Source: Thermincola carboxydiphila (GTDB lineage: Bacteria > Bacillota > Thermincolia > Thermincolales > UBA2595). From it: DNA of 64,000 nucleotides. This document shows positions 1-64,000 of this stretch, piece by piece; the stretch's first letter is position 1, and every line of letters begins with the position of its first letter. The notes below the pieces were generated by a model. The model had not been told where the DNA came from. It saw only the letters and a program-made list of their open reading frames with translations, and made no database searches. The position numbers and the translations under genes were made by a program. Location: positions 1 through 64,000 of the forward strand of contig JAENZJ010000014.1 of assembly GCA_016841325.1 (NCBI GenBank), in the 5' to 3' direction.

Positions 1-260
1 TGGTGGAAATGGAGCGTTCCAGGCAGTATTCCCGGTGCTGCGGGGTGGGCGGCGGATTGAAGATGGCCAACCATGACCTGCAGGAAGCGGCTTCAGTATA
101 CCGGGTGAAAGAAGCTGAAGCCACCAGGGCCGAATTCCTGACCACGCCGTGTCCAACCTGTTACTCAGGACTGGCCGGCGGTATTAACAAAGCGAATTCC
201 CCGCTAAAACTATATCATCTGGCTGAATTGGCGGCCAGATCGATTGGGATCAGTCAATAA
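1..260 (+). CDS. CCG-domain Fe-S oxidoreductase, C-terminal end (partial)
   Basis: The gene starts before the window; the visible frame begins at base 3 and stops at 258-260. The 85 visible residues hold CCGVGGG and, about 35 residues later, CPTCYSGL. This is the pattern of one cysteine-rich CCG domain, known from HdrB/HdrD, GlpC and LutA-type proteins, where the cysteines bind an iron-sulfur cluster. From the family, the protein probably passes electrons in a heterodisulfide reductase-like or hydroxyacid oxidase-like complex. Which one cannot be told from the tail. A terminator follows closely, so this is the last gene of its operon. Confidence 0.8.
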   Translation, partial: VEMERSRQYSRCCGVGGGLKMANHDLQEAASVYRVKEAEATRAEFLTTPCPTCYSGLAGGINKANSPLKLYHLAELAARSIGISQ

Positions 261-278
261 CACAGTTACCCCCCTCCT

Positions 279-325
279 CCTGTATTTTTTGGTTCCCAAG
301 ACCTTAAAGTACAGGGGCGTTTTTT
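279..325 (+). terminator. Intrinsic terminator after the Fe-S protein
   Basis: CCTGTATTTT (279-288) pairs with AAAGTACAGG (306-315) with one G-T wobble. A T-run follows at 320-325. It ends the transcript of the partial Fe-S gene. Confidence 0.65.
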
Positions 326-348
326 ATGTTAAAAATATGTTAGCAAAG

Positions 349-377
349 TTGCATAATGTTAAAAAATGGTGTATTGT
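349..377 (+). promoter_or_regulatory. Possible housekeeping promoter
   Basis: TTGCAT at 349-354 and TATTGT at 372-377 are 17 nt apart, about 55 bases before the next start codon. The -10 box is only a fair match. Confidence 0.35.
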
Positions 378-433
378 TATACAAAGAGATACCCTGTTAT
401 ATATACAATATTTTCGGGAGGGGCTTAGGGTTA

Positions 434-1000
434 ATGTTAAGAAACAGTCAGTACCTGTCAGAGAAGGAACGTAAGATTTTAGGATTTCTTTTGGATGATG
501 AAAAGAAACGCCGCATACAATTGTTGGAAGAACTGAAGCATCTTGAGACTAAGGCTTTTCAAAGGTATCAACAATACCTTAGGGATAATGCAGACCCGGA
601 ACTTACCCAACTGGCTTCCCAGACTTCTGCCGGAGAATCCGGAACCCGGGAACGTTTTGCTGCTGCCGTACGGGAAAAGCTTTTATCCCTGACCGGACAT
701 TACGGTAAATTTGGTTTTGCTGTCTGGGACTGGGGATGGCATCCTGACTTTTATCAGGACCTTACTTCTGACTGGAAGAATGTGTTTAAATATGAGGTAA
801 AAACAGTCTGTGATTTTCACTGTACGGTACTTTCAGAACACCAGCATTCCCAGGACTGGGCGCAGCAGGTTTTTGACAGTTTCTTTACCATTAAAGACAT
901 TAAGGACACTTTGGGTATACATAACAACAATACCCAGGAAGTTGACCAGGTTATTCACCAGGTTGGCAGGGAACTGATTCCGGTCAAATATGAAAGGTAG
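434..1000 (+). CDS. Protein of unknown function, about 188 residues
   Basis: The frame is open from 356, but I place the start at ATG 434 because GGGAGGGG lies just upstream (416-423) and a promoter-like sequence covers the earlier part. The protein is soluble, with no signal peptide or membrane segment. It has a charged, helical N-terminal third (KKRRIQLLEELKHLE) and an aromatic middle (VWDWGWHPDFYQDL) followed by a cluster of His and Cys residues (KTVCDFHCTVLSEHQH), which could bind metal. I do not recognise the family. It stands alone between a terminator and a hairpin element. Confidence 0.7.
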   Translation: MLRNSQYLSEKERKILGFLLDDEKKRRIQLLEELKHLETKAFQRYQQYLRDNADPELTQLASQTSAGESGTRERFAAAVREKLLSLTGHYGKFGFAVWDWGWHPDFYQDLTSDWKNVFKYEVKTVCDFHCTVLSEHQHSQDWAQQVFDSFFTIKDIKDTLGIHNNNTQEVDQVIHQVGRELIPVKYER

Positions 1001-1034
1001 TGTCCCATATTAAATAGGAACCTCTTTTTTTCGG

Positions 1035-1171
1035 CTGTGAAGCAAAGAAGTGGCATATGTATTCCTCCAGAACGGCTACGACTCAGTTCGTTACCGGTTC
1101 CCCGCGGGAACCGACAAAACGGACGTCAGACTCGTTCTTCCGGAACACATATGCCACTTCCTGATTCACAG
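1035..1171. repeat. 137-nt near-complete palindrome (large hairpin element)
   Basis: CTGTGAA (1035-1041) pairs with TTCACAG (1165-1171), and GAAGTGGCATATGT (1047-1060) pairs perfectly with 1147-1160. Inside, AGAACG (1069-1074) pairs with CGTTCT (1133-1138), GTTCGTT pairs with AACGGAC with one wobble, and CGGTTCCC (1095-1102) pairs with 1106-1113 over a 3-nt loop. The whole could fold into one long branched hairpin. It holds no convincing gene and lacks an obvious target duplication. It may be a MITE-like element or a structured RNA. Confidence 0.6.
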
Positions 1172-1285
1172 AGAAAGTCCTGGCGGTTACCCTGTTTATT
1201 AGCAGCACATTTTAACTACTTTTTAGGTTAATATATACTATATATAGAAGGAATTTGATTTTGCATACTTTAAGGGGGAAAATAA

Positions 1286-1975
1286 ATGATCCCACTGAGG
1301 GACAATATTAGGTCACGGCGCTTTCCGGTGGTCAGTGTGGCTTTTATATTATTAAATGTAGTAATATTTGTTTTTGAGCTGTCCCTTGACCAGGCCCGGT
1401 TGTCGGGGTTGTTTTATAATTTCGGAGTTGTTCCGAGGCGGATTTTCGGATTAGTTGCGGGTGAAGGAGGCGTACTGGCGGCCATTATTCCCCTGTTCAC
1501 CTCAATGTTTCTGCATGGAGGAGTTGTTCACCTGCTGGGAAATATGTTATACCTGTGGATTTTCGGTGACAATGTTGAAGACCGGCTGGGCAGGGGCAAA
1601 TTCATTTTTTTGTATTTCCTGACAGGTTTGGCCGGCGCCCTGGCACAGGTATTGGCCAATCCGGTTGCTGCTGAACCCATTATTGGGGCCAGCGGGGCGG
1701 TTGCCGGTGTCCTGGGAGCATACTTTGTCACTTATCCCAGGGCCAGGGTGCTGACTCTGGTGCCGATTTTGTTCTTTTTTACTTTTATTGAGATACCGGC
1801 ATTTGTCTTTCTCATCATCTGGTTTCTGACCCAGTGGCTGAGTGGGTTCCTGACACTGGGAGCAGCCGGCAACATGGTCGCCTGGTGGGCACATATCGGC
1901 GGATTTGCTGCAGGCGCAGCAGGAATGCTTCTTCTGGCACCCGCCAATAAAAGCAGGCAGCGCCGTGAAGCCTGA
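1286..1975 (+). CDS. Rhomboid family intramembrane serine protease
   Basis: A 229-residue membrane protein of about six helices. It shows the rhomboid marks: HLLGN in the second helix (His82, Asn86), the serine motif GASGAVAG (Ser136) and the second catalytic residue in WAHIGG (His203). Rhomboids cut transmembrane substrates within the bilayer; the substrate cannot be predicted. AAGGGGG sits before ATG 1286. The gene ends 2 bases from the convergent cysteine synthase gene, so any terminator for it would lie inside that neighbour. Start and family are clear. Confidence 0.9.
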   Translation: MIPLRDNIRSRRFPVVSVAFILLNVVIFVFELSLDQARLSGLFYNFGVVPRRIFGLVAGEGGVLAAIIPLFTSMFLHGGVVHLLGNMLYLWIFGDNVEDRLGRGKFIFLYFLTGLAGALAQVLANPVAAEPIIGASGAVAGVLGAYFVTYPRARVLTLVPILFFFTFIEIPAFVFLIIWFLTQWLSGFLTLGAAGNMVAWWAHIGGFAAGAAGMLLLAPANKSRQRREA

Positions 1976-1976
1976 C

Positions 1977-2918
1977 CTATTCTCCCTTAATGGTGCACTG
2001 GGTATTGCCACAGGGATTAAAGCAGAACAGGTCTGTTGAAAGGTATTTATCACCCCTGTCGGGAATGATCACCACAATAAGACCCCTGTCAATTTCCCGG
2101 GCAGTTTCTACAGCTACATGCATTGCGGCACCGGCGCTGATTCCGGAAAAAATCCCTTCCTTCCGGGCAAGCAGGCGTGCCATATCAAAGGCATCTTCAT
2201 CATTAATACGGACCTTACGGTCAAGGCGACTGATATCATAGATCTCCGGGACTATGGCTTCTTCCATGTTCTTTAGACCCTGAACTTTATGGCTCATGTT
2301 GGGTTCGACCCCGATAATCTGGATATCAGGGTTTAGTTCTTTTAACCGCCGGGATATACCCATGAGTGTTCCGGTGGTGCCCATACCGGCCACAAAGTGG
2401 GTGATTTTGCCTTCAGTCTGTTCCCAGATCTCCATAGTAGTTTTTTCATAGTGAGCCATGTAATTGTTTTCATTGGCAAACTGGTTGGGCATGTAATAGA
2501 GGTCAGGATTGGATTTACAAAGTTCATGGGCCTTTTCAATAGCTCCATCGGTACCTTTTTCCCCCGGGGTCAATATGATTTCAGCACCAAATGCCGACAG
2601 GGTTTTGCGGCGCTCCATGCTCATCCATTCTGACATGGTGACTACCAGTTTGTATCCCTTTACGGCAGCAACCATTGCCAGGCCGATACCGGTATTGCCG
2701 CTGGTTGGTTCAATAATAATTTTATCTTTGGTGAGTTCACCGGATTTTTCGGCCATTTCAATCATGTGCAGTGCAGGTCGGTCCTTGATGCTGCCCCCAG
2801 GGTTATTTCCCTCAAGTTTGGCAGCTATAAGCACATTGGGGTTGGGGCAAAGGTGGTTGATTTTCACCATGGGAGTATTGCCGATAGACTCGAGAATATT
2901 ATCTTTAATAAATTTCAT
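1977..2918 (-). CDS. cysK: Cysteine synthase family PLP enzyme
   Basis: A 313-residue fold-type II PLP enzyme. NPGGSIKDR holds the Schiff-base lysine (about residue 45), PTSGNTGIG binds the substrate carboxylate, GMGTTGT binds the PLP phosphate and SGISAGAA is the usual C-terminal motif. The family makes L-cysteine from O-acetylserine or O-phosphoserine and sulfide. The tail adds a short cysteine-rich end (CFNPCGNTQC), which might bind metal or a cluster. GGAGGT lies 10 bases before the ATG. No serine acetyltransferase is adjacent, so the donor substrate and the choice of cysK or cysM are open. Confidence 0.85.
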   Translation of the reverse strand: MKFIKDNILESIGNTPMVKINHLCPNPNVLIAAKLEGNNPGGSIKDRPALHMIEMAEKSGELTKDKIIIEPTSGNTGIGLAMVAAVKGYKLVVTMSEWMSMERRKTLSAFGAEIILTPGEKGTDGAIEKAHELCKSNPDLYYMPNQFANENNYMAHYEKTTMEIWEQTEGKITHFVAGMGTTGTLMGISRRLKELNPDIQIIGVEPNMSHKVQGLKNMEEAIVPEIYDISRLDRKVRINDEDAFDMARLLARKEGIFSGISAGAAMHVAVETAREIDRGLIVVIIPDRGDKYLSTDLFCFNPCGNTQCTIKGE

Positions 2919-3061
2919 GCTGAAAATACCTCCAATGAAAAAATTCCGTTACATTAATAAAATATAAATCTAAGCTAAATTATACTACAAATTTTGTTAA
3001 AAAGATAATTAATTCACAACCCCTTCCAAAAAAATATACCGGAATAACGCGCCCGGCAGCA

Positions 3062-3097
3062 CAAAAGAAGGCTGTCCCGAATCTTTTCCGGACAGCC
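3062..3097 (-). terminator. Intrinsic terminator of the slipin operon
   Basis: GGCTGTCC (3070-3077) pairs with GGACAGCC (3090-3097). Read on the minus strand it ends in TTCTTTTGT, 50 bases after the slipin stop codon. Confidence 0.7.
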
Positions 3098-3148
3098 CCC
3101 CTGGATATATTTGTTTTTATAGGATATGTACCCATGTTTACTCACCGT

Positions 3149-4060
3149 TTACTCACCTAAAAAGTCTTGACCCCAATCTGTATTTTTCACCGTTGACGTC
3201 AATCCGGTAATCGTCCCGAGTCCCATTGTTTGTACCGCACTGCTGGGGACAACCACCAATGCTCCTTTTTCCTTCAGACCTTCGTACAGGATGTTCATTG
3301 CCCGAAGCTGCATGGCTACCGGATTATCCTTGTATGCCTTGGAAGCTTCGACGAAACTTCCAGCCACCATGTTTTCAGCATTACCAAGAATCATCCTGGC
3401 CTTACTTTCTCTTTCAGCCTGTGCTTCTCTGGACATGGCTTCCTGAAGGGAAGGAGGGATAACAACATCCCTGATTTCCACTGACTGGACTGAGATTCCC
3501 CAGGGTTCGGTTTTCTGGTCAATTATCCGCCGCAGTTCCTGATCAATGTGCTCCCTGTTGGACAGCATATCTGAGAGCATGGTCCTGCCGATTACGTCCC
3601 TCAGAGTAGTCTGTGCCGCCCAGCTTACAGCTGCTTCATAGTCCTTTACTTCCAGTGCGGCTTTTTCCGCATCCCAGACTACCCAGAACATTACAGCATC
3701 AACGTTAACAGGTACGGTGTCCTTAGTCAGGGTTTCTTCAGCGTGAAACGGAATTGCCTGAACCCTTTGGTCAATCCAAGTTGTAACTGTTTCAATTATT
3801 GGGATTACGAAGAAGATGCCTGGTCCGGCTAAGCGGTGGAATTTACCTAAGCGGAGGACGACTGCTTTTTCCCATTGTGCCCCGATTTGAATTGATGTGG
3901 TTGCCAGCAACGCCGTAATCAGGGTTACCCCGATCAGGGTGAAAAACTTAAGGTACACTGCCCAAAAGATGCCGAAAACCATGACCAGCAGGAACAGCGC
4001 AATTGCGACAGGATGTGAATTCCTGTGGGTGTCTTTATCCAACACATAAGTATTACCCAT
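3149..4060 (-). CDS. Slipin/stomatin (SPFH, band 7) membrane protein
   Basis: About 303 residues. Two hydrophobic segments lie near the N-terminus, followed by an SPFH domain (EKAVVLRLGKFHRLAGPG, later TLTKDTVPVNVDAVMFWVV) and a helical region (SREAQAERESKARMI) before the C-terminus. Slipins oligomerise on the inner membrane face and organise membrane microdomains. The frame is open to 4114, but GGGAGGT before ATG 4060 decides the start. That ATG overlaps the stop of the small upstream gene by 8 bases, so translation is probably coupled. No NfeD protease partner is adjacent. It is the last gene of a GntR-controlled operon. Confidence 0.85.
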   Translation of the reverse strand: MGNTYVLDKDTHRNSHPVAIALFLLVMVFGIFWAVYLKFFTLIGVTLITALLATTSIQIGAQWEKAVVLRLGKFHRLAGPGIFFVIPIIETVTTWIDQRVQAIPFHAEETLTKDTVPVNVDAVMFWVVWDAEKAALEVKDYEAAVSWAAQTTLRDVIGRTMLSDMLSNREHIDQELRRIIDQKTEPWGISVQSVEIRDVVIPPSLQEAMSREAQAERESKARMILGNAENMVAGSFVEASKAYKDNPVAMQLRAMNILYEGLKEKGALVVVPSSAVQTMGLGTITGLTSTVKNTDWGQDFLGE

Positions 4061-4220
4061 AAACTGATAACCTCCCATTCTTTTTGATGACCTTAACATA
4101 ATAGTAGTCATCATTTATTCGATTCACCCATTTTTGCATGAGTCGGTTAAGTTCTTCAGGAGAATACTTAAGCTCTAAGGCTTTTAAGATAAGTTCATTT
4201 AAGACTTCCTCTTCACTCAT
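4053..4220 (-). CDS. Small protein (55 aa) resembling the GntR C-terminal tail
   Basis: A 55-codon frame preceded by AAGGGGGG 6-8 bases before its ATG. It lies 18 bases after the GntR stop and overlaps the slipin start. Its first 36 residues (ALELKYSPEELNRLMQKWVN) match in spacing and character the last 25 residues of the GntR protein upstream (ARELGFTPDEISSLFSEWAK). It looks like a free copy of that tail, perhaps a dimerisation or docking module. It is soluble and charged. No function is known to me. Confidence 0.75.
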   Translation of the reverse strand: MSEEEVLNELILKALELKYSPEELNRLMQKWVNRINDDYYYVKVIKKNGRLSVYG

Positions 4221-4238
4221 GATTGTCCCCCCTTTAGC

Positions 4239-4619
4239 TTAACGGTCAGATACTCGTTTGGCCCATTCTGAAAACAAACTGCTTATTTCGTCAGGGGTAA
4301 ATCCAAGCTCTCTGGCTTTGTTTACCAGATTCTCCATCTCGGTTTTCAGGACTTCAATATCATTTCCTTGGTGCTTGATATTGTTTTCCAGCACAAATGT
4401 GCCTTTACCCTTCCGTGTGGCGAGGAGTCCTTCATGTTCCAGTTCCGAGTAAACCCTGCTTACTGTGTTGGCATTAATCCTTAAGTCAATGGCAAGTTTT
4501 CGAACTGTCGGCAGTTGCGTACCGGGTTTCAGATGACCCCGGGCAATACCGTATTTGATCTGCTCCTTTAGTTGAATGTAAATAGGTATACCACTTTGGA
4601 AGTTCAAATCGAATTTCAA
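4239..4619 (-). CDS. GntR family repressor, YtrA type
   Basis: A 126-residue regulator: winged helix-turn-helix over residues 1-75 (PIYIQLKEQIKYGI, LPTVRKLAIDLRINANTVSRVY, TRKGKGTFV) and a short helical tail without the usual large effector domain. That architecture defines the YtrA subgroup, which usually represses its own operon. The start is TTG 4619; AAGGAGGT is 11 bases upstream, and the ATG between them leads straight to a stop. A sigma-A promoter with a dyad operator lies just before the gene, which supports autorepression. It heads the operon GntR - small protein - slipin. Confidence 0.88.
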   Translation of the reverse strand: MKFDLNFQSGIPIYIQLKEQIKYGIARGHLKPGTQLPTVRKLAIDLRINANTVSRVYSELEHEGLLATRKGKGTFVLENNIKHQGNDIEVLKTEMENLVNKARELGFTPDEISSLFSEWAKRVSDR

Positions 4620-4637
4620 TTCATTTAGCCACCTCCT

Positions 4638-4691
4638 TGTATTAATTTACTAGTACAATCATAAAATAACATTATTTGGTCAGGTTGTCAA
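4638..4691 (-). promoter_or_regulatory. Promoter and dyad operator of the GntR operon
   Basis: On the minus strand TTGACA (4691-4686) and TATTTT (4668-4663) are 17 nt apart. Just downstream, TGTA-t-TA-atttac-TA-g-TACA (4638-4657) is a symmetric dyad at the expected transcript start. Binding by the GntR protein there would block initiation. Confidence 0.65.
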
Positions 4692-4740
4692 TAGCAATTT
4701 GAAATAATTTTTCAAAAAACAGTAAAAAATTTGATAAAGG

Positions 4741-4787
4741 TAGGCTCTCGGAAATGACCATATGCTGCGGTCATTTCCGAGAGCCTA
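4741..4787. terminator. Perfect 19-bp hairpin, possibly bidirectional terminator
   Basis: Bases 4741-4759 pair perfectly with 4769-4787 around a 9-nt loop. A T-rich stretch follows on the minus strand only after about 10 bases. It lies between the zinc-ribbon gene and the GntR promoter, so it may be a second terminator or an insulating hairpin. Confidence 0.4.
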
Positions 4788-4810
4788 TTAAAGTAATGGG
4801 GGGGAAAACA

Positions 4811-4849
4811 TAAAAAAGGGCAGCTGTAATCACAAAGACTACAGCTGCC
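4811..4849 (-). terminator. Intrinsic terminator of the zinc-ribbon gene
   Basis: GGCAGCTGTA (4819-4828) pairs perfectly with TACAGCTGCC (4840-4849). On the minus strand the stem is followed by CTTTTTT. Confidence 0.8.
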
Positions 4850-4859
4850 ACTGTCAGAC

Positions 4860-5027
4860 CTACAATTGATGCATCGGCTGCCCGCAGCATTCGCCGGAAA
4901 CACTTGATGATGCCCCACAGGTCTTGCACGTAAAACTTCCTGTAAGAGCCATGGACTGGCCGCAGCAGAAATCCGGTAGACCTGAAATCTTGCCACACTG
5001 GCTGCAGGTGTATTTGGGTCTTGCCAT
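4860..5027 (-). CDS. Small duplicated zinc-ribbon protein (55 aa)
   Basis: A 55-codon frame with AGGAGGTG 8 bases before the ATG and its own terminator. It consists of two copies of one motif: CSQCG followed by CCGQSM, then CKTCG followed by CCGQPM, with equal spacing of about 9-10 residues. Eight cysteines and two methionines in two knuckles suggest binding of one or two metal ions, zinc being the usual guess. I recognise no named family. It is transcribed alone. Frame, ribosome site and symmetry make it real although it is short. Confidence 0.8.
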   Translation of the reverse strand: MARPKYTCSQCGKISGLPDFCCGQSMALTGSFTCKTCGASSSVSGECCGQPMHQL

Positions 5028-5170
5028 TGTATTCACCTCCTGACTGAGGTAGCATTTTTTAGAGTGTTTCCCAAAACATGGCAGTTTATCCGTTTTACCC
5101 GGTTTTTTGCAGAAAAAATGCCCGTCAGGAAGGATTTAGGGAACCCTGTAAATAATTACTGACATAAAAT

Positions 5171-5199
5171 GAAGGAATATAGGAAAACGGGTAGAATAA
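5171..5199 (+). promoter_or_regulatory. Sigma-H-like promoter for the LytS gene
   Basis: GAAGGAATA (5171-5179), an 11-nt spacer, and GTAGAATAA (5191-5199) fit RnAGGAwWW-N11-RnnGAATww at every fixed position. The start codon follows 57 bases later. Confidence 0.65.
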
Positions 5200-5256
5200 T
5201 TTATTAATATTAAGAAAATTAAGAATAACCGATTAATTTATTTAAGAGGCTGGTCT

Positions 5257-6627
5257 ATGGAAGATTTGCTACCTATTAATTGCAGGGAGAGGGAATTTAT
5301 GCATCTTTTGCGAGTGGCGGCAATCGCCTTTGGGCTAACAGTTGTCCAGTTTGGAACCGTCTTTATGGCTGCGGATGTGACCACACACCCCTGGGTTATT
5401 ATCGCGGTATTTTTTTTAATTAATGCCCTGGGTACGTATCTTCTCCTCGACTATATGAAGCCACATAAATTTGTTACCGTCCGGATGGACGAAGGTGATG
5501 AACACCTGGATTCCACTCTGCTGATAGCAAATGAAACACTGCCGTTTTTAAGACAGGGTTTAAATGAAGAGACAGCACAAAAGGCAGCCGAGATTATTCT
5601 TAAAATCAGTGATGTCGCTGCTGTCGCCATAACTGACAGGGAAAGGGTGCTGGCTTATGTTGGGGCAGGCTGTGAACGCCATCAGCCGGGCCGCCTGATC
5701 CTGACAGAAGCCACCAAACAGGTTATTCAAAACGGGGAACTGAAAATAGTTGACAATAAGGAAAAGCTCAAGTGCCCGGTTAAGGACTGTGACTGTCCTC
5801 TGGAGGCTGCTGTTATTGCACCCCTGAAATGCAGGGGGCAGATTGAGGGTTGTGTAAAACTCTACCAGACCAGAGAAGGCCAAATGCCGCCACATGTGGT
5901 CAAGCTGGCAGTGGGAATTGCCCAGCTGCTGGGTGTCCAGATGGAGCTGGCAGAACTCGACAGGCAGACCCAGCTGGTGACAAAAGCGGAATTACAGGCA
6001 CTACATGCCCAGATTAACCCGCATTTTTTATTTAATACCCTGAATACAATTATTATGTTCAGCCGAACCAACCCTGAGACAGCCCGCAGGCTTCTGATAC
6101 GCCTGGCAGCCTTTTTCCGCCAGACGCTGAAAAAGCACGGGCACTTTAACACCCTGAGGGAAGAGCTGGAGTATATTAACACATATCTGGTGCTGGAAAA
6201 GGCCAGGTTCCGGGAAAAACTGAGGATCCTGAGGGATATCGACCCTGAATTAATGAAGTATCAAATACCTGTACTGACCCTGCAGCCTCTGGTGGAAAAT
6301 GCCGTTAAACATGGTATTACACCTAAGGTCGGACCGGGAGCGGTACAGATTACCATAAAGAAGGAGTTAGGGGAACTGCATGTTTTAGTCAAAGATGACG
6401 GAGTTGGCATTCCTCGGGACAGAATAGGCCTGGTGATGCAACAGGGGGTGGGTTCAGGTAACGGAGTAGGTCTTAGTAACGTAAATGAAAGACTGAAGAG
6501 TTTATTTGGGGAGGAGTATGCGTTAAAGATTACGAGCGATGTTGGAAAGGGGACAACAATCCAGGTAAGGGTTCCATTGATCCTGGACGCTCAAGAAGAT
6601 GAGAGGGGGCAGGCTAATGAAGCTTAA
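5257..6627 (+). CDS. LytS-type sensor histidine kinase
   Basis: 456 residues: two membrane helices (about 17-38 and 46-65), a GAF-like sensor region (about 85-230), then a LytS/YehU kinase core. The phospho-acceptor is His256 in NPHFLFN; the N box is PLVENAVKHG and the ATP lid has DDGVGIP and GNGVGLSNV. The canonical LytS 5TM domain is replaced by the two helices and GAF region. That region has a Cys-rich turn (CPVKDCDCP, 173-181), which might bind metal or sense redox state. It overlaps the response regulator gene by 11 bases and has a sigma-H-like promoter. Confidence 0.9.
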   Translation: MEDLLPINCREREFMHLLRVAAIAFGLTVVQFGTVFMAADVTTHPWVIIAVFFLINALGTYLLLDYMKPHKFVTVRMDEGDEHLDSTLLIANETLPFLRQGLNEETAQKAAEIILKISDVAAVAITDRERVLAYVGAGCERHQPGRLILTEATKQVIQNGELKIVDNKEKLKCPVKDCDCPLEAAVIAPLKCRGQIEGCVKLYQTREGQMPPHVVKLAVGIAQLLGVQMELAELDRQTQLVTKAELQALHAQINPHFLFNTLNTIIMFSRTNPETARRLLIRLAAFFRQTLKKHGHFNTLREELEYINTYLVLEKARFREKLRILRDIDPELMKYQIPVLTLQPLVENAVKHGITPKVGPGAVQITIKKELGELHVLVKDDGVGIPRDRIGLVMQQGVGSGNGVGLSNVNERLKSLFGEEYALKITSDVGKGTTIQVRVPLILDAQEDERGQANEA

Positions 6628-7411
6628 GGCATTGATTGTTGATGATGAATATCCGGCCAGGAAGGAGCTGAGATTTCTCCTCAATAAATTTGATAACATT
6701 GAAGTTGTGGGTGAAGCCACAAATGCCCAGGAAGCCCTTACCCTGATAAAGGCCCTGGATTATTCTATTCTTTTTCTCGATATCGAAATGCCCGGAATGA
6801 ATGGCCTTGAAGTCGGGGCAAGGGTTCAGGAGATGCCCAACCCGCCGCATGTTGTTTTTGTTACCGCATATGATGAATATGCTGTCAGGGCATTTGAAGT
6901 CAATGCCGTAGACTATATACTTAAGCCATTTGATGAAAAAAGGCTGACCCAGACCATTAACAAAATAGTCAAAATCAACCAGCAAAAAGCCCATACCACA
7001 GAAGATTCGCCAGAGGACCAGCCGGTCATTTCTCCGGAAGGGGCAGCCAAGGCAGGGCAGAAACCTCAGCATATCAAGATTGACCGTATTCCGGCGGAAA
7101 AACAGGGTAAGACAATTCTTGTCAACGAATCAGATATCATATATGCCTTTACGGAACAGGATTATGTTTATATAAAGACATACAGTGACAAACTGTTTAC
7201 CAGATTTACCCTAAAAGAACTGGAAAGCAGGCTTAATCCTTCGATTTTCTTCCGGACTCACCGCTGTTACCTGGCTAACCTTCATAAAGTGAAAGAAATT
7301 ATTCCGTTTTTTAATGGTACCTATACACTCATTGTAGAAGATAATGAAAAGAGTGAAGTTCCCGTCAGCCGTGCTCAGGCGAAAAAACTGAGGAAAATAC
7401 TGGGCATGTAA
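6617..7411 (+). CDS. LytTR-family response regulator
   Basis: 264 residues: receiver (1-120) with acid pocket VDDE and Asp55 in LFLDIEMPGMNG, a linker of about 35 residues, then a LytTR DNA-binding domain (about 155-262; IYAFTEQDYVYIKT, FFRTHRCYLANL). The pair with the LytS kinase is clear from order and overlap. I chose ATG 6617 rather than 6599 because AGAGGGGG precedes it at normal distance. LytTR regulators usually control cell-envelope, autolysis or extracellular genes. Its final bases overlap the promoter of the following cheW. Confidence 0.9.
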   Translation: MKLKALIVDDEYPARKELRFLLNKFDNIEVVGEATNAQEALTLIKALDYSILFLDIEMPGMNGLEVGARVQEMPNPPHVVFVTAYDEYAVRAFEVNAVDYILKPFDEKRLTQTINKIVKINQQKAHTTEDSPEDQPVISPEGAAKAGQKPQHIKIDRIPAEKQGKTILVNESDIIYAFTEQDYVYIKTYSDKLFTRFTLKELESRLNPSIFFRTHRCYLANLHKVKEIIPFFNGTYTLIVEDNEKSEVPVSRAQAKKLRKILGM

Positions 7412-7439
7412 GAGGAAATTCGCAAAACATGTCGAATTT
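7411..7439 (+). promoter_or_regulatory. Sigma-H-like promoter for cheW
   Basis: AGAGGAAAT (7411-7419), 11 nt, then GTCGAATTT (7431-7439). It begins at the stop codon of the LytTR gene, so cheW can be expressed independently. TGTCGAA here also matches a Spo0A box. Confidence 0.65.
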
Positions 7440-7473
7440 ATGCCTAAAGACGGCTTTCGGGAGGTGTGAAGAT

Positions 7474-7959
7474 TTGTCAGAGCACTTTGCAACAGGAACG
7501 GAACTGCAATTTGTTGTGTTCAGACTGGGGAATGAGGAGTACGGTGTTCCCATAACCCAGGTGAAGGAGATTAACAGATTAACAACTACGACTAAGGTGC
7601 CCAGGTCACCGGTATTTATTGAAGGGATTATTAATCTCAGGGGACAGATTATACCGATAATAGATATGAAAAAAAGGTTTGACCTGCCTCTGACGGAGTA
7701 TACCGGAGATGCACGAATCATTGTAATTCAGGTAGGAAACCATACTTTTGGTGTAGAAGTTGACTCGGTTTCTGAGGTTCTCAGGATTAATTCTTCTGAT
7801 ATAGAACCGGCCCCCAACATTGTATGTGGGATTGATTCCCACTACATTACCGGGGTGGCCAAGGTTGGCGAAAGACTCCTGATTCTTCTTGACCTGGATA
7901 AACTCTTAAGTGACGAAGAAAAGAAAATGCTTCACGATTTTGGGAGTGAGTCCGCCTAA
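7474..7959 (+). CDS. cheW: CheW-like chemotaxis coupling protein
   Basis: About 161 residues of a single CheW domain (FVVFRLGNEEYGVPITQVKEI, GIINLRGQIIPIIDM, GVEVDSVSEVL). CheW links chemoreceptors to CheA. The frame is open from ATG 7429, but that codon lies inside the -10 box; TTG 7474 with GGGAGGTG just before it is the likely start. It stands away from the receptors of this window and shares its promoter type with them. A second cheW lies at 44880. Confidence 0.88.
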   Translation: MSEHFATGTELQFVVFRLGNEEYGVPITQVKEINRLTTTTKVPRSPVFIEGIINLRGQIIPIIDMKKRFDLPLTEYTGDARIIVIQVGNHTFGVEVDSVSEVLRINSSDIEPAPNIVCGIDSHYITGVAKVGERLLILLDLDKLLSDEEKKMLHDFGSESA

Positions 7960-7978
7960 AAAAGATGACCATCTAAAG

Positions 7979-8008
7979 CCCTGCTTATATTTGCAGGGTT
8001 TTATGTTT
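7979..8008 (+). terminator. Intrinsic terminator after cheW
   Basis: CCCTGC (7979-7984) pairs with GCAGGG (7993-7998), followed by a T-rich tract. Confidence 0.65.
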
Positions 8009-8086
8009 TTTTGGAGAATGAATATATTCAGGACAAATATGGTAAATATTAATAACATGTTTTTTTGAAAGGAAGGGAAATTTGAA

Positions 8087-8527
8087 TTGATTAAAGGAAC
8101 CGGTGTTGATATTATTGAAATTTCCCGAATCCGGAAGGCCTTTAGGAATTTTAAAAAATTTGGTCCCAGGATTTTTACCACAGCTGAGCAAGATTATTGT
8201 ATGACAAAAAAATACCCGTGGCCATCACTGGCTGCCCGCTTTGCTGCCAAAGAAGCTGTTGCCAAGGCCATGGGTACCGGCATTGGCCAGGTTAAGTGGA
8301 CTGATATTGAGATTGTTAAAAATGGCCGGGGCCGGCCTGAAGCCAGGCTCAGCGGCACTGCCCTGGAGGTTGCCGGGAGGCTGGGGATAAGTGGTTTTCA
8401 AATTTCCATCAGCCACTGTAAGGAATATGCCGTGGCTTTTGCCGTTGCTCGTGGTGAGTTTTCCGACACCGGCGGCCGGGTTACCAAAGCCAATTGTCAG
8501 AGAGGTGACACAGGATGTATCTGTTGA
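8087..8527 (+). CDS. acpS: Holo-[acyl-carrier-protein] synthase
   Basis: AcpS moves the phosphopantetheine arm of CoA onto acyl carrier protein. Asp8 in GTGVDIIEI and Glu56 in ARFAAKEAVAKA are the Mg-binding residues; ISISHCKEYA is the third conserved patch. The start is TTG 8087 after GGAAGGG. At 146 residues it is about 20 longer than usual; the extra tail is low in complexity and overlaps the start of the next gene by 13 bases. First gene of an acpS - nnr - CBS - alr run, an order common in Firmicutes. Confidence 0.93.
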   Translation: MIKGTGVDIIEISRIRKAFRNFKKFGPRIFTTAEQDYCMTKKYPWPSLAARFAAKEAVAKAMGTGIGQVKWTDIEIVKNGRGRPEARLSGTALEVAGRLGISGFQISISHCKEYAVAFAVARGEFSDTGGRVTKANCQRGDTGCIC

Positions 8528-10092
8528 CAGCCCAGGAGATGCAAAACCTGGACCGGACGGCCATTAATGAGCTGGGCATCCCGGGAGTAGTCCTGATGGA
8601 AAATGCGGGACTCCAGGTAATTAAAGCGATCAGGGAAGTTATCGGAGAGCCCCGGGGTAAGACCATCACCATTTTTGCCGGAAAGGGCAATAACGGCGGA
8701 GACGGTTTTGTGGTAGCCAGGCATTTGCTGAATGCAGGGGCTGAGGTAAAGGTATTAATGTTTGCTGATATCAAGGACATAACAGGTGACGCCAAGGTCA
8801 ACCTGAACATTCTCCAGTCAATGGGATTTAAACCTTATCCCATAATTAATCCAAACAGCCTGAATATAGTCAAACTGTCGATGCTGTATACCGACCTGGT
8901 GGTGGATGCAATCTTTGGTACCGGGTTTAGGGGAGCGGTCCCGGACCATGTGGGGAAAGTTATTGAAATAATAAATTCTTCAGGTAAACCGGTAATAGCG
9001 GTAGACATTCCATCAGGTCTGGAGGCTGATACAGGTCTGACTCAGGGTCCCTGTATCAGGGCTTCCCGGACGGTTACCTTTGCCCAGGCTAAAATAGGAC
9101 TTGTCGTCCAGGCGGGGCCGGAACACACCGGAAAACTGACAGTTGCCGATATTTCCATTCCCTCCGTTCTCTTAAAGGACAGTAATATCAGGAGGTTTAT
9201 GACAACTCCGCAATTGGTACGAAGCCTTATGCCTGAAAGGGCTGCTGACGGGCACAAGGGCAGTTACGGTAAAATACTCCTCGTCGGAGGTTCCCAAGGT
9301 TTATCGGGTGCTGCAGCCATGGCAAGCATGGCTGCCCTGAGGGCCGGATCGGGGCTGGTAACCCTGGCAGTTCCGGCCGGAATTCACGGATTGATGGAAG
9401 TCAAGCTGACTGAGGTTATGACCAGGCCCCTCCCGGAAACAGGGGCAATGACTATTAGCCGGCATGCGGCCGGAGCCGTGCTGGAGATGGCAGAAGCTGC
9501 AGATGTACTGGCTATTGGCCCCGGTCTTTCCACTAATGAAGATACAGTGGAATTTGTCCGGGATATTATCCCCCGGCTTGAAAAGCCGGTTGTTATTGAT
9601 GCTGACGGATTGAATGCACTTGTCGGCAGTACCGGTATCCCGGAGACGTGCCAGGCCCCACGGGTTCTTACGCCACACCCGGGAGAAATGGCCAGGCTGA
9701 TGGGGATAAAAATCGATGAAGTACAGAACAATAGGGTTGAGACTGCCCTGGAGGCTGCCGCCAGGTGGAATGCAGTGATAGTCCTCAAGGGCTTCCGGAC
9801 AATTATAGCCGGGCCTGACGGGACCGTTTATGTTAACCCCACAGGCAATCCGGGAATGGCTTCCGGGGGAACAGGAGATGTACTCACCGGAGTTATTGCC
9901 GCACTTATCGGACAGGGCCTGAGTCCCCTGGAAGCAGCGGTTGCCGGAGTTTATTTCCACGGACTTGCCGGAGACCTGGCAGCCGGGGATAAAGGCATGA
10001 TTTCCCTGGTGGCGGGAGATGTATTGGATTACCTGCCCCAGGCAATCAAGGCCACTATTCAAAAAACTTCACCTGACGAAGAACTCTGTTAA
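8515..10092 (+). CDS. nnr: Bifunctional NAD(P)H-hydrate epimerase / ADP-dependent dehydratase
   Basis: A 525-residue repair enzyme for damaged NAD(P)H hydrates. The N-terminal half is a YjeF_N epimerase (about 1-215; GKGNNGGDGFVVAR). The C-terminal half is a ribokinase-like dehydratase (about 230-515) with GSYGKILLVGGS, IGPGLSTN, DADGLNAL, TPHPGEMARL and GTGDVLTG. The two activities interconvert the R and S hydrates and dehydrate the S form. AGAGGTGA lies before ATG 8515, inside acpS. Length and domain order are normal for the fused form. Confidence 0.95.
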   Translation: MYLLTAQEMQNLDRTAINELGIPGVVLMENAGLQVIKAIREVIGEPRGKTITIFAGKGNNGGDGFVVARHLLNAGAEVKVLMFADIKDITGDAKVNLNILQSMGFKPYPIINPNSLNIVKLSMLYTDLVVDAIFGTGFRGAVPDHVGKVIEIINSSGKPVIAVDIPSGLEADTGLTQGPCIRASRTVTFAQAKIGLVVQAGPEHTGKLTVADISIPSVLLKDSNIRRFMTTPQLVRSLMPERAADGHKGSYGKILLVGGSQGLSGAAAMASMAALRAGSGLVTLAVPAGIHGLMEVKLTEVMTRPLPETGAMTISRHAAGAVLEMAEAADVLAIGPGLSTNEDTVEFVRDIIPRLEKPVVIDADGLNALVGSTGIPETCQAPRVLTPHPGEMARLMGIKIDEVQNNRVETALEAAARWNAVIVLKGFRTIIAGPDGTVYVNPTGNPGMASGGTGDVLTGVIAALIGQGLSPLEAAVAGVYFHGLAGDLAAGDKGMISLVAGDVLDYLPQAIKATIQKTSPDEELC

Positions 10093-10107
10093 TGAGGAGG
10101 TAATAAA

Positions 10108-10566
10108 ATGATAGCAAAGGATATCATGACTGCTGATGTACTCACGGTTTCTCCCGGTGATACCGTAGAGGATGTTGTCAGGCTGCTGGTGGATAACAAA
10201 ATAAGCGGGGTCCCTGTTGTTAATGAGGAGAGGGAGGTTATCGGGATCGTTACCGAAGGTGATTTACTGGTGAGGAGTCAGGAGCTTCATGTACCCTCAT
10301 ATATCCAGATTCTTGGCGGGGTTATCTATCTGGATGACCCGGAGGAATTCCGGGATACCCTGAGAAAGGCAATTGCTGTCAAGGTTGAAGGCCTGATGAC
10401 AGAGGATCCGATTACAGTTGAAGAAGATACGACCGTGGAGGAAGTTGCCACAATTATGGCTGAAAACGGGATCAACAGGGTCCCGGTAACCAGGGACGGT
10501 AAACTGGCAGGCATCATCAGCAGGGCAGACATTATCAGGTCACTATCCATTAAAGACCCTTCATAA
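10108..10566 (+). CDS. Tandem CBS domain protein
   Basis: 152 residues forming a CBS pair: MTADVLTVSPGDTVEDVVRLL with GIVTEGDLLV, then MTEDPITVEEDTTVEEVATIM with GIISRADIIRSL. A linker of about 35 residues separates the two motifs. Such stand-alone pairs bind adenine nucleotides and act as energy sensors; the partner is not evident. AGGAGGT precedes ATG 10108. It lies 15 bases after nnr and just before alr, so it belongs to the same operon. Confidence 0.9.
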   Translation: MIAKDIMTADVLTVSPGDTVEDVVRLLVDNKISGVPVVNEEREVIGIVTEGDLLVRSQELHVPSYIQILGGVIYLDDPEEFRDTLRKAIAVKVEGLMTEDPITVEEDTTVEEVATIMAENGINRVPVTRDGKLAGIISRADIIRSLSIKDPS

Positions 10567-10585
10567 TAAGGAGTTGACCGGCAAA

Positions 10586-11710
10586 TTGAATCTTAGACCG
10601 GCTTGGGCGGAAATAGACCTCTCCGCCATTGCATATAACATGAAACAACTGCGCAGGGCAGCCGCACCCGGGGCCAGGGTAATGGGGGTAGTTAAGGCTA
10701 ATGCTTATGGCCACGGGGCTGTCCCGGTAAGTAAAACCATTCTGAATAACGGCGCTGATTACCTTGGTGTAGCCATTCTCGATGAAGCGCGCGAACTGCG
10801 GCAGGCCGGTATTAACGCTCCGGTCCAGATACTTGGGTACACCCCCTGTGATCAGGCAGAGGAAGCTGTCAGTCTCGACATAGCCCAGACAGTTTACAGC
10901 CGTGAGGGCGCGGAAGCCATTTCCCGGGCTGCCGTCAAACTGGGGAAACAGGCCAAGATCCATATTAAAGTGGATACAGGGATGGGCAGGCTAGGATTCC
11001 CGGCTGATGAAAATTCTGTCGATGAAATCATTAAGGCAGCTGCACTTCCGGGGATAGCAGTAGAGGGGCTTATGACCCATTTTTCGGTTGCCGACACCGC
11101 AGACAAAGAATATACATATCACCAGTACAGGCTTTTTACCGGGGTTATTTCCCGGTTAAAGGAACAGGGTTTCCCTGATGTTATCAAACATGCTGCCAAC
11201 AGTGCAGCTATCATTGACCTTCCCGGTGTCCACCTGGATATGGTCCGGGCAGGGATAAGCATTTACGGACTTAAACCCTCAAAAGAGGTGCAGGCAGACA
11301 AACTTGACCTGAAACCCGCATTAAGCCTAAAGGCAAAGGTGGCCCATGTAAAAACAGTCCCGGCAGGAACCAGTATCAGTTATGGCCGGACATTTATTAC
11401 CAGGGATGAGACCAGGGTAGCCACCATACCGGTGGGCTATGCTGACGGCTACAGCAGGCTTCTCTCCAACAAGGCCCATGTCCTGGCTCATGGCACCAGG
11501 GTTCCTGTAATCGGCATAGTTTGTATGGATCAGTTTATCATTGATGTGAGTGAAGCTCCGGGAATCAGGACGGGAGATACAGTTACCCTGATTGGCCGGG
11601 AGGGAGGGCAGAGCATAACAGCAGATGAACTGGCAGATTTAATCGGTACCATTAATTATGAAATAGTCTGTATGATAAGCAGCCGGGTACCACGGATGTA
11701 TAAAAAATAA
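10586..11710 (+). CDS. alr: Alanine racemase
   Basis: A PLP enzyme making D-alanine for peptidoglycan, about 374 residues. The Schiff-base lysine is Lys37 in VVKANAYGHG; the second catalytic base is the Tyr of ISYGRTF; the R-x-G-I-S-I-Y-G segment near residue 225 is typical. The frame is open from TTG 10574, but that codon abuts the AAGGAG site; TTG 10586 gives workable spacing and the usual N-terminus RPAWAEIDLSAI. It ends the acpS operon and is followed by a strong terminator. Confidence 0.93.
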   Translation: MNLRPAWAEIDLSAIAYNMKQLRRAAAPGARVMGVVKANAYGHGAVPVSKTILNNGADYLGVAILDEARELRQAGINAPVQILGYTPCDQAEEAVSLDIAQTVYSREGAEAISRAAVKLGKQAKIHIKVDTGMGRLGFPADENSVDEIIKAAALPGIAVEGLMTHFSVADTADKEYTYHQYRLFTGVISRLKEQGFPDVIKHAANSAAIIDLPGVHLDMVRAGISIYGLKPSKEVQADKLDLKPALSLKAKVAHVKTVPAGTSISYGRTFITRDETRVATIPVGYADGYSRLLSNKAHVLAHGTRVPVIGIVCMDQFIIDVSEAPGIRTGDTVTLIGREGGQSITADELADLIGTINYEIVCMISSRVPRMYKK

Positions 11711-11770
11711 TAACCGGGAAATCAAAGAAAACCCAGAGTTGGGGGAAGACAGCTCTGGGTTTTCCGGTTA
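11711..11770. terminator. Bidirectional terminator between alr and the membrane protein
   Basis: GAAAACCCAGAG (11727-11738) pairs with CTCTGGGTTTTC (11753-11764), flanked by an outer TAACCGG/CCGGTTA pair. The A-rich left and T-rich right sides suit convergent genes. Confidence 0.75.
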
Positions 11771-11811
11771 CCGATTATTAAGGGAGAGTAATAGGGGGTA
11801 AATCATCCGGC

Positions 11812-12654
11812 CTACAATACCTTAGGCCAAAAGTAAAGGATAAATGAAGTTACGGCTATGGTACCCGCCCAGGGGTCAATGAGGGTATCACCGTCTTTGA
11901 CAAAAAGATTGGTCACAATTTCACCGATAATTGCGGCTACTCCGCCGGCAACCGCCCCGATAAAAATGTTGCCTGTAGTCAGGGTGGCCAGGGCTGCGGT
12001 GAAAGAGATGTGATGAGTAACCGGGACTTCGAATCCCATTTGCAGATAAAACAGGACTACGGCACTAATCCCAAATCCGATGAGGACATTACCGGTGGCG
12101 TTGGTTATATATGCAGTTGCCATCCCTACTGCCAGACCCAGAATAATATTTGATGCGATAGTGTCCTGAAGGGGCCAGATCTGTTTTTTGCCTTCCGGTT
12201 TTCCCAGCAGGCCGGTTTGACCGAAGGCCAGCCGGGCGATTGCCAGGTTGATAAATACTGCAGCTGCAATCGGGTTAACGGGGGAATTTACTACCGTGAG
12301 TATAGAGCTGATTAAATATGCCAGGGCTCCGAAAATACCACCGACAATCAGCACAGAGGACTGATTCAGTTTGCCCAGTGGAACTTTTATTTCCAGGCCG
12401 GACTCGATTAGTCCTTTTTTACCTGCATATGCCGTTGCGGCTACCGCGGATGCCCAGGCAATATGCGGGCCGAAAAACGGTCCTGTCCCCAGGAAATTCA
12501 TCACATCGGGAGAGCCTCCACCAAGAATTATTGCGGCACCCATTAGCATAAAAACTCCACTCAGGATAAATGCCGGAAGCGCCCCGATGAATGCTGCAAA
12601 AACTCCTCCGGCAAAGGAAGAGAGAAGCAGTCCCAGATCGAAAATATCTGCCAA
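11812..12654 (-). CDS. Conserved multi-pass membrane protein, function unknown
   Basis: 280 residues with about eight hydrophobic segments rich in Gly and Ala, and short polar loops (GKPEGKKQIWPLQD, FVKDGDTLIDPWAG). The small-residue helices look like a permease or channel. Conserved-looking polar spots inside the membrane (GPHIAWASA, TNATGN, VTHHISF) might line a path. I do not recognise a named family. The start is TTG 12654 with AAGGAGGT 8 bases upstream. It is transcribed alone, convergent to alr. Confidence 0.75.
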   Translation of the reverse strand: MADIFDLGLLLSSFAGGVFAAFIGALPAFILSGVFMLMGAAIILGGGSPDVMNFLGTGPFFGPHIAWASAVAATAYAGKKGLIESGLEIKVPLGKLNQSSVLIVGGIFGALAYLISSILTVVNSPVNPIAAAVFINLAIARLAFGQTGLLGKPEGKKQIWPLQDTIASNIILGLAVGMATAYITNATGNVLIGFGISAVVLFYLQMGFEVPVTHHISFTAALATLTTGNIFIGAVAGGVAAIIGEIVTNLFVKDGDTLIDPWAGTIAVTSFILYFWPKVL

Positions 12655-12871
12655 AGATTTTCACCTCCTTTCTGAAAAATCATTCTGAAAAATATAAAAA
12701 GCAAAAATTATGCCAATTTTGTCAGGTTGAAGAGCAGGGTTGAAAATATGGGCCAAACGGGGCAGGATAAGGGTCATTGCCAAAGGTCATAAGCCGGGCG
12801 GGTGTATTCCGCCAAAAACTGTATCATTATTTTCTGTGGGAAAATGGAACACTGTTTTATCATAGAACAGG

Positions 12872-12900
12872 GCAGGAATTATTCTGGATACAGCGAAATA
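12872..12900 (+). promoter_or_regulatory. Weaker sigma-H-like promoter for the ANTAR-glnA operon
   Basis: GCAGGAATT (12872-12880), 11 nt, then AGCGAAATA (12892-12900); the -10 box reads GAAA rather than GAAT. It ends 30 bases before the ANTAR gene. The rest of 12655-12930 shows no gene. Confidence 0.4.
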
Positions 12901-12930
12901 TCAAATTAAAACATAATTCGAGGTGCGGAA

Positions 12931-13536
12931 ATGTATGGATTAAGGATAATAATCGCAGATGCAGATCCTTTATTCCGCAAATTTTTAAAAGAAAAACTCC
13001 TCAATTCCGGGCACATGGTGGTCGGGGAAGCGCCTGACGGCAGGAAGGCCCTCCAGTTGACCTTTAACACCCAGCCGGACCTGGTTATCCTTAATGTCCA
13101 GCTGCCTGAACGCGATGGTCTGGAGACAGCCAAAATCATTGAGGAACACAGGGTAGCCCCGGTTCTCCTGGTGACTGAAATTGACCGGCAGGATGAGGTC
13201 ATTCAGGCATTGGAACACTGGAGTTTATCGTATATTCTGAGGCCGGTTGAGGATACAAATCTTTTCCCGGCCATTGAGGTTTGTGTGGCCACTTTCAAGA
13301 AGATATGCCAGTATGAAGAGAAGAACCGCAAATTGAAACAGTCGGTTGAGACCCGCAAAATTCTGGAGAGGGCAAAGGGTTTGCTGATAGAGCACAAGGG
13401 TATGACTGAACAGCAGGCCTTTAAATATATACAAAAATTAAGTATGGATAAGTGTATGCCGATACACAATGTGGCAAAACATGTAATTAAAGTACTGGAG
13501 AACAGAAAGGTAACAGATGGGAGTGACATATCTTGA
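12931..13536 (+). CDS. ANTAR antiterminator with a degenerate receiver domain
   Basis: 201 residues: a receiver-like domain (1-120), a coiled linker, and an ANTAR RNA-binding domain (about 135-195; RKILERAKGLLIEHKGMTEQQAFKYIQKLSM). The aspartate that is normally phosphorylated is Asn55 (LVILNVQLPERDG) and the conserved Lys near 104 is Arg, although the acid pocket ADAD and the Thr remain. It therefore cannot be switched by ordinary phosphorylation. ANTAR domains bind paired hairpins with A1/G4 hexaloops to prevent termination. It overlaps the glutamine synthetase gene by 4 bases; a candidate RNA target lies before gdhA. Confidence 0.88.
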   Translation: MYGLRIIIADADPLFRKFLKEKLLNSGHMVVGEAPDGRKALQLTFNTQPDLVILNVQLPERDGLETAKIIEEHRVAPVLLVTEIDRQDEVIQALEHWSLSYILRPVEDTNLFPAIEVCVATFKKICQYEEKNRKLKQSVETRKILERAKGLLIEHKGMTEQQAFKYIQKLSMDKCMPIHNVAKHVIKVLENRKVTDGSDIS

Positions 13537-14864
13537 GAACCCTTACCAAGGATGACGTGCTGGAACAGGCACGGGAATATAATGTCAAGTTTATCAGGCT
13601 GCAGTTTACTGATATTTTCGGTATCTTTAAGAACATCGCCATTACTGTCGAAGAACTGCCTAAAGCCATGGAGGGCCGGGTCAGGTTTGACAGTTCAGTA
13701 ATTGACGGCATGGTTGGCAACAGGGAGAGGGAAATTTGCCTGTTGCCTGACCCGGCGAGTTTTGTGATCTTTCCCTGGCGGCCCAGGGAAGGCGCAGTTG
13801 CCCGGCTGATATGCGATATTGTCAATCCTGACGGGACCCCCTATGAATGCTGTGCGCGGAATGTCCTCAAAAAAGTTATCTCAGAGGCGGAAGCCATGGA
13901 GTTACGGATGATGGTCGGGGCGGAGACGGAATTTTTTCTGTTACAGACAGATGAAAGGAACAATCCCACGGTGGCGACCCATGACACTGCAGGCTATTGC
14001 GACCTTTCTCCCGTTGACCTGGGGGAAAATGCCCGCCGTGATATGGTTCTGACCCTTGAGGAAATGGGTTTTGAGATCGGTTCATCACACCATGAGTTTG
14101 CTCCCGGTCAGCACGAGATATCGTTAAAGAATGATGATGCCCTGTCAATGGCAGACAAGCTGATAACTTTCAGGTTTGTGGTCCGGACTATTGCCAAGAG
14201 GCATGGGCTGCATGCCTCTTTTATGCCCAAGCCTGCCAATAATTTAAACGGCTCTGCACTCCATATTTACCATACTCTTTTCCGGGGCCTGGACAATACC
14301 TTTTATGACCCGCAGGGGAACGGGCAGCTGAGTGAGATGGCCCATCACTATATAGCGGGATTACTGGATCATGCCCCGTCATTTGCCGCAATTACCAACC
14401 CTATCATTAATTCCTATAAGAGACTGGTGCCTGGTGATCTTAGTCCATGCTATGTGGCCTGGTCATCAGAAAGCCGGAATACTATTATCAGAGTTCCCGC
14501 GGACAGGGCCGAGGAGACACGGGTTGAAGTACGGAACCCAGACCCCTCGTGTAATCCTTACCTGGTTATTGCTGTCCTGCTTAAGGCCGGGCTGGCGGGA
14601 ATAAAGTCCGGGGTACGGCCTTCACCGCCGGTAAATGACAATCTTTTTTCATTACCACCGGCAGAGTACCAGTCCAGAAATATTCAGACAATGCCACAGA
14701 ACCTGGAAAGGGCCATTGATCTCTTAAAACAGGATAAGTTGATTATTCAAACAGTTGGGGAGGAACTGGCCAATAAGTATATTAAAGCAAAACAGCTGGA
14801 ATGGCAGAAATTCCAAAGCCATGTCCATGAGTGGGAACTGGAGGAATATTTACCATTGTTCTAA
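13533..14864 (+). CDS. Divergent type I glutamine synthetase-like protein
   Basis: 443 residues of GS-I fold (LQFTDIFGIFKN near the start, FMPKP, NGSALH, NPYL). Two catalytic loops differ from canonical GS, including the second copy at 38500. The latch loop FDGSSIDGF is FDSSVIDGM, and the flap glutamate of YKRLEPGYEAP is replaced in YKRLVPGDLSP. The HCHQS motif is HIYHT. Metal-binding Glu residues (ETEFF, HHEFAPGQHE) are kept. It may be a gamma-glutamyl ligase with another amine, or a nitrogen sensor. TTG 13533 overlaps the ANTAR stop, so the two are made together. Confidence 0.85.
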   Translation: MRTLTKDDVLEQAREYNVKFIRLQFTDIFGIFKNIAITVEELPKAMEGRVRFDSSVIDGMVGNREREICLLPDPASFVIFPWRPREGAVARLICDIVNPDGTPYECCARNVLKKVISEAEAMELRMMVGAETEFFLLQTDERNNPTVATHDTAGYCDLSPVDLGENARRDMVLTLEEMGFEIGSSHHEFAPGQHEISLKNDDALSMADKLITFRFVVRTIAKRHGLHASFMPKPANNLNGSALHIYHTLFRGLDNTFYDPQGNGQLSEMAHHYIAGLLDHAPSFAAITNPIINSYKRLVPGDLSPCYVAWSSESRNTIIRVPADRAEETRVEVRNPDPSCNPYLVIAVLLKAGLAGIKSGVRPSPPVNDNLFSLPPAEYQSRNIQTMPQNLERAIDLLKQDKLIIQTVGEELANKYIKAKQLEWQKFQSHVHEWELEEYLPLF

Positions 14865-14953
14865 AAAAGTCAATATGATAAAAGAATATGTCTGTTTATT
14901 GGAATAAGCCCTTAAGATATAGCTCACAGTATTGAAATGGTGCAAAAAAAGTA

Positions 14954-14981
14954 TTGAAAATATTTGCTGTTTTGATATAAT
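14954..14981 (+). promoter_or_regulatory. Sigma-A promoter of gdhA
   Basis: TTGAAA (14954-14959), 16 nt, then a perfect TATAAT (14976-14981). The transcript would carry a leader of about 155 nt before the gdhA start codon. Confidence 0.65.
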
Positions 14982-15007
14982 TGTGTATGTGAGTTAAATA
15001 AATGTGA

Positions 15008-16477
<1,470 letters not shown>

Positions 16478-16517
16478 AAAATCGGAAGATAATTGCAAAA
16501 TTTAAAATTTTACGTTT

Positions 16518-16558
16518 AGGCATGTTAATCGGCATAAGATTCACATGCCTTTTTTTTT
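16518..16558 (+). terminator. Intrinsic terminator of gdhA
   Basis: AGGCATGT (16518-16525) pairs with ACATGCCT (16543-16550), followed by eight or more T. Confidence 0.85.
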
Positions 16559-16633
16559 GTTGTGTTATTTCTGAGAAACAGTAGAATGGTATTTATGCAA
16601 AAGGTTCGGCCATTTCCGGAGGCCTTACCATAA

Positions 16634-16662
16634 GCAGGAATTCAATATATAATGTAGAATTT
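16634..16662 (+). promoter_or_regulatory. Sigma-H-like promoter for the HD-GYP gene
   Basis: GCAGGAATT (16634-16642), 11 nt, then GTAGAATTT (16654-16662). The fit to the consensus is complete. It lies about 65 bases before the HD-GYP start. Confidence 0.65.
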
Positions 16663-16724
16663 CGTTAAATATAGAGGGTTCTTGCTTTTGGGGCAGACTT
16701 GACCCTCATTTTACCGGAAATCGG

Positions 16725-17801
16725 GTGGAAAAAATGATGAGACTGGTACCAATTGAATTGGTCAGGCCTCCTGCTTACCTGGGCAGGTCGATATTTGACT
16801 CTGGGGGGAAAATAATTCTCAACAAGGGGACCCCTTTGCACAGGTATTATCTGGAGCGTATAAAAGAACTGGGAATAACCTCGGTTTATGTTGAAGGCGG
16901 CAGCGCTGCTTTTATGGACCTTGATGAAATGGCACTTGAAGGGGCACGTATCGAAGCCATTAAGCACATGAAAAAGGCGCTGCGGAAATTTAAGTCTGGT
17001 GGCAGCCCTGAGCAGAGGAAACTCAGGGCAGAAGCCGGCCAACTGTTTGACGAAATTATGTTAAACAGGTGTGCTATGGGCCATCTTATTCATATCATGT
17101 CATTAAAGGACCATACATTTGAACATTCTATAAATGTCTGTATCCTTTCCATATTGACGGGGATATCCCTGGATTATGAACGGTCAAAGCTGCTGGAATT
17201 GGGGACGGCGGCGCTGCTTCACGATGTGGGAAAAGTTCTGGTAGTTGACCGTATTGTCAGTAAGCAGGAGGTACTACCTGAAGACGAATATAAGATAATG
17301 CAGAAACATGTCCTATACGGATATGAAGTACTCGGCAGTACTGAAGACATTAGCAGCGAAGTTGCCGAGACTGCTCTTTATCACCATGAGCGCTGCAATG
17401 GCACCGGTTATCCCAAAGGATTATCAGGAAAGGCAATACCCGAATTTGCCAGGATTGTCGGGGTTGCCGACGTCTATGATGCCCTTTGTCATGACAGGCC
17501 CTACCGGCCCCGGCTATCACCGGGTGAGGTCATAAATGTTATCAGGAACTCCCCGAAAGATGAGTTTGACCCTGAGATTGCCGGGATGTTTATGAGCAGT
17601 ATTACTCCATATGCCCTGGGGAGCACCGTAATCCTGAATACCGGCTGCCGGGGGGTAGTTATCCATATAACCGGGGATTACCCGGCCCACCCCCGTGTCC
17701 AGCTGCTATATGACGGCACTGGCAGACCTGTCAAAGGGATACGGGTTCTTGACCTCAGGAAGGAACACGGTACGTTTATCACCGGTGTGGCGGTTGAATA
17801 G
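16725..17801 (+). CDS. HD-GYP phosphodiesterase
   Basis: About 358 residues. An N-terminal region of about 110 residues of unknown fold precedes the HD-GYP domain with FEHS, the metal motif LHDVGK, and HHERCNGTGYPKG. All key residues are present, so it should hydrolyse cyclic di-GMP or a related dinucleotide. A C-terminal part of about 65 residues (STVILNTGCRGVVI) follows, a common extra in Clostridia. The start may be GTG 16725 or ATG 16734; GGGTGG favours the latter. It heads a two-gene unit with the second ANTAR gene 56 bases on. Confidence 0.9.
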   Translation: MEKMMRLVPIELVRPPAYLGRSIFDSGGKIILNKGTPLHRYYLERIKELGITSVYVEGGSAAFMDLDEMALEGARIEAIKHMKKALRKFKSGGSPEQRKLRAEAGQLFDEIMLNRCAMGHLIHIMSLKDHTFEHSINVCILSILTGISLDYERSKLLELGTAALLHDVGKVLVVDRIVSKQEVLPEDEYKIMQKHVLYGYEVLGSTEDISSEVAETALYHHERCNGTGYPKGLSGKAIPEFARIVGVADVYDALCHDRPYRPRLSPGEVINVIRNSPKDEFDPEIAGMFMSSITPYALGSTVILNTGCRGVVIHITGDYPAHPRVQLLYDGTGRPVKGIRVLDLRKEHGTFITGVAVE

Positions 17802-17857
17802 TGATTGTGTTAAAATAATGGAGATGGAATTGCGGTACTAATAAGGAGCAGGGATGT

Positions 17858-18442
17858 ATGGAGAGATTCCGGGTAATTATAGCCGAAAGGGACAGCCAGG
17901 TCAGGAAAAAGTTGGCTGAGATTCTGAATCAGGCCGGTTATTTCGTGGTAGGTGAAGCCGAGGATGGCATGTCGGCACTGAAGATGATCAGGAGCATACA
18001 GCCCGATATGATTTTGGCAGCAGCAAACCTGCCGGTGTTGAACGGTTTTGAACTTGCCAGGATTCTGGATGAGGGAAGAGTCTGTGCAGCGGTCCTGATG
18101 CTTGATTATGCTGAAAATGAATTTACCGGCAGGGCAGGAGAAAACATCTCTTTTCCGGTCATATTTAAACCTGTGGACAGGTTTCAGCTTATACCTGTTA
18201 TGGAATATGCCTATGCATCATACCTAAGGGTGGCAGCACTAGAGCGTGAGGTAAACCAGTTGAAGCAGGACCTGGAGACGAGGAAGGTCGTTGCCAGGGC
18301 CAAGGGTATTCTGATGAAAACCCAGGGACTTTCTGAACAGGCTGCCTTCAGGAAGATACAGCAGCAGAGCATGAAAAAAAGAACCACCATGAAAAAGGTT
18401 GCCGAGGCTATTATTATGGCATATGAGTTATCCGGTAGCTAA
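17858..18442 (+). CDS. Second ANTAR protein with a degenerate receiver domain
   Basis: 194 residues, same architecture as the protein at 12931: receiver-like (1-120), coil (EREVNQLKQDLETRKVV) and ANTAR (RAKGILMKTQGLSEQAAFRKIQ). The phosphorylation site is Ala (position 55 in MILAAANLP) and the switch Thr is also lost (MLDYAE), while Lys104 is kept. Phosphorylation is excluded. Pairing with an HD-GYP gene suggests its RNA target may be in signalling or cytochrome transcripts, but none was identified. AAGGAG precedes ATG 17858. Its last five codons lie inside repeat copy A. Confidence 0.86.
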   Translation: MERFRVIIAERDSQVRKKLAEILNQAGYFVVGEAEDGMSALKMIRSIQPDMILAAANLPVLNGFELARILDEGRVCAAVLMLDYAENEFTGRAGENISFPVIFKPVDRFQLIPVMEYAYASYLRVAALEREVNQLKQDLETRKVVARAKGILMKTQGLSEQAAFRKIQQQSMKKRTTMKKVAEAIIMAYELSGS

Positions 18443-18560
18443 CCGCCGCTTAGACTCCCACCTCGTCAGATGGGAGATAAGCGCGCTAAGCTCCTGGATA
18501 ACGATTTCTAAGCGTCAGATGGAGTCCAAACTCCACCTGACGCCAAGAACTCTGTTGATC
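18428..18560 (+). repeat. Palindromic repeat, copy A (133 bp)
   Basis: A structured element present again in inverted orientation at 26910-27043 with about seven differences; the last 66 bases are identical. It folds into a branched hairpin: outer GTTATCC/GGATAAC, an arm with CTCCC..GGGAG inside CGCCGCTTA..TAAGCGCG, and a second arm with GCGTCAGATGGAGT pairing ACTCCACCTGACGC around CCAA. It begins inside the ANTAR gene, supplying its stop codon. It has no coding capacity and looks like a MITE or REP-type element. Confidence 0.8.
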
Positions 18561-18650
18561 AGAAGGTGACTGACGGTCAGGAAAAGTTAACCGGCGGCAG
18601 GAACAGGAAACTGAAAATAAGTTAAAAAAACTGAAAATAAATTTATATAA

Positions 18651-18686
18651 AAGACTAATACTACCCCGGTATTGGTCTTTTTTTTA
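18651..18686 (+). terminator. Intrinsic terminator after the ANTAR gene and repeat
   Basis: AAGACTAATAC (18651-18661) pairs with GTATTGGTCTT (18669-18679) with one wobble, followed by a run of T. Confidence 0.8.
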
Positions 18687-19068
18687 ATTTCTAGAACCTG
18701 ATAAGCAAAAAGCAACAAATATTTAACTGAGCATAAGAAGGTGTCGAATTGTACTACATTGATTAACAGCACCGGGGTGTAGTGTTTTAACGGTAAATGA
18801 ATGAAGGTCATTTTAACACGCCAAAACAAAAACCGACATTGACGGTTAAGGCTGGCATTAAATTTTGTCAAATCCGGGGGCAGTATACCGGTTTCATGTC
18901 AAAATGCAAATATCTGCAGAAGATTCTGAAGACAAATGTGTGCCAGTTTTTTGACGACTTCGACATTATAGGGGTGTTATACTTTGGGTTGAAAAATTAT
19001 TTGAAAATACTAATGGATTAAGTATTAATATTTAATGATAAAGTACTACCTATCAAAGCATTCCTAAT
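18687..19068 (+). promoter_or_regulatory. Regulatory region before the cytochrome block
   Basis: 382 bases without a gene. TTGAAA (19001-19006), 16 nt, TATTAA (19023-19028) is a possible promoter. Two Spo0A-box-like sites occur, TGTCGAA (18742-18748) and TTCGACA (18959-18965). No good sigma-H pair is present here. The rest is A/T-rich and shows nothing I can name. Confidence 0.4.
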
Positions 19069-20337
19069 GTGACCAAAAGGCTGTGTTGCCATATGCTGTA
19101 CAGAACCCTGGGAAATATTTTCAATAAATACTTAAGTGGACACCTTAGAGAACGCCTCACAGAACCATTCAGAGAACGCCTCAGGAAATATCTGAAAAGC
19201 AGAAGGGTCAGGCTTGCCGCAAGTATTACAGGTTTTCTCATAATCACCTTTTTGGGCGGACTTGAGCTGACGGGCCAGCCGGCAATATGTTCAATGTGCC
19301 ACATGATGAAGCCGGAATACTATACCTGGCAGTGGTCATCACACTCCGGTACAGGCTGCACCGGATGCCATGTCCCCCCCGGCCCTGCGGGTTTGCTGAA
19401 AAGCTACCCTGCCCGTGCCCGGAACCTTTACCTGATGCTTTCAGGGTCATATGTCTCACCGATTGTGAAGCTGAGCCCGATTCCTGACGGGGCATGTGAA
19501 CGCTGCCACAAATTAGCCCCGGATGAAAGTGGAGGACGCATCCTGGCCGCCCATGGTGTGCATAAAAAAATGGGGGTCAGCTGCATAAAATGCCATTCCG
19601 GAATTGCCCATGGCAGAATATCTGAACGCGGAATTACGTTTCCGAGTGATTACTCCAAATGGGATAGTGTATTGGCTGAATCCATGATGAGTGATAAGCA
19701 GTACACAACGCCTGATATGGATGCCTGTTTTCAGTGCCACCGGCTGCGTAAGGGACCACTGGAGTGCCGGGACTGCCACAGTTCTGTCAAGCCGGAGACA
19801 CACCTGAATGACGGATTTGTTGACTGGGGTCATGGCAAAATAGCTGCGGCTGAGCTGGCCTATTGTGATAATTGCCACCGGTATATGAGTACACAGAAGA
19901 CCATGGAAACCGGGCAGGAGCAAAAATACCTTCAGTACCTGAAACAGGGTGAAACCAGCCGGCAAAGTAATTTGGTGATACCCTACTCCAGGACGAATAC
20001 CTTCTGCAGGGACTGCCATGCCAGGAGGCCGGCAAGCCACAGCAAAAAAGAAAATATCGAGACTCACGGATCAAGGGCAGAGGCTGACCATAACAGGTGT
20101 ATGACATGCCATGACAACCAGTATCTCCCCGGAGCACCGGGTGAGCAGGGCGGGCAGGGGACGGCTGTTACGGAAGTTTTCTGTGCCCGGTGCCACCCCA
20201 GCTCACATCGCTATTCCCTGCAGTGGCAGAATGGCTACCACCCGACAGACCTGCCGGCAAAACCAAGCATAACCAAGTCCTGCTACACCTGCCACTCAGA
20301 GAAAATATGCGGCAGGTGCCATGGCAGTTTAACATAA
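19069..20337 (+). CDS. Membrane-anchored 12-heme cytochrome c (NapC/NrfH-like start)
   Basis: 422 residues. A basic N-terminal stretch is followed by one membrane helix (about 48-66) and then twelve CxxCH motifs. The first, CSMCHMM, lies just after the helix as in NapC/NrfH quinol dehydrogenases. The large heme domain faces outside. By family it would take electrons from menaquinol and pass them to the cytochromes encoded downstream. No strong ribosome site is visible at GTG 19069; ATG 19093 is an alternative. First gene of the electron-transfer block. Confidence 0.88.
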   Translation: MTKRLCCHMLYRTLGNIFNKYLSGHLRERLTEPFRERLRKYLKSRRVRLAASITGFLIITFLGGLELTGQPAICSMCHMMKPEYYTWQWSSHSGTGCTGCHVPPGPAGLLKSYPARARNLYLMLSGSYVSPIVKLSPIPDGACERCHKLAPDESGGRILAAHGVHKKMGVSCIKCHSGIAHGRISERGITFPSDYSKWDSVLAESMMSDKQYTTPDMDACFQCHRLRKGPLECRDCHSSVKPETHLNDGFVDWGHGKIAAAELAYCDNCHRYMSTQKTMETGQEQKYLQYLKQGETSRQSNLVIPYSRTNTFCRDCHARRPASHSKKENIETHGSRAEADHNRCMTCHDNQYLPGAPGEQGGQGTAVTEVFCARCHPSSHRYSLQWQNGYHPTDLPAKPSITKSCYTCHSEKICGRCHGSLT

Positions 20338-20364
20338 ACATCAATTTTTCAGGGAGGGGATAAA

Positions 20365-21045
20365 ATGTCGGTTACAAATCCCAGGTTGGAATTGAAGAGT
20401 GTTGTGGACAAGAGCAAAAATGACAGTTTTACCCTGCTCCAGGCAGTGGCCCTTATTCTGCTTACAGTCATTATAAGCTTTTCGGGGTGGTATGCCGCAG
20501 GCAAATATTTTTTCTGGAAGGACCTGGATGTGAAAAGGGTTGAGGCTCAGCTGGAGTTCCTCAAAAAAAGGGTGGATACTGAGCCCAGGAACCTGGAGAA
20601 CCGGGTTTCCCTGGCATATACGTATTTCCTGCTGGATGACAACGATCAGGCTGTTAACGAACTGAATCAGGTACTGGCTATAGACAAGAATTATTCTGCT
20701 GCTTATTACAACCTTGGGCTGGTCTACTATGATGAGGGCCGGAAGGATGACGCCCTGGAAATGTTTCAGAAGACAGTGGAATTGTCTCCCCGGGACCATA
20801 AGGGGCATCTTCAGAAAGGCATAATTTACCGTGACCTGAAGATGTATAAGGAAGCAGTGGAGTCCCTGGAGACAGCCAATAAGATCCTGCCAGGCAATGC
20901 CAATGTCATCTATGAGATAGGCAGGGTCGCCGAGGAACAGGGTAGTTATGATACGGCTGCCCAGATATATAAAGAGGCGTTAAGTTATGACCCGTTATAT
21001 AAGGATGCAGTTGAGGCACTTAAGCGTGTGGAGAGAAAACTATAG
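20365..21045 (+). CDS. Membrane-anchored TPR protein
   Basis: 226 residues: a single N-terminal helix (about 22-45) and then about five TPR units covering residues 65-222 (NLGLVYYDEGRKDDALEMF, YEIGRVAEEQGSYDTAAQIY). TPR proteins are scaffolds; here it probably helps assemble or hold the cytochromes outside the membrane. AGGGAGGGG lies before ATG 20365. It sits 27 bases after the 12-heme cytochrome and 21 before the NHL gene, so the three are co-transcribed. Confidence 0.85.
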   Translation: MSVTNPRLELKSVVDKSKNDSFTLLQAVALILLTVIISFSGWYAAGKYFFWKDLDVKRVEAQLEFLKKRVDTEPRNLENRVSLAYTYFLLDDNDQAVNELNQVLAIDKNYSAAYYNLGLVYYDEGRKDDALEMFQKTVELSPRDHKGHLQKGIIYRDLKMYKEAVESLETANKILPGNANVIYEIGRVAEEQGSYDTAAQIYKEALSYDPLYKDAVEALKRVERKL

Positions 21046-21066
21046 CAGCAAGGGGGCGGTTTAAAA

Positions 21067-22065
21067 GTGGGAGATGAAATAAAAGCCGGGAAGACAGTAA
21101 AGAAAAGACATGTCTATAATACCATGCTGATCATTTTTATCGGAATATCGGTCGCTTTTGGCTACATGTTTTATTCCCAGACCGAGATTATGGCTATTCC
21201 GGCCATGGTTGACCCTAACGGGCCTCCCAAGTTCAGCCGGATGATTTATGGGGGTTTTGACACTGAGGCCCTGGACAAGCCTATGGATGTATCGGTAATC
21301 GGCCAGTTTATCTATGTTACTGATACCAATAATCAAAGGGTCCAGGTATTTGACCTGGGGGGATCACCTGTATTCAAGTTCGGTGAACGGGGGGATAAGC
21401 CGGGGCAGTTTGAATTCCCTTATGGAATTGACGGGGACAGCCAGGGCAATGTTTATGTTGCCGACCTCTATAATGGCTGTGTTTCCGTCCATGATGCCAA
21501 AGGGAAATTCATCAGGTATTTTGCCGAAAAGGACCCCGGGGAAAAGACCATTGACACTCCGGGAGGGCTGCGGATAATTGACAACAAGGTTTATGTCACT
21601 GATATCAATCAAAGCAAAGTACTCGTTTTTGATATGGAGGGCAACAAGCTTCAGGAGATTGGCAAAATGGGACAAAACCCCGGGGAGTTCCGCGCCCCCA
21701 ATGCTGTGACTGTTGACGATGATGGCAACATATATGTTGTGGATTCGGGAAACCAGAGGGTCCAGGTATTTGACAGCGGCGGGAAGTTCCTGCGAATTAT
21801 CAACGGCTCACCTGGCGGGAAAGGCCCTTCTGTTTTTGTCAACCCCCGCGGGATAGGCTTGGATTCACGGGGAATAGTCTATGTAATCAGCAACCTTACC
21901 CATTACCTTTACGGTTTCGATAAGGAAGGGAACCAGGAGTTTGTCCTTGCCGGTTATGGCAGCGCTCCCGACCGGTTTATCCTGCCAAATGGACTGTACA
22001 TAACGGAAAATGACGAGATATATGTGACTGACACGGCCAATCAGAGGGTGGCGGTTTATCAGTAA
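21067..22065 (+). CDS. Membrane-anchored NHL-repeat beta-propeller
   Basis: 332 residues: an N-terminal helix (about 18-36) and a six-bladed NHL propeller. The repeats are easy to see: YVTDTNNQRVQVFD, YVADLYNGCVSVHD, YVTDINQSKVLVFD, YVVDSGNQRVQVFD, a weaker fifth, and YVTDTANQRVAVYQ. Such propellers are protein-binding surfaces and occur beside multiheme cytochromes in metal-reducing bacteria. The start is GTG 21067 after GGGGGC. No catalytic motif is visible. Confidence 0.88.
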   Translation: MGDEIKAGKTVKKRHVYNTMLIIFIGISVAFGYMFYSQTEIMAIPAMVDPNGPPKFSRMIYGGFDTEALDKPMDVSVIGQFIYVTDTNNQRVQVFDLGGSPVFKFGERGDKPGQFEFPYGIDGDSQGNVYVADLYNGCVSVHDAKGKFIRYFAEKDPGEKTIDTPGGLRIIDNKVYVTDINQSKVLVFDMEGNKLQEIGKMGQNPGEFRAPNAVTVDDDGNIYVVDSGNQRVQVFDSGGKFLRIINGSPGGKGPSVFVNPRGIGLDSRGIVYVISNLTHYLYGFDKEGNQEFVLAGYGSAPDRFILPNGLYITENDEIYVTDTANQRVAVYQ

Positions 22066-22186
22066 CCAGAAAAGGTAACCCCCGATAGTAACCTCCAGAC
22101 AGGCAAACCCACAGGGAAGGAGGTGCTGTGCGGACAGTTCCGGCTTTGCCTGGAGGATCTATAAAAAAAGAGAGGAGAAGGTAATC

Positions 22187-23845
22187 ATGCGAAGATTTAC
22201 TGTATTGCTGCTGACAGTGCTCCTGGTCCTGGCAGTCCCGGCTGTGGCTTTGGCAGCCTACACTGACGCCAACAGTCCGGCGCCAACCACACCGTATGCA
22301 CAGCCCTTTACGGCCCCGCTGACTGACGGGGATACTGAAGATAACTACCAGGGTAATGCCAACCGGACCGGTGGCGATACCAACAATGTTGACATTCAGG
22401 ATACGACTTCTACCATTGCAAGTCCAGATGTACAAAACATAATTAAATCCAAGAACATGTACATGAATGACGATTCCGGTCCCCGGACCCAGAGGACACA
22501 CGGTGAGTACCAGAACAATACCAACTCGTGTGCCAGCTGCCACCAGACCCACACCGGCGCTGCCAAGGACCTGTTATTCAAGGGCAGCAGTTCTGCCAAT
22601 GGTGTGTACAACACATGTACCGCGTGCCATGACGGTACTTTAGGCTTCTATAATGTGTTCACCCCTTCTACTGCCGGTACCTTTGGCGGTACTGACCAAG
22701 GTAATGCCTCTGTCCACCTGGCAACCGGAATGGCCAATATTTACATGGCTCCCGGTGCAGACGCCCAGTCCACCAATCAGATATGGAATGATGAGTTTGA
22801 CTGTGCTGCCTGCCATGCTCCCCATGGTTCCTACAGTGACAGGTTACTTCATTACAGTCCTGCCGGGATGGCCAATGTTCCTGTTGCAGACGGCGGGAAC
22901 AAGGTTGTTGGGGTGACTGTAGTAGATTCTGCCACTGTACCGGCAGCTGACGGTACCTCAGAGGATTATATACTTTGGCGGACAACAGCAGGGGCAGCCG
23001 GTATTGATGCTGCCACAGAGCCTGCTGATACCAACGTAATTGTTTTGATGAAGAAAGTTGAAACCACTACAGCACAATATGAGTACCAGCGTGAAACCAC
23101 CCCGTGGGTAGCCGGTTATGAGCATGCCATGGGTGACAACTACAATGTATTGGAAATGCTTTATTACACCAGGTTCTCTGACGGAGCAAATGATATTACC
23201 AATAATCTTGAGGTCATTTACGGCCTGGCCTATGCCAAGGGAGAACACATCGCCAGTGTTGTCACCGGAGATATAGCCCGTGCCTATGTTGTCGACCTGG
23301 GTGACATGGAAGACCTTGATGGTGACGGAACAGCTGAAACCGACATGGAACAGATTGTTCTCGGTTATTTCGGTGAAGTGCCTATTACTACCATTAATAC
23401 TGACATTTATGATGAAAAGGGTCACGGTAAATCTATCAGCAAGTACTGCGGCGCCTGCCACAGTCTGTATATGACCCATTCCAAGGATGCTGACGGTGAC
23501 GGTGTATTCCGCCACAGCACTGATACAGACCGGTTCAACTGCCTCAAGTGCCACTTTGCCCATGGTACTGATGTTACTGTAATGAAGGATGCCAATGATA
23601 ACACGGTTGCTGACTTACAAGCTGCAGGCATAACAAATGCCAGTGCTTATATGGTTGACAAGAATGCATCATCTGCCCTCAAGAGATATACCAACATGTC
23701 AGTATGCTGGAAGTGCCACAGTGGCGTAACAGGCAAGTCCAGTAAGCTGATGAACAACACCTATTACTGGGATAACTATGATACCAATCCTAAGGGTGGG
23801 GTCAATACTTCAGAACATAACTGGACCAATAATAATTGGGAATAA
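22187..23845 (+). CDS. Secreted six-heme cytochrome c
   Basis: 552 residues with a clear signal peptide (about 1-23, ending ALA). Six CxxCH motifs are split into two groups: three in residues 105-215 (CASCHQTH, CTACHDGT, CAACHAPH) and three near 415-525 (CGACH, CLKCHFAH, CWKCH). About 200 heme-free residues separate the groups, rich in acidic and Thr/Asn residues. The CxxCHxxH patterns recall doubled-CXXCH cytochromes of surface electron transfer. GGAGAAGG precedes ATG 22187; a 23900 terminator ends the unit. Confidence 0.9.
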   Translation: MRRFTVLLLTVLLVLAVPAVALAAYTDANSPAPTTPYAQPFTAPLTDGDTEDNYQGNANRTGGDTNNVDIQDTTSTIASPDVQNIIKSKNMYMNDDSGPRTQRTHGEYQNNTNSCASCHQTHTGAAKDLLFKGSSSANGVYNTCTACHDGTLGFYNVFTPSTAGTFGGTDQGNASVHLATGMANIYMAPGADAQSTNQIWNDEFDCAACHAPHGSYSDRLLHYSPAGMANVPVADGGNKVVGVTVVDSATVPAADGTSEDYILWRTTAGAAGIDAATEPADTNVIVLMKKVETTTAQYEYQRETTPWVAGYEHAMGDNYNVLEMLYYTRFSDGANDITNNLEVIYGLAYAKGEHIASVVTGDIARAYVVDLGDMEDLDGDGTAETDMEQIVLGYFGEVPITTINTDIYDEKGHGKSISKYCGACHSLYMTHSKDADGDGVFRHSTDTDRFNCLKCHFAHGTDVTVMKDANDNTVADLQAAGITNASAYMVDKNASSALKRYTNMSVCWKCHSGVTGKSSKLMNNTYYWDNYDTNPKGGVNTSEHNWTNNNWE

Positions 23846-23899
23846 AAAAATAAGCTGACAAAACAATGTGTCAGCCGTGAGGTGTGAATAACTTTTCCG

Positions 23900-23946
23900 G
23901 GCTGAGGTATTATGCCCCACATAATACCTCAGCCAACCCCTTTTTT
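23900..23946 (+). terminator. Strong intrinsic terminator inside the cytochrome block
   Basis: GGCTGAGGTATTATG (23900-23914) pairs perfectly with 23920-23934 around a 5-nt loop, and TTTTTT follows at 23941. A smaller hairpin (GCTGACA/TGTCAGC, 23854-23875) precedes it. Confidence 0.88.
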
Positions 23947-24030
23947 AATATATCTCTAACTTTTAATTTTATTTTATATGGCTGTTTTTGTCAACGAATG
24001 GTATGTAAAGGGCAGGGGAGGAGGACTTTT

Positions 24031-25938
24031 ATGGAGCAGTGGAGATATTTCCAACAAAAAATGACCATATGGGGTTTTGTTTTTGCCATATGCCTGCTCT
24101 TTATCGTCCATCCTGCTCCTGTATTCAAAAAGTTTTTGCACCTGATAACCCCTGATATCGTTTTGGCTGCTTTACCTCCGGCAATAACTGTTACCTCTCC
24201 GGCTGACGGGCTGGCCACCAATAATCCGGCTGTGGAGGTAACGGGTATTACTGAGCCCAGCGTTTCGGTAGCGGTTTACCTTAATGAGTCCCTGCAGGGC
24301 AGTACCCTGTCAGATACTGCCGGGGAGTGGAGCATGCCCCTGGGCCCGCTGCCTGAGGGTACCCACACAGTTTATGCAGTGGCTGCCGATACCGAAGGGA
24401 ACAGCAGCACATCAGACCCGGTAAAATTTGAGGTGGATACCACACCCCCTGAAATTATGATTACCGGTCCGCCTGACGGAGGTTATACCAACCGCCCGGT
24501 TATTGAGGGACAGACTGATCCGGACATAACTGTTACGGTATATGTTTATGGGGGCGGCAGCGGAACGGTGATGTCAGATGCGTCCGGCCAGTGGTTTTAC
24601 CTTGACGGAAATCTTCAGGAGGGCAGTTACAGCGCCTATGCCGCAGCCACTGACAGGGCCGGCAATACCACTACATCGGGGACAGTTTCATTTATCCTGG
24701 ACATGAGCCGTCCCGTGGTCATTCCTGATATCTATCCGGCAGAGGATATGACAGGAGTCTCCCCTGACGTGGTCACCAGGGTCTATGTGATAGACAACTC
24801 ACCACTGGATCCGGTAACCCTGGATTCAGCCCTTAAGCTTTTTGAGAAAAACTGGACCGGCGGGTCAGATAACGTCTCCGGCACTGTTTACAGCGCCGTA
24901 TATGCTACTGTATACGGGGACCCCTATTATGAGATTAGCTTTAAGCCGGATACACCTCTTAAAGCCGGAGTGAAGTATTCTGCATCAGTTAACCCCGTCC
25001 TCTCAGATGCAGCAGGCAACTATATCTATCCAAGGACATGGTCCTTTACAACCGGGGGGGCAGGGGCAGCAGAAAACCCTCACGGCAATTACCTGGGCAA
25101 TGTCAATGCCTGTGCCAACTGCCATGCCCCGCACCGGGCGGGGGCGGCCCGGCTTGTGGAACCGCGTGACACCAGATATACAGATGTTGATGATTATTGT
25201 AATGCATGCCATGACGGTACGGCTGCCCCGGTTCCTTACAATTGGCAGAGTCAGTACAGGCATGATTTCCAGGTGAGTATCGCAGGGGTTACGGGAATCA
25301 GTTCATGTACTGCGTGTCATACCCCGCACGTGCCCAGGACTGAGGAAAACCCCAACCTGCTGCAGGACTATTATTACTTTGACCATAACGACCCCACAAA
25401 CCCATTTTTTCCTGACAGCAGTGAACAGGAGATGTGTGAATTATGCCATCCGGGGACCATTGTGCAAGACCCCAGGGTCCAGTATATAAGATACAGGTAT
25501 GACAAGTGGCACACTTCTACAGGCGCCCCTTCAGATTACAGCCTGTGCCTGCGCTGTCATGACGGGAGTAATGCCTTTAATATCGCCTCATATTACAATG
25601 GGCCTTCCCGCCATTCCCTAAAGGCTGCAGACGGCAGCTATCTGGACGGGGGACTGCCGTGTTCTGACTGCCATAACACACATGGGTCCCAAAACCTAAA
25701 AATGCTTAAAGAGGAGCTGGGACATAACCGGACACAGCTGTTCCGGACAGAAAGCAGTATCTGGGATGCTGCCACTGAACGCAGGTTTTGTACTTCCTGC
25801 CATAACAATATTACCGAATTATACGGGATAACAGCAGGCTTTGTGTATGCGGTTCCCGGCCACGAAGAATCCAGTACCGAACCCTGCAGCAGCTGCCATG
25901 GGGGTACGCCTGCAGCTGCGGCTCATGCACCGCAGTAG
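24031..25938 (+). CDS. Secreted Ig-domain cytochrome c with eight hemes
   Basis: 635 residues from ATG 24031, chosen because GGGGAGGAGG precedes it and an upstream terminator covers the earlier part of the frame. After a signal or anchor helix (about 13-33) come two bacterial Ig-like domains (ITVTSPADG.., IMITGPPDG..) and a third of SbsA/Big_5 type (about 230-350, ending RTWSFTTGG). Eight CxxCH motifs follow, several as CxxCHxxH or CHDG. The protein is probably displayed on the cell wall, with the Ig domains as spacers. Lacks a sortase signal. Confidence 0.9.
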   Translation: MEQWRYFQQKMTIWGFVFAICLLFIVHPAPVFKKFLHLITPDIVLAALPPAITVTSPADGLATNNPAVEVTGITEPSVSVAVYLNESLQGSTLSDTAGEWSMPLGPLPEGTHTVYAVAADTEGNSSTSDPVKFEVDTTPPEIMITGPPDGGYTNRPVIEGQTDPDITVTVYVYGGGSGTVMSDASGQWFYLDGNLQEGSYSAYAAATDRAGNTTTSGTVSFILDMSRPVVIPDIYPAEDMTGVSPDVVTRVYVIDNSPLDPVTLDSALKLFEKNWTGGSDNVSGTVYSAVYATVYGDPYYEISFKPDTPLKAGVKYSASVNPVLSDAAGNYIYPRTWSFTTGGAGAAENPHGNYLGNVNACANCHAPHRAGAARLVEPRDTRYTDVDDYCNACHDGTAAPVPYNWQSQYRHDFQVSIAGVTGISSCTACHTPHVPRTEENPNLLQDYYYFDHNDPTNPFFPDSSEQEMCELCHPGTIVQDPRVQYIRYRYDKWHTSTGAPSDYSLCLRCHDGSNAFNIASYYNGPSRHSLKAADGSYLDGGLPCSDCHNTHGSQNLKMLKEELGHNRTQLFRTESSIWDAATERRFCTSCHNNITELYGITAGFVYAVPGHEESSTEPCSSCHGGTPAAAAHAPQ

Positions 25939-26003
25939 TTTAAAGGCCCCGGGAAGGGGAGGAGACATTCAGACAGGGATGGGATGGAGATGAATGGAGA
26001 TAA

Positions 26004-26723
26004 ATGGAGATGAAATGGAGGGCGGTGGCAGCTTTTATAACTGGTACCATTGTAGTCACTGCAGCCTGCCGGGTTCCGGCAGTAAAGCCTGACGTGACAG
26101 GTCAACAGATTGTTAACAGGAGCCAGCAAAATGCGGTTTTGCCTGATTTGGGACAAAGGGATGAAAAGGAGCTGGCAGTTCCCGAAAATCCCCTACTGAA
26201 GTCAACGGCAGGGACCCGTGTAAGGCAGTTTACCATTGAGGAACAGGTAGCCAGGATTCACTCCCAAAAGCAGCAGGTCTCCCGGAATCCGGGACCCGGA
26301 ACCAGGGTAATGAGGTCCTGGCCTGTTCCTGCGGGTGATTACAGGATAACCGGATACTTTGATGAGAAAAGGGAGGCCGGGATGCATAAGGGAGTTGATA
26401 TTGCGGTGCCTTTAGGCACCCCTGTGCTGGCTGCTTTTCCGGGCAGGGCTTTTAGAGGAGATGACGGTGAAAAGACCGGTTTGGGAAGGTATGTTTATAT
26501 TGAACATTCCAATGAAATGACAACCTATTACGGGCACCTCAGTGACTGGGCGCTGCCGGCAGAAGGGCTTACGGTTTCCGCCGGGAGCGTTATTGGCTGG
26601 TCCGGTAACACAGGCAATAGTACCGGGCCGCACCTCCACTTTGAAATGCGGAAGGAGGGTGACGGGTATATCAATCCCCTGGAAATATTGTCTTATCCGG
26701 AGGTGATTTCACAAGGGGATTGA
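26004..26723 (+). CDS. M23 family peptidase, probable lipoprotein
   Basis: About 239 residues. The N-terminus has a hydrophobic segment ending VTAAC, which may be a lipobox. The M23 domain (about 110-230) has the zinc ligands in HKGVDIA and HLHFEMR plus YYGHLSD. M23 enzymes cut peptidoglycan crosslinks; here it may open the wall for cytochrome export. The start is ambiguous (ATG 26004 or 26010), because an imperfect 10-bp tandem repeat, (g/a)aatggagat, runs from 25983 to 26020 and offers several ATG and GGAG sites. Confidence 0.87.
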   Translation: MEMKWRAVAAFITGTIVVTAACRVPAVKPDVTGQQIVNRSQQNAVLPDLGQRDEKELAVPENPLLKSTAGTRVRQFTIEEQVARIHSQKQQVSRNPGPGTRVMRSWPVPAGDYRITGYFDEKREAGMHKGVDIAVPLGTPVLAAFPGRAFRGDDGEKTGLGRYVYIEHSNEMTTYYGHLSDWALPAEGLTVSAGSVIGWSGNTGNSTGPHLHFEMRKEGDGYINPLEILSYPEVISQGD

Positions 26724-26909
26724 AACCGCAATAACCGCAATCAGGCAATGACATCTATAACCAAATTCAGGCATTTTTTTCTATGACAATCAATAATATT
26801 ATGAGTAGTAACATTAATATTTAGAGTAATAACATTTCAGCTGCTATCCTCGAGTCCAGCCCTGCTTAGTTCCCGTGCAGGAGGGGAAGTCCAGGCGGCG
26901 GCCGGCTGG
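26724..26909 (+). other. Gene-free region with possible RNA structure
   Basis: The first half is A/T-rich. The second half becomes G/C-rich, and CCAGCC near 26853 can pair with GGCTGG at 26904-26909, with CTGC/GCAG inside. I cannot match it to a known RNA class. With repeat B it fills the 394-base gap before the next gene. Confidence 0.3.
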
Positions 26910-27043
26910 GATCAACAGAGTTCTTGGCGTCAGGTGGAGTTTGGACTCCATCTGACGCTTAGAAATCGTTATCCAGAAGCTTAGCGCCGCTTATCTCCCA
27001 CCTAACGAGGGGGGAGTCTTAGCGGCGGTTAGCTATCGGATAA
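26910..27043 (-). repeat. Palindromic repeat, copy B (134 bp, inverted)
   Basis: Reverse-complement copy of 18428-18560, about 95% identical. One difference is an added G that completes CGCCGCT..AGCGGCG in the first arm; others fall in the loop and arms of the first hairpin. The second hairpin is identical in both copies. The boundaries are sharp: sequence outside TTATCCG and TTGATC does not match. Confidence 0.8.
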
Positions 27044-27117
27044 AAAACTTTTGGAAGGGAGGGTGTTTTGTTTGACTTCTGAGTTGCGCAGGCGAACCAG
27101 AATGAGGAGGGTAGAAT

Positions 27118-30100
27118 ATGAATAATATCAAGGAAAAAGAGGGGGTGTCCAGGACATGCGGGACAGGCTGGCTGAAGTCTGCGGCAATTATTTTACTGGT
27201 ACTGGCTGCCCTGACGGGGGGAGTTTATGGTATCAAACAAGTAAATGCTGTGGAAAATCAGGTTACAGCCCTGTCAGTGACTCCAGATCCCATTAAGCTG
27301 GGTTCTCCTGCATATGTCCGGTACACCCTGGGACAGAGTGCTGCGGTTTACCTGAATGTATACAGTGAGGACGGGGAGCTTGTCAGGGAACTGCTGAAGG
27401 GGGTAACCAAGTCTGCCGGGTCTTATGTCCAGGCGTGGGATGGCAAGGACCAGAACGGTGCGCCGGTACCTGACGGAAATTACAGGTTTACGGCAGAAGC
27501 CAGGGATGCCACAGATGCTGTGATTGGATTTATGGAATTTACTGCTCTGGCTGCCAGGCAGCCGGTTATAAGTTCTGTGACCGACACTCCTGACCCCTTT
27601 GACCCGGCAGCAGGGCAGCAGGTAGATATCACCTATACCATATCAGCAGATGCCAGGGTGACGATAAAGGTCCTTAATGGGTATGTCCCGGTTAAGACCC
27701 TTATTGACGGTGAAACCAAAACAGCCGGGACTTACACCATCAGCTGGGATGGTACAAATGATGCCGGCCAGACGTGGGGAGATGCTGTCTACACCTACCA
27801 GATTGATGCGGTCAATCCATTAGTATCAGCCTTTAAGAGTACTTTTAAGGGGTATACCACCCTGGAAGGTGCTGTGCCGGGGATCAGCGATTTTTCGGCA
27901 TATCCCAACCCCCTGAAGATTGGTACAACCAGTATGACTATCAGGTATACACTCAGTGAGAAAGCCAAAGTGACCCTAAAGATTTTTGATAATAACGGAA
28001 CAGCAGTGAGGACACTTCTGAACAATACAGCCAAAAACGCCGGGTATAACACTGTTGTCTGGGATGGGAAAACGGATACGGGGTCATACGTCCCTGAGGG
28101 CGATTATTCTGTGGTGATAAGTGCTGTTGATAATTATGACAAGCCTTCGGATGTACAGACGATACCCTTCACGGCCGGATATCAGCCGGTTATAAGCGGT
28201 GCCGCCATTAGTCCCAACCCTTATAATCCGGGGGACGTGGAGAATCCTGAAGCCACCATAAGCTACAACCTTTCTCATGATTCTATGGTCAATGTGAAAA
28301 TCCTCAACGGCTATACTGTTGTCAGGACAGTTTACGGTCCTGAACTGCAGCCGGCCGGAACCAACACTGTCCGGTGGGACGGCAGGGATGATGCCGGGAA
28401 TACTGTGGGGGACGGCTCCTATAGTTTCCAGGTAACAGCTGTTAGTCCTGCTGTAAGCACATTTTCCTCCACCTTTAAGGACAGCTTTGCCGTTGAAAAG
28501 GGTGCGCCTGCGGTCACTGACCTGACCCTGACCCCTAACCCCTTTAAGCTGGGCAGCGGTACCCTCTACATCAGGTATAACCTGTCTGAGCCTGCAGCAG
28601 TCACTATTAACGTGATGAAGGATGGTGAACCCGTCAGAAATCTGGCCTCGGGAGTAAGTAAGAATGCCGGGTACAACACAGCCACCTGGGACGGTAGAGA
28701 CAGTGACGGGAATCTTGTCGGTGAAGGGGTTTATTCCATTAAGGTTATGGCTGAAGACAGTGCTCAGAGGTCCGGTGAAGCTGTCGGTGATGTTACTGCA
28801 GGTTACCTGGCAGCAATCAGCAATGTGAGTGCTGATCCAGAAACCTTTGCTCCCACACCAGACGGCATTGCCGGGACCACCATTGGTTTTGACCTCTCAG
28901 CCGGGGCCAATGTTAAAGTAATCATTTTAAACGGCTCTGTGCCTGTGAAGACTATTGCAGCAGGAAACCTTGATGCAGGTTCACAGAGTGTTACCTGGAA
29001 CGGTCTTAGTGACAGCGGGAATCCGGTGTCTGACGGGACCTATACATTTACCATTGAGGCCTCAAGCCCGACAGTGCCCACGTTTGTCAGCCGCTCCCAG
29101 GGGACCGTTACCGTGGAATCAGGACCGCCCACACTGACCGGCCTTACTGTGAGTCCTTATGTGGTCAGAATAGGTTCACCCGCTTATTTCCGGTATACCC
29201 TGAGTGAGCCGGCAGATGTTACGGCACAGATACTTAACAAAAGTGGGGATGTGGTCCGTGATTTTGCGGCTGAGAGCAAAACAGCCGGAGGCTATTATAC
29301 AATCAACTGGGATACCGGGAATAACGGTGATAATCCGGTACCTTCCGGAGACTATATCTTTAAAATCTCTGCGATAGATAACTCAGGAGGGGCCGGTTCC
29401 GCCGAGCTTGCCTTCCAGGCAGGGGCAGTTCCGGTGTTTACCAGTGTTTATGCAGAGCCCCAGGTTTTCAATGCAGCTGACGGGGAGCAGACGACCCTGT
29501 ACTATACCTTGTCCGAACCTTCATATGTAACGGTTAAGGTAATTAATTCCACCGGGACTGTTGTCAGGACCCTGTGCGCGTACAAAGAAGTTGCCTCAGG
29601 GCTGAACACAATTGCCTGGGACGGCGCCAGCAATACGGGACAGGTGACAGATGGGAATTACACCTTTACCATTGATGCCAGCTCCGTTATTGGCAATTTC
29701 AAGGCCGTCCAGGCATCAGGGACAGTGCAGGTTAGTGCAGGCTCGGGTACACTGCCGCCACCGGCAAGCTGTACTGACTGCCATGCCGGTTATCCCACAA
29801 GCCACCCTGTAAATAATTGTGCCGGGTGTCATGGCAATAATGAGCCCATTCAGGACTGTGCTTCCTGTCATAATAACTGGGGAGCCCACAGCAATGGGTC
29901 GTTCCTCTCTACCTATAAGTGTGAATACTGCCATAATGACACCTACAGCTACAAGATACCTTCTCACCCGGCTGATATAGACGGGATCCATGAAGCGGGC
30001 CTGGCCGCTGACTGTCAGAAATGCCACCAGAGCTCACTCAGTGTGGAGCACCCGCTGCATACAGACGAGTCAGGTGTTGCGCATGACTGCAGGACCTGCC

Positions 30101-30789
30101 ATGCCAGCACCGTGTCAGAGGTAGTCTATGCAATTGATAACAGCCTGAAGAACTGTGATGCCTGTCATACCCAGTCAGGTCACCAGGCACAGCATACCAC
30201 GACTGCTCTTGACAGCAACTGTACCACATGCCACATAAACAGCCTAACAGATGAACACCTGAATAATCCCAAGACCCAGACAGATTCGGCTACCGGGCAG
30301 CTTAAACCATGGGACTGCAACACATGTCATGCCAGTACCAGGGCCACGGTTGTGGGAGCAGTATATACAGCTAACAGGCAGTGTGCTGCCTGCCACCAGG
30401 CAGGGCATAATATGAACTTTGCCGAGCCTGTTCCGGAAAATATACCCAAGTATGCCGGGTTTAACTGGACAGCTCCGCAGAATGCCTTCCTGTGGAGTGG
30501 CGAGTCATGGATGCCTGATGAGTTTCTGGTGGGAGGCAGGGTTATCATCTCCAGCCGCAGGATAGATGTCACCGGAGACCAGGTATGGGCCTTCTACCGG
30601 GATGAAATGGCAGCCCGGGGATGGACCCTGGCGTCAGAAGCGCCGCCTGCAGGCGCGGATTTCTTTACTGCGACCTTTGCCGGCGCCAATAATCATAAAG
30701 CAATGATCTGGTTCTACGGCGGCCTGACCCATAACCCTTCTGATGAGGTCCTGCCTGCGGGTTACCGGATCGAGGTAATTTACAAATGA
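27118..30789 (+). CDS. Giant surface cytochrome: eight FlgD-like Ig domains plus ten hemes
   Basis: 1223 residues. An N-terminal helix (about 19-40) is followed by eight FlgD-type Ig domains (about 48-880), each with a W(D/N)G turn. They alternate in two subtypes, giving four copies of a two-domain unit of about 205 residues; the even ones end in STFKG-like tails. Ten CxxCH motifs follow (about 890-1100), then a C-terminal domain of about 115 residues shared with the next gene (SWMPDE, VWAFYRDEMAARGW). The Ig stalk probably pushes the hemes through the thick wall. GAGGAGGG precedes ATG 27118. Confidence 0.9.
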   Translation: MNNIKEKEGVSRTCGTGWLKSAAIILLVLAALTGGVYGIKQVNAVENQVTALSVTPDPIKLGSPAYVRYTLGQSAAVYLNVYSEDGELVRELLKGVTKSAGSYVQAWDGKDQNGAPVPDGNYRFTAEARDATDAVIGFMEFTALAARQPVISSVTDTPDPFDPAAGQQVDITYTISADARVTIKVLNGYVPVKTLIDGETKTAGTYTISWDGTNDAGQTWGDAVYTYQIDAVNPLVSAFKSTFKGYTTLEGAVPGISDFSAYPNPLKIGTTSMTIRYTLSEKAKVTLKIFDNNGTAVRTLLNNTAKNAGYNTVVWDGKTDTGSYVPEGDYSVVISAVDNYDKPSDVQTIPFTAGYQPVISGAAISPNPYNPGDVENPEATISYNLSHDSMVNVKILNGYTVVRTVYGPELQPAGTNTVRWDGRDDAGNTVGDGSYSFQVTAVSPAVSTFSSTFKDSFAVEKGAPAVTDLTLTPNPFKLGSGTLYIRYNLSEPAAVTINVMKDGEPVRNLASGVSKNAGYNTATWDGRDSDGNLVGEGVYSIKVMAEDSAQRSGEAVGDVTAGYLAAISNVSADPETFAPTPDGIAGTTIGFDLSAGANVKVIILNGSVPVKTIAAGNLDAGSQSVTWNGLSDSGNPVSDGTYTFTIEASSPTVPTFVSRSQGTVTVESGPPTLTGLTVSPYVVRIGSPAYFRYTLSEPADVTAQILNKSGDVVRDFAAESKTAGGYYTINWDTGNNGDNPVPSGDYIFKISAIDNSGGAGSAELAFQAGAVPVFTSVYAEPQVFNAADGEQTTLYYTLSEPSYVTVKVINSTGTVVRTLCAYKEVASGLNTIAWDGASNTGQVTDGNYTFTIDASSVIGNFKAVQASGTVQVSAGSGTLPPPASCTDCHAGYPTSHPVNNCAGCHGNNEPIQDCASCHNNWGAHSNGSFLSTYKCEYCHNDTYSYKIPSHPADIDGIHEAGLAADCQKCHQSSLSVEHPLHTDESGVAHDCRTCHASTVSEVVYAIDNSLKNCDACHTQSGHQAQHTTTALDSNCTTCHINSLTDEHLNNPKTQTDSATGQLKPWDCNTCHASTRATVVGAVYTANRQCAACHQAGHNMNFAEPVPENIPKYAGFNWTAPQNAFLWSGESWMPDEFLVGGRVIISSRRIDVTGDQVWAFYRDEMAARGWTLASEAPPAGADFFTATFAGANNHKAMIWFYGGLTHNPSDEVLPAGYRIEVIYK

Positions 30790-32366
30790 AGCCGGGCATA
30801 TTATTCCTTATCCTCTGTGTCAGTGTCTTCATAATATTCGCGGTAAGCAACGGCGTAAGCGCTGAAATGAGCAATTCACTGCAGAACGACGGCTGTGTAA
30901 CCTGTCACCTGAATTATCCGGGGGTTCCACTGTACAGTACCACATGGGATATTAAACACAAATTTGATGTCTGTGATAACTGCCACACAACCTATGTGGC
31001 CAACTGGATGTGGAACTGCCGCTATTGTCACCTGACGGTTTATAACGGGAATTCAGGCTTTAGGAGTTATTCAGGCCCGCTGAGCGGAGGTCCCCCGGGA
31101 AGCGGGGAGTTCATGAACGACCATAGCTGGACGGGTGTGGATGCAGATTTTGCTTATCACAACAGCACAATGGGCGCTAAGCATTCATCGGGTTTTCCGG
31201 CTGCGGATTGCATCGATTGCCACCAGGACAGCCTGACACTGGAACATGAAGGCCGGACTATTGAATTATCCGGTGCAGCCGAGGATTTTGAAGATGATTC
31301 TCTTGCATTAGAGTTTTCAGGAGACTGGGCCAGGACAAATACCGTCTATCATAACGGGACATATGGATATAAGAGTAAAACCATCACCCATAACCAGTCA
31401 TCAGCATTTCAGGTGACAGTAAGTCTGACTGAAGAGGGGAACATCTCTTTCTGGTACAAGGTCAGCAGTGAAGGTGGCTATGACTTCTTAAAGTTTTTTA
31501 TAGATGGTACCGAGAAGCTTAAGGAGTCAGGAATGGCTGACTGGAAACAGGTGTCTTACCCCCTTGCTGCAGGCAGTCATACCCTGAAATGGGCTTATTC
31601 AAAGGATGGCAGTGTGTCTTCATATCAGGACAGTGCATATATTGATGACCTTGTCATTGGCGGTATTACCGGGTCGGCGGTCCCGAGCTATCCGGTTGAC
31701 TGCAACACCTGTCATTTAAGCTCTGACGCTGCGGTTAAAAGCGCCATCACAAATCATAATACAGACTGTTCAGCCTGCCATTTACAGGCTGACCATGACT
31801 CTGTTCATATTTCGGCTTTGAATGAAAGCTGTCTTTCAGCATCATGCCACACAGCATATCTCAATACTGACCACACAGCAAGGAATATTGGCTGCGGGGT
31901 GTGTCATAACAGCAGTGACCCCCGGGTCCTGACTGCCATTGATAATAAGGACAAATACTGTGGCAGCTGCCACTTCGCGGCACACAATTTTTACCTTGTC
32001 CCGGTGGTTGAAGAAATACCCCTTTATCCCGGGTTTGACTGGAGCAGTCCTATGTTCCTGAGCATTTGGCAGGGGGAGCCGTGGATGCCGGACGAACCGG
32101 GCAGTGGAGGATATATCATCCTCTCGGACCACCGTAGTGATATAACTGCAGATATGGTGTGGAATTTCTACAGTACCGAGATGGCTTCCCGGGGTTGGGT
32201 TCTTGATTCTGCAGAGCCACTGCCGGGAGCGGCTGACTTTGAAGTGAGTTTCTTGGGACCGGAAGGTAACTGTATTATTAAATTTAGCAGCTCAGGAGAA
32301 CATATCACAGGTATGTCTTCTGATACCGGGTCCAGTATAGAAATAATTTATTACAGTGGAGGATAA
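30786..32366 (+). CDS. Secreted multiheme cytochrome with jelly-roll insert and shared C-terminal domain
   Basis: 526 residues with a signal peptide (about 1-27). Four CxxCH motifs, a jelly-roll-like insert (about 165-295; FWYKVSSEGGYDFLKFFIDG, AYIDDLVIGG), then four more CxxCH. One further motif is CLSASCH, a CX4CH that may bind a ninth heme. The last 115 residues (PWMPDE, VWNFYSTEMASRGW, ADFEVSF) match the end of the previous protein. ATG 30786 overlaps the upstream stop by 4 bases, so the two are coupled and probably form one complex. The insert resembles carbohydrate-binding folds. Confidence 0.88.
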   Translation: MKPGILFLILCVSVFIIFAVSNGVSAEMSNSLQNDGCVTCHLNYPGVPLYSTTWDIKHKFDVCDNCHTTYVANWMWNCRYCHLTVYNGNSGFRSYSGPLSGGPPGSGEFMNDHSWTGVDADFAYHNSTMGAKHSSGFPAADCIDCHQDSLTLEHEGRTIELSGAAEDFEDDSLALEFSGDWARTNTVYHNGTYGYKSKTITHNQSSAFQVTVSLTEEGNISFWYKVSSEGGYDFLKFFIDGTEKLKESGMADWKQVSYPLAAGSHTLKWAYSKDGSVSSYQDSAYIDDLVIGGITGSAVPSYPVDCNTCHLSSDAAVKSAITNHNTDCSACHLQADHDSVHISALNESCLSASCHTAYLNTDHTARNIGCGVCHNSSDPRVLTAIDNKDKYCGSCHFAAHNFYLVPVVEEIPLYPGFDWSSPMFLSIWQGEPWMPDEPGSGGYIILSDHRSDITADMVWNFYSTEMASRGWVLDSAEPLPGAADFEVSFLGPEGNCIIKFSSSGEHITGMSSDTGSSIEIIYYSGG

Positions 32367-32368
32367 AG

Positions 32369-32476
32369 ATGGAGCTGGTCATAGTATTGGGGGCAGCGGG
32401 ATTGCTGGTCTTGGCCCTGGGTTTATGCCAATTGGCTTTTGCCTTGCACTGGACATCAAAATACGGGGAAGACTGA
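32369..32476 (+). CDS. 35-residue single-helix membrane peptide
   Basis: ATG 32369 has AGTGGAGG 6 bases upstream and starts 2 bases after the cytochrome stop. The peptide has one hydrophobic helix (about residues 3-27) and a short polar end (HWTSKYGED). Its position as last gene of the cytochrome operon suggests a small accessory subunit for membrane anchoring or assembly. It is too short for family assignment, but the ribosome site and placement are convincing. Confidence 0.65.
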   Translation: MELVIVLGAAGLLVLALGLCQLAFALHWTSKYGED

Positions 32477-32492
32477 CAGGTAGTATCAAATC

Positions 32493-32517
32493 GGGCCTTT
32501 AGGGGTCCCTTTTTTTT
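32493..32517 (+). terminator. Terminator of the cytochrome operon
   Basis: A short hairpin, GGGCC..GGGGTCCC with a TTTA loop, followed by eight T at 32510-32517. Confidence 0.6.
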
Positions 32518-32638
32518 GCGGAGTTTCGAATTAAAACTTTTCTTCATTGCGCGCAGTTTTTTAAAGGAGGTCACCACTCCCTTATTGAAGGTAAAGCAAA
32601 AAAGTTTAACAGGAATCAGAGAAATCTTTGCAGATTTT

Positions 32639-32666
32639 GCAACCTGAACATTACTTGTGGTGTCTA
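32639..32666 (+). promoter_or_regulatory. Possible ECF-type promoter
   Basis: GCAACC (32639-32644), 16 nt, TGTCTA (32661-32666) resembles ECF promoters with an AAC -35 and a GTC -10 box. It precedes the ECF sigma gene by about 30 bases, so the factor may drive its own gene. Confidence 0.35.
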
Positions 32667-32696
32667 ATGGGTGACTAACAGGGAGGGCCCTCTGAT

Positions 32697-33251
32697 ATGC
32701 TGAATGAAACAGAGCTGATACTTAGGCTGATGAGCGGAGAGGAATCCGCATCCCGGGAACTTGTCTCCTATTTCGGTGACAGGCTGCTGCGGTCGGCTTA
32801 CGGGATAACCGGTGACCTGCAGATTGCCGAGGAAGTGGTTCAGGATACCTTCCTTAAGGCGAGCCGCGGGCTGAATTCCTTCAAAGGCAATTCATCACTG
32901 GAGACCTGGATGTTCCGCATTATGGTCAATACAGCCAAGAACAGGATGCGCAGCAACTGGATAAGACGTGTTATAAGTATTGACCATGGGCAGGCATCCT
33001 GTATCCCTGCTCCCGAGGGCTCTGACCCGGAGCATGAACTACTGCAGCGGGAACGGAGGCAGGAAGTTATCCGGTGCCTCAGGGAACTACCAGTTAAATA
33101 CCGTGAGGTTATGGTGCTTTATTACCTTGAGGATTTAAGTGTCCGGCAAATCAGCCAGGTCCTGGGGCAGCCTTCCGGGACAGTGAAGAGCCGGCTGTTA
33201 CGGGGCAGGGACAGGATGAAACAGGCTTTGGAAGGTCGGGAGGTCTATTAA
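32697..33251 (+). CDS. ECF RNA polymerase sigma factor
   Basis: 184 residues: sigma-2 (about 25-95; AEEVVQDTFLKASRGLNSFKG, LETWMFRIMVNTAKN) and sigma-4 (about 120-175; LPVKYREVMVLYYLEDLSVRQISQVLGQPSGTVKSRL). It directs RNA polymerase to a few envelope or stress promoters. GGGAGGG lies 9 bases before ATG 32697. It forms a tight unit with the next two genes, and its place just after the cytochrome block makes that block a possible target. Confidence 0.93.
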   Translation: MLNETELILRLMSGEESASRELVSYFGDRLLRSAYGITGDLQIAEEVVQDTFLKASRGLNSFKGNSSLETWMFRIMVNTAKNRMRSNWIRRVISIDHGQASCIPAPEGSDPEHELLQRERRQEVIRCLRELPVKYREVMVLYYLEDLSVRQISQVLGQPSGTVKSRLLRGRDRMKQALEGREVY

Positions 33252-33252
33252 T

Positions 33253-33678
33253 ATGAGTAAGATGACAAAAAAGGCCGGTAGCAGCAGATATTTTGATAAA
33301 GATATCAGAAAATATTCTGATGAAGATATCAGCAGGTATATAAAAGAAGGTATGCAGGGTTTAAACCTCTCAGCAGCCCGGAAGCACGTCCTCCGGCAGG
33401 AAGTCTGTTTTGAAGCAGCCAGGTGCCGTGACGGTATTGCCAGGCGTATTTTAAGAAGGGTAAATGTTTTTATGGAAACAACCTTTGAAATATCCCTGGC
33501 GCCTGTAGTGACAGCACTGGGGGTACTGATGGTGGGAGTCACCGCTTTAGGCTACGGGTATTTTATGTTACCTTCCGAAACACATCCGGGGAATCCGGCA
33601 GGATATATTCAGCAGACATCTATAAATCCCGATGGAAGCACCCGTATTATGTTCATACCGGCAGACAGGAGGGGTTGA
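33253..33678 (+). CDS. Probable anti-sigma factor (single-pass membrane protein)
   Basis: 141 residues with a charged cytoplasmic part (1-72), one membrane helix (about 78-102) and a short outside tail. It starts 1 base after the sigma factor stop, the usual place for an anti-sigma factor. No zinc-binding HxxxCxxC motif is present, so if it is one it belongs to a non-ZAS class. The assignment rests on position and topology only. Confidence 0.6.
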   Translation: MSKMTKKAGSSRYFDKDIRKYSDEDISRYIKEGMQGLNLSAARKHVLRQEVCFEAARCRDGIARRILRRVNVFMETTFEISLAPVVTALGVLMVGVTALGYGYFMLPSETHPGNPAGYIQQTSINPDGSTRIMFIPADRRG

Positions 33679-33681
33679 GAT

Positions 33682-35976
33682 ATGCTTAAAATAAGGGTCA
33701 AGGGCAGGCACCTGGTCTTTTTTGCAGGGATTTGTGTAGTTGCTGCAGTCATACTGTATACCGCTCTTCCGGGCATGCTGTACCGGGCTGCAGAAGCTTC
33801 GGCTGATGAGGTAAAAGCTGAAAAAATATACAGCCTGCTGATAGACTGGTTTCCCTCAAGTGATGAAGCGGCTAAAGCCCTCTATTTCTCTGCGGAAAAA
33901 GCTGTCCATAATGTGAGTGCCGGCGGCGCCCCGGGAATGGTCTACTTTTTTAACGGTTCTACAGGTATGGGAGGCATCCCGGGGACTGAAACCGACCTTG
34001 CGGAAGCAGTAGAGAGGCTGGAGGCAATAAGGGAGCGTTTCCCTGAATCCCCCTGGAGCAGGCATGCCCTGGAAAAATTGGGCGCCGCCTGTTATATGCT
34101 TGGCAGAATTGATAAGGCTATTGATTACCTCAGGGTCTCAATAGAAGAGACGGGGATGGGGGCAGTGGAAAGTACCCGGCTCCTGATAAAAATATATCTG
34201 GAACAGGGTGAGTATGCCAAGGCGCTGCAGCTGGCTGACCGCAGCCTGGCTGAAAAGCCCGGTTTTAACCCTCTTGATATAATGCTGCTCCGGGGCCGGG
34301 CCCTGATAGGCATGCAGGAGTGGGATAAAGCGCGGCAGGTCTTCAGGGAGCTGCCGGGTGAAGCAGAAAAAATATACGGCAATATGCCTGGTGGGGAGAA
34401 AAAAGAATCAGTTTCACTAAATGTCAGCGATTATGAAAAAAAGGCCCGGGGATACCTGTCTAAAATTGACCGCCTGGAGAAAAGCGGCGGTTTGACGGGA
34501 ACAGTTGCCGGCAAAGTGCTGATGGGCGGGAAACCGGTTTCCGGGGCCCATGTATTCCTGATTGACAGGGATGTGGATGAGGACTACTACACCGGCTATA
34601 CCGGGGACCTCAGGGAGATTATCACCGGGGAAACGGGGGAATACCGGTTTGGCGATCTGGCTCCGGGGGATTATGCCCTGGGGGTGGGGGTCCAAATCAG
34701 TACAGTTGAGGGTTATACCCTGGAGTCATCACCTGATGACGGGCTAACCATTGGGGCAGGAGAGATCAGGGTGTGGGACATTAATTTTGTGCCTACAGTC
34801 AAACTTCTCCTGCCTGAAGCGGGGACCGCAGTTGATGAACAGGTAACCTTCAGCTGGACTCCAGCCCAGGGAGCTGTGTGCTATGAGCTTTTTATTGGAC
34901 CTGTTGTGAGGGATGAAAAGGGAAATATCAGTACAAACTATACCACTGTCTTAAAATCCGGAATTACCCAGAACCGGGTAACAGTCAATATCAGGGAAGA
35001 GCATCAAAAACTGCGTTTTGGCGGGGGGATTGCCTACCATGAGAAAATTGATCCTGAATCAGTTCTTGGGCTGTTAAGACCGGGCGGTGAGTATACATGG
35101 GGTATATATGCATATGACGCAGCAGGCAGGCGGATATCTGATAGCTCAGGGGTAACATTCTATCACAGCAAAAAAGAGATTCCCCTTTTCCGGGTAAAGG
35201 GCAGCATCAGTGAAGGTGACAGGCTGCTCCTGGAAGAGAGGCATGAAGATGCTGTCAAGGCTTATGAAAAACAGATTAAGAAAAACCCCGGTGACAGCCA
35301 TGCCCTCACTGTACTGGCCCGTCTATACCAGTACGGGATTACCTGGGGAAAAAGTGACCCCGAAAAAGCAGCCGTATATTATGAACAGCTGCTGCAGGCA
35401 GAAAATACTCCGGAAGCAAGGAGTGCCCTGGCACAGGTCTGCTTTGATGCCGGTCAGCTGGAAAAAGCGCAATCACTTTTTAAATCTCTGAAAGGCACCT
35501 CTGAGGAGTCCTGGCTCACCTATTACAACCTGGGGCGCATCAGTTTTCTGCAGGGTAAACCTGCCGAAGCTCTTGAACTAATGGAACAGGCTCTGGAAAT
35601 GCAGCACGGTATTTATGTCAGGGCGTTTCCTGTCAGCCTGGCCCTGGTCCTGAACCGGACACAACAGGCCCTTTCTTTTGCCGAGAGGGTTGATGAAGGG
35701 GATAGGTATCTGGAGTTGCTCCGGCGCTATGTCGACAAGGGTTATCAGGTGAACCCTGAAGCTGCGGCAGCTATCACTGCGGGTGACTACCGGCTGGCCC
35801 ATTCTCTGCTGTCACCCGAAAATCAGCATGACCTTTTTGTGAAGGAGCTTTTAGGATACCTGAAGGGGTATGGCAGGCTGAAGGAACCGCGCAGTATCAG
35901 TGGAATAAACGACCCCCTGCTGGCCGGACTGCTGGAGAAGATGCTGGGAGTCAGGGTGTCTGTCCGGTCTGACTGA
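33682..35976 (+). CDS. Membrane-anchored TPR protein with a beta-sandwich middle
   Basis: 764 residues. One N-terminal helix (about 10-32), TPR units (about 45-255; DKAIDYLRVSIEE, EYAKALQLADRSLAEKPG), a carboxypeptidase-regulatory-like sandwich (about 268-360; GTVAGKVLMGGKPVSGAHV, GEYRFGDLAPGDYAL), an FN3-like domain (about 370-500; VTFSWTPAQGAVCYELF) and a second TPR block (about 510-700). It is probably an extracytoplasmic scaffold controlled by the adjacent ECF factor. Ends overlap by 26 bases with the convergent deacetylase gene. Confidence 0.82.
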   Translation: MLKIRVKGRHLVFFAGICVVAAVILYTALPGMLYRAAEASADEVKAEKIYSLLIDWFPSSDEAAKALYFSAEKAVHNVSAGGAPGMVYFFNGSTGMGGIPGTETDLAEAVERLEAIRERFPESPWSRHALEKLGAACYMLGRIDKAIDYLRVSIEETGMGAVESTRLLIKIYLEQGEYAKALQLADRSLAEKPGFNPLDIMLLRGRALIGMQEWDKARQVFRELPGEAEKIYGNMPGGEKKESVSLNVSDYEKKARGYLSKIDRLEKSGGLTGTVAGKVLMGGKPVSGAHVFLIDRDVDEDYYTGYTGDLREIITGETGEYRFGDLAPGDYALGVGVQISTVEGYTLESSPDDGLTIGAGEIRVWDINFVPTVKLLLPEAGTAVDEQVTFSWTPAQGAVCYELFIGPVVRDEKGNISTNYTTVLKSGITQNRVTVNIREEHQKLRFGGGIAYHEKIDPESVLGLLRPGGEYTWGIYAYDAAGRRISDSSGVTFYHSKKEIPLFRVKGSISEGDRLLLEERHEDAVKAYEKQIKKNPGDSHALTVLARLYQYGITWGKSDPEKAAVYYEQLLQAENTPEARSALAQVCFDAGQLEKAQSLFKSLKGTSEESWLTYYNLGRISFLQGKPAEALELMEQALEMQHGIYVRAFPVSLALVLNRTQQALSFAERVDEGDRYLELLRRYVDKGYQVNPEAAAAITAGDYRLAHSLLSPENQHDLFVKELLGYLKGYGRLKEPRSISGINDPLLAGLLEKMLGVRVSVRSD

Positions 35977-36922
35977 AAAGTTCCGAAACAGGCACCGGCT
36001 CCAGGCCGCTTTCCCTGAGCCTGCGGATGATTTCCGGGAGTGCCTCCAGAGTGTTTTGACGGCCTTCATGCAGGAGTATAATTGAGCCTGGCTTTACCTG
36101 GGCCAGGACCCTTTCTGTTATTTCACCGGGAGACGGGCCCTGCCAGTCACGGGGGTCAACGTCCCAGAGCACCAGCTGCTGTCCCGTGCCGGCAGCGGTT
36201 GCTGCCAGGCCTTTTGAATAACGGCCGTAAGGAGGGCGGATGAAGGCAGGTTTTTGTCCAGTAAGGTTATAAACCTGCCGGGAAACTGAGTTCAATTCAT
36301 GGTCCAGTTCCTCGGGACCAAGCTTGTCCAGCTGGGCATGACTCCACGAATGGTTTCCGATTTCACTTCCCTGGGCCATTACATTACGGGCCTGGTCCGG
36401 GTAGCGTTCTATCTGGGAGCCGACCATGAAAAATGTTGCCCTGACGTTGTTTTCTTTAAGAACTTGCAGGTAACGGTCGGTAAGCAGGCGGTGCGGACCA
36501 TCGTCAAAACTCAGGCCTACTTTGTTTCCGGCATTTACTTCGTGAAACAGTGGCGGCATTTGTACTTCAGTCCGCTCTGCAGCTATGGCCTCAGCAGGCT
36601 TGGGGGATGCGTCCGGTGGGGTGTTGTCTTGTGGTATATTGTTTTGGGCGCTTTCATTACCGGGGTGCTGGCCGCCCCGGGTGTTGGTTATAGGAGGATG
36701 ATTAAGATTCGGTTGTGTATTTTTAGCAGGGCTCTGGCGGGAATCTTTGCCCTGAGGTATGTTGGTATCTTTTGGGGAACCGGGATGAATCCGGCTTACC
36801 GTCTGAATTGTATTTTGTTCGTGTCTCAGTTGGATATTAAGGTCAAATACGGTAAAGCTGAAAGGGTATAAGCAGATTGATAGAAAAAAGAGTAAACCTG
36901 ATGTCAGCCGTAGTGCAGTCAT
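35951..36922 (-). CDS. Polysaccharide deacetylase (NodB family)
   Basis: About 323 residues: signal/anchor helix (about 7-25), a Pro/Asn/Gln-rich linker of about 90 residues, and a NodB domain with LSFDDGPH, the metal motif HSWSH, and RPPYGRY. Such enzymes remove acetyl groups from peptidoglycan or other surface sugars; in spore-formers some act in sporulation. The frame extends to 36976, but GGGAG at 8 bases favours ATG 36922. Its 3' end overlaps the convergent TPR gene. Confidence 0.88.
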   Translation of the reverse strand: MTALRLTSGLLFFLSICLYPFSFTVFDLNIQLRHEQNTIQTVSRIHPGSPKDTNIPQGKDSRQSPAKNTQPNLNHPPITNTRGGQHPGNESAQNNIPQDNTPPDASPKPAEAIAAERTEVQMPPLFHEVNAGNKVGLSFDDGPHRLLTDRYLQVLKENNVRATFFMVGSQIERYPDQARNVMAQGSEIGNHSWSHAQLDKLGPEELDHELNSVSRQVYNLTGQKPAFIRPPYGRYSKGLAATAAGTGQQLVLWDVDPRDWQGPSPGEITERVLAQVKPGSIILLHEGRQNTLEALPEIIRRLRESGLEPVPVSELFSQTGQTP

Positions 36923-37059
36923 AGCCATCTCTCCCGGGGAATGAAATATTTTGTAGCAATTAATACCTCCTACCAATTATATAGACGAATCCCGGCTGTT
37001 TTTGTTGCACATTAGCAGGGAGAATTTGCACCCTTATGAAAAATTGTAGCCTGGATAAA

Positions 37060-37107
37060 ACAGGCAGGTTATGGCTGCGGTCTGACCGCTGACAATAACC
37101 TGCCTGT
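37060..37107 (-). terminator. Terminator of glnA (works on either strand)
   Basis: ACAGGCAGGTTAT (37060-37072) pairs perfectly with 37095-37107; an inner GCGGT/ACCGC hairpin sits in the loop. TTTTA follows on the minus strand and TTTTT on the plus strand. Confidence 0.75.
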
Positions 37108-37153
37108 CCGTGTTTTTGGGACCAAACCTGATTTGTTTGGAGATCCCACTATT

Positions 37154-38500
37154 TTAATATTTTTTAAAGTAACGGGCTATTTCCCAGGGGTGTACTTCAC
37201 TGCCATATTCCTGCCATTCATTATATTTAATGCTTAGGAACCGGCTGACCATGTGATCCCCCAGTGCTTCACATATAAGTGTATCGTTTTCCAGGGCCTC
37301 AAGGGCCTCCCGCAAATTCCGGGGCAGGATTCCTACCTGGGCCTTTTCCCTTTGTTCCGCACTCATGTCATAGACATTAAAATCCAGCGGCTCCGGTGGT
37401 TCCAGCCCGTTTTTTATTCCATCAATACCGGCTTTTATCATCACGGCAAAAAGCAGGTAAGGATTACAGGTGGCATCCGGGCTGCGCAGCTCCATCCGGG
37501 TGCTGCTGCCCCTGGCTGCCGGAACCCTGATAAGAGCACTGCGGTTAAAGGTGGACCAGGCAATATTTACCGGCGCTTCATAACCAGGTTCAAGGCGTTT
37601 ATAGGAATTAACCGTAGGATTCCCTATGGCTGCTATGGCAGGGGCGTGCTGCAGTACTCCGGCGATGTACTGCAGTGCCGTCTGGCTGAGCTGGTTCTCG
37701 CTGTCCCGGTCATAAAATGCATTTTTTCCATTCCGGAAAAGTGACTGGTGGCAGTGCATGGCGGAACCGTTTTCACCGGCCAGGGGCTTTGGCATAAAAG
37801 TGGCATAAAGGCCGTGCTGATGTGCAATATTTCTCACAACATGCTTAAAAGTAATGAAGTTATCGGCATTTTTGAGTGCTTCATCATATTGAAAATCTAT
37901 TTCATGCTGGGAGGGGGCAACTTCGTGGTGTGAAGCTTCAATTCTAAAGCCCATTTTTTTCAGGGCCAGGACCATTTCCCTCCTGGCTTTCTCACCCTTA
38001 TCAGTAGGGGAAAGGTCAAAATAGCCTGCTTCATCATGGATATCAAAGACCGGACGGTTGCGTTCATCGGTATGAAAAAGAAAGAATTCACCCTCAGGTC
38101 CGATATTTACTATATATCCCATGTCGGCAGCCTCTTTCAGCACCCGTTTCAGTATCCCCCGGGGGCAGCCCTCAAAGGGTTCGTCATTGGTCCTGTAGAC
38201 ATCACACATGAGCCGCCCTGTTTTGTCTTTTTCAGGACTCCAGGGCAGGATGGCAAAGGTTGCCGGGTCAGGGAACAGGTACATGTCAGACTCCTCAACA
38301 CGGGCAAATCCGTCAATAGATGAGCCGTCAAACATAAGCTCCCCTTTGAAGGCTTTTTCCAGTTCCTCAACAGTAATTGCAGTATTTTTTAATATGCCAA
38401 AGATATCTGTAAACTGGAGCATAATAAACTCCACATTTTCTTCTTTAACTTTTGACAGAACTTCCTCTTTGGTACAGATAACAATACACCTACTTTTCAT
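37154..38500 (-). CDS. glnA: Glutamine synthetase, type I (canonical)
   Basis: 448 residues. The canonical features are present: latch loop FDGSSIDGF, GPEGEFFLF and HHEVAPSQHEI metal ligands, NGSAMHCHQSLF, the flap YKRLEPGYEAP, the arginine patch RSALIRVPAARG and RMELRSPDATCNPYL. It forms glutamine from glutamate, ammonium and ATP. Length fits the short GS-I-alpha group of Firmicutes, without the adenylylation insert. AGGGA precedes ATG 38500. It stands alone, unlike the divergent copy at 13533, which overlaps an ANTAR gene. Confidence 0.95.
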   Translation of the reverse strand: MKSRCIVICTKEEVLSKVKEENVEFIMLQFTDIFGILKNTAITVEELEKAFKGELMFDGSSIDGFARVEESDMYLFPDPATFAILPWSPEKDKTGRLMCDVYRTNDEPFEGCPRGILKRVLKEAADMGYIVNIGPEGEFFLFHTDERNRPVFDIHDEAGYFDLSPTDKGEKARREMVLALKKMGFRIEASHHEVAPSQHEIDFQYDEALKNADNFITFKHVVRNIAHQHGLYATFMPKPLAGENGSAMHCHQSLFRNGKNAFYDRDSENQLSQTALQYIAGVLQHAPAIAAIGNPTVNSYKRLEPGYEAPVNIAWSTFNRSALIRVPAARGSSTRMELRSPDATCNPYLLFAVMIKAGIDGIKNGLEPPEPLDFNVYDMSAEQREKAQVGILPRNLREALEALENDTLICEALGDHMVSRFLSIKYNEWQEYGSEVHPWEIARYFKKY

Positions 38501-38848
38501 TTTTTTTCCCTGCTAATGGTCACGGTCAGAGGAAGGCTAACCACATCCTTTCATAATGTAACTTAATTTTATATCATAAACGGCAGGTGCGCAAAAGGTA
38601 CAGGGGCCTCACTGACAGGCAGAAGCAACAATAAGAAGTCCTGGAGGCGATAAGGTTAGCCAGGCTCCATGATGCTGGATTATATTTATAAATACTCCCG
38701 GACTGGACAGCTGACGGTTTTTTTTAGTATTATAAAGTCATAATGGCAGTAACAGTTCTGAATATATACCGGAAAGCCCAGGGGATAATAAAGTCAAACT
38801 GCTGCCACAGTGTGGCAGCAGCAGATTAAAAGAGAGGATATACCTAGC
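38501..38848. promoter_or_regulatory. Divergent promoter region between glnA and the PGPGW gene
   Basis: 348 bases without a gene. On the minus strand TTGCGC and TATAAA near 38570-38600 may be the glnA promoter, though 15 nt apart. On the plus strand CTGCTGCCACA (38799-38809) and TGTGGCAGCAG (38811-38821) form an almost perfect 23-nt dyad 28 bases before the next start, which may be an operator. No GlnR-type site was found. Confidence 0.4.
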
Positions 38849-39112
38849 ATGCAGGCACAGGTAAAACGGATCCTGACCTTAATATTTGGATGGATTTTTG
38901 CCATACTTGGGGTCGTCGGACTTTTTCTCCCGTTTTTACAGGGGATACTTTTTTTGCTGGTCGGTCTTTACCTGCTTTCACATGAGTCCAGATGGGCGAA
39001 AAAACAGTTTGACAGGCTAAAAAGGCGTTACCCGGGATTGTACAACAGGTTCATGAACCTCAAAGCCCGTTACCGGGACAAATTCAGGAAACTCTTCGGG
39101 AAGAGGGTGTGA
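38849..39112 (+). CDS. PGPGW-type small membrane protein
   Basis: 87 residues: two hydrophobic helices in the first half (LTLIFGWIFAILGVVGLFLPFLQGILFLLVGLYLLS), then a basic cytoplasmic tail (KKQFDRLKRRYPGLYNRF, KARYRDKFRKLF). The pattern of a short hairpin membrane domain with a Pro-Gly turn and a GL-x-LLS end fits the PGPGW family, whose role is unknown. I chose ATG 38849 over the longer frame because AGAGAGGA precedes it. Confidence 0.75.
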   Translation: MQAQVKRILTLIFGWIFAILGVVGLFLPFLQGILFLLVGLYLLSHESRWAKKQFDRLKRRYPGLYNRFMNLKARYRDKFRKLFGKRV

Positions 39113-39135
39113 TGCCTGTGTAGCCGGGAAATATG

Positions 39136-40263
39136 CTAATGTGAAGCCCTTTCTCCGGCATACCTGATAACTCTTGCCAGGAGTTCTTCTTTTTTTGCAT
39201 TAATAGCCGGGAAGTTCATGGCAGGGACATAATATGACTCCATCAGGTCGTGTTCTGTTTTGGCCTGGCTAATTCTTTTAACAGCCCTGTTAAAGGCATC
39301 TTCAAACCTCGTCCGGCATCCGGTGATTTCATCAGCATATTTCTTTAGTATTCCTGTAACCAGAAAAGCTGACAGATTGATTTCCCTGGCAGCCTCAAGA
39401 TTGAGCAGGCAGTTATAATCAAAATATACCGGGGCAGATAAATTGGCAACAGCCACAGACAGAACGGGTATTACCAGGACATCGATATTCCCGGGAATCA
39501 GGGAACAATGATACTGTTCGGTGTCAAGCCCGAGAGCGGCAGCCCGGGCGGCCAGTCTGGCAAGAAGGGTAGCTTTGCCGCTGCCGGGTTCGCCCTTTAT
39601 TATATAGAGTTTACGGATATCTTGCAGTATAGTATCGTGGTAGTTCACCGAACCGTCAGGGGTTATGGCACTGGCAAACAGATGTCTGGTTTTGGCGGTA
39701 CGGGTAAAATCAGGTTTTACATTGGAGAATATTTCTTCCGAAATCTGGAGGGTTATTTCATTAACCCGGGCAAAATCAACTGCTTCCGTTATATAGCTTT
39801 GCCATTCGTCGCGGATTACTTTGGCTTCCTTAAGGGCAAAGTAGGCCATTTGGAAGAAACGCCCGACCCGGCGGTTTGTTTCCAGTATGGCAGTCTTGTT
39901 TTTCCTGAGCAGGGTTTCGTCCCAGAAGTCACCAAGGTGAACGATCTCGTCCACTGCCCCGGGATTCTTGGGGTCCACTACATGTGGTGCAGTCCCGTCC
40001 AGCATGGCCACACCTATTTCCGGGATGCACACCCCGTCAAGGGAACCGTTGTCAGAGGAGCAGCAGTGGAATTCAACGTCATATCCCATATCCAGCATTC
40101 TTTCTCCAATTGAACGCATCAGGGTTGATTTTCCCACCCCGGGACCGCCCTTAATTACAAATATTCTGGTGGCATCAGGTTCGATTATGTTGTCATAGAA
40201 TGAATAGAACCCCTGTGAAGTGTTCCCACCCGGGAACAGTTTTTTCAGTTTACCTTTGGCCAA
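39136..40263 (-). CDS. ATPase with two P-loops (PRK06851-like)
   Basis: 375 residues made of two related halves, each with a Walker A motif: GGPGVGKST (Lys45) and GEPGSGKAT (about residue 230). Each is preceded by a strand reading RIFVIK or KLYIIK and followed by YDVEFHCCSSD or LDTEQYHCSLI. The duplicated layout matches an uncharacterised Firmicute ATPase family. The Cys-Cys after the first P-loop is a feature worth testing. TTG 40263 is 9 bases after AAAGGAGG; the TTG at 40272 abuts the site. Confidence 0.78.
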   Translation of the reverse strand: MAKGKLKKLFPGGNTSQGFYSFYDNIIEPDATRIFVIKGGPGVGKSTLMRSIGERMLDMGYDVEFHCCSSDNGSLDGVCIPEIGVAMLDGTAPHVVDPKNPGAVDEIVHLGDFWDETLLRKNKTAILETNRRVGRFFQMAYFALKEAKVIRDEWQSYITEAVDFARVNEITLQISEEIFSNVKPDFTRTAKTRHLFASAITPDGSVNYHDTILQDIRKLYIIKGEPGSGKATLLARLAARAAALGLDTEQYHCSLIPGNIDVLVIPVLSVAVANLSAPVYFDYNCLLNLEAAREINLSAFLVTGILKKYADEITGCRTRFEDAFNRAVKRISQAKTEHDLMESYYVPAMNFPAINAKKEELLARVIRYAGERASH

Positions 40264-40750
40264 GTTTGTCAACCTCCTTTGATTTGCAGGGTTTACCTTG
40301 TCTAGAAAATGCAGAAAGCGCCTCGTGATATCGCTTCAGACTGAAGACAGGGCAGCCATGTGCCTGTCTGAAACGTATTGCCGGGCGCCGTCTCCTGACG
40401 GGATTACATCTTTATATGGAAGATGATATATCATATGTTCTGCCGGTGGATATTGACACACCGGCAGTAAATTTTTTACTGGCAAGATTATTTCCTTTGA
40501 GTTTTTTTAAGGGACATTAAAATTTAATTAATATCCAAATGTTATTTGGATGTTATTAAGTTGTGATATATTTTAAAATGGGGGTAAAAAAGGGGAAAAT
40601 TGACCAAAAATAAGCTAATATGTCTATTAAGTAAAGGTATTTCATAAAAGGAAAGTGTCCAAAATAGTAGAATTTACATAAAATGATTGCAGCTTGAAAA
40701 GAAATACTGGATACCGGCAGTTATAATACCCCTTGGAGGGTGAAATATTT
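40264..40750. other. Long hairpin-rich intergenic region
   Basis: About 490 bases between divergent genes. Hairpins include CTTCA/TGAAG (40334-40346), AGACAGG/CCTGTCT (40345-40369) and CTGCCGGTG/CACCGGCAG (40440-40467) with a T-run after it on the plus strand. The first two would lie in the leader of the minus-strand ATPase gene. The end nearest the kinase is A/T-rich and holds its sigma-H-like promoter. No gene is visible. Confidence 0.4.
40647..40675 (+). promoter_or_regulatory. Sigma-H-like promoter for the PAS kinase
   Basis: AAAGGAAAG (40647-40655), 11 nt, then GTAGAATTT (40667-40675). It lies about 75 bases before the kinase start. Confidence 0.6.
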
Positions 40751-42019
40751 TTGACTGACAGACTAAGCCTTGTCATTTGTGAATGTTTCAAACAATTACT
40801 TAAAAGAGTAGCAAATATCTTAACTCAAAATGAAATAAAAAAAATGAGAGCGGAGGACGGTTTGCCGGCTGCCGGTCTAAATTTGTGGCCCCAATTACAT
40901 CAGGAGTTATCCGGACCCTTCAGTGAAGATCAATTTCTAGCAAGTCATATCATGGACAGTACAACAGATTGTTTTTTTGCATTGGATCGGAATTGGCGGT
41001 TTATATTCATCAATAAAGCAGCAGAGACTTTTTTTCGTATAAAGCGTGAAGGACTAATCGGCTTCCGTTATTGGGAGAGTTATCCCAAAATTTTGGGAAC
41101 TGTGTTTCACCGCAATTTTCTTAAGGTCATGGTGCACAGGGAGCCGAGAAATTTTGAAACTAAAACAGTTTATGGAAAGGCCTGGCTTGAAGTAAGGGTT
41201 TACCCGTGCAGAGATGGAATATGTGTGCAATTCCGGGATATTTCTGAAAGAAAACAATCTGAAAAGTTACTTAAAGAAACAAATGAAAGGCTTATTCAAG
41301 CCAATGAATATAAGACCGAATTTCTGAGGAACATGAGTCATGAGCTACGGACGCCTTTAACTGCAATAATTGCTCTGGTATCAGGTATGCAGATGAAACT
41401 GTCAGAATACTCTCCCGAACGGATGGAGGAATATCTTAATACAATTTTAAAAAACAGTAAGCGATTATTGGGGTTAATAAATGATTTGCTGGATTTTTCC
41501 AAAGCCGAGAACGGCAAAATGTCATTAAATCTCACCGAGGCGAAAATCGGTGATATAACTTCAGATGTGGTTAAAGTTCTGAGACCTTTGGCTGCTGAAA
41601 AAAAGATTCAGATACGCACTGAAATACGAGACAGGGAAACAGTTATTGCCGACATTGAAAAAGTTGGACAAGTGGTAATGAATCTGGTGGGTAATGCCAT
41701 CAAGTTTAGTGAAGCAAATGGTAAAATTGAAGTGTCGGTATATGATGGAGCGGTCCCCGAAGGGACGTTTTTGGTGGTGGCTGATTCAGGACCAGGGATA
41801 CCTGAAGATGAACAGGATAAAATATTTGATGCTTTTTATCAAATTAACCGGGGGTTAAATAAAAAGTATCAGGGTTCAGGTTTGGGCCTTGCATTAGTCA
41901 AAAAGATTATGGATTTCCATCTTGGCAAAATTGAAGTAACTAACCGGAAACAGGGAAGGGGAGCAATATTTAAAGCATTCTGGCCGGCTTATCCCTGTTT
42001 CGAAAAAGATCTGGACTAA
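40751..42019 (+). CDS. PAS-domain sensor histidine kinase
   Basis: About 422 residues, soluble. One PAS domain (about 60-165; DSTTDCFFALDRNWRFIFINKAAE, VQFRDISERK), HisKA with the phospho-acceptor in SHELRTPLTA, and an ATPase domain (NLVGNAIKF, DSGPGIP, GSGLGLALVKK). TTG 40751 is 9 bases after GGAGGGTG; the open frame begins at 40733. It lies 11 bases before an OmpR-type regulator, so the two form one system. Confidence 0.9.
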   Translation: MTDRLSLVICECFKQLLKRVANILTQNEIKKMRAEDGLPAAGLNLWPQLHQELSGPFSEDQFLASHIMDSTTDCFFALDRNWRFIFINKAAETFFRIKREGLIGFRYWESYPKILGTVFHRNFLKVMVHREPRNFETKTVYGKAWLEVRVYPCRDGICVQFRDISERKQSEKLLKETNERLIQANEYKTEFLRNMSHELRTPLTAIIALVSGMQMKLSEYSPERMEEYLNTILKNSKRLLGLINDLLDFSKAENGKMSLNLTEAKIGDITSDVVKVLRPLAAEKKIQIRTEIRDRETVIADIEKVGQVVMNLVGNAIKFSEANGKIEVSVYDGAVPEGTFLVVADSGPGIPEDEQDKIFDAFYQINRGLNKKYQGSGLGLALVKKIMDFHLGKIEVTNRKQGRGAIFKAFWPAYPCFEKDLD

Positions 42020-42030
42020 AGGTGAAACAA

Positions 42031-42735
42031 ATGGATAAGAAGAAAATAATGGTTATTGATGATGACACGACAATCTTAAATTTTCTTTCTGAATTTTTAA
42101 GTTCCGAGGGATTTGTGGTATATACTGCGGCAGATGGTTCTACAGCTCTGGAACTGTGTCGCCAAAAAAAACCGGACCTGGTAGTGCTTGATGTAATGAT
42201 GCCAGAGATGGATGGGTTTGAGACCTGTTTACAAATGCGCAGGATAAGTACGGTACCAATAGTTTTTCTTTCGGCAAAACATGAGACCAGTGACAGAGTA
42301 ATGGGACTGGCTTGCGGAAGTGACGATTTCGTTGCCAAACCATTTGATAGCGGAGAGTTATTATTGAGAATTAAAGCTATCTTGAGGAGAAGCCGGGGGG
42401 GAGTCTTGGAGCCAGACCAGGACCAACTTATAAAATTAGCCGGATTAACTATAAATCGAACCAACAGAAGTGTTGAAAAATTAAATCGGAATGTGGAATT
42501 AACTGCAAAAGAATTTGAGTTGTTGTGGCTTTTGGCAAGTTATCCAAAAAGAGTCTTTACCAGAGATCAACTGATATATCAAATTTGGAATCAAAATTTT
42601 CTTGAGGATACTTCTGTGGTAACTATGCTGGTTAAAAGACTGAGAGAGAAAATTGAAGATGACCATGCAAAACCGGTCTATATTAAAACTATTCGGGGTG
42701 TGGGATATAAATTCGGATGGGAACCCAATAATTAG
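42031..42735 (+). CDS. OmpR/PhoB-family response regulator
   Basis: 234 residues: receiver with acid pocket IDDD, Asp54 in VVLDVMMPEMDG, Lys in AKPFD, then a winged-helix DNA-binding domain (about 130-230; LTAKEFELLWLLASYPKRVFTRDQL, TVVTMLVKRLREKIE-like, IKTIRGVGYKF). AAAGGTG before ATG 42031 sets the start. Partner of the PAS kinase. A strong terminator follows, separating the pair from the receptor genes. Confidence 0.93.
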   Translation: MDKKKIMVIDDDTTILNFLSEFLSSEGFVVYTAADGSTALELCRQKKPDLVVLDVMMPEMDGFETCLQMRRISTVPIVFLSAKHETSDRVMGLACGSDDFVAKPFDSGELLLRIKAILRRSRGGVLEPDQDQLIKLAGLTINRTNRSVEKLNRNVELTAKEFELLWLLASYPKRVFTRDQLIYQIWNQNFLEDTSVVTMLVKRLREKIEDDHAKPVYIKTIRGVGYKFGWEPNN

Positions 42736-42755
42736 GAAACCAAATTAAAATTGTG

Positions 42756-42785
42756 ACGAGCATTATCAAAAATGCTCGTTTTTTT
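42756..42785 (+). terminator. Intrinsic terminator of the kinase/regulator pair
   Basis: ACGAGCATT (42756-42764) pairs with AATGCTCGT (42771-42779), followed by seven T. Confidence 0.88.
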
Positions 42786-42812
42786 GTTATGTAAATATTA
42801 TCTTAATAATAT

Positions 42813-42839
42813 TTGTAGGTTACCCAATCGTAATATAAT
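42813..42839 (+). promoter_or_regulatory. Possible promoter of the first receptor gene
   Basis: TTGTAG (42813-42818), 15 nt, TATAAT (42834-42839). The -10 is perfect, the spacing short. A partial sigma-H-like pair (AAAGGAGGC, 11 nt, AAAGAATTG) also occurs near 42909-42937 but misses several positions. Confidence 0.35.
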
Positions 42840-42987
42840 GATAATTATTAAGGGAATTCGTGGTAAAGATACATGAAGTTACAAAAAACGACACAAATCA
42901 ATGTCAAAAGGAGGCGAATCCTGAAAAAAGAATTGGATGTGGGATTTTTGATGAAAAAATCTACGAGTGGTTCAGGGAGGAGATTTG

Positions 42988-44868
42988 ATGAAAATTAAAA
43001 TAGGTGCAAAGTTAATTTTAAGTTTTTTGGTAGTGCTGGTTATTACCGCATTTATAGGTTTTTTTGGTTTGAATCAGGCAGCACAGATAAATGACAATGC
43101 TACCGATATCAGTGATAACTGGATGAAGAAGCAACGCCTCTTGGGGGACATGAATGGGGCTAATGCTGATTACCGGATTTACATGGTTCAGTATGTATTT
43201 GCTGCTCACAGGGGAGATCAGGCCTCAGTGGCAGATTATGCGAAAAAAATTGAACCTGCCGGTAAAACTTTTGAAGATGTGATGACAGAAACCGAAAAAC
43301 TGATTACCACCGAGCAGGGCAAAAAAATGTTTGCCGCAATCGGGTCGGCCTGGACAGCGGTCAGGGAAGCAGATAAAAGACTCATGAATCTGGTAAAGGC
43401 CGGAAGAAACCAGGAGGCTATGAATTTACTGGAGGGTGAATCAAGGGATAAGTATGATGCATCAAACAAAGCGCTGGAAGATTTTATGGAATACAACAGG
43501 CAGCAGGCTGACCAGTTAACCAGCGCCAACGAAACAGCATATAATGCAGGTCGGGTCACCAGTATTACAGTAATCATCGCAGCCCTGGTTATCGGTTTTA
43601 GCCTGGCTCTCTATATTGCCAGGGGTATTTCCAAACCTGCCGCTCTGGTGGCGGAAACTGCTTTAAGAGTAGCTGACGGTGACCTGACGGTAAGTGAATT
43701 AAAGGTTAAATCCAGAGATGAAATCAGGGATTTGGCTGATGCCTTCAATAAAATGGTGACAAATCTCAAGAACATGATTCACCAGATAAATGCCACCAGC
43801 CAGTCGGTGGCCGCGACCAGTGAGGAACTGTCTTCCAATTCCGAAGAAGCCACCAAAGCAACTCAGCAGGTAGCCCAAACCATTGGTCAGGTGGCCGAGG
43901 GTTCCGGCAACCAGGCTCAAAGTGTAACTGAAATTGTCCAGGTGATGGACCAGATGGCTCAGTCTATTCAGCAGGTTGCCTCCGGCGCGGGTGAACAGAG
44001 TAAAAACGTTATTAGCACTACAGATATGGTTAATGACATGGTCAACAAGGTAGATATTATGGCTGAAGGTATGGAAAAGGTTAAACAGGTATCGAAACAA
44101 AACGGCGAGGTGGCCGAAAGCGGTGGCAAGTCAGTGGAAAAAACCGTCAACGGCATGCTCAGGGTCAAGGATGCAGTCTTTGAGACTGCCCAAAGGATTC
44201 AGGAACTGGGACAACAATCACAGAAGATTGGTGAGATTATCCAGGTAATTGATGATATTGCAGAGCAAACCAACCTTTTGGCTCTCAATGCTGCCATAGA
44301 AGCAGCCAGGGCAGGTGAACACGGCAAAGGCTTTGCGGTTGTGGCAGATGAGGTGCGTAAGCTGGCTGAGAGGTCAGGTAATGCCACCAAAGAAATTGCA
44401 GAACTGATTACAGATATTCAACGCGGGACTGAGGTGGCTGTAGAATCAATGGGGGTAGGCACTAAAGAGGTGGAAGAGGGAGTTGTTTTGGCCCAGGAAG
44501 CAGGACAATCCCTAAGTGAAATAGTCGCCGGTGTAACAGGAGCCGGGGAAAGTGTAAGTCAAATTATGGAACTGATAAATGATATCCTGGCCGGCAGTCA
44601 GGAAGTATCCAAAGCGGTCAACAATGTGGCAGCCATAACCGAAGAAAACACTGCTGCCACTGAAGAAATGTCTGCTTCGGCGCAGCAGGTCAATTCCTCA
44701 ATGCAGAATGTGGCTTCAGTATCCGAGGAAAATGCGTCTGCCGCTGAAGAGGTGTCTGCATCTACCGAGGAACTCACTGCCTCTATAGAAGAAATCTCTG
44801 GATCGTCGGAACAACTGGCCAGAATGGCTCAGGAACTACAGGATATGGTATCTCAGTTTCGCGTATAG
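42988..44868 (+). CDS. Methyl-accepting chemotaxis protein, copy 1
   Basis: 626 residues: membrane helix (about 8-30), four-helix-bundle sensor outside (about 31-187), second helix (about 190-211), HAMP (about 212-265) and the signalling hairpin with tip [27 protein letters not shown]. Glu/Gln-rich heptads before and after the tip can be methylated. From the HAMP region on, it is almost identical to the copy at 45892, while the sensors differ moderately. GGGAGGAG before ATG 42988 sets the start. Forms a unit with cheW and a DUF2294 gene. Confidence 0.93.
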
Positions 44869-44879
44869 GAGGGTAACAA

Positions 44880-45329
44880 ATGGCGTCAGATGAGAGACAG
44901 TACGTAGTTTTTAGACTGGGTATCGAAGATTTTGGGGTAGAAATAAATAAAGTTAAGGAAATTATCACCTACCGGGAAACAACCCAAATTCCCGGCTCGG
45001 GGGCCCTGATGGAAGGAATTATTAATTTGCGGGGCCAGGTTATACCGATTTTTAATTTGCGGCGAAAGTTTGGATTCCCCGCTTTGGAACACAGCCGGAG
45101 TACCCGCATTGTGGTTGTGGAAACTTTTGATGACACTGTAGGTATAGTGGTTGATGGGGTTTCCGAGGTTTTAGTGATTCCGGAAAACACGATCGAGGAA
45201 CCTTCATCCTTGATTACATCCGGTATAGAATCAGACTATCTTTCCGGGGTGGCTAAATTAGAGGAAAAACTGGTAATGATTCTTGAATTGGAACAAGTAA
45301 TAAACACTGGAGTGGCAGAAGCTATATAG
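44880..45329 (+). CDS. cheW: CheW-like coupling protein
   Basis: 149 residues of one CheW domain (YVVFRLGIEDFGVEINKVKEII, GIINLRGQVIPIFNLRRKFG, GIVVDGVSEVL). It starts 11 bases after the first receptor with AGGAGGG before ATG 44880. It is a paralogue of the protein at 7474. It presumably couples the two receptors here to the CheA at 60807. Confidence 0.93.
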   Translation: MASDERQYVVFRLGIEDFGVEINKVKEIITYRETTQIPGSGALMEGIINLRGQVIPIFNLRRKFGFPALEHSRSTRIVVVETFDDTVGIVVDGVSEVLVIPENTIEEPSSLITSGIESDYLSGVAKLEEKLVMILELEQVINTGVAEAI

Positions 45330-45344
45330 AAGAAGGTGCCTGCA

Positions 45345-45698
45345 ATGGGGGGAAGTATTGTATTGAATACGCCGGAATCTGTAAAGATTAGGCTTGAAAA
45401 AGACTTGGCCAAGCTGATCAAAGAAAACATAGGTAAAGGTCCCAGTGAAATATCGGTAAATATTAACGGGTCCTTGGTGGTTTGCCGTATTTACGGGTTT
45501 TTGACCAAGGCAGAGGAGTTGATTGTTAAAGCAGGGTATCCGGAAAAGGTAACCGAATTTAGAAATATTTATATTAGTCAATGTGTAGGTGATATAGAAA
45601 AGATTTTTGAGAATACGCTATGCAGAACAGTTAAGAGGTTTTTCTCATCCTATCTTACTGACGTAAATGAGGCTTGTTGGATAATAATCCTTGAGTAA
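45345..45698 (+). CDS. DUF2294 (MpsC-like) protein 1
   Basis: About 117 residues, soluble. It shows the DUF2294 pattern: KLIKENIGKGPSEISVNINGSLVVCRIYGFLTKAEE and a C-terminal WIIILE strand. Staphylococcal MpsC, part of a membrane-potential system, belongs to this family; no MpsA or MpsB is in the window. Three such genes lie within 3.7 kb of receptors and c-di-GMP genes, so a signalling role is a fair inference. ATG 45345 is preceded by GAAGGTG. Last gene of the receptor - cheW unit. Confidence 0.8.
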   Translation: MGGSIVLNTPESVKIRLEKDLAKLIKENIGKGPSEISVNINGSLVVCRIYGFLTKAEELIVKAGYPEKVTEFRNIYISQCVGDIEKIFENTLCRTVKRFFSSYLTDVNEACWIIILE

Positions 45699-45775
45699 AC
45701 CGGCGGCAGTATTTTACGCTAATCGGCAGTCTGATGAAGGCCGCTGATAATCTTCCGGAAGTTACCTTTCCTGGC

Positions 45776-45825
45776 AAGGAGCAGATAACTACCTTAGTGT
45801 AGTTATCTGCTCCTTCAATTTTTTT
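45776..45825 (+). terminator. Strong intrinsic terminator
   Basis: A 17-bp perfect stem (45776-45792 with 45799-45815) over a 6-nt loop, with TTTTTTT at 45819-45825. Confidence 0.9.
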
Positions 45826-45891
45826 CTGTATTACAAATGAATATAATTGCACTTTCTGTAAGCTCGTAAATATAGTGACGGAGGGGATTAT

Positions 45892-47772
45892 ATGAAGATT
45901 AAAATTGGAACAAAGTTGCTTATGAGTTTTCTGGTTGTTTTAATATTTACTGCATTCATAGGCTTTTTCGGCTTATACCAGGCAGGGTTAATAAATGACA
46001 ATGCCAATGAAATAAGCCAAAACTGGATGAGAAAACAAAGATTGCTGGGGGAAATGAATGGGAAAAATGCGGATTACCGGATTTACGTGATTCAGTATGT
46101 TTTTGCAGCCCACCGGGGTGACCAGGCGGCAGTGGCAAATTATGAACAGAAAATCCAACCTGCTGCCAAAGCCTATGAGGATACCATGGCAGAAATTGAA
46201 GGATTAATAATTAGTGAGCAGGGTAAAAAAATGTATTCTGACGTTGAATTAACCTGGGCTGCTTTGAAGGAAGCGGACGGGAGGCTGATGGAGCTGGTAA
46301 AGGCCGGAAGAAATTTTGAGGCTTTGAACCTGCTTTTGGGTGAGTCCAGGGATAAATATGATGCTTCCAATAATACCCTTACGGAATTTATGGATTTCAA
46401 CAGGCTGGAGACCGACAAGGTAACAGGCGCCAACGAGGCAGCTTATAACTCCGGTCGTGCTATTAGTATTGTATTAATCATTGCAGCCCTGGTGATAGGT
46501 TTTAGCCTGGCCCTCTATATTGCCAGAGGTATTTCCAAACCTGCCGCTCTGGTGGCGGAGACAGCTTTAAGAGTAGCTGACGGTGACCTGACGGTAAGTG
46601 AATTAAAGGTATCTACCCGGGATGAAATCAGGGATATGGCCGAGGCCTTCAACAAAATGGTGACAAACCTCAAGAATATGATTCACCAAATAAATGCCAC
46701 CAGTCAGTCGGTGGCCGCTACCAGTGAAGAACTGTCCTCCAATTCTGAAGAAGCTACCAAAGCAACCCAGCAGGTAGCCCAAACCATCGGTCAGGTGGCC
46801 GAGGGTTCCGGTAACCAAGCACAGAGTGTAACTGAAATTGTCCAGGTGATGGATCAGATGGCTCAGTCTATTCAGCAGGTTGCAGCCGGGGCCGGTGAAC
46901 AGAGTAAAAACGTTATAAGCACTACAGATATGGTTAATGACATGGTCAACAAGGTAGATATTATGGCTGAAGGCATGGAAAAGGTTAAACAGGTATCGGA
47001 ACAAAACGGCGAGGTGGCCGAAAGTGGGGGCAAATCCGTAGAGAAAACAGTCAATGGCATGCTCAGGGTCAAAGATGCTGTTTTTGAAACAGCCCAAAGG
47101 ATTCAGGAACTGGGACTACAATCACAGAAGATTGGTGAGATCATCCAGGTAATTGATGATATTGCAGAGCAAACCAACCTTTTAGCTTTAAATGCCGCCA
47201 TAGAAGCAGCCAGGGCCGGTGAACACGGTAAAGGTTTTGCAGTTGTGGCCGATGAGGTGCGCAAACTGGCGGAAAGGTCAGGTAATGCCACCAAAGAAAT
47301 TGCAGAACTGATTACAGATATTCAACGCGGGACCGAGGTGGCTGTAGAATCAATGGGGATTGGAACAAAAGAAGTGGAAGAGGGAGTTGTTTTGGCTCAG
47401 GAAGCCGGACAATCCCTGAGAGAAATAGTAGCCGGCGTTAAAGGCGCCGGAGAAAGTGTCAGCCAAATTATGGAACTCATAAGTGATATTCTGGCCGGCA
47501 GCCAGGAAGTATCTAAAGCAGTGAACAATGTAGCGGCTATAACTGAAGAAAACACTGCCGCAGCTGAAGAAATGTCTGCTTCTGCACAGCAGGTAAATTC
47601 TTCAATGCAGAATGTGGCTTCAGTATCAGAGGAAAATGCCTCTGCTGCTGAAGAGGTATCAGCATCTACCGAGCAACTTACTGCCTCTATTGAAGAAATC
47701 TCTGCGTCTTCGGAACAGCTGTCCAGAATGGCTCAGGAACTGCAGGACATGGTGGCTCAGTTCCGGGTATAA
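45892..47772 (+). CDS. Methyl-accepting chemotaxis protein, copy 2
   Basis: 626 residues, the same length and layout as the copy at 42988: helix, four-helix-bundle sensor, helix, HAMP, signalling hairpin. The sensor has many substitutions (for example [18 protein letters not shown] for [18 protein letters not shown]), but the cytoplasmic half is nearly the same, even at DNA level. This points to a tandem duplication followed by gene conversion of the signalling part. GGAGGGG precedes ATG 45892. It is a single-gene unit with its own terminator. Confidence 0.93.
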
Positions 47773-47813
47773 GGGGTCTATTTCTTTACATTATAATACG
47801 TTTTGAGGTCAAA

Positions 47814-47855
47814 GCTCTCTACCCAGGTGTTGCCGGTAGGGAGCCGCTTTTTTTA
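47814..47855 (+). terminator. Intrinsic terminator of receptor copy 2
   Basis: GCTCTCTACC (47814-47823) pairs with GGTAGGGAGC (47835-47844) with one wobble; a T-run follows after CGC. Confidence 0.85.
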
Positions 47856-47901
47856 TAGATTTTAGGCTAAAGACCATAATATAACAAATTATAGTATTAT
47901 A

Positions 47902-47930
47902 GGAGGAAATGGTCGAAATATGTCGAATCA
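47902..47930 (+). promoter_or_regulatory. Sigma-H-like promoter before a decayed GGDEF gene
   Basis: GGAGGAAAT (47902-47910), 11 nt, then GTCGAATCA (47922-47930). It now leads only into the GGDEF remnant. Confidence 0.6.
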
Positions 47931-48000
47931 ATAGCAGGAAAAAGCGTGTTAGAAATTTTTAAAATATTAATCGTACGTATTTTGAAGAAGAACTGAATCG

Positions 48001-48132
48001 TCTGCAAGGTGGGGGTTTGCTGTCGGCAGTACGATAGATAATGATATTCACAAGATATTTGAAGAAGCTGATAATAATATGTACAGGGAAAAACTACGCC
48101 ACAGTAAAAGTACCTGCAGTGCGCTTTTTTAA
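48001..48132 (+). pseudogene. Remnant of a GGDEF (diguanylate cyclase) gene
   Basis: The frame reads GFAVGSTIDNDIHKIFEEAD followed by NNMYREKLRHSKS and a stop at 48130-48132. This is the exact C-terminal end of a GGDEF domain (the G-x-A-x-G strand, then EAD-x-x-MY-x-K). No catalytic part remains, and stops lie upstream in frame. About 60 bases earlier, another frame reads FKILIV, like the start of a response regulator, so an internal deletion may have joined the two ends. It would have been the gene driven by the promoter at 47902. Confidence 0.7.
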
Positions 48133-48150
48133 GCTTTTTCCCTTAATTAA

Positions 48151-48179
48151 GCAGGAATAGGAAATATTACGTAGAATTG
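48151..48179 (+). promoter_or_regulatory. Sigma-H-like promoter for DUF2294 genes
   Basis: GCAGGAATA (48151-48159), 11 nt, then GTAGAATTG (48171-48179), about 80 bases before the next start codon. Confidence 0.62.
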
Positions 48180-48260
48180 TAGTTTTAAGCAATGTAGTAG
48201 ATTTACCCGGAAATTAGGGTGAACAGCTGTAACTGCTATAGAAAAGAAAGGGAGCTTGCC

Positions 48261-48596
48261 TTGTCAAACTTTACTGAATGCCAGATTACGGCACTTTCCC
48301 GTGAAATGGCTAAGATCCACAAAAAAATATTCGGTAAGGGTCCTGGTGAAGTGAATGTGGCTTTAAGACCTTCTTTTGCTGTTGTGAGGGCGGAGGGTGT
48401 GTTAACAGATCTGGAAAGAAATCTTTTAGAAACCCAAAACGGTAACAACAGGGTTACAGAGGTCAGGAATGTGCTGATTGAAAAATATAAGCCGGAGATA
48501 CTCAAAGAAATTAGTAACTCTTTGGGGGTTGATTTCTCTGAAATAACGGCAGAGATGTTTATAACTACCGATGACTTAATTATGATCTTATATTAA
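48261..48596 (+). CDS. DUF2294 (MpsC-like) protein 2
   Basis: About 111 residues: REMAKIHKKIFGKGPGEVNVAL, FAVVRAEGVLTDLERNLL, and a closing LIMILY strand, the DUF2294 pattern. TTG 48261 is preceded by AAAGGGAG at 8 bases; the frame is open from 48219. It is followed 47 bases on by a third member. The two form a unit behind a sigma-H-like promoter. Exact function unknown. Confidence 0.8.
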   Translation: MSNFTECQITALSREMAKIHKKIFGKGPGEVNVALRPSFAVVRAEGVLTDLERNLLETQNGNNRVTEVRNVLIEKYKPEILKEISNSLGVDFSEITAEMFITTDDLIMILY

Positions 48597-48643
48597 ACCG
48601 GTTATGTTGTTTTGAAGGAAATAGCAAAAGGAGACCGATTATA

Positions 48644-48997
48644 ATGTTATCTTATGAAGAAGCAATAAATGATTGTACCCTGGAGCAGGACCTTGCCCGA
48701 TGGTTCGCCAGGGCTCATAAAGACTTGTTTGGTAATGGACCACAAGTGGTTAATGCAGCTGTAATGGGTTCGTACTTCATGATTGTGGCCGATAAGGTGC
48801 TCAATAAGTTTGAAAAATCCCTGACAAGTATTCCTGAGGGGCCTTACAGGGTGCGATATACAAGAAATCTTCTTTTTGAGGAAGTCAAGAGAGATTTCAG
48901 GGACAGTTTTTGTCAGGTTTTCAAATTAAAAGTGAGAGACATCAGGTACTCCCTTGATGTGGAAAGGGATAAATCCTTTTTTATAGTTTTAACGTAA
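48644..48997 (+). CDS. DUF2294 (MpsC-like) protein 3
   Basis: 117 residues. The family pattern is weaker but visible: WFARAHKDLFGNGPQVVNAAVMGSYFMIVADKVLNKFEKSL, then FFIVLT at the end. AAAAGGAG precedes ATG 48644. The GKGP motif is changed to GNGP. Differences among the three copies suggest separate partners rather than recent duplication. Confidence 0.75.
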   Translation: MLSYEEAINDCTLEQDLARWFARAHKDLFGNGPQVVNAAVMGSYFMIVADKVLNKFEKSLTSIPEGPYRVRYTRNLLFEEVKRDFRDSFCQVFKLKVRDIRYSLDVERDKSFFIVLT

Positions 48998-49004
48998 AAA
49001 GTAC

Positions 49005-49140
49005 GTCCCCCCGGAGGGGACTTTATCAATATTTAGGAAATTATACTTTGAGGTAAAATTGTGGATAACCTCAAAGTATAATTTCCGGATATCAACAAAA
49101 GTTTCCTTAAAGTTTCGATAGAAACTTTTGTTCTTTTTCT
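49005..49140 (+). terminator. Two successive long hairpins after the DUF2294 pair
   Basis: A short GTCCCC/GGGGAC hairpin is followed by a perfect 19-bp stem (49036-49054 with 49068-49086). A perfect 12-bp stem comes next (49094-49105 with 49121-49132) and ends in CTTTTTCT. The last is a normal terminator; the 19-bp stem has no T-run and might have another role. Confidence 0.65.
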
Positions 49141-49181
49141 GCACCGGATTAGAAATTTGTGTTAATACTACAATTGTAAAA

Positions 49182-49210
49182 AGAGGAAATTAGAGACAAA
49201 TATTGAAGAA
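49182..49210 (+). promoter_or_regulatory. Weaker sigma-H-like promoter for the receiver gene
   Basis: AGAGGAAAT (49182-49190), 11 nt, then ATTGAAGAA (49202-49210); the -10 box reads GAAG rather than GAAT. Confidence 0.4.
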
Positions 49211-49295
49211 GAACTACAACATGTCTGGTATCATGGACATTGTAATTTGGAAGTTATTTCCTCTCATTTGAGATGTAAGAACAGGAGGTATTTGC

Positions 49296-49697
49296 ATTAA
49301 AACTCTGATTGTTGAAGATGATCTTGTAAGCAGGGAATTTTTACTTTCACTTTTAATTCCATGGGGAGTCGTTAATGTGGCTGTAAATGGGCTGGAAGCC
49401 ATGGCAGCAGTGGAAAAAGCGTGGCAGGGTAATGATTCTTATGACCTCATCTGCCTTGATATCATGCTTCCGGAAATGGATGGTTTTCAGGTGCTCAAAA
49501 ACATCCGCCACATTGAAGCGCAAAGGTCCGCGGGGGAGTCAGATCAGGTTAAAATTATAATGACTAGCGCTCTAAATGACCCCAGGCTTATAGAACGGGC
49601 TTATGGGGAGAGATGTGAAGCATATCTGGTTAAACCTATTCGTAAAGAGCATTTAACCGATATTATAAGACAGTTGGGTCTGTTAGATAGTAAGTAA
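49296..49697 (+). CDS. Single-domain response regulator with an apparent ATT start codon
   Basis: About 133 residues of one receiver domain: acid pocket VEDD, LICLDIMLPEMDG, MTSAL, and LVKPIRK. It is a close paralogue of the protein at 57226. The conserved start of the fold (KTLIVEDDLVSR) has no ATG, GTG or TTG before it in frame. AGGAGGT at 49283-49289 lies 6 bases before an ATT that aligns with the ATG of the paralogue. Initiation at ATT, or less likely CTG 49305, is inferred. The first in-frame GTG, at 49377, would remove the acid pocket. Confidence 0.75.
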   Translation: MKTLIVEDDLVSREFLLSLLIPWGVVNVAVNGLEAMAAVEKAWQGNDSYDLICLDIMLPEMDGFQVLKNIRHIEAQRSAGESDQVKIIMTSALNDPRLIERAYGERCEAYLVKPIRKEHLTDIIRQLGLLDSK

Positions 49698-49724
49698 TTT
49701 AAATTATAGAAATTGTGATTAACA

Positions 49725-49753
49725 GCAGGAAATTACGGAAATATGTCGAATTA
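49725..49753 (+). promoter_or_regulatory. Sigma-H-like promoter for the GGDEF-EAL gene
   Basis: GCAGGAAAT (49725-49733), 11 nt, then GTCGAATTA (49745-49753). The transcript would start near 49760 and include the hairpin leader at 49812-49875. Confidence 0.62.
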
Positions 49754-49811
49754 AAACGAACAATGGAGGAGAAAATTATAGGGTTGAACAAGCATATTCG
49801 GGATGTCTTGT

Positions 49812-49875
49812 AAACCAAACCTTAGCTGGTGAAGCTGAAAAGCTGGACGGGCTTATGGTTTGGTTTTGCTTTTTT
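49812..49875 (+). promoter_or_regulatory. Hairpin leader with T-run (type shared with 57779-57849)
   Basis: AAACCAAACC (49812-49821) pairs with GGTTTGGTTT (49857-49866). Inside, AGCT-GAAA-AGCT forms a small hairpin followed by GGACGG. A run of six T follows at 49870-49875. It looks like an intrinsic terminator with a conserved insert, 30 bases before the GGDEF-EAL start. It does not fit the GEMM consensus as I know it. Confidence 0.6.
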
Positions 49876-49905
49876 ATTGACTGATTCTGTATGGGAGAGA
49901 TCGGT

Positions 49906-51603
49906 GTGGGTGGGAGCACAAAACTAAATGCTGTAAAAATGCTAAAGATTAATAAGTTAACTTCCTTAACATCCCTTAAGCAAGAGATGGGAGGGATAAT
50001 CATTATTGATCCCCAGGGGATAATTCTGAGTGTAAATGAGATATTCTGTGCAAAATCGGGATATCTTCCCGGGGAAATAATCGGGAGAAATCTCTGCCAG
50101 CTGGAAACCAAAGGATTTACGGGAATTTTTTTTAGAATACTCTTAAGGTATCTGCAGGAAACGGAACGGTGGCAGGGGGAAATTTGGATTCCCCATAAAA
50201 AAGGCAGTCTCTGCAGATATTGGGTGACTGTCTCAGCTCTGAAAGATGTTAAAGGAGAAACGATTCAGTTTACGGTCATATTAAAACAGAAGTCCGGGCA
50301 ACATTTTCCGGGAAGAAAATCTTCATCTGTTTCTAATTACGATTGCCTTACCGGGCTTCCAAATCGCCTGTTTTTTCATGAACATTTACAGGCTGTTCTG
50401 AAAACACGGAAGAACCCTGATATTGCCGTGCTCTTTCTGGATTTGGACAGATTAAAAACTATTAATGATACCCTTGGCTATGGCATTGGTGATTTAATTC
50501 TTCAGTTAGTGGCAAAGCGATTGGTCAGAAATGTTCCAGAGGGAAGTACGGTCGCTCGAATGGGCGGGGATGAGTTCATAATACTGCTGGAAAAGGTTGC
50601 CGGGACAACTGATGCTGTTAATGTGGCGCAAAAGCTTCTTAAGGAATTGGCAACACCCTTCAACAATAAGGGACAGGAATTATTCATCAGCGCCAGTATA
50701 GGGATAACCCTGTTCCCTACAGGAGGCAGCGACCCCGAAAATCTGATAAAAAATGCTGAAACTGCTATGGACCGGGTTAAGCAGCGGGGCCGCAACAGGT
50801 ACCAGGTATACATGCCTGCAATGAATGCTATGGCTCTGGAGAATCTTAAGCTGAGTACAGACCTTCGCAGAGCTTTGGAAAGAGATGAATTTTTGCTGCA
50901 CTATCAGCCTCAAATTGATATGGATACTGGATCCGTTATCGGAATAGAGACGTTGCTGCGCTGGCAGCACCCGGATCTGGGCCTGATATATCCTGATGGG
51001 TTCATCTCAATTGCTGAGGAAACCGGCTTAATTATTCCTATTGGTGAATGGGTTTTGCGGGCTGCGGTTTCACAGAATAAAGCCTGGCAGGACAGTGGTC
51101 TCCCCCGGGTGCCTATAGCTGTTAATATATCTGCCCGTCAGTTTCAGCAGCAAAATCTGCCAGGAACCATAGCCAGTATCCTGAAGGGTAATGGCCTCAG
51201 ACCGGAATGTCTGGAACTTGAGATCACGGAAACAGTTACTATGCAGGACACTGAATATACCATAGAAACTTTTAGGCGGCTTAAAGAAATGCGCATTCCG
51301 ATTTCCATCGATGATTTTGGTACAGGCTACTGTTCTCTTACGTATCTTCGCAAGTATCCCTTTAATAAGCTGAAAATAGATAAGACTTTTATTCGTGATA
51401 TTGATAATTCCCGGCATGAAAATGCTATTTTGAAGGCCATAATTGGCTTGGGCCATAGTCTGGATTTAAAAGTTATTGCCGAAGGTGTGGAGACTTCGGA
51501 ACAGATGGAATTATTGCACCGCTATGGGTGTAATGGGGTACAGGGTTACCTGTTTGGCAAACCAATGCCTGCGGAAGAGTTAGCCAGGATTTTGAAGAAT
51601 TAG
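49906..51603 (+). CDS. PAS-GGDEF-EAL cyclic di-GMP enzyme
   Basis: About 565 residues, soluble. PAS (about 20-125), GGDEF (about 145-305) with intact RMGGDEF, and EAL (about 320-560). The EAL signature is ETLLRW, but the catalytic Glu, IDDFGTGYCSL, KIDKTF and EGVET are kept. Both making and breaking c-di-GMP is possible; which dominates is unknown. GTG 49906 is 7 bases after GGGAGAG; ATG 49891 has no ribosome site. Expression passes a sigma-H-like promoter and a hairpin leader. Confidence 0.9.
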   Translation: MGGSTKLNAVKMLKINKLTSLTSLKQEMGGIIIIDPQGIILSVNEIFCAKSGYLPGEIIGRNLCQLETKGFTGIFFRILLRYLQETERWQGEIWIPHKKGSLCRYWVTVSALKDVKGETIQFTVILKQKSGQHFPGRKSSSVSNYDCLTGLPNRLFFHEHLQAVLKTRKNPDIAVLFLDLDRLKTINDTLGYGIGDLILQLVAKRLVRNVPEGSTVARMGGDEFIILLEKVAGTTDAVNVAQKLLKELATPFNNKGQELFISASIGITLFPTGGSDPENLIKNAETAMDRVKQRGRNRYQVYMPAMNAMALENLKLSTDLRRALERDEFLLHYQPQIDMDTGSVIGIETLLRWQHPDLGLIYPDGFISIAEETGLIIPIGEWVLRAAVSQNKAWQDSGLPRVPIAVNISARQFQQQNLPGTIASILKGNGLRPECLELEITETVTMQDTEYTIETFRRLKEMRIPISIDDFGTGYCSLTYLRKYPFNKLKIDKTFIRDIDNSRHENAILKAIIGLGHSLDLKVIAEGVETSEQMELLHRYGCNGVQGYLFGKPMPAEELARILKN

Positions 51604-51642
51604 CCTTTGAAAAAAACGGGAGTTTTATAGGAGGTTTACAGT

Positions 51643-54600
51643 TTGATAACTTGGTGGACCAAATTTAAAGACAGTGACAGTTATTCAGGCCTTAGGAGCA
51701 AGGCCTTGTCGCCTGTAGGAATAGCGCTTGTTTTATTGACCGCCATTTTTTTAACTGAATTAGGGGTCATGACACTTCTTAATATGACAGACATAGAGGG
51801 CGCTGCCAAGTATATATTGGATGCTGCTATTGTGGTTAGTGTATTGTCTCCGATAACCTACTTTTTAGTTGTACGTCCCCTGAAACGTGATTTAAGCAAT
51901 AAAACCGAGGTTCAGATAGCAATTGAAGAAGCCTACAAGGAACTTGACCAGATATTCCAGAATGCTGTTGACCCTGTTAGTATAGTTGACTTAGACTACA
52001 ATGTCATCCGTGTTAACCGGAGGTTTATTGAGCTTACCGGTTTGACCGCTGATAGTGTAAAGGACCGCAAGTGCTATGAAGTTTTCCGCGGGTATGCTTG
52101 CCATACCCCGGAATGTTCCCTGGCGAAAATTGTCGGGGGTGAGAGTGTTGTGGAATATGATGTGGAGAAATTCCGTACCGATGGTTCCGCCGTACCTTGT
52201 ATAGTCACAGCTACACCTTTTCGGTCACCTGATGGTCAGTTAGTGGGGATTGTAGAAAAATTTAAGGATATTACGGACCGCAAACAGGCGGAAGAGTTTT
52301 GGCTAAGATATCTCGACCTTTTCAGGAATGCCAGGGATATTATACTGTTTGTGCGACTGGACGGAAGTATCGCAGATGCCAATGAAGCTGCCGTAAAAAC
52401 ATATGGATACACTTATGAAGAGTTATTATCACTTACTATACTGGACCTGAGAGCGCCGGAAAACAGGCATATGACTAATGGACAGATAGAACTGGCACAC
52501 AGGGAAGGAATTTTATTTGAAACAGTTCACATACGTAAAGATGGCTCCAGAATCCCTGTGGAAGTGAATTCACAGGCTACAGTTTTTGGGAAGGAACAGG
52601 TACTTCTAAGCATTATCCGGGATATCAGTGAGAGGAAACAAAGCCAACAGGCCCTTAAGGAGCAGAAAGAATTGACTGAAAACCTCATCATGAATTGCAG
52701 TGTCCCTACTTATGTTATTGACGCGGATCATAAGGTGATTTTTTGGAACAAGGCTATTGAAACCCTAAGTGGTCTGGAAGCATCCCGGGTATTGGGGACT
52801 AAAGGCCATTGGAAGGGATTCTACCTGCATGAACGTCCCTGCCTGGCCGATATTGCAATTGACGGTAATACTGATATACTTGATGATTACTATGTCAGTT
52901 CTGCAGCCTGTAACCTGATTAATGGTGAATTATTGGCTGAGGGGTGGTTTGAAATCCCCGGGAGTGGGAAGAGATATTTGCTTCTGAATACGGCGCCGAT
53001 ACATAACAAAGATGGTCATGTTGTGGCCGCAATCGAAACCTTACTGGATATTACTGACCGCAAACTAGCAGAAGAGCGGGAGCAGCAAAACAGGGAAACA
53101 CTGAATGTTATATTTGAAGCTGCACCTATTGGGATGTTACTCGTTAAAGAAAACTACGAAGTTGTACGGGTGAACCGTGCAGCTGCTGAACTTATGTCCC
53201 GGCCAGTCAAAGAAATGGTTGGCAGAGTTGTGGGTAAATCCCTGGGGTGTATTAATGCGTGTACCCTGCCGGATGGCTGCGGTACAGGTCCGATGTGCCC
53301 GCAATGTCCTTTGCGGATGGCAGTTACCGATACTATGTTAAATGGTAAAGTCACGTCAAATCTGGAATTTCAGCTCACCCTTTTATTGGGAGGGAAATTT
53401 ACCGACCTGTGGCTGCTGGTAAATTGTGTGCATACAAAATTGGAAATGCAGAATTATGTCCTCCTTACCATTGATGACATTACCAACCGAAAACTGGCTG
53501 AAAAGGAACTGGAAAAGGCCAAAAATGCTGCTGAAGTGGCTAATTTAGCCAAGAGTGAATTCCTGGCCAACATGAGCCATGAAATAAGAACCCCTATGAA
53601 CGGAATTATCGGCCTGACAGACCTTTTGCTTGGAACTCCCCTGTCGGCTGAGCAGAGAGACTATTTGGAAATGGTTAAGGCCTCCGGAGATTCTCTGCTC
53701 CGGATTATAAATGATATTCTGGATTTTTCCAAGATTGAAGCCGGTAAACTGGAATTAAATGAAATAAAATTTGACTTAACAGATACTGTAGAAGATACTG
53801 TGTCGGGTTTTGCCATACGTGCTCACGAAAAGATGTTGGAACTTAACTGTGATATTCAACCGGGGATTGACACTGTTTTCGGTGACCCGGGGCGCCTGCG
53901 GCAGGTATTAATTAACTTTATCGGAAATGCGGTTAAGTTTACCCGGCAGGGTGAAGTTAATGTCTCAGTTGTGGTGGAAGACGAGGGAGCTGACAACTAT
54001 AGGATAGGTTTTATGGTCAAAGATACAGGTATTGGGATTCCTGAAGACAAGATGGACAGACTTTTTAAGAGTTTTTCCCAGGTAGATAGTTCCCCAACCA
54101 GGAATTATGGCGGTACCGGACTGGGTCTGGCTATATCAAAACAACTGGTAGAGATGATGGGAGGCAGCATCGAAGTTAACAGTAAAGAAGGTCAGGGGAG
54201 TACTTTTAAGGCTATCATCCCATTCCGTAAGGCAGAGCCTGCCAAGCCTGTCGAAAGGGAGTGCCGGACAGCCCAAATTCATAATGGTGTCAAAGTATTG
54301 GTGGTTGATGATAATGTAACCAACAGGGTCATACTGAGCAAGGTGCTCACCCGTTGGAGTATGAAAGTTCAGACTGCCGAAAGCGGTGAACTGTGCCTGG
54401 CTGCCCTTAGGCAGGCGTTAGAAGACCATGTACCCTTTGATCTGGTCCTTCTCGATTCAAAAATGCCCGGAATGGACGGCTTCTCCACTGCCGGTATAAT
54501 CCGAAAAGATCCTTTTCTGCAGGGTACGGCAGTAATGATGCTGACTTCCAGTGACCTTAAGGGCGATGTGGAGCGCTGCCTTTGTCTGGGGATATCCCGT

Positions 54601-55512
54601 TATCTGGTTAAACCGGTTAAACAGAAGGAATTATTTGAGGCAATTTTATTTTCCCTCGGCCGAAATAACAAGGTGTTGCCCGGAAATGCAGAGTCTATGG
54701 CCGGGAATGCAGAATCTTTGACCTCTCGATCAGGAGCCGGCGGCAATACAGGGGATGCCGGTACGTCCATTCCTGTTTTAAAGATTCTGCTGGCAGAAGA
54801 TAATTTGGTTAATCAAAAGCTCGCAGAAGCGCTGTTAAAGAAAAGGGGTCATCAGGTCGTTGTTGCCGAAAACGGTAAACGTGCCGTAACGCTCTTTGAG
54901 AAGGAACATTTTAATATAATTTTCATGGATGTTCAGATGCCTGAAATGGATGGATTTGAGGCCACGAAAATCATAAGGGGTATGGGAGGAACAAAGGCTG
55001 CTGTGCCCATAATTGCCATGACCGCTTACGCACTTAAAGGAGACCGGGAAAAATGCCTTGCAGCCGGGATGAATGATTATATTTCAAAGCCGGTCAGTGC
55101 TGATGAGCTTTACCGGTTGTTAGGGCGGTGGGCAGGAAGCCAAAGTAGTGCGATTAATTCAGGGCAAATTCATACCGATATATCGTCCCTGCTTAATTCA
55201 ATAGAAGGAGACAGGGAATTACTGGTTGATTTAGTGAATCACTTCTTCAGTGACTATCCGGTTAAAATGAATGAAATCAGACAAGCCATTCAGGATAATG
55301 ATCCATCCCGGGTGGAACGCGCGGCCCATAGTTTAAAAGGAACTGCAGCCAACTTCGGGGCAGCCGAATCTTACCGCCTTGCCCATGAAATTGAAAAAAG
55401 GGGCAGAGAACAAGACCTGAAGGGAGCGCCTGAACTATATAGCAGATTGGAACGCGAGATGCTTGAAGTCCGGGAGGAGCTGGCAGGTGTGGCTGGGTTG
55501 AGGAGTGGATGA
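51643..55512 (+). CDS. Hybrid histidine kinase with four PAS, two receivers and HPt
   Basis: 1289 residues. Two membrane helices (about 26-48 and 58-80), four PAS domains (about 100-620), HisKA ([10 protein letters not shown]), ATPase ([26 protein letters not shown]), two receivers ([11 protein letters not shown] and [11 protein letters not shown], both with Asp), and a C-terminal HPt ([13 protein letters not shown]). The first and fourth PAS domains hold cysteine clusters ([26 protein letters not shown]) that may bind a cofactor. This is a full phosphorelay in one protein. TTG 51643 follows AGGAGGT. Operon with the next kinase and receiver. Confidence 0.93.
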
Positions 55513-55513
55513 A

Positions 55514-57229
55514 ATGGATGCTAAAAACAATTATAAGGACAATGCTCACTTACCAACTTTAACTGAAGTAAGGAATATATTCCGGCAGATTTCCGGAAAC
55601 GCGGGGGCCCCAAAACAGTACCTGAACCTTATTGTTGAGGTACTGCAAAAGTGGACAGGGTGCCGCTGTGTGGGAATAAAGGTATTAAATGAAGAAGGTT
55701 ACTTACATTATGAATCCTACACCGGTTATAGTTGTGAATTCTGGGAGGCAGAGAACTGGTTGTCTATAGAGAACGACCAATGTGCCTGTATCCGGACGGT
55801 AACCGGAAGGTGGGAGCCTCAGGATAAGCCGGTAATTACCAGGTATGGGTCTTTCTGCTGTGGCCAAACGACAGATTATGTCAATTCTCTTGCTCCTGAA
55901 GAGAAGGCAAGGTTCAGGGGAACCTGTGTGCAGTACGGTTTTGAATCTGTTGCTCTGATACCCCTATACCATCGGGAAGGGATTATTGGCTTAATTCACC
56001 TGGCTGATGAACGGGTTGGACAGGTATCAATTGAGGTAGTTGAGTTCCTTGAATGGGTATCTTATTTTATCAGTGAGGCCGTTCAGCAGGAGAGACTGAA
56101 GGCCAGTCAGGACAGGATTCTTGAGGAGCTCCGCCGCAGTGAGAACTTCCTGAACAATGTTATTAATTCCATTCAGGATGGGATCACTGTGTTGGATAAG
56201 GACTTAACTATAAAGAGAATTAATTCCCGAATTGGGGTTTGGTTCAGGGAACAACAACCACAGGTTGGGAAAAAATGCTTCACAGTATTCCATGGGCGTT
56301 CCGAGCCTTGTAAAGACTGCCTGACTCTAAAAACTTTCCAGACAGGGAAGTCTCAGTTTATAGAAAAAAGACCTCCATTTAATAATGGCAATGATGTGTG
56401 GATAGAAATATCAACCTACCCTATCATAGAAGGGGGGCAGGTTTCCGGGGTCATCAAATATGCCCGTGATATCACAAAACGCAAAAAGGCTGAAATGGAA
56501 CTAAGAGTGGCCAAGGAAGCAGCTGAAGCAGCCAGCAGGGCCAAAAGTCAGTTTCTGGCTAACATGAGCCATGAAATAAGGACACCTATGAATGGGATAA
56601 TCGGAATGACAGAGCTTGTTTTGGAGACTGACCTTACTGATAAGCAGAGAGGATATCTTGAAATGGCCAGAAACTCAGCCTGCGCCCTTATGAATGTTAT
56701 CAATGACATCCTGGATTTTTCGAAAATTGAGGCAGGAAAACTGGAACTTTTAGAAAGAGAGTTTAACCTGAAAGAATTAGTCAGACAGGCTATCTCTTTA
56801 TTAGCTGTTTTAGCCAGGGATAAAAACATAACCTTGGAATGCGTCTTCTCCCCGGAAATTCCGGAGTGGATATTTGGGGATGCGGTCAGAATAGGACAGG
56901 TACTCATCAACCTGATAGGTAATGCGGTAAAATTTACAGAAAGGGGTAAAATAGAAGTCCGGGTTCAGGCAACTGTACAGGATATCCTCTTTGCAGTCAG
57001 TGATACGGGGCCTGGAATCCCGGCCGATAAGTTAGATGATCTGTTTAAAAGCTTTACTCAATTGGACGGGTCACTGACAAGAAAATATGCTGGCACCGGG
57101 TTGGGCCTGGCTATATCGAAGCGGCTGGTAAAAATGATGCATGGTTCTATATGGGTGGAAAGTGAGGAAGGGAAGGGGAGCACATTCTTTTTCAGTATTC
57201 CTTACAAAAAAAGGAGGAATAATTTATGA
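55514..57229 (+). CDS. GAF-PAS sensor histidine kinase
   Basis: About 571 residues, soluble. A GAF-like domain (about 15-200) with several cysteines (GCRCVGIK, CACIRT, SFCCGQTTDY) that could hold a cluster or metal. A PAS domain follows (about 205-330; CFTVFHGRSEPCKDC), then HisKA ([10 protein letters not shown]) and ATPase ([26 protein letters not shown]). It starts 1 base after the hybrid kinase and overlaps the next receiver by 4 bases. The Cys pattern suggests redox or oxygen sensing, as an inference. Confidence 0.92.
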   Translation: MDAKNNYKDNAHLPTLTEVRNIFRQISGNAGAPKQYLNLIVEVLQKWTGCRCVGIKVLNEEGYLHYESYTGYSCEFWEAENWLSIENDQCACIRTVTGRWEPQDKPVITRYGSFCCGQTTDYVNSLAPEEKARFRGTCVQYGFESVALIPLYHREGIIGLIHLADERVGQVSIEVVEFLEWVSYFISEAVQQERLKASQDRILEELRRSENFLNNVINSIQDGITVLDKDLTIKRINSRIGVWFREQQPQVGKKCFTVFHGRSEPCKDCLTLKTFQTGKSQFIEKRPPFNNGNDVWIEISTYPIIEGGQVSGVIKYARDITKRKKAEMELRVAKEAAEAASRAKSQFLANMSHEIRTPMNGIIGMTELVLETDLTDKQRGYLEMARNSACALMNVINDILDFSKIEAGKLELLEREFNLKELVRQAISLLAVLARDKNITLECVFSPEIPEWIFGDAVRIGQVLINLIGNAVKFTERGKIEVRVQATVQDILFAVSDTGPGIPADKLDDLFKSFTQLDGSLTRKYAGTGLGLAISKRLVKMMHGSIWVESEEGKGSTFFFSIPYKKRRNNL

Positions 57230-57621
57230 GGATTTTGATTGTTGAAGATGATTTTGTCAGTAGGCGTTTGCTGCATGCTATTCTTTCTCCTTACGGTATC
57301 TGTGACATTGCCGTTAACGGACGGGAAGCCGTCGATGCCTTTAAGTTAGCCTGGGATGAAAAGGCCCCTTATGATTTAATTTGTTTAGATATTATGATGC
57401 CTGGGATGGACGGACACGAGGTTCTGCAAAAAATAAGAATCATTGAAGAAGAAAAAGGTATTTATGGAAAAGCAGGAGTAAAAATCATTATGACAACTGC
57501 CTTAAGCGACCCGCGTATTATAATGAAGGCATTTAAAGAGCAGTGTGAAGCTTACCTGGTCAAGCCCATCGAGAAGCAAAAATTGCTGGATGCAGTTAAG
57601 GGATTAGGCTTAATAGAGTAA
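57226..57621 (+). CDS. Single-domain response regulator
   Basis: 131 residues of one receiver: VEDD pocket, Asp55 in LICLDIMMPGMDG, MTTAL, and LVKPIEKQK. It lacks an output domain and probably relays phosphate from the two kinases upstream. ATG 57226 overlaps the kinase stop and has AAAGGAGG before it. A close paralogue lies at 49296; the pair differs mainly at start codon and in the middle helices. Confidence 0.93.
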   Translation: MRILIVEDDFVSRRLLHAILSPYGICDIAVNGREAVDAFKLAWDEKAPYDLICLDIMMPGMDGHEVLQKIRIIEEEKGIYGKAGVKIIMTTALSDPRIIMKAFKEQCEAYLVKPIEKQKLLDAVKGLGLIE

Positions 57622-57689
57622 TCCGTAAGCGGCTAAAATGGCATAGTTAAAGAATTGCCATAAAAAAGTTAAAAATTCTTAAATTAAAT

Positions 57690-57718
57690 AGAGGAAATTG
57701 TAAAACAATGTCGAAAAA
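57690..57718 (+). promoter_or_regulatory. Sigma-H-like promoter with GAAA -10
   Basis: AGAGGAAAT (57690-57698), 11 nt, then GTCGAAAAA (57710-57718). It precedes the second hairpin leader and the chemosensory cluster. Confidence 0.5.
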
Positions 57719-57778
57719 TAGAAAAATACTGGAAATTGTAAATATGGTTAGATAACCACCACTGATACTGGTGACTTA

Positions 57779-57849
57779 TAAACCAACCTTAACTGTCGGT
57801 AGAGCCGAAAGGTCGGAAACGGACAGACAGGGTTGGTTTATCTTTTTTT
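57779..57849 (+). promoter_or_regulatory. Hairpin leader with T-run, second copy
   Basis: TAAACCAACC (57779-57788) pairs with GGTTGGTTTA (57831-57840). CTGTC (57793-57797) pairs with GACAG (57822-57826), and the loop holds GCC-GAAA-GGT followed by CGGAAACGG. Seven T follow at 57843-57849. Same layout and loop as 49812-49875, with sequence changes that mostly preserve pairing. It ends about 50 bases before the start codon. Confidence 0.6.
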
Positions 57850-57901
57850 AAAACACACTTTTTATTGAGGCTTGTTTTTTTGTGTGAAAGGTGGGAGAAG
57901 G

Positions 57902-59752
57902 ATGGAGTTTGGCCGGGAAGTGGATGCCGCTTTTTTTCAAACTGAGGTTGCTGTTGAGCCAATTATCAATGAGCTTAATAACCTGATTGCTCTTACTGAA
58001 AATAAGTACTCTTATATTTATGAAAACCTTCCCGCTACTGAAGACGCAATAAGGATGAGTATGAGAGAAGTTGAAATACTGCTGAGCTATCTCCTGTATG
58101 GGGACGGGGTAGGGCTTAAAGAGAGAAGGCTGTCGGTTACCGTAGATACCCTGAATCGTATTCAGGGGGAGTTTGAAGCAGTGACTGAGTCCTTCCTGAA
58201 TCAGGATTTGGTTACTGTTCTTATGAATACCTTTTTAAGCCAATCAGGAAGTGATCACCGAAATTTTTCAGAGATGGACAGGTTGGTAAAAGAAGTAAAG
58301 GATAGCCTTACAGACCTCAGGGACCTGGCATTAAATTCTATGATCTTCTCTATTCGGGCGGGAGAGGAAGGCGCCGGCTTTCAGATACTGGCAGACAGAA
58401 TTAATCAAATATCCTCCAGTCTGGGAGAAGAGTTTTCCCGTATGGATCAGGCTGTGGAAGAGCTGGACAAGTGGAATCAGGAGTTTCGGAAACAATTAGT
58501 GGATTTTGTTGATTATGAAAACGATCTTAAAACTAAGTACCAGGATAGCTTCAAAGAAGAATTTGATAAAATCCAGGAAGTACTGCATATAATATGCAAA
58601 TTGTTAACAAACCACCTGTCTAATGCTGAAACTGTGGTGCAGCGGGTGCCGGAGGCCATGGTTTTAATCCAGAATCAGGACATAATCAGGCAAAACATCG
58701 AGAATCTGATTAAATGTCTGCAAATGGTACAGCAAAAGAAGGGTCACCTAAAACAAACTGACAGGGATGAAGTACTTAATTATATCGTATTCGTAAAAAA
58801 GGTTGTTGAGCTTTCAGGGATGTTACTTGAAAATATCGAGAATGGATTAAATGAATCTATTATGTCCCTGGAGCTGGTGCTGAAAGAAATTAGCGAACAA
58901 GCCGCAGAACTGGAAATAGAGACCGGCTGTCTGGGGAAATTTTTTGCCGGGGAGAAGGACAGGGAAAAGACAGACTTTAACTTGATGCAAAGCCTTTTTA
59001 CTGCGGTAGTGGGCCAGGTGGCTGAACTCCTGAAGATTAGAGAGCAGCTTGAAAGTAAAGGTATCTTTTTATTGGAAGGACGGGAGAATTTTATCCGGCT
59101 TATGCAGGACATAGAACACGATTTTGACGTTATTAACAGGGAAATCCGGACTTTAAAAAAGATGAGAGTCCTGATAAAAATTGAATTATCCCGCATAAAC
59201 GGGGGAGATAACAGTTCCATGCAAAATATAGTCGGAGCTGTGGACCAGGTCCTGGAGACCGTAAAAAATAATCAGGCGATTTTTTACAGGCTCAGAGATT
59301 ACTTTATCAGGAATATTGATGAGCTCAACAAGGCTGTGGCCCGGACTCGGGTTAAAGTTGGTGAATCATCAGGAGTACTTGAATTTTCCAGGGAAAAGCT
59401 GCAGAAAATTCAGTGGCTGGCAAGTGGCACCATTGAAGCCATGTCCGGTGAAATGTCTGCAATATACTGCCGGCTGAAACAACCATATGTCAACATTCAG
59501 GTGAAAGAGCAGTTAATGAAAATGATTCAAAATATACGCGATAACCTGGGTGTATGCAACAGTATCATTTCTCAGGAGCAGGATAGAATCTTCTGTTATT
59601 ACGGTGTAACAAACTGGGAAGAGAATGAAGAAGACCTCAAGGCATTGCTTGACCAGTTTACCTGTTATGTGGAAAGAAAATCCGCGACTTCGGTGTTTGA
59701 AGAGTTTGATTCCGGCACAGATGACCACTCTTCAGATATAGTTCTTTTTTAA
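57902..59752 (+). CDS. Soluble chemoreceptor-like coiled-coil protein
   Basis: About 616 residues with no membrane segment, nearly all helical. Residues around 150-180 (LRDLALNSMIFSIRAGEEGAGFQILADRI) match the hairpin tip of chemoreceptors ([23 protein letters not shown]) but with several changes at contact positions. The tip lies in the first third rather than the centre, and a long coiled tail follows. It may be a degenerate receptor or scaffold for the CheA downstream. ATG 57902 follows GGGAGAAGG. First gene of the cluster with two STAS proteins, CheY and CheA. Confidence 0.75.
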   Translation: MEFGREVDAAFFQTEVAVEPIINELNNLIALTENKYSYIYENLPATEDAIRMSMREVEILLSYLLYGDGVGLKERRLSVTVDTLNRIQGEFEAVTESFLNQDLVTVLMNTFLSQSGSDHRNFSEMDRLVKEVKDSLTDLRDLALNSMIFSIRAGEEGAGFQILADRINQISSSLGEEFSRMDQAVEELDKWNQEFRKQLVDFVDYENDLKTKYQDSFKEEFDKIQEVLHIICKLLTNHLSNAETVVQRVPEAMVLIQNQDIIRQNIENLIKCLQMVQQKKGHLKQTDRDEVLNYIVFVKKVVELSGMLLENIENGLNESIMSLELVLKEISEQAAELEIETGCLGKFFAGEKDREKTDFNLMQSLFTAVVGQVAELLKIREQLESKGIFLLEGRENFIRLMQDIEHDFDVINREIRTLKKMRVLIKIELSRINGGDNSSMQNIVGAVDQVLETVKNNQAIFYRLRDYFIRNIDELNKAVARTRVKVGESSGVLEFSREKLQKIQWLASGTIEAMSGEMSAIYCRLKQPYVNIQVKEQLMKMIQNIRDNLGVCNSIISQEQDRIFCYYGVTNWEENEEDLKALLDQFTCYVERKSATSVFEEFDSGTDDHSSDIVLF

Positions 59753-59790
59753 GCAGATACAGATAAGCCTTTATTAAAGGGGTGACTACA

Positions 59791-60099
59791 ATGGAATTTA
59801 ATAAACTGACCCACAGTGAAGCCGAAGTAAGGCTGGATGCGAAACTGAATCTGTCCAATTCCAATGAGGTGAAAAAAGCCTTGCTGGAATTAACAGGTCA
59901 GGGTATCAACAAGGTCATGCTTAATTTTGATGAGACGGAAGAAATAGACAGTTCCGGGTTGGGGAAAATATTATTTTTCAATGAAACCTTGCGGGAATGC
60001 GGGGGGAATCTGAAACTTGTAAAAGTTAGAAATCCGGAACTCCGTAAACTGTTTCAGCTGATTCAACTGGATAAAATTATTACCATTGAATATGAGTAA
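59791..60099 (+). CDS. STAS-domain protein 1
   Basis: About 102 residues of one STAS domain (VRLDAKLNLSNSNEVKKALLEL, EEIDSSGLGKILFF). The Ser of DSSGLG is the usual phosphorylation site in anti-sigma factor antagonists. AAAGGGG before ATG 59791 sets the start. With a second STAS gene and CheA next to it, it may pass the chemosensory output to another partner; no anti-sigma kinase is in the window. Confidence 0.88.
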   Translation: MEFNKLTHSEAEVRLDAKLNLSNSNEVKKALLELTGQGINKVMLNFDETEEIDSSGLGKILFFNETLRECGGNLKLVKVRNPELRKLFQLIQLDKIITIEYE

Positions 60100-60113
60100 A
60101 GCGAGGTGAGCCA

Positions 60114-60440
60114 ATGAGTATGGGATCTCAAAACAAAGAGACGTATAAACTGCCTGTGGAATTAACAATTTATCACATCGAAGAATTTATGAGCAGTCTG
60201 TGTACAGAGCTGGCTGCAAAGACTGATGTATTACTTGATGCATCGGATTTGAAAAATATTGATGCCAGTGGCTTACAGCTATTAATTGCAGGGGCTAAGG
60301 AAGCAGAAATAAAGAAAAAGTCTTTTGTGCTGCTTAACCCGCAAGAAAATCTCCGGCATATTTTTTCGGTGACCGGCGCTGATAAGATTATTTCTGTAAG
60401 GGAGGGGGTAGGTGATGAGCCTGATTTTAGTCGTGGATGA
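60114..60440 (+). CDS. STAS-domain protein 2
   Basis: 108 residues of one STAS domain (LPVELTIYHIEEFMSSLCTEL, NIDASGLQLLIAGAKEAE). The site Ser is in DASGLQ. It has a short N-terminal extension and a tail that overlaps the next gene by 26 bases. GCGAGGTG lies before ATG 60114. STAS proteins of this Lys/Gln form occur in non-flagellar chemosensory arrays, which fits the neighbours. Confidence 0.87.
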   Translation: MSMGSQNKETYKLPVELTIYHIEEFMSSLCTELAAKTDVLLDASDLKNIDASGLQLLIAGAKEAEIKKKSFVLLNPQENLRHIFSVTGADKIISVREGVGDEPDFSRG

Positions 60441-60789
60441 TTCCAGAACTGTACGCATGTCTATCGAATATTTATTAAAATCCAAAGGTTATGAAGTCTG
60501 TTCTGCCGGTGACGGAACCGAAGGCCTGGATAAACTGAAAAACCTCCAAAGCCAGGGGAAAAAACCCGGTTTGATTCTTACCGATATTAATATGCCCAAA
60601 ATGGGTGGGCTGGAATTTATCAAAGAGGTTAAAAAAAGTACTTTATCCCGTTTTATTCCAATATTGGTCCTTACTACTGAATCACAGGATTCGATGAAAA
60701 TGGAAGGTAAAAAAGCAGGGGCTGCGGGTTGGATTGTCAAGCCTTACCAGCCCGAACAACTGATTGCGGTAGTGAAAAAGTTTGTTTAA
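60415..60789 (+). CDS. cheY: CheY-like response regulator
   Basis: 124 residues of one receiver: VVDDSRTVR, Asp57 in LILTDINMPKMGG, LTTES, and IVKPYQPEQL. This is the common CheY sequence type, with the SRTVR start typical for partners of CheA. ATG 60415 follows GGGGGTAGG. It lies 17 bases before CheA. The target of this regulator is open, since no flagellar or pilus motor gene is in view. Confidence 0.92.
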   Translation: MSLILVVDDSRTVRMSIEYLLKSKGYEVCSAGDGTEGLDKLKNLQSQGKKPGLILTDINMPKMGGLEFIKEVKKSTLSRFIPILVLTTESQDSMKMEGKKAGAAGWIVKPYQPEQLIAVVKKFV

Positions 60790-60806
60790 CAAGGGGGTGA
60801 CATGAG

Positions 60807-62876
60807 TTGGAAGATTTAATTCAGGTCTTTTTGGAGGAAAGTCAGGAAATTCTGGATCAGCTTGAAGAGGACCTGTTGAAACTGGAACAGGATCAGGGTA
60901 ACAAGGAGCTTATGGCTGCAATATTTCGCGCTGCCCATACTATTAAAGGCAGTGCGGGACTCACAGGGCTGGATGATATCAGCAGCCTTGCCCACCGGCT
61001 GGAAGATGTTCTGGACCAGGTGCGGTCAGATAACAAGGTGATGAGCCGGGAGTGCTTTGAGACAGTGTTTCAAACAGTAGACATGCTTAACAAAATGGTG
61101 GCCTGCGCTGCCGGAGGTGAACAGCATAACCCTGATGAAACCACAGCTATGATGGAACGGTTAACATTTTTTTTATCAGAGGATATAAACCCCATAAAGA
61201 CGGCGCCTGGTCAGGTACAGCAAAAATCAGCAGGAGAGCACATTTACCGGGCAAAGCTGAAATTCAGAAAAGACTTCTTTGAATCCGGAACAGATCCGCT
61301 GAAGCTTATCTCAGAATTGGCAGAAAAGGGTGAGGTCCTGGAGGCAAATACCAGGGTATCAACTCTGCCGCCATTCTCCGAAATAGACCCCTATAAATTA
61401 TATCTGTCCTGGACTCTGGTCGTCCGGAGTAATTTGCCCCTCAGTGAATTGGAAGAGATATTTATATTCGTACTTGATGATAATGAAATCCTGCTTGAAG
61501 ACATTACCGACGCGTATGACATAACTGCTTTATCTGATAAAAAAACCGGAGAAATAATGGTTGATGATGGTATCATTGACCACTCCGACCTGGAAGAGAA
61601 TTTGAAGAAACAGAAGAAAATCGGTGAGCTCCTTATTGAAGACCATAAGGTGACCCGGCGGCAGGTAGAGCACGTGGTGGAAAAGCAGCAGGCAGGCCGC
61701 CGGTGTGAACAGGTGAATACAATCAGGGTGGACACCAAAAGGCTGGAAAATGTGCTGAATTTTATCGCTGAACTGGTGATCAGCCATTCCAGGGTCAAGG
61801 AACTGGTGTGTAAACAAAGTGATGTCGAAGAAGAAGTCTTTACCGCATTCCAGGAAGTGGATAAGATAATCCGCCGCTTACAGGAAGAGGTTATGAAGAC
61901 CAGTATGGTTCCTATTGGCGGTACATTCACCAGATTCCAGCGGATGGTCCGGGATATGGCTGCAGAACAGGGGAAAGAAGTTGAATTGATCATATCAGGC
62001 CAGGAGACGGAGCTTGATAAGCGTGTCATTGAGCAGATAACAGACCCCTTGAAACATATGATCCGGAATTCTCTGGACCACGGGATTGAAATGCCTGATA
62101 CCAGAGAGGCTGGCGGGAAGCCCCAGGCGGGCAGCATCCATTTGAATGCTTTTCATCAGGAAGGCAGTATCGTCATTGAAATAATTGATGACGGCAAGGG
62201 TCTGGATGTGGATGCAATCTACCGGAAGGCTCTGGAAAAAGGTTTGGTGGAAGAAAACAATAAACTCTCCAAAGAGGATATCCTGAAACTTATTATGCAG
62301 CCTGGTTTTTCGACGGCACAACAGATCACAGATATCTCCGGGCGGGGCGTTGGGCTCGATGTAGTAGCCACAAATATCCAGCAGCTCAGGGGGACACTGG
62401 ATGTGGATACCACTCCGGGTGAGGGAACCAGGTTTACCATTAAGCTGCCCCTGACACTGGCTATAATCGACGGGATGATGGTTACGGTGGGAGAGGAACG
62501 TTTTATTATTCCCCTGACTTCAATTGTTGAATTTATCAAAGCCGGTCCGGAAGACATCAAGACCGTTGAAGGGACCGGGCGGGTAGTAAATATGAGAAAT
62601 GAGTATCTTCCCCTGGCAGCACTCCATAGTTTACTGGGACTGCCGGCAGATAAGACAGACCCTACCGAGGGTATTTTGGTAATAATTCGCGATAATAGAA
62701 AAAAGATAGCCCTCCTGGTAGATGATATCCTGGGTCAGGAGCAGGTGGTCACCAAGAGTCTGAAAGAGAATTATGAGCAGGTTGAAGGGGTGGCCGGAGC
62801 CACTATTATGGGTGATGGGAGGGTTGCCATAATTTTGGACATACCAACAATTATTAAAATGGTTGGAAGCAGATAA
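60807..62876 (+). CDS. cheA: Chemotaxis histidine kinase CheA
   Basis: 689 residues. HPt domain (His44 in AAHTIKGSAGLTG), a region of about 100 residues (YRAKLKFRKDFFESGTDPL), a short MshE-like helical segment (KIGELLIEDHKVTRRQVEHVV), dimerisation, ATPase (HMIRNSLDHGIE, DDGKGLD, GRGVGLDVV) and a CheW-like end (LPLTLAIIDGMMVTVGEERFIIPL). All kinase motifs are intact. TTG 60807 follows GGGGGTGA. No CheR or CheB gene accompanies it in this window, so adaptation genes must lie elsewhere or be lacking. Confidence 0.94.
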   Translation: MEDLIQVFLEESQEILDQLEEDLLKLEQDQGNKELMAAIFRAAHTIKGSAGLTGLDDISSLAHRLEDVLDQVRSDNKVMSRECFETVFQTVDMLNKMVACAAGGEQHNPDETTAMMERLTFFLSEDINPIKTAPGQVQQKSAGEHIYRAKLKFRKDFFESGTDPLKLISELAEKGEVLEANTRVSTLPPFSEIDPYKLYLSWTLVVRSNLPLSELEEIFIFVLDDNEILLEDITDAYDITALSDKKTGEIMVDDGIIDHSDLEENLKKQKKIGELLIEDHKVTRRQVEHVVEKQQAGRRCEQVNTIRVDTKRLENVLNFIAELVISHSRVKELVCKQSDVEEEVFTAFQEVDKIIRRLQEEVMKTSMVPIGGTFTRFQRMVRDMAAEQGKEVELIISGQETELDKRVIEQITDPLKHMIRNSLDHGIEMPDTREAGGKPQAGSIHLNAFHQEGSIVIEIIDDGKGLDVDAIYRKALEKGLVEENNKLSKEDILKLIMQPGFSTAQQITDISGRGVGLDVVATNIQQLRGTLDVDTTPGEGTRFTIKLPLTLAIIDGMMVTVGEERFIIPLTSIVEFIKAGPEDIKTVEGTGRVVNMRNEYLPLAALHSLLGLPADKTDPTEGILVIIRDNRKKIALLVDDILGQEQVVTKSLKENYEQVEGVAGATIMGDGRVAIILDIPTIIKMVGSR

Positions 62877-62917
62877 CGTTATCCGGATCGGAAATCTAAA
62901 TGGGGGGAATTATTATA

Positions 62918-64000
62918 ATGAAGTTATCTTTAAGATTAAAACTATTAGGCAGTTTCTTTATAGTGTTGTTAATGATGGGCATTGTCGCTTATTTAGGGAT
63001 GAACCTTGGGTCAAAAATGTATACCAATATTGAGGACTTGGGCAATAACCGCTTAGAAAAAGCAGAACTGGTTGGTAAAGCTAATGGGCTGATGCCTGAC
63101 ATAAGAAGGTATCAGATTATGTATGTACAGTATTATATTGAAGGTAACCAAGGAAAAGTAAATGATTATGCAGGAATAATCGACGGTTTTCGTGAGGAGA
63201 TGCAGGTCATCTTAAAAGAGTTTGAACAAAGATTCCAGTCCGCGGAGGGCAAAAAGGCAGTGGCCGGTTTTACCGATGCATATAATGAGTATACCGCATT
63301 GGGAGTCAAAATGCGTGAACAATTGGCAGAAGGGAAATTTGCTGAGGCCAAAAATACTCTGGAGGTCGATGCCTTAAATTCTTACCAGGCTGCGGATAAA
63401 TCTTTGGAAGACCTAATTCAGTTTAATCATGGTGAAGCAAGTAGCGCTATTACTGATGCCAAGGCAGAATATGATACGACCAGAACTTTTACACTTACAG
63501 TTGTTGCCATAGCCATTCTGGTAAGCGCTCTAATAGGTTTACTTATCTCTAATAGCATAGCAAAAGTTGTTAAGCAAATGGCAGATATGCTCAAAGACAT
63601 GGCTGAAAGCGGCGGTGACCTCACCAAACGTATTAATGTTTCCGTGAAAGATGAGATCGGTGAACTGGCAGGCTGGTTTAATGCCTTCCTGGATAACCTC
63701 CATGACATCATGGCCCAGGTAAAACACTCCTCAGAAACAGTCAGTGCGGCAGCCAATGAGACATCTCTGGGGAACCAGGATTTGTCCCAGCGTACTGAAG
63801 AACAGGCCTCATCCCTTGAAGAGATTTCTTCGACAATAGAAGAAATCAGTGCATCTCTCCAAAAATCCAGTGAAAATTCCGGAGAAGCGGACCAGATTTC
63901 CAGGACCACCCTGGATTCAGTAAGGAGCAGTGAAAAAGTAGTCGGCGAGATGCGTGATGCCATGGGTGACATCACCAAAGGCAGCCATGAAATAGCAGAG
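62918..64000 (+). CDS. Methyl-accepting chemotaxis protein 3 (cut by the window end)
   Basis: The frame runs from ATG 62918 (GGGGGG site upstream) to the window edge, 361 residues. Helix (about 8-30), four-helix-bundle sensor (about 31-185), helix (about 188-210), HAMP with an SGGDLTKRI motif, then the methylation helix (LSQRTEEQASSLEEISSTIEEI). This last motif is of the E. coli Tar/Tsr kind and unlike the two receptors at 42988 and 45892. The signalling tip is outside the window. Confidence 0.9.
   Translation, partial: MKLSLRLKLLGSFFIVLLMMGIVAYLGMNLGSKMYTNIEDLGNNRLEKAELVGKANGLMPDIRRYQIMYVQYYIEGNQGKVNDYAGIIDGFREEMQVILKEFEQRFQSAEGKKAVAGFTDAYNEYTALGVKMREQLAEGKFAEAKNTLEVDALNSYQAADKSLEDLIQFNHGEASSAITDAKAEYDTTRTFTLTVVAIAILVSALIGLLISNSIAKVVKQMADMLKDMAESGGDLTKRINVSVKDEIGELAGWFNAFLDNLHDIMAQVKHSSETVSAAANETSLGNQDLSQRTEEQASSLEEISSTIEEISASLQKSSENSGEADQISRTTLDSVRSSEKVVGEMRDAMGDITKGSHEIAE

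Follow-up and report, generated by a model that had tools for sequence, protein, structure and literature searches.

The window analysed here, i.e. the whole stretch of 64,000 nucleotides of Thermincola carboxydiphila DNA (contig JAENZJ010000014.1), contains one operon (19069-32366) in which five c-type cytochrome genes are accompanied by genes for a TPR protein, an NHL protein and an M23 enzyme. The operon and its flanking features are as follows:

17858-18442, forward strand, ANTAR-like regulator gene upstream of the operon, named from sequence reading and conservation
19069-20337, forward strand, membrane-anchored 12-heme NapC/NirT/NrfH-type cytochrome (12 CxxCH, PF03264)
20365-21045, forward strand, membrane-anchored TPR protein, module partner (TPR families in Pfam; hydrophobic segment aa 22-40)
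21067-22065, forward strand, membrane-anchored NHL beta-propeller, module partner (NHL E 3e-29; hydrophobic segment aa 19-37)
22187-23845, forward strand, OmcS/CwcA-type hexaheme cytochrome (6 CxxCH, invariant His, profile matches)
24031-25938, forward strand, Ig-bearing octaheme cytochrome (8 CxxCH, three Ig-like stretches in Pfam; reading frame open from 23884, start probably 24031)
26004-26723, forward strand, M23 peptidoglycan endopeptidase (PF01551, E 4.2e-27; histidine motifs HKGVD and HLH)
27118-30789, forward strand, decaheme cytochrome bearing a tandem array of eight FlgD-type Ig domains (8 FlgD_ig stretches in Pfam) and an unnamed C-terminal domain
30786-32366, forward strand, last octaheme cytochrome, 526 aa (8 CxxCH and one CX4CH)
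32369-32476, forward strand, 35-aa single-helix microprotein, MELVIVLGAAGLLVLALGLCQLAFALHWTSKYGED, directly 3' of the last cytochrome and conserved in L042
32493-32508, forward strand, intrinsic terminator-like hairpin with a T-run (scan and sequence), the probable operon end

Motif counts gave 12, 6, 8, 10 and 8 CxxCH in the five genes (the first octaheme being counted over 23884-25938), 44 in total, as the first-pass annotation had proposed; residue-shuffled versions of the cytochromes contained a mean of 0.006-0.086 such motifs and a maximum of 2, and none occurred in any other listed non-overlapping open reading frame of at least 70 aa in the window. The TPR, NHL and wall hydrolase genes placed between the cytochromes were likewise confirmed by Pfam. 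The further claim that the series ends in very large Ig-bearing secreted forms does not hold for the last protein, which is only 526 aa long and has a weak Ig assignment (Big_3_5, E 0.0034, below cut-off). This last octaheme, retained in the nearest relative, is 38% identical to the decaheme C-terminus over 237 aa (E 1e-44), and its CX4CH (CLSASCH at aa 349; CLSTSCH in the nearest relative) aligns to a canonical CxxCH of the decaheme, making 45 hemes possible. The end of the region as first annotated, 32476, is the stop of the 35-aa reading frame, which was not mentioned there.

In several relatives the module is preceded by a homologue of the ANTAR-like gene, and the product of the window gene is a candidate for regulating the operon. 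Geobacter is known to have GEMM riboswitches; an Rfam search here gave zero matches at gathering level, and weak matches to mir-593 (caused by a palindromic repeat) and HOTTIP_2 were taken as chance. A regulatory RNA for the operon was rejected as the main reading of the intergenic hairpin at 26910-27043, which is one of many genome-wide copies; that another copy is missing from the 12-heme leader of a relative was also counted against it.

The 12-heme protein has a hydrophobic segment at aa 49 and an N-terminal NapC/NirT domain (PF03264, E 4.8e-13), aa 52-181 being NrfH-like, though under the curated cut-off. Its first heme motif, CSMCHMM, is of the form CxxCHxM, with the Met retained in 52 of 54 relatives. 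The N-terminal membrane anchor, the domain and the CxxCHxM motif are common to quinol dehydrogenases of the NrfH/NapC/CymA type, although those enzymes have four or five hemes and this protein twelve CxxCH. The domain and the heme 1 motif support the first reading of a quinol-oxidase-like start, and the protein is a candidate menaquinol dehydrogenase; the first reading that the series includes secreted cytochromes is supported as well. An NrfH-like start would also suit a reductase located in or close to the wall and acting on soluble acceptors (nitrogen, sulfur or metal oxyanions) rather than on solids, and OcwA, the Thermincola surface reductase, does reduce shuttles and oxyanions (PMC7911101). 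However, the CxxCK catalytic-type motif was not flagged in the operon cytochromes and their domain matches are of c7 and paired-CxxCH electron-transfer types, and we consider such a reductase hardly credible.

The six-heme protein carries a signal peptide, six CxxCH and six further histidines (H105, H122, H177, H213, H443 and H459) that are invariant in 60 sequences; all six have counterparts in the short CwcA-like hexahemes and are the putative distal ligands of hemes that would all be bis-His. A single-sequence search against solved structures gave zero matches, and profiles were needed. With these, the best solved-structure match of the long hexahemes was OmcS (6EF8, E 1.7e-5; E 1.2e-4 with a profile from 13 sequences). 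Long and short CwcA-like hexahemes matched each other at 100% probability (E 3.6e-43), and the short-form profile matched OmcS 6EF8 at E 2.4e-21, with hemes 1-5 in order. A top match to 6R2Q in one hexaheme profile search was dropped as not collinear and reflecting generic paired-CxxCH similarity. The heme 1 CxxCHxxH aligns to OmcS residues 9-16 (CASCHQTH against CEGCHTMH); residue 16 of OmcS we take to be the His, three residues after the heme 1 CxxCH, that is supplied to the neighbouring subunit. On these alignments the six-heme protein is a distant homologue of OmcS and CwcA with the same heme order. In OmcS one heme is common to adjacent subunits, and the OmcZ authors note that fold searches give no OmcS/OmcE relatives beyond close homologues (PMC9473688). 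AlphaFold models of the heme-free hexaheme monomer were weak (pLDDT 46 and 64.8), and Foldseek searches with them returned no OmcS match, only unspecific ones. Hemes 3 and 4 are separated by a beta-rich insert of ~140 aa, which was modelled with high confidence and might hinder packing.

The most constant partners of the hexaheme are the TPR and NHL proteins, which strengthens the scaffold role first proposed for them; the NHL protein also matches the DUF5128 six-bladed propeller in Pfam. Of 69 related loci, 61 have the TPR, NHL and hexaheme genes side by side, Desulfosporosinus and complete Neobacillus chromosomes being among their hosts, and a 12-heme gene stands before the three in 52. Distances of NHL and hexaheme co-vary (Mantel r 0.91), as do those of TPR, NHL and hexaheme (r 0.87-0.95). 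The module of 12-heme NapC/NrfH-type, TPR, NHL, six-heme and Ig-octaheme proteins is old. Contamination is an unlikely source of the Bacillaceae matches, four of the loci being on 5-6 Mb chromosomes that are titled complete. Not every member of the genus has the operon, since neither a window-type hexaheme nor a full-length Ig-decaheme was seen in a same-genus genome (G002, 99% complete). Neobacillus was unmentioned in the open-access literature searched on multiheme cytochromes, which weakly hints that the distribution of the module is unreported, and the Neobacillus, Mesobacillus and Bacillus species that carry it are not known as electricity producers.

The outer components are less constant. 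Translation of the Ig-octaheme probably starts at 24031 rather than 23884, a strong Shine-Dalgarno sequence (GGAGGAGG) lying just before the former; Ig-bearing octahemes recur in the module, downstream of the hexaheme in Bacillaceae. The M23 gene occupies the equivalent place in three other genomes (G001, G003 and G009). The decaheme has orthologues in six relatives, and full-length eight-Ig forms were found in the Thermincola group only; it is an add-on of this group to the module, and its C-terminal part is matched at several other places in the genome. Its eight FlgD-Ig domains, ~103-105 aa each, lie between an N-terminal hydrophobic segment and the hemes, and its length is 1205-1283 aa in the four fully read loci, features that, together with the recurrence of Ig-bearing octahemes, suit the model first put forward, a fixed 44-heme chain with Ig-bearing cytochromes spanning the wall as stalks. 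Most related loci, however, are without the decaheme, and a polymer-type hexaheme is encoded in the same operon. Moreover, as the Ig domains are without hemes, a stalk can set hemes on the outside, yet is itself unable to carry electrons through a wall 20-80 nm thick. We therefore regard the fixed chain as improbable, although a stalk role for the Ig proteins as such is plausible.

We favour, with somewhat better than even confidence, an extracellular electron transfer operon that is a paralogue of the ImdcA-CwcA locus and encodes a polymerising hexaheme wire; that the hexaheme polymerises, where the proteins are located and which way the electrons run are all inferred. The 12-heme membrane protein would accept electrons from menaquinol, and the hexaheme would stack head to tail into a wire across the wall, with His122 of one subunit completing a heme of the next as in OmcS. 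The role of the membrane-anchored TPR protein and NHL propeller may lie in assembling the hexaheme, guiding it or docking it to the membrane, whilst the M23 enzyme would locally loosen the wall. The Ig-octaheme, Ig-decaheme and last octaheme would serve as outer terminals distributing electrons to minerals, electrodes or partner cells; within the decaheme, the array of eight Ig domains would act as a spacer (about 30 nm if extended, from Ig size). The likely wall-crossing part, judged by homology, is the six-heme protein and not an Ig stalk. This alters the first reading, in which the hexaheme was one link and the Ig proteins the answer to distance: given an OmcS/CwcA-type hexaheme and the end-to-end stacking proposed for CwcA, gene order is not electron order, and if the hexaheme polymerises 44 is not the heme count of the conduit.

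The same proteins could form a relay without a wire, the hexahemes being separate molecules, diffusing or seated in the wall, with electrons hopping between different secreted cytochromes. Several different cytochromes are indeed co-encoded, the polymer is a putative one, and the insert could bind the wall or a partner instead of building a filament. Nevertheless, the position of the OmcS inter-subunit His is invariant in the 60 hexaheme sequences, and it is the hexaheme, not the outer cytochromes, that is retained in nearly every module; we consider the relay unlikely, if worth keeping in mind. Multiheme chains are reversible in principle and nothing in the sequence fixes the direction of electrons, so these parts could instead supply the quinone pool with electrons taken up from minerals, metal, electrodes or partner cells. 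The Thermincola publications concern export (PMC7911101; PMC6703420), and we judge uptake very improbable.

It is possible, though we hold this only tentatively, that the module is a shared Gram-positive machine in which a quinol-oxidising 12-heme anchor and a TPR and NHL-propeller pair assemble an OmcS-family polymer through peptidoglycan, with exchangeable Ig-bearing outer terminals, in hosts ranging from Clostridia-type iron reducers to Neobacillus, Mesobacillus and Bacillus. For electron passage through the 20-80 nm wall of Gram-positive bacteria, CwcA has been the single modelled candidate, and it can now be placed in a wider family whose partner genes are constant; wire assembly thereby becomes testable, and Neobacillus and Bacillus hosts may be easier to culture and engineer for this purpose.

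Amongst known systems, the closest comparison is the Thermincola pathway ImdcA-PdcA-CwcA-OcwA, for which a route from menaquinol to the outside has been proposed and in which CwcA, never obtained in folded form, was modelled on OmcS as a stack of 4-16 molecules embedded in the wall (PMC7911101). Kinship with this pathway is supported: CwcA (Tfer_0075/TherJR_1122) is an OmcS-like hexaheme of the same genus with a membrane NapC/NrfH-type cytochrome upstream, as in the window operon. The genome holds four hexaheme loci like that of the window, one of which (C23) is ordered 10-heme, 12-heme, 17-heme, TPR, NHL, 6-heme, as expected of ImdcA to CwcA, and shares the TPR-NHL-6-heme set. From this gene order we infer that CwcA's place as the short hexaheme of the ImdcA locus is taken by the C23 protein and not by the window hexaheme. 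The window protein is longer, belongs to another branch and has the insert missing in CwcA-like proteins; its quinol-side partner has 12 hemes against 10, the M23 enzyme and Ig cytochromes are additions, and no OcwA was recognised in the operon, as judged without sequence comparison. The nanowire protein OmcS of Geobacter sulfurreducens (6EF8, 6NEF) agrees in its six hemes, their order, the six further His and the heme 1 CxxCHxxH, but identity is very low, the insert and a merely putative polymer state set the hexaheme apart, and its host is Gram-positive, without an outer membrane. The function of Geobacter cytochrome filaments is itself disputed (PMC11077965). No porin family was found by Pfam among the operon proteins, leaving the operon without the outer-membrane beta-barrel of porin-cytochrome (Mtr/Pcc) systems. 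Carboxydothermus ferrireducens, a Gram-positive Fe(III) reducer, also secretes multiheme cytochromes, OmhA/SmhA-C; the account of them describes no association with porin or pilin assemblies and leaves NHL, tetratricopeptide and OmcS unmentioned (PMC7829351). An NHL gene next to omcS in Geobacter was not confirmed, GSU2505 being listed as hypothetical only. NHL proteins do lie beside surface cytochromes in Desulfovibrio ferrophilus and Geoalkalibacter, the Geoalkalibacter locus also encoding a homologue of OmcE (PMC9769857, PMC12016550); these organisms are Gram-negative and the NHL protein is reported there as a neighbour, whereas here TPR, NHL and hexaheme form a conserved unit.

The window holds five multiheme cytochrome genes, all plus-strand, whose CxxCH motifs number 12, 6, 8, 10 and 8, as the first-pass annotation had counted; CxxCH is absent from all other listed non-overlapping ORFs of at least 70 aa in the 64 kb, and residue-shuffled cytochromes contained 0.006-0.086 motifs per protein (maximum 2). 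Its total of 44 hemes stands as a CxxCH count, although an extra CX4CH in the last cytochrome, placed where its paralogue carries CxxCH and present in the nearest relative too, makes 45 possible. Gaps along the operon are 27, 21, 121, 185, 65, 394 and -4 bases, taking the Ig-octaheme to start at 24031, which is probable given the GGAGGAGG site upstream of it. A repeat lies in the 394-base gap before the Ig-decaheme, where a second promoter is also possible; the operon may therefore give one or two transcripts. We consider it very likely that the operon serves extracellular electron transfer. The elements around it are:

17858-18442, ANTAR-like regulator gene, upstream of the operon
18428-18560 (plus strand) and 26910-27043 (minus strand), two copies, 95% identical, of a MITE- or REP-like 133-bp palindromic repeat
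18649-18690, terminator-like hairpin of 14 pairs, 3' of the ANTAR-like gene, conserved in a relative
32369-32476, conserved single-helix microprotein of 35 aa, directly 3' of the last cytochrome gene, also in locus L042
32493-32508, terminator-like hairpin, 3' of the operon
32697-35976, immediately 3' of the operon and conserved in the nearest relative, G001: genes for a sigma-factor-like protein, a short anti-sigma-like membrane protein and a large TPR protein

The ANTAR-like gene and 14-pair hairpin form a possible antitermination switch, and ANTAR-like homologues also precede the module in other genomes, Chloroflexi included. The downstream sigma-factor-like, anti-sigma-like and TPR genes could control or accompany the operon. 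The stop of the microprotein is the end, 32476, that the first-pass annotation had assigned to the cluster. The palindromic repeat has nine copies at 87% identity or above in this genome and a diverged copy on contig C23 (84829-84947), between 10-heme and 12-heme genes; the leader in the nearest relative lacks it. Two similar glutamine-synthetase-like genes (13533-14864 and 37154-38500, opposite strands), recognised from translated N-termini, flank the region.

The best solved-structure match of a 60-sequence profile of the hexaheme (22187-23845) was OmcS (E 1.7e-5). A set of short hexahemes, two of them encoded in this genome, matched OmcS in a single collinear stretch (E 2.4e-21), and the profiles of the long (window-type) and short types matched each other with 100% probability (E 3.6e-43). 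The six CxxCH motifs and six further histidines of the long family are all invariant, and have counterparts in the short type. OmcS residue 16, which we take to be the ligand coordinating a heme across the subunit boundary, aligns with the hexaheme histidine three residues past the first CxxCH. In OmcS the coordination of one heme crosses that boundary (PMC9473688; PMC12954529). What sets the window hexaheme apart from short hexahemes and OmcS is a beta-rich insertion that separates hemes 3 and 4; its model reached pLDDT 86-98 over about aa 221-310, whereas the heme parts were modelled poorly, and a second model gave a comparable picture. We are confident that the hexaheme belongs to the OmcS/CwcA kind; that it polymerises through the wall we infer with somewhat better than even expectation.

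The Thermincola protein CwcA (Tfer_0075/TherJR_1122) has six hemes and has been modelled on OmcS (18% identity); the proposal is a wall-spanning stack of 4-16 molecules that receives electrons from ImdcA and PdcA and passes them to OcwA (PMC7911101; PMC7096707). Contig C23 reads 10-heme, 12-heme, 17-heme, TPR, NHL, 6-heme, 14-heme, 24-heme; this order matches the published tag numbers (0070, ImdcA, 10 hemes; 0075, CwcA, 6 hemes), so its hexaheme is probably CwcA. Electron flow is most likely outward, as judged from published work on the genus rather than from sequence.

Amongst 73 named loci gathered by the hexaheme profile, irrespective of neighbouring genes, 69 contain the hexaheme; NHL adjoins it in 65 of these, the order TPR-NHL-hexaheme occurs in 61, and a 12-heme gene precedes this trio in 52. 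Four loci of the window's genome (window, C9, C40, C23) have NHL beside the hexaheme and TPR next. The 12-heme protein had been assigned to the NapC/NrfH type, in keeping with an NrfH-like CxxCHxM retained in 52 of 54 relatives. Pairwise distances of the TPR, NHL and hexaheme core correlate (r 0.87-0.95, 67 triads; maximum 0.29 in 999 permutations), part of which is accounted for by species history. The paralogues on C9, C23 and C40 broadly co-vary as well, with identities to the window of 50, 36 and 25% (NHL) and 60, 31 and 32% (hexaheme core). Constancy and co-variation give an even chance to a role of TPR and NHL in assembling or docking the hexaheme; that the M23 enzyme (26004-26723) opens the wall for it is a more tentative proposal, since M23 is found in just some relatives. 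On C40 (loci L010, 8991-19901, and L011, 1-4696) the hexaheme locus reads TPR, NHL, 6-heme, NHL, 806-aa 6-heme; 3' of it lies a cytochrome with roughly 42 CxxCH in some 3056 aa.

The Ig-decaheme (27118-30789) carries eight FlgD-type Ig domains (period 103-105 aa) between an N-terminal hydrophobic segment and its ten CxxCH, bearing out the eight-Ig, ten-heme description made from sequence. Orthologues occur in G001, G003 and G006-G009; none of such length was found in G002. Its C-terminal cytochrome and unnamed domain (about 120 aa) match eight places in the window's genome, itself and the adjacent octaheme included, so that a single terminal type sits on different fronts. Candidate roles for the array are outward heme spacing, wall-polymer binding or partner holding.

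Comparison with Thermincola and other Firmicute clusters, as first proposed, finds the entire operon in G001, in the same order and at 71-92% identity, and the module in Bacillaceae, where most loci have an Ig-bearing octaheme 3' of the hexaheme (Ig domains verified in three loci). In a tree of NHL and hexaheme core the window sits in a six-member clade (type A, support 0.989), separate from a seven-member type B clade (0.997); 36 Bacillaceae-type sequences and two of one Bacillales bin form one clade (0.995) placed beside Desulfosporosinus and type A. The simplest reading of this tree would be a single transfer between Clostridia-type and Bacillaceae ancestors. Several of the Bacillaceae loci lie on complete chromosomes. 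Amongst Bacillaceae loci such as L066, L074, L075 and L099, the order 10-heme, 12-heme, TPR, NHL, hexaheme, Ig-octaheme occurs on complete chromosomes of Neobacillus, for which we know of no link to extracellular respiration. Chloroflexi contigs (L114, L115, L117) carry TPR, NHL and a short-type hexaheme of 310-345 aa near an ANTAR-like gene. We found no prior report of the Bacillaceae occurrence in the open-access papers searched. The kind itself is known from CwcA and OmcS; what varies here is the hexaheme, long and with an insert, a quinol side of 12 hemes, TPR and NHL as a constant pair, Ig terminals, and the presence in Bacillaceae.
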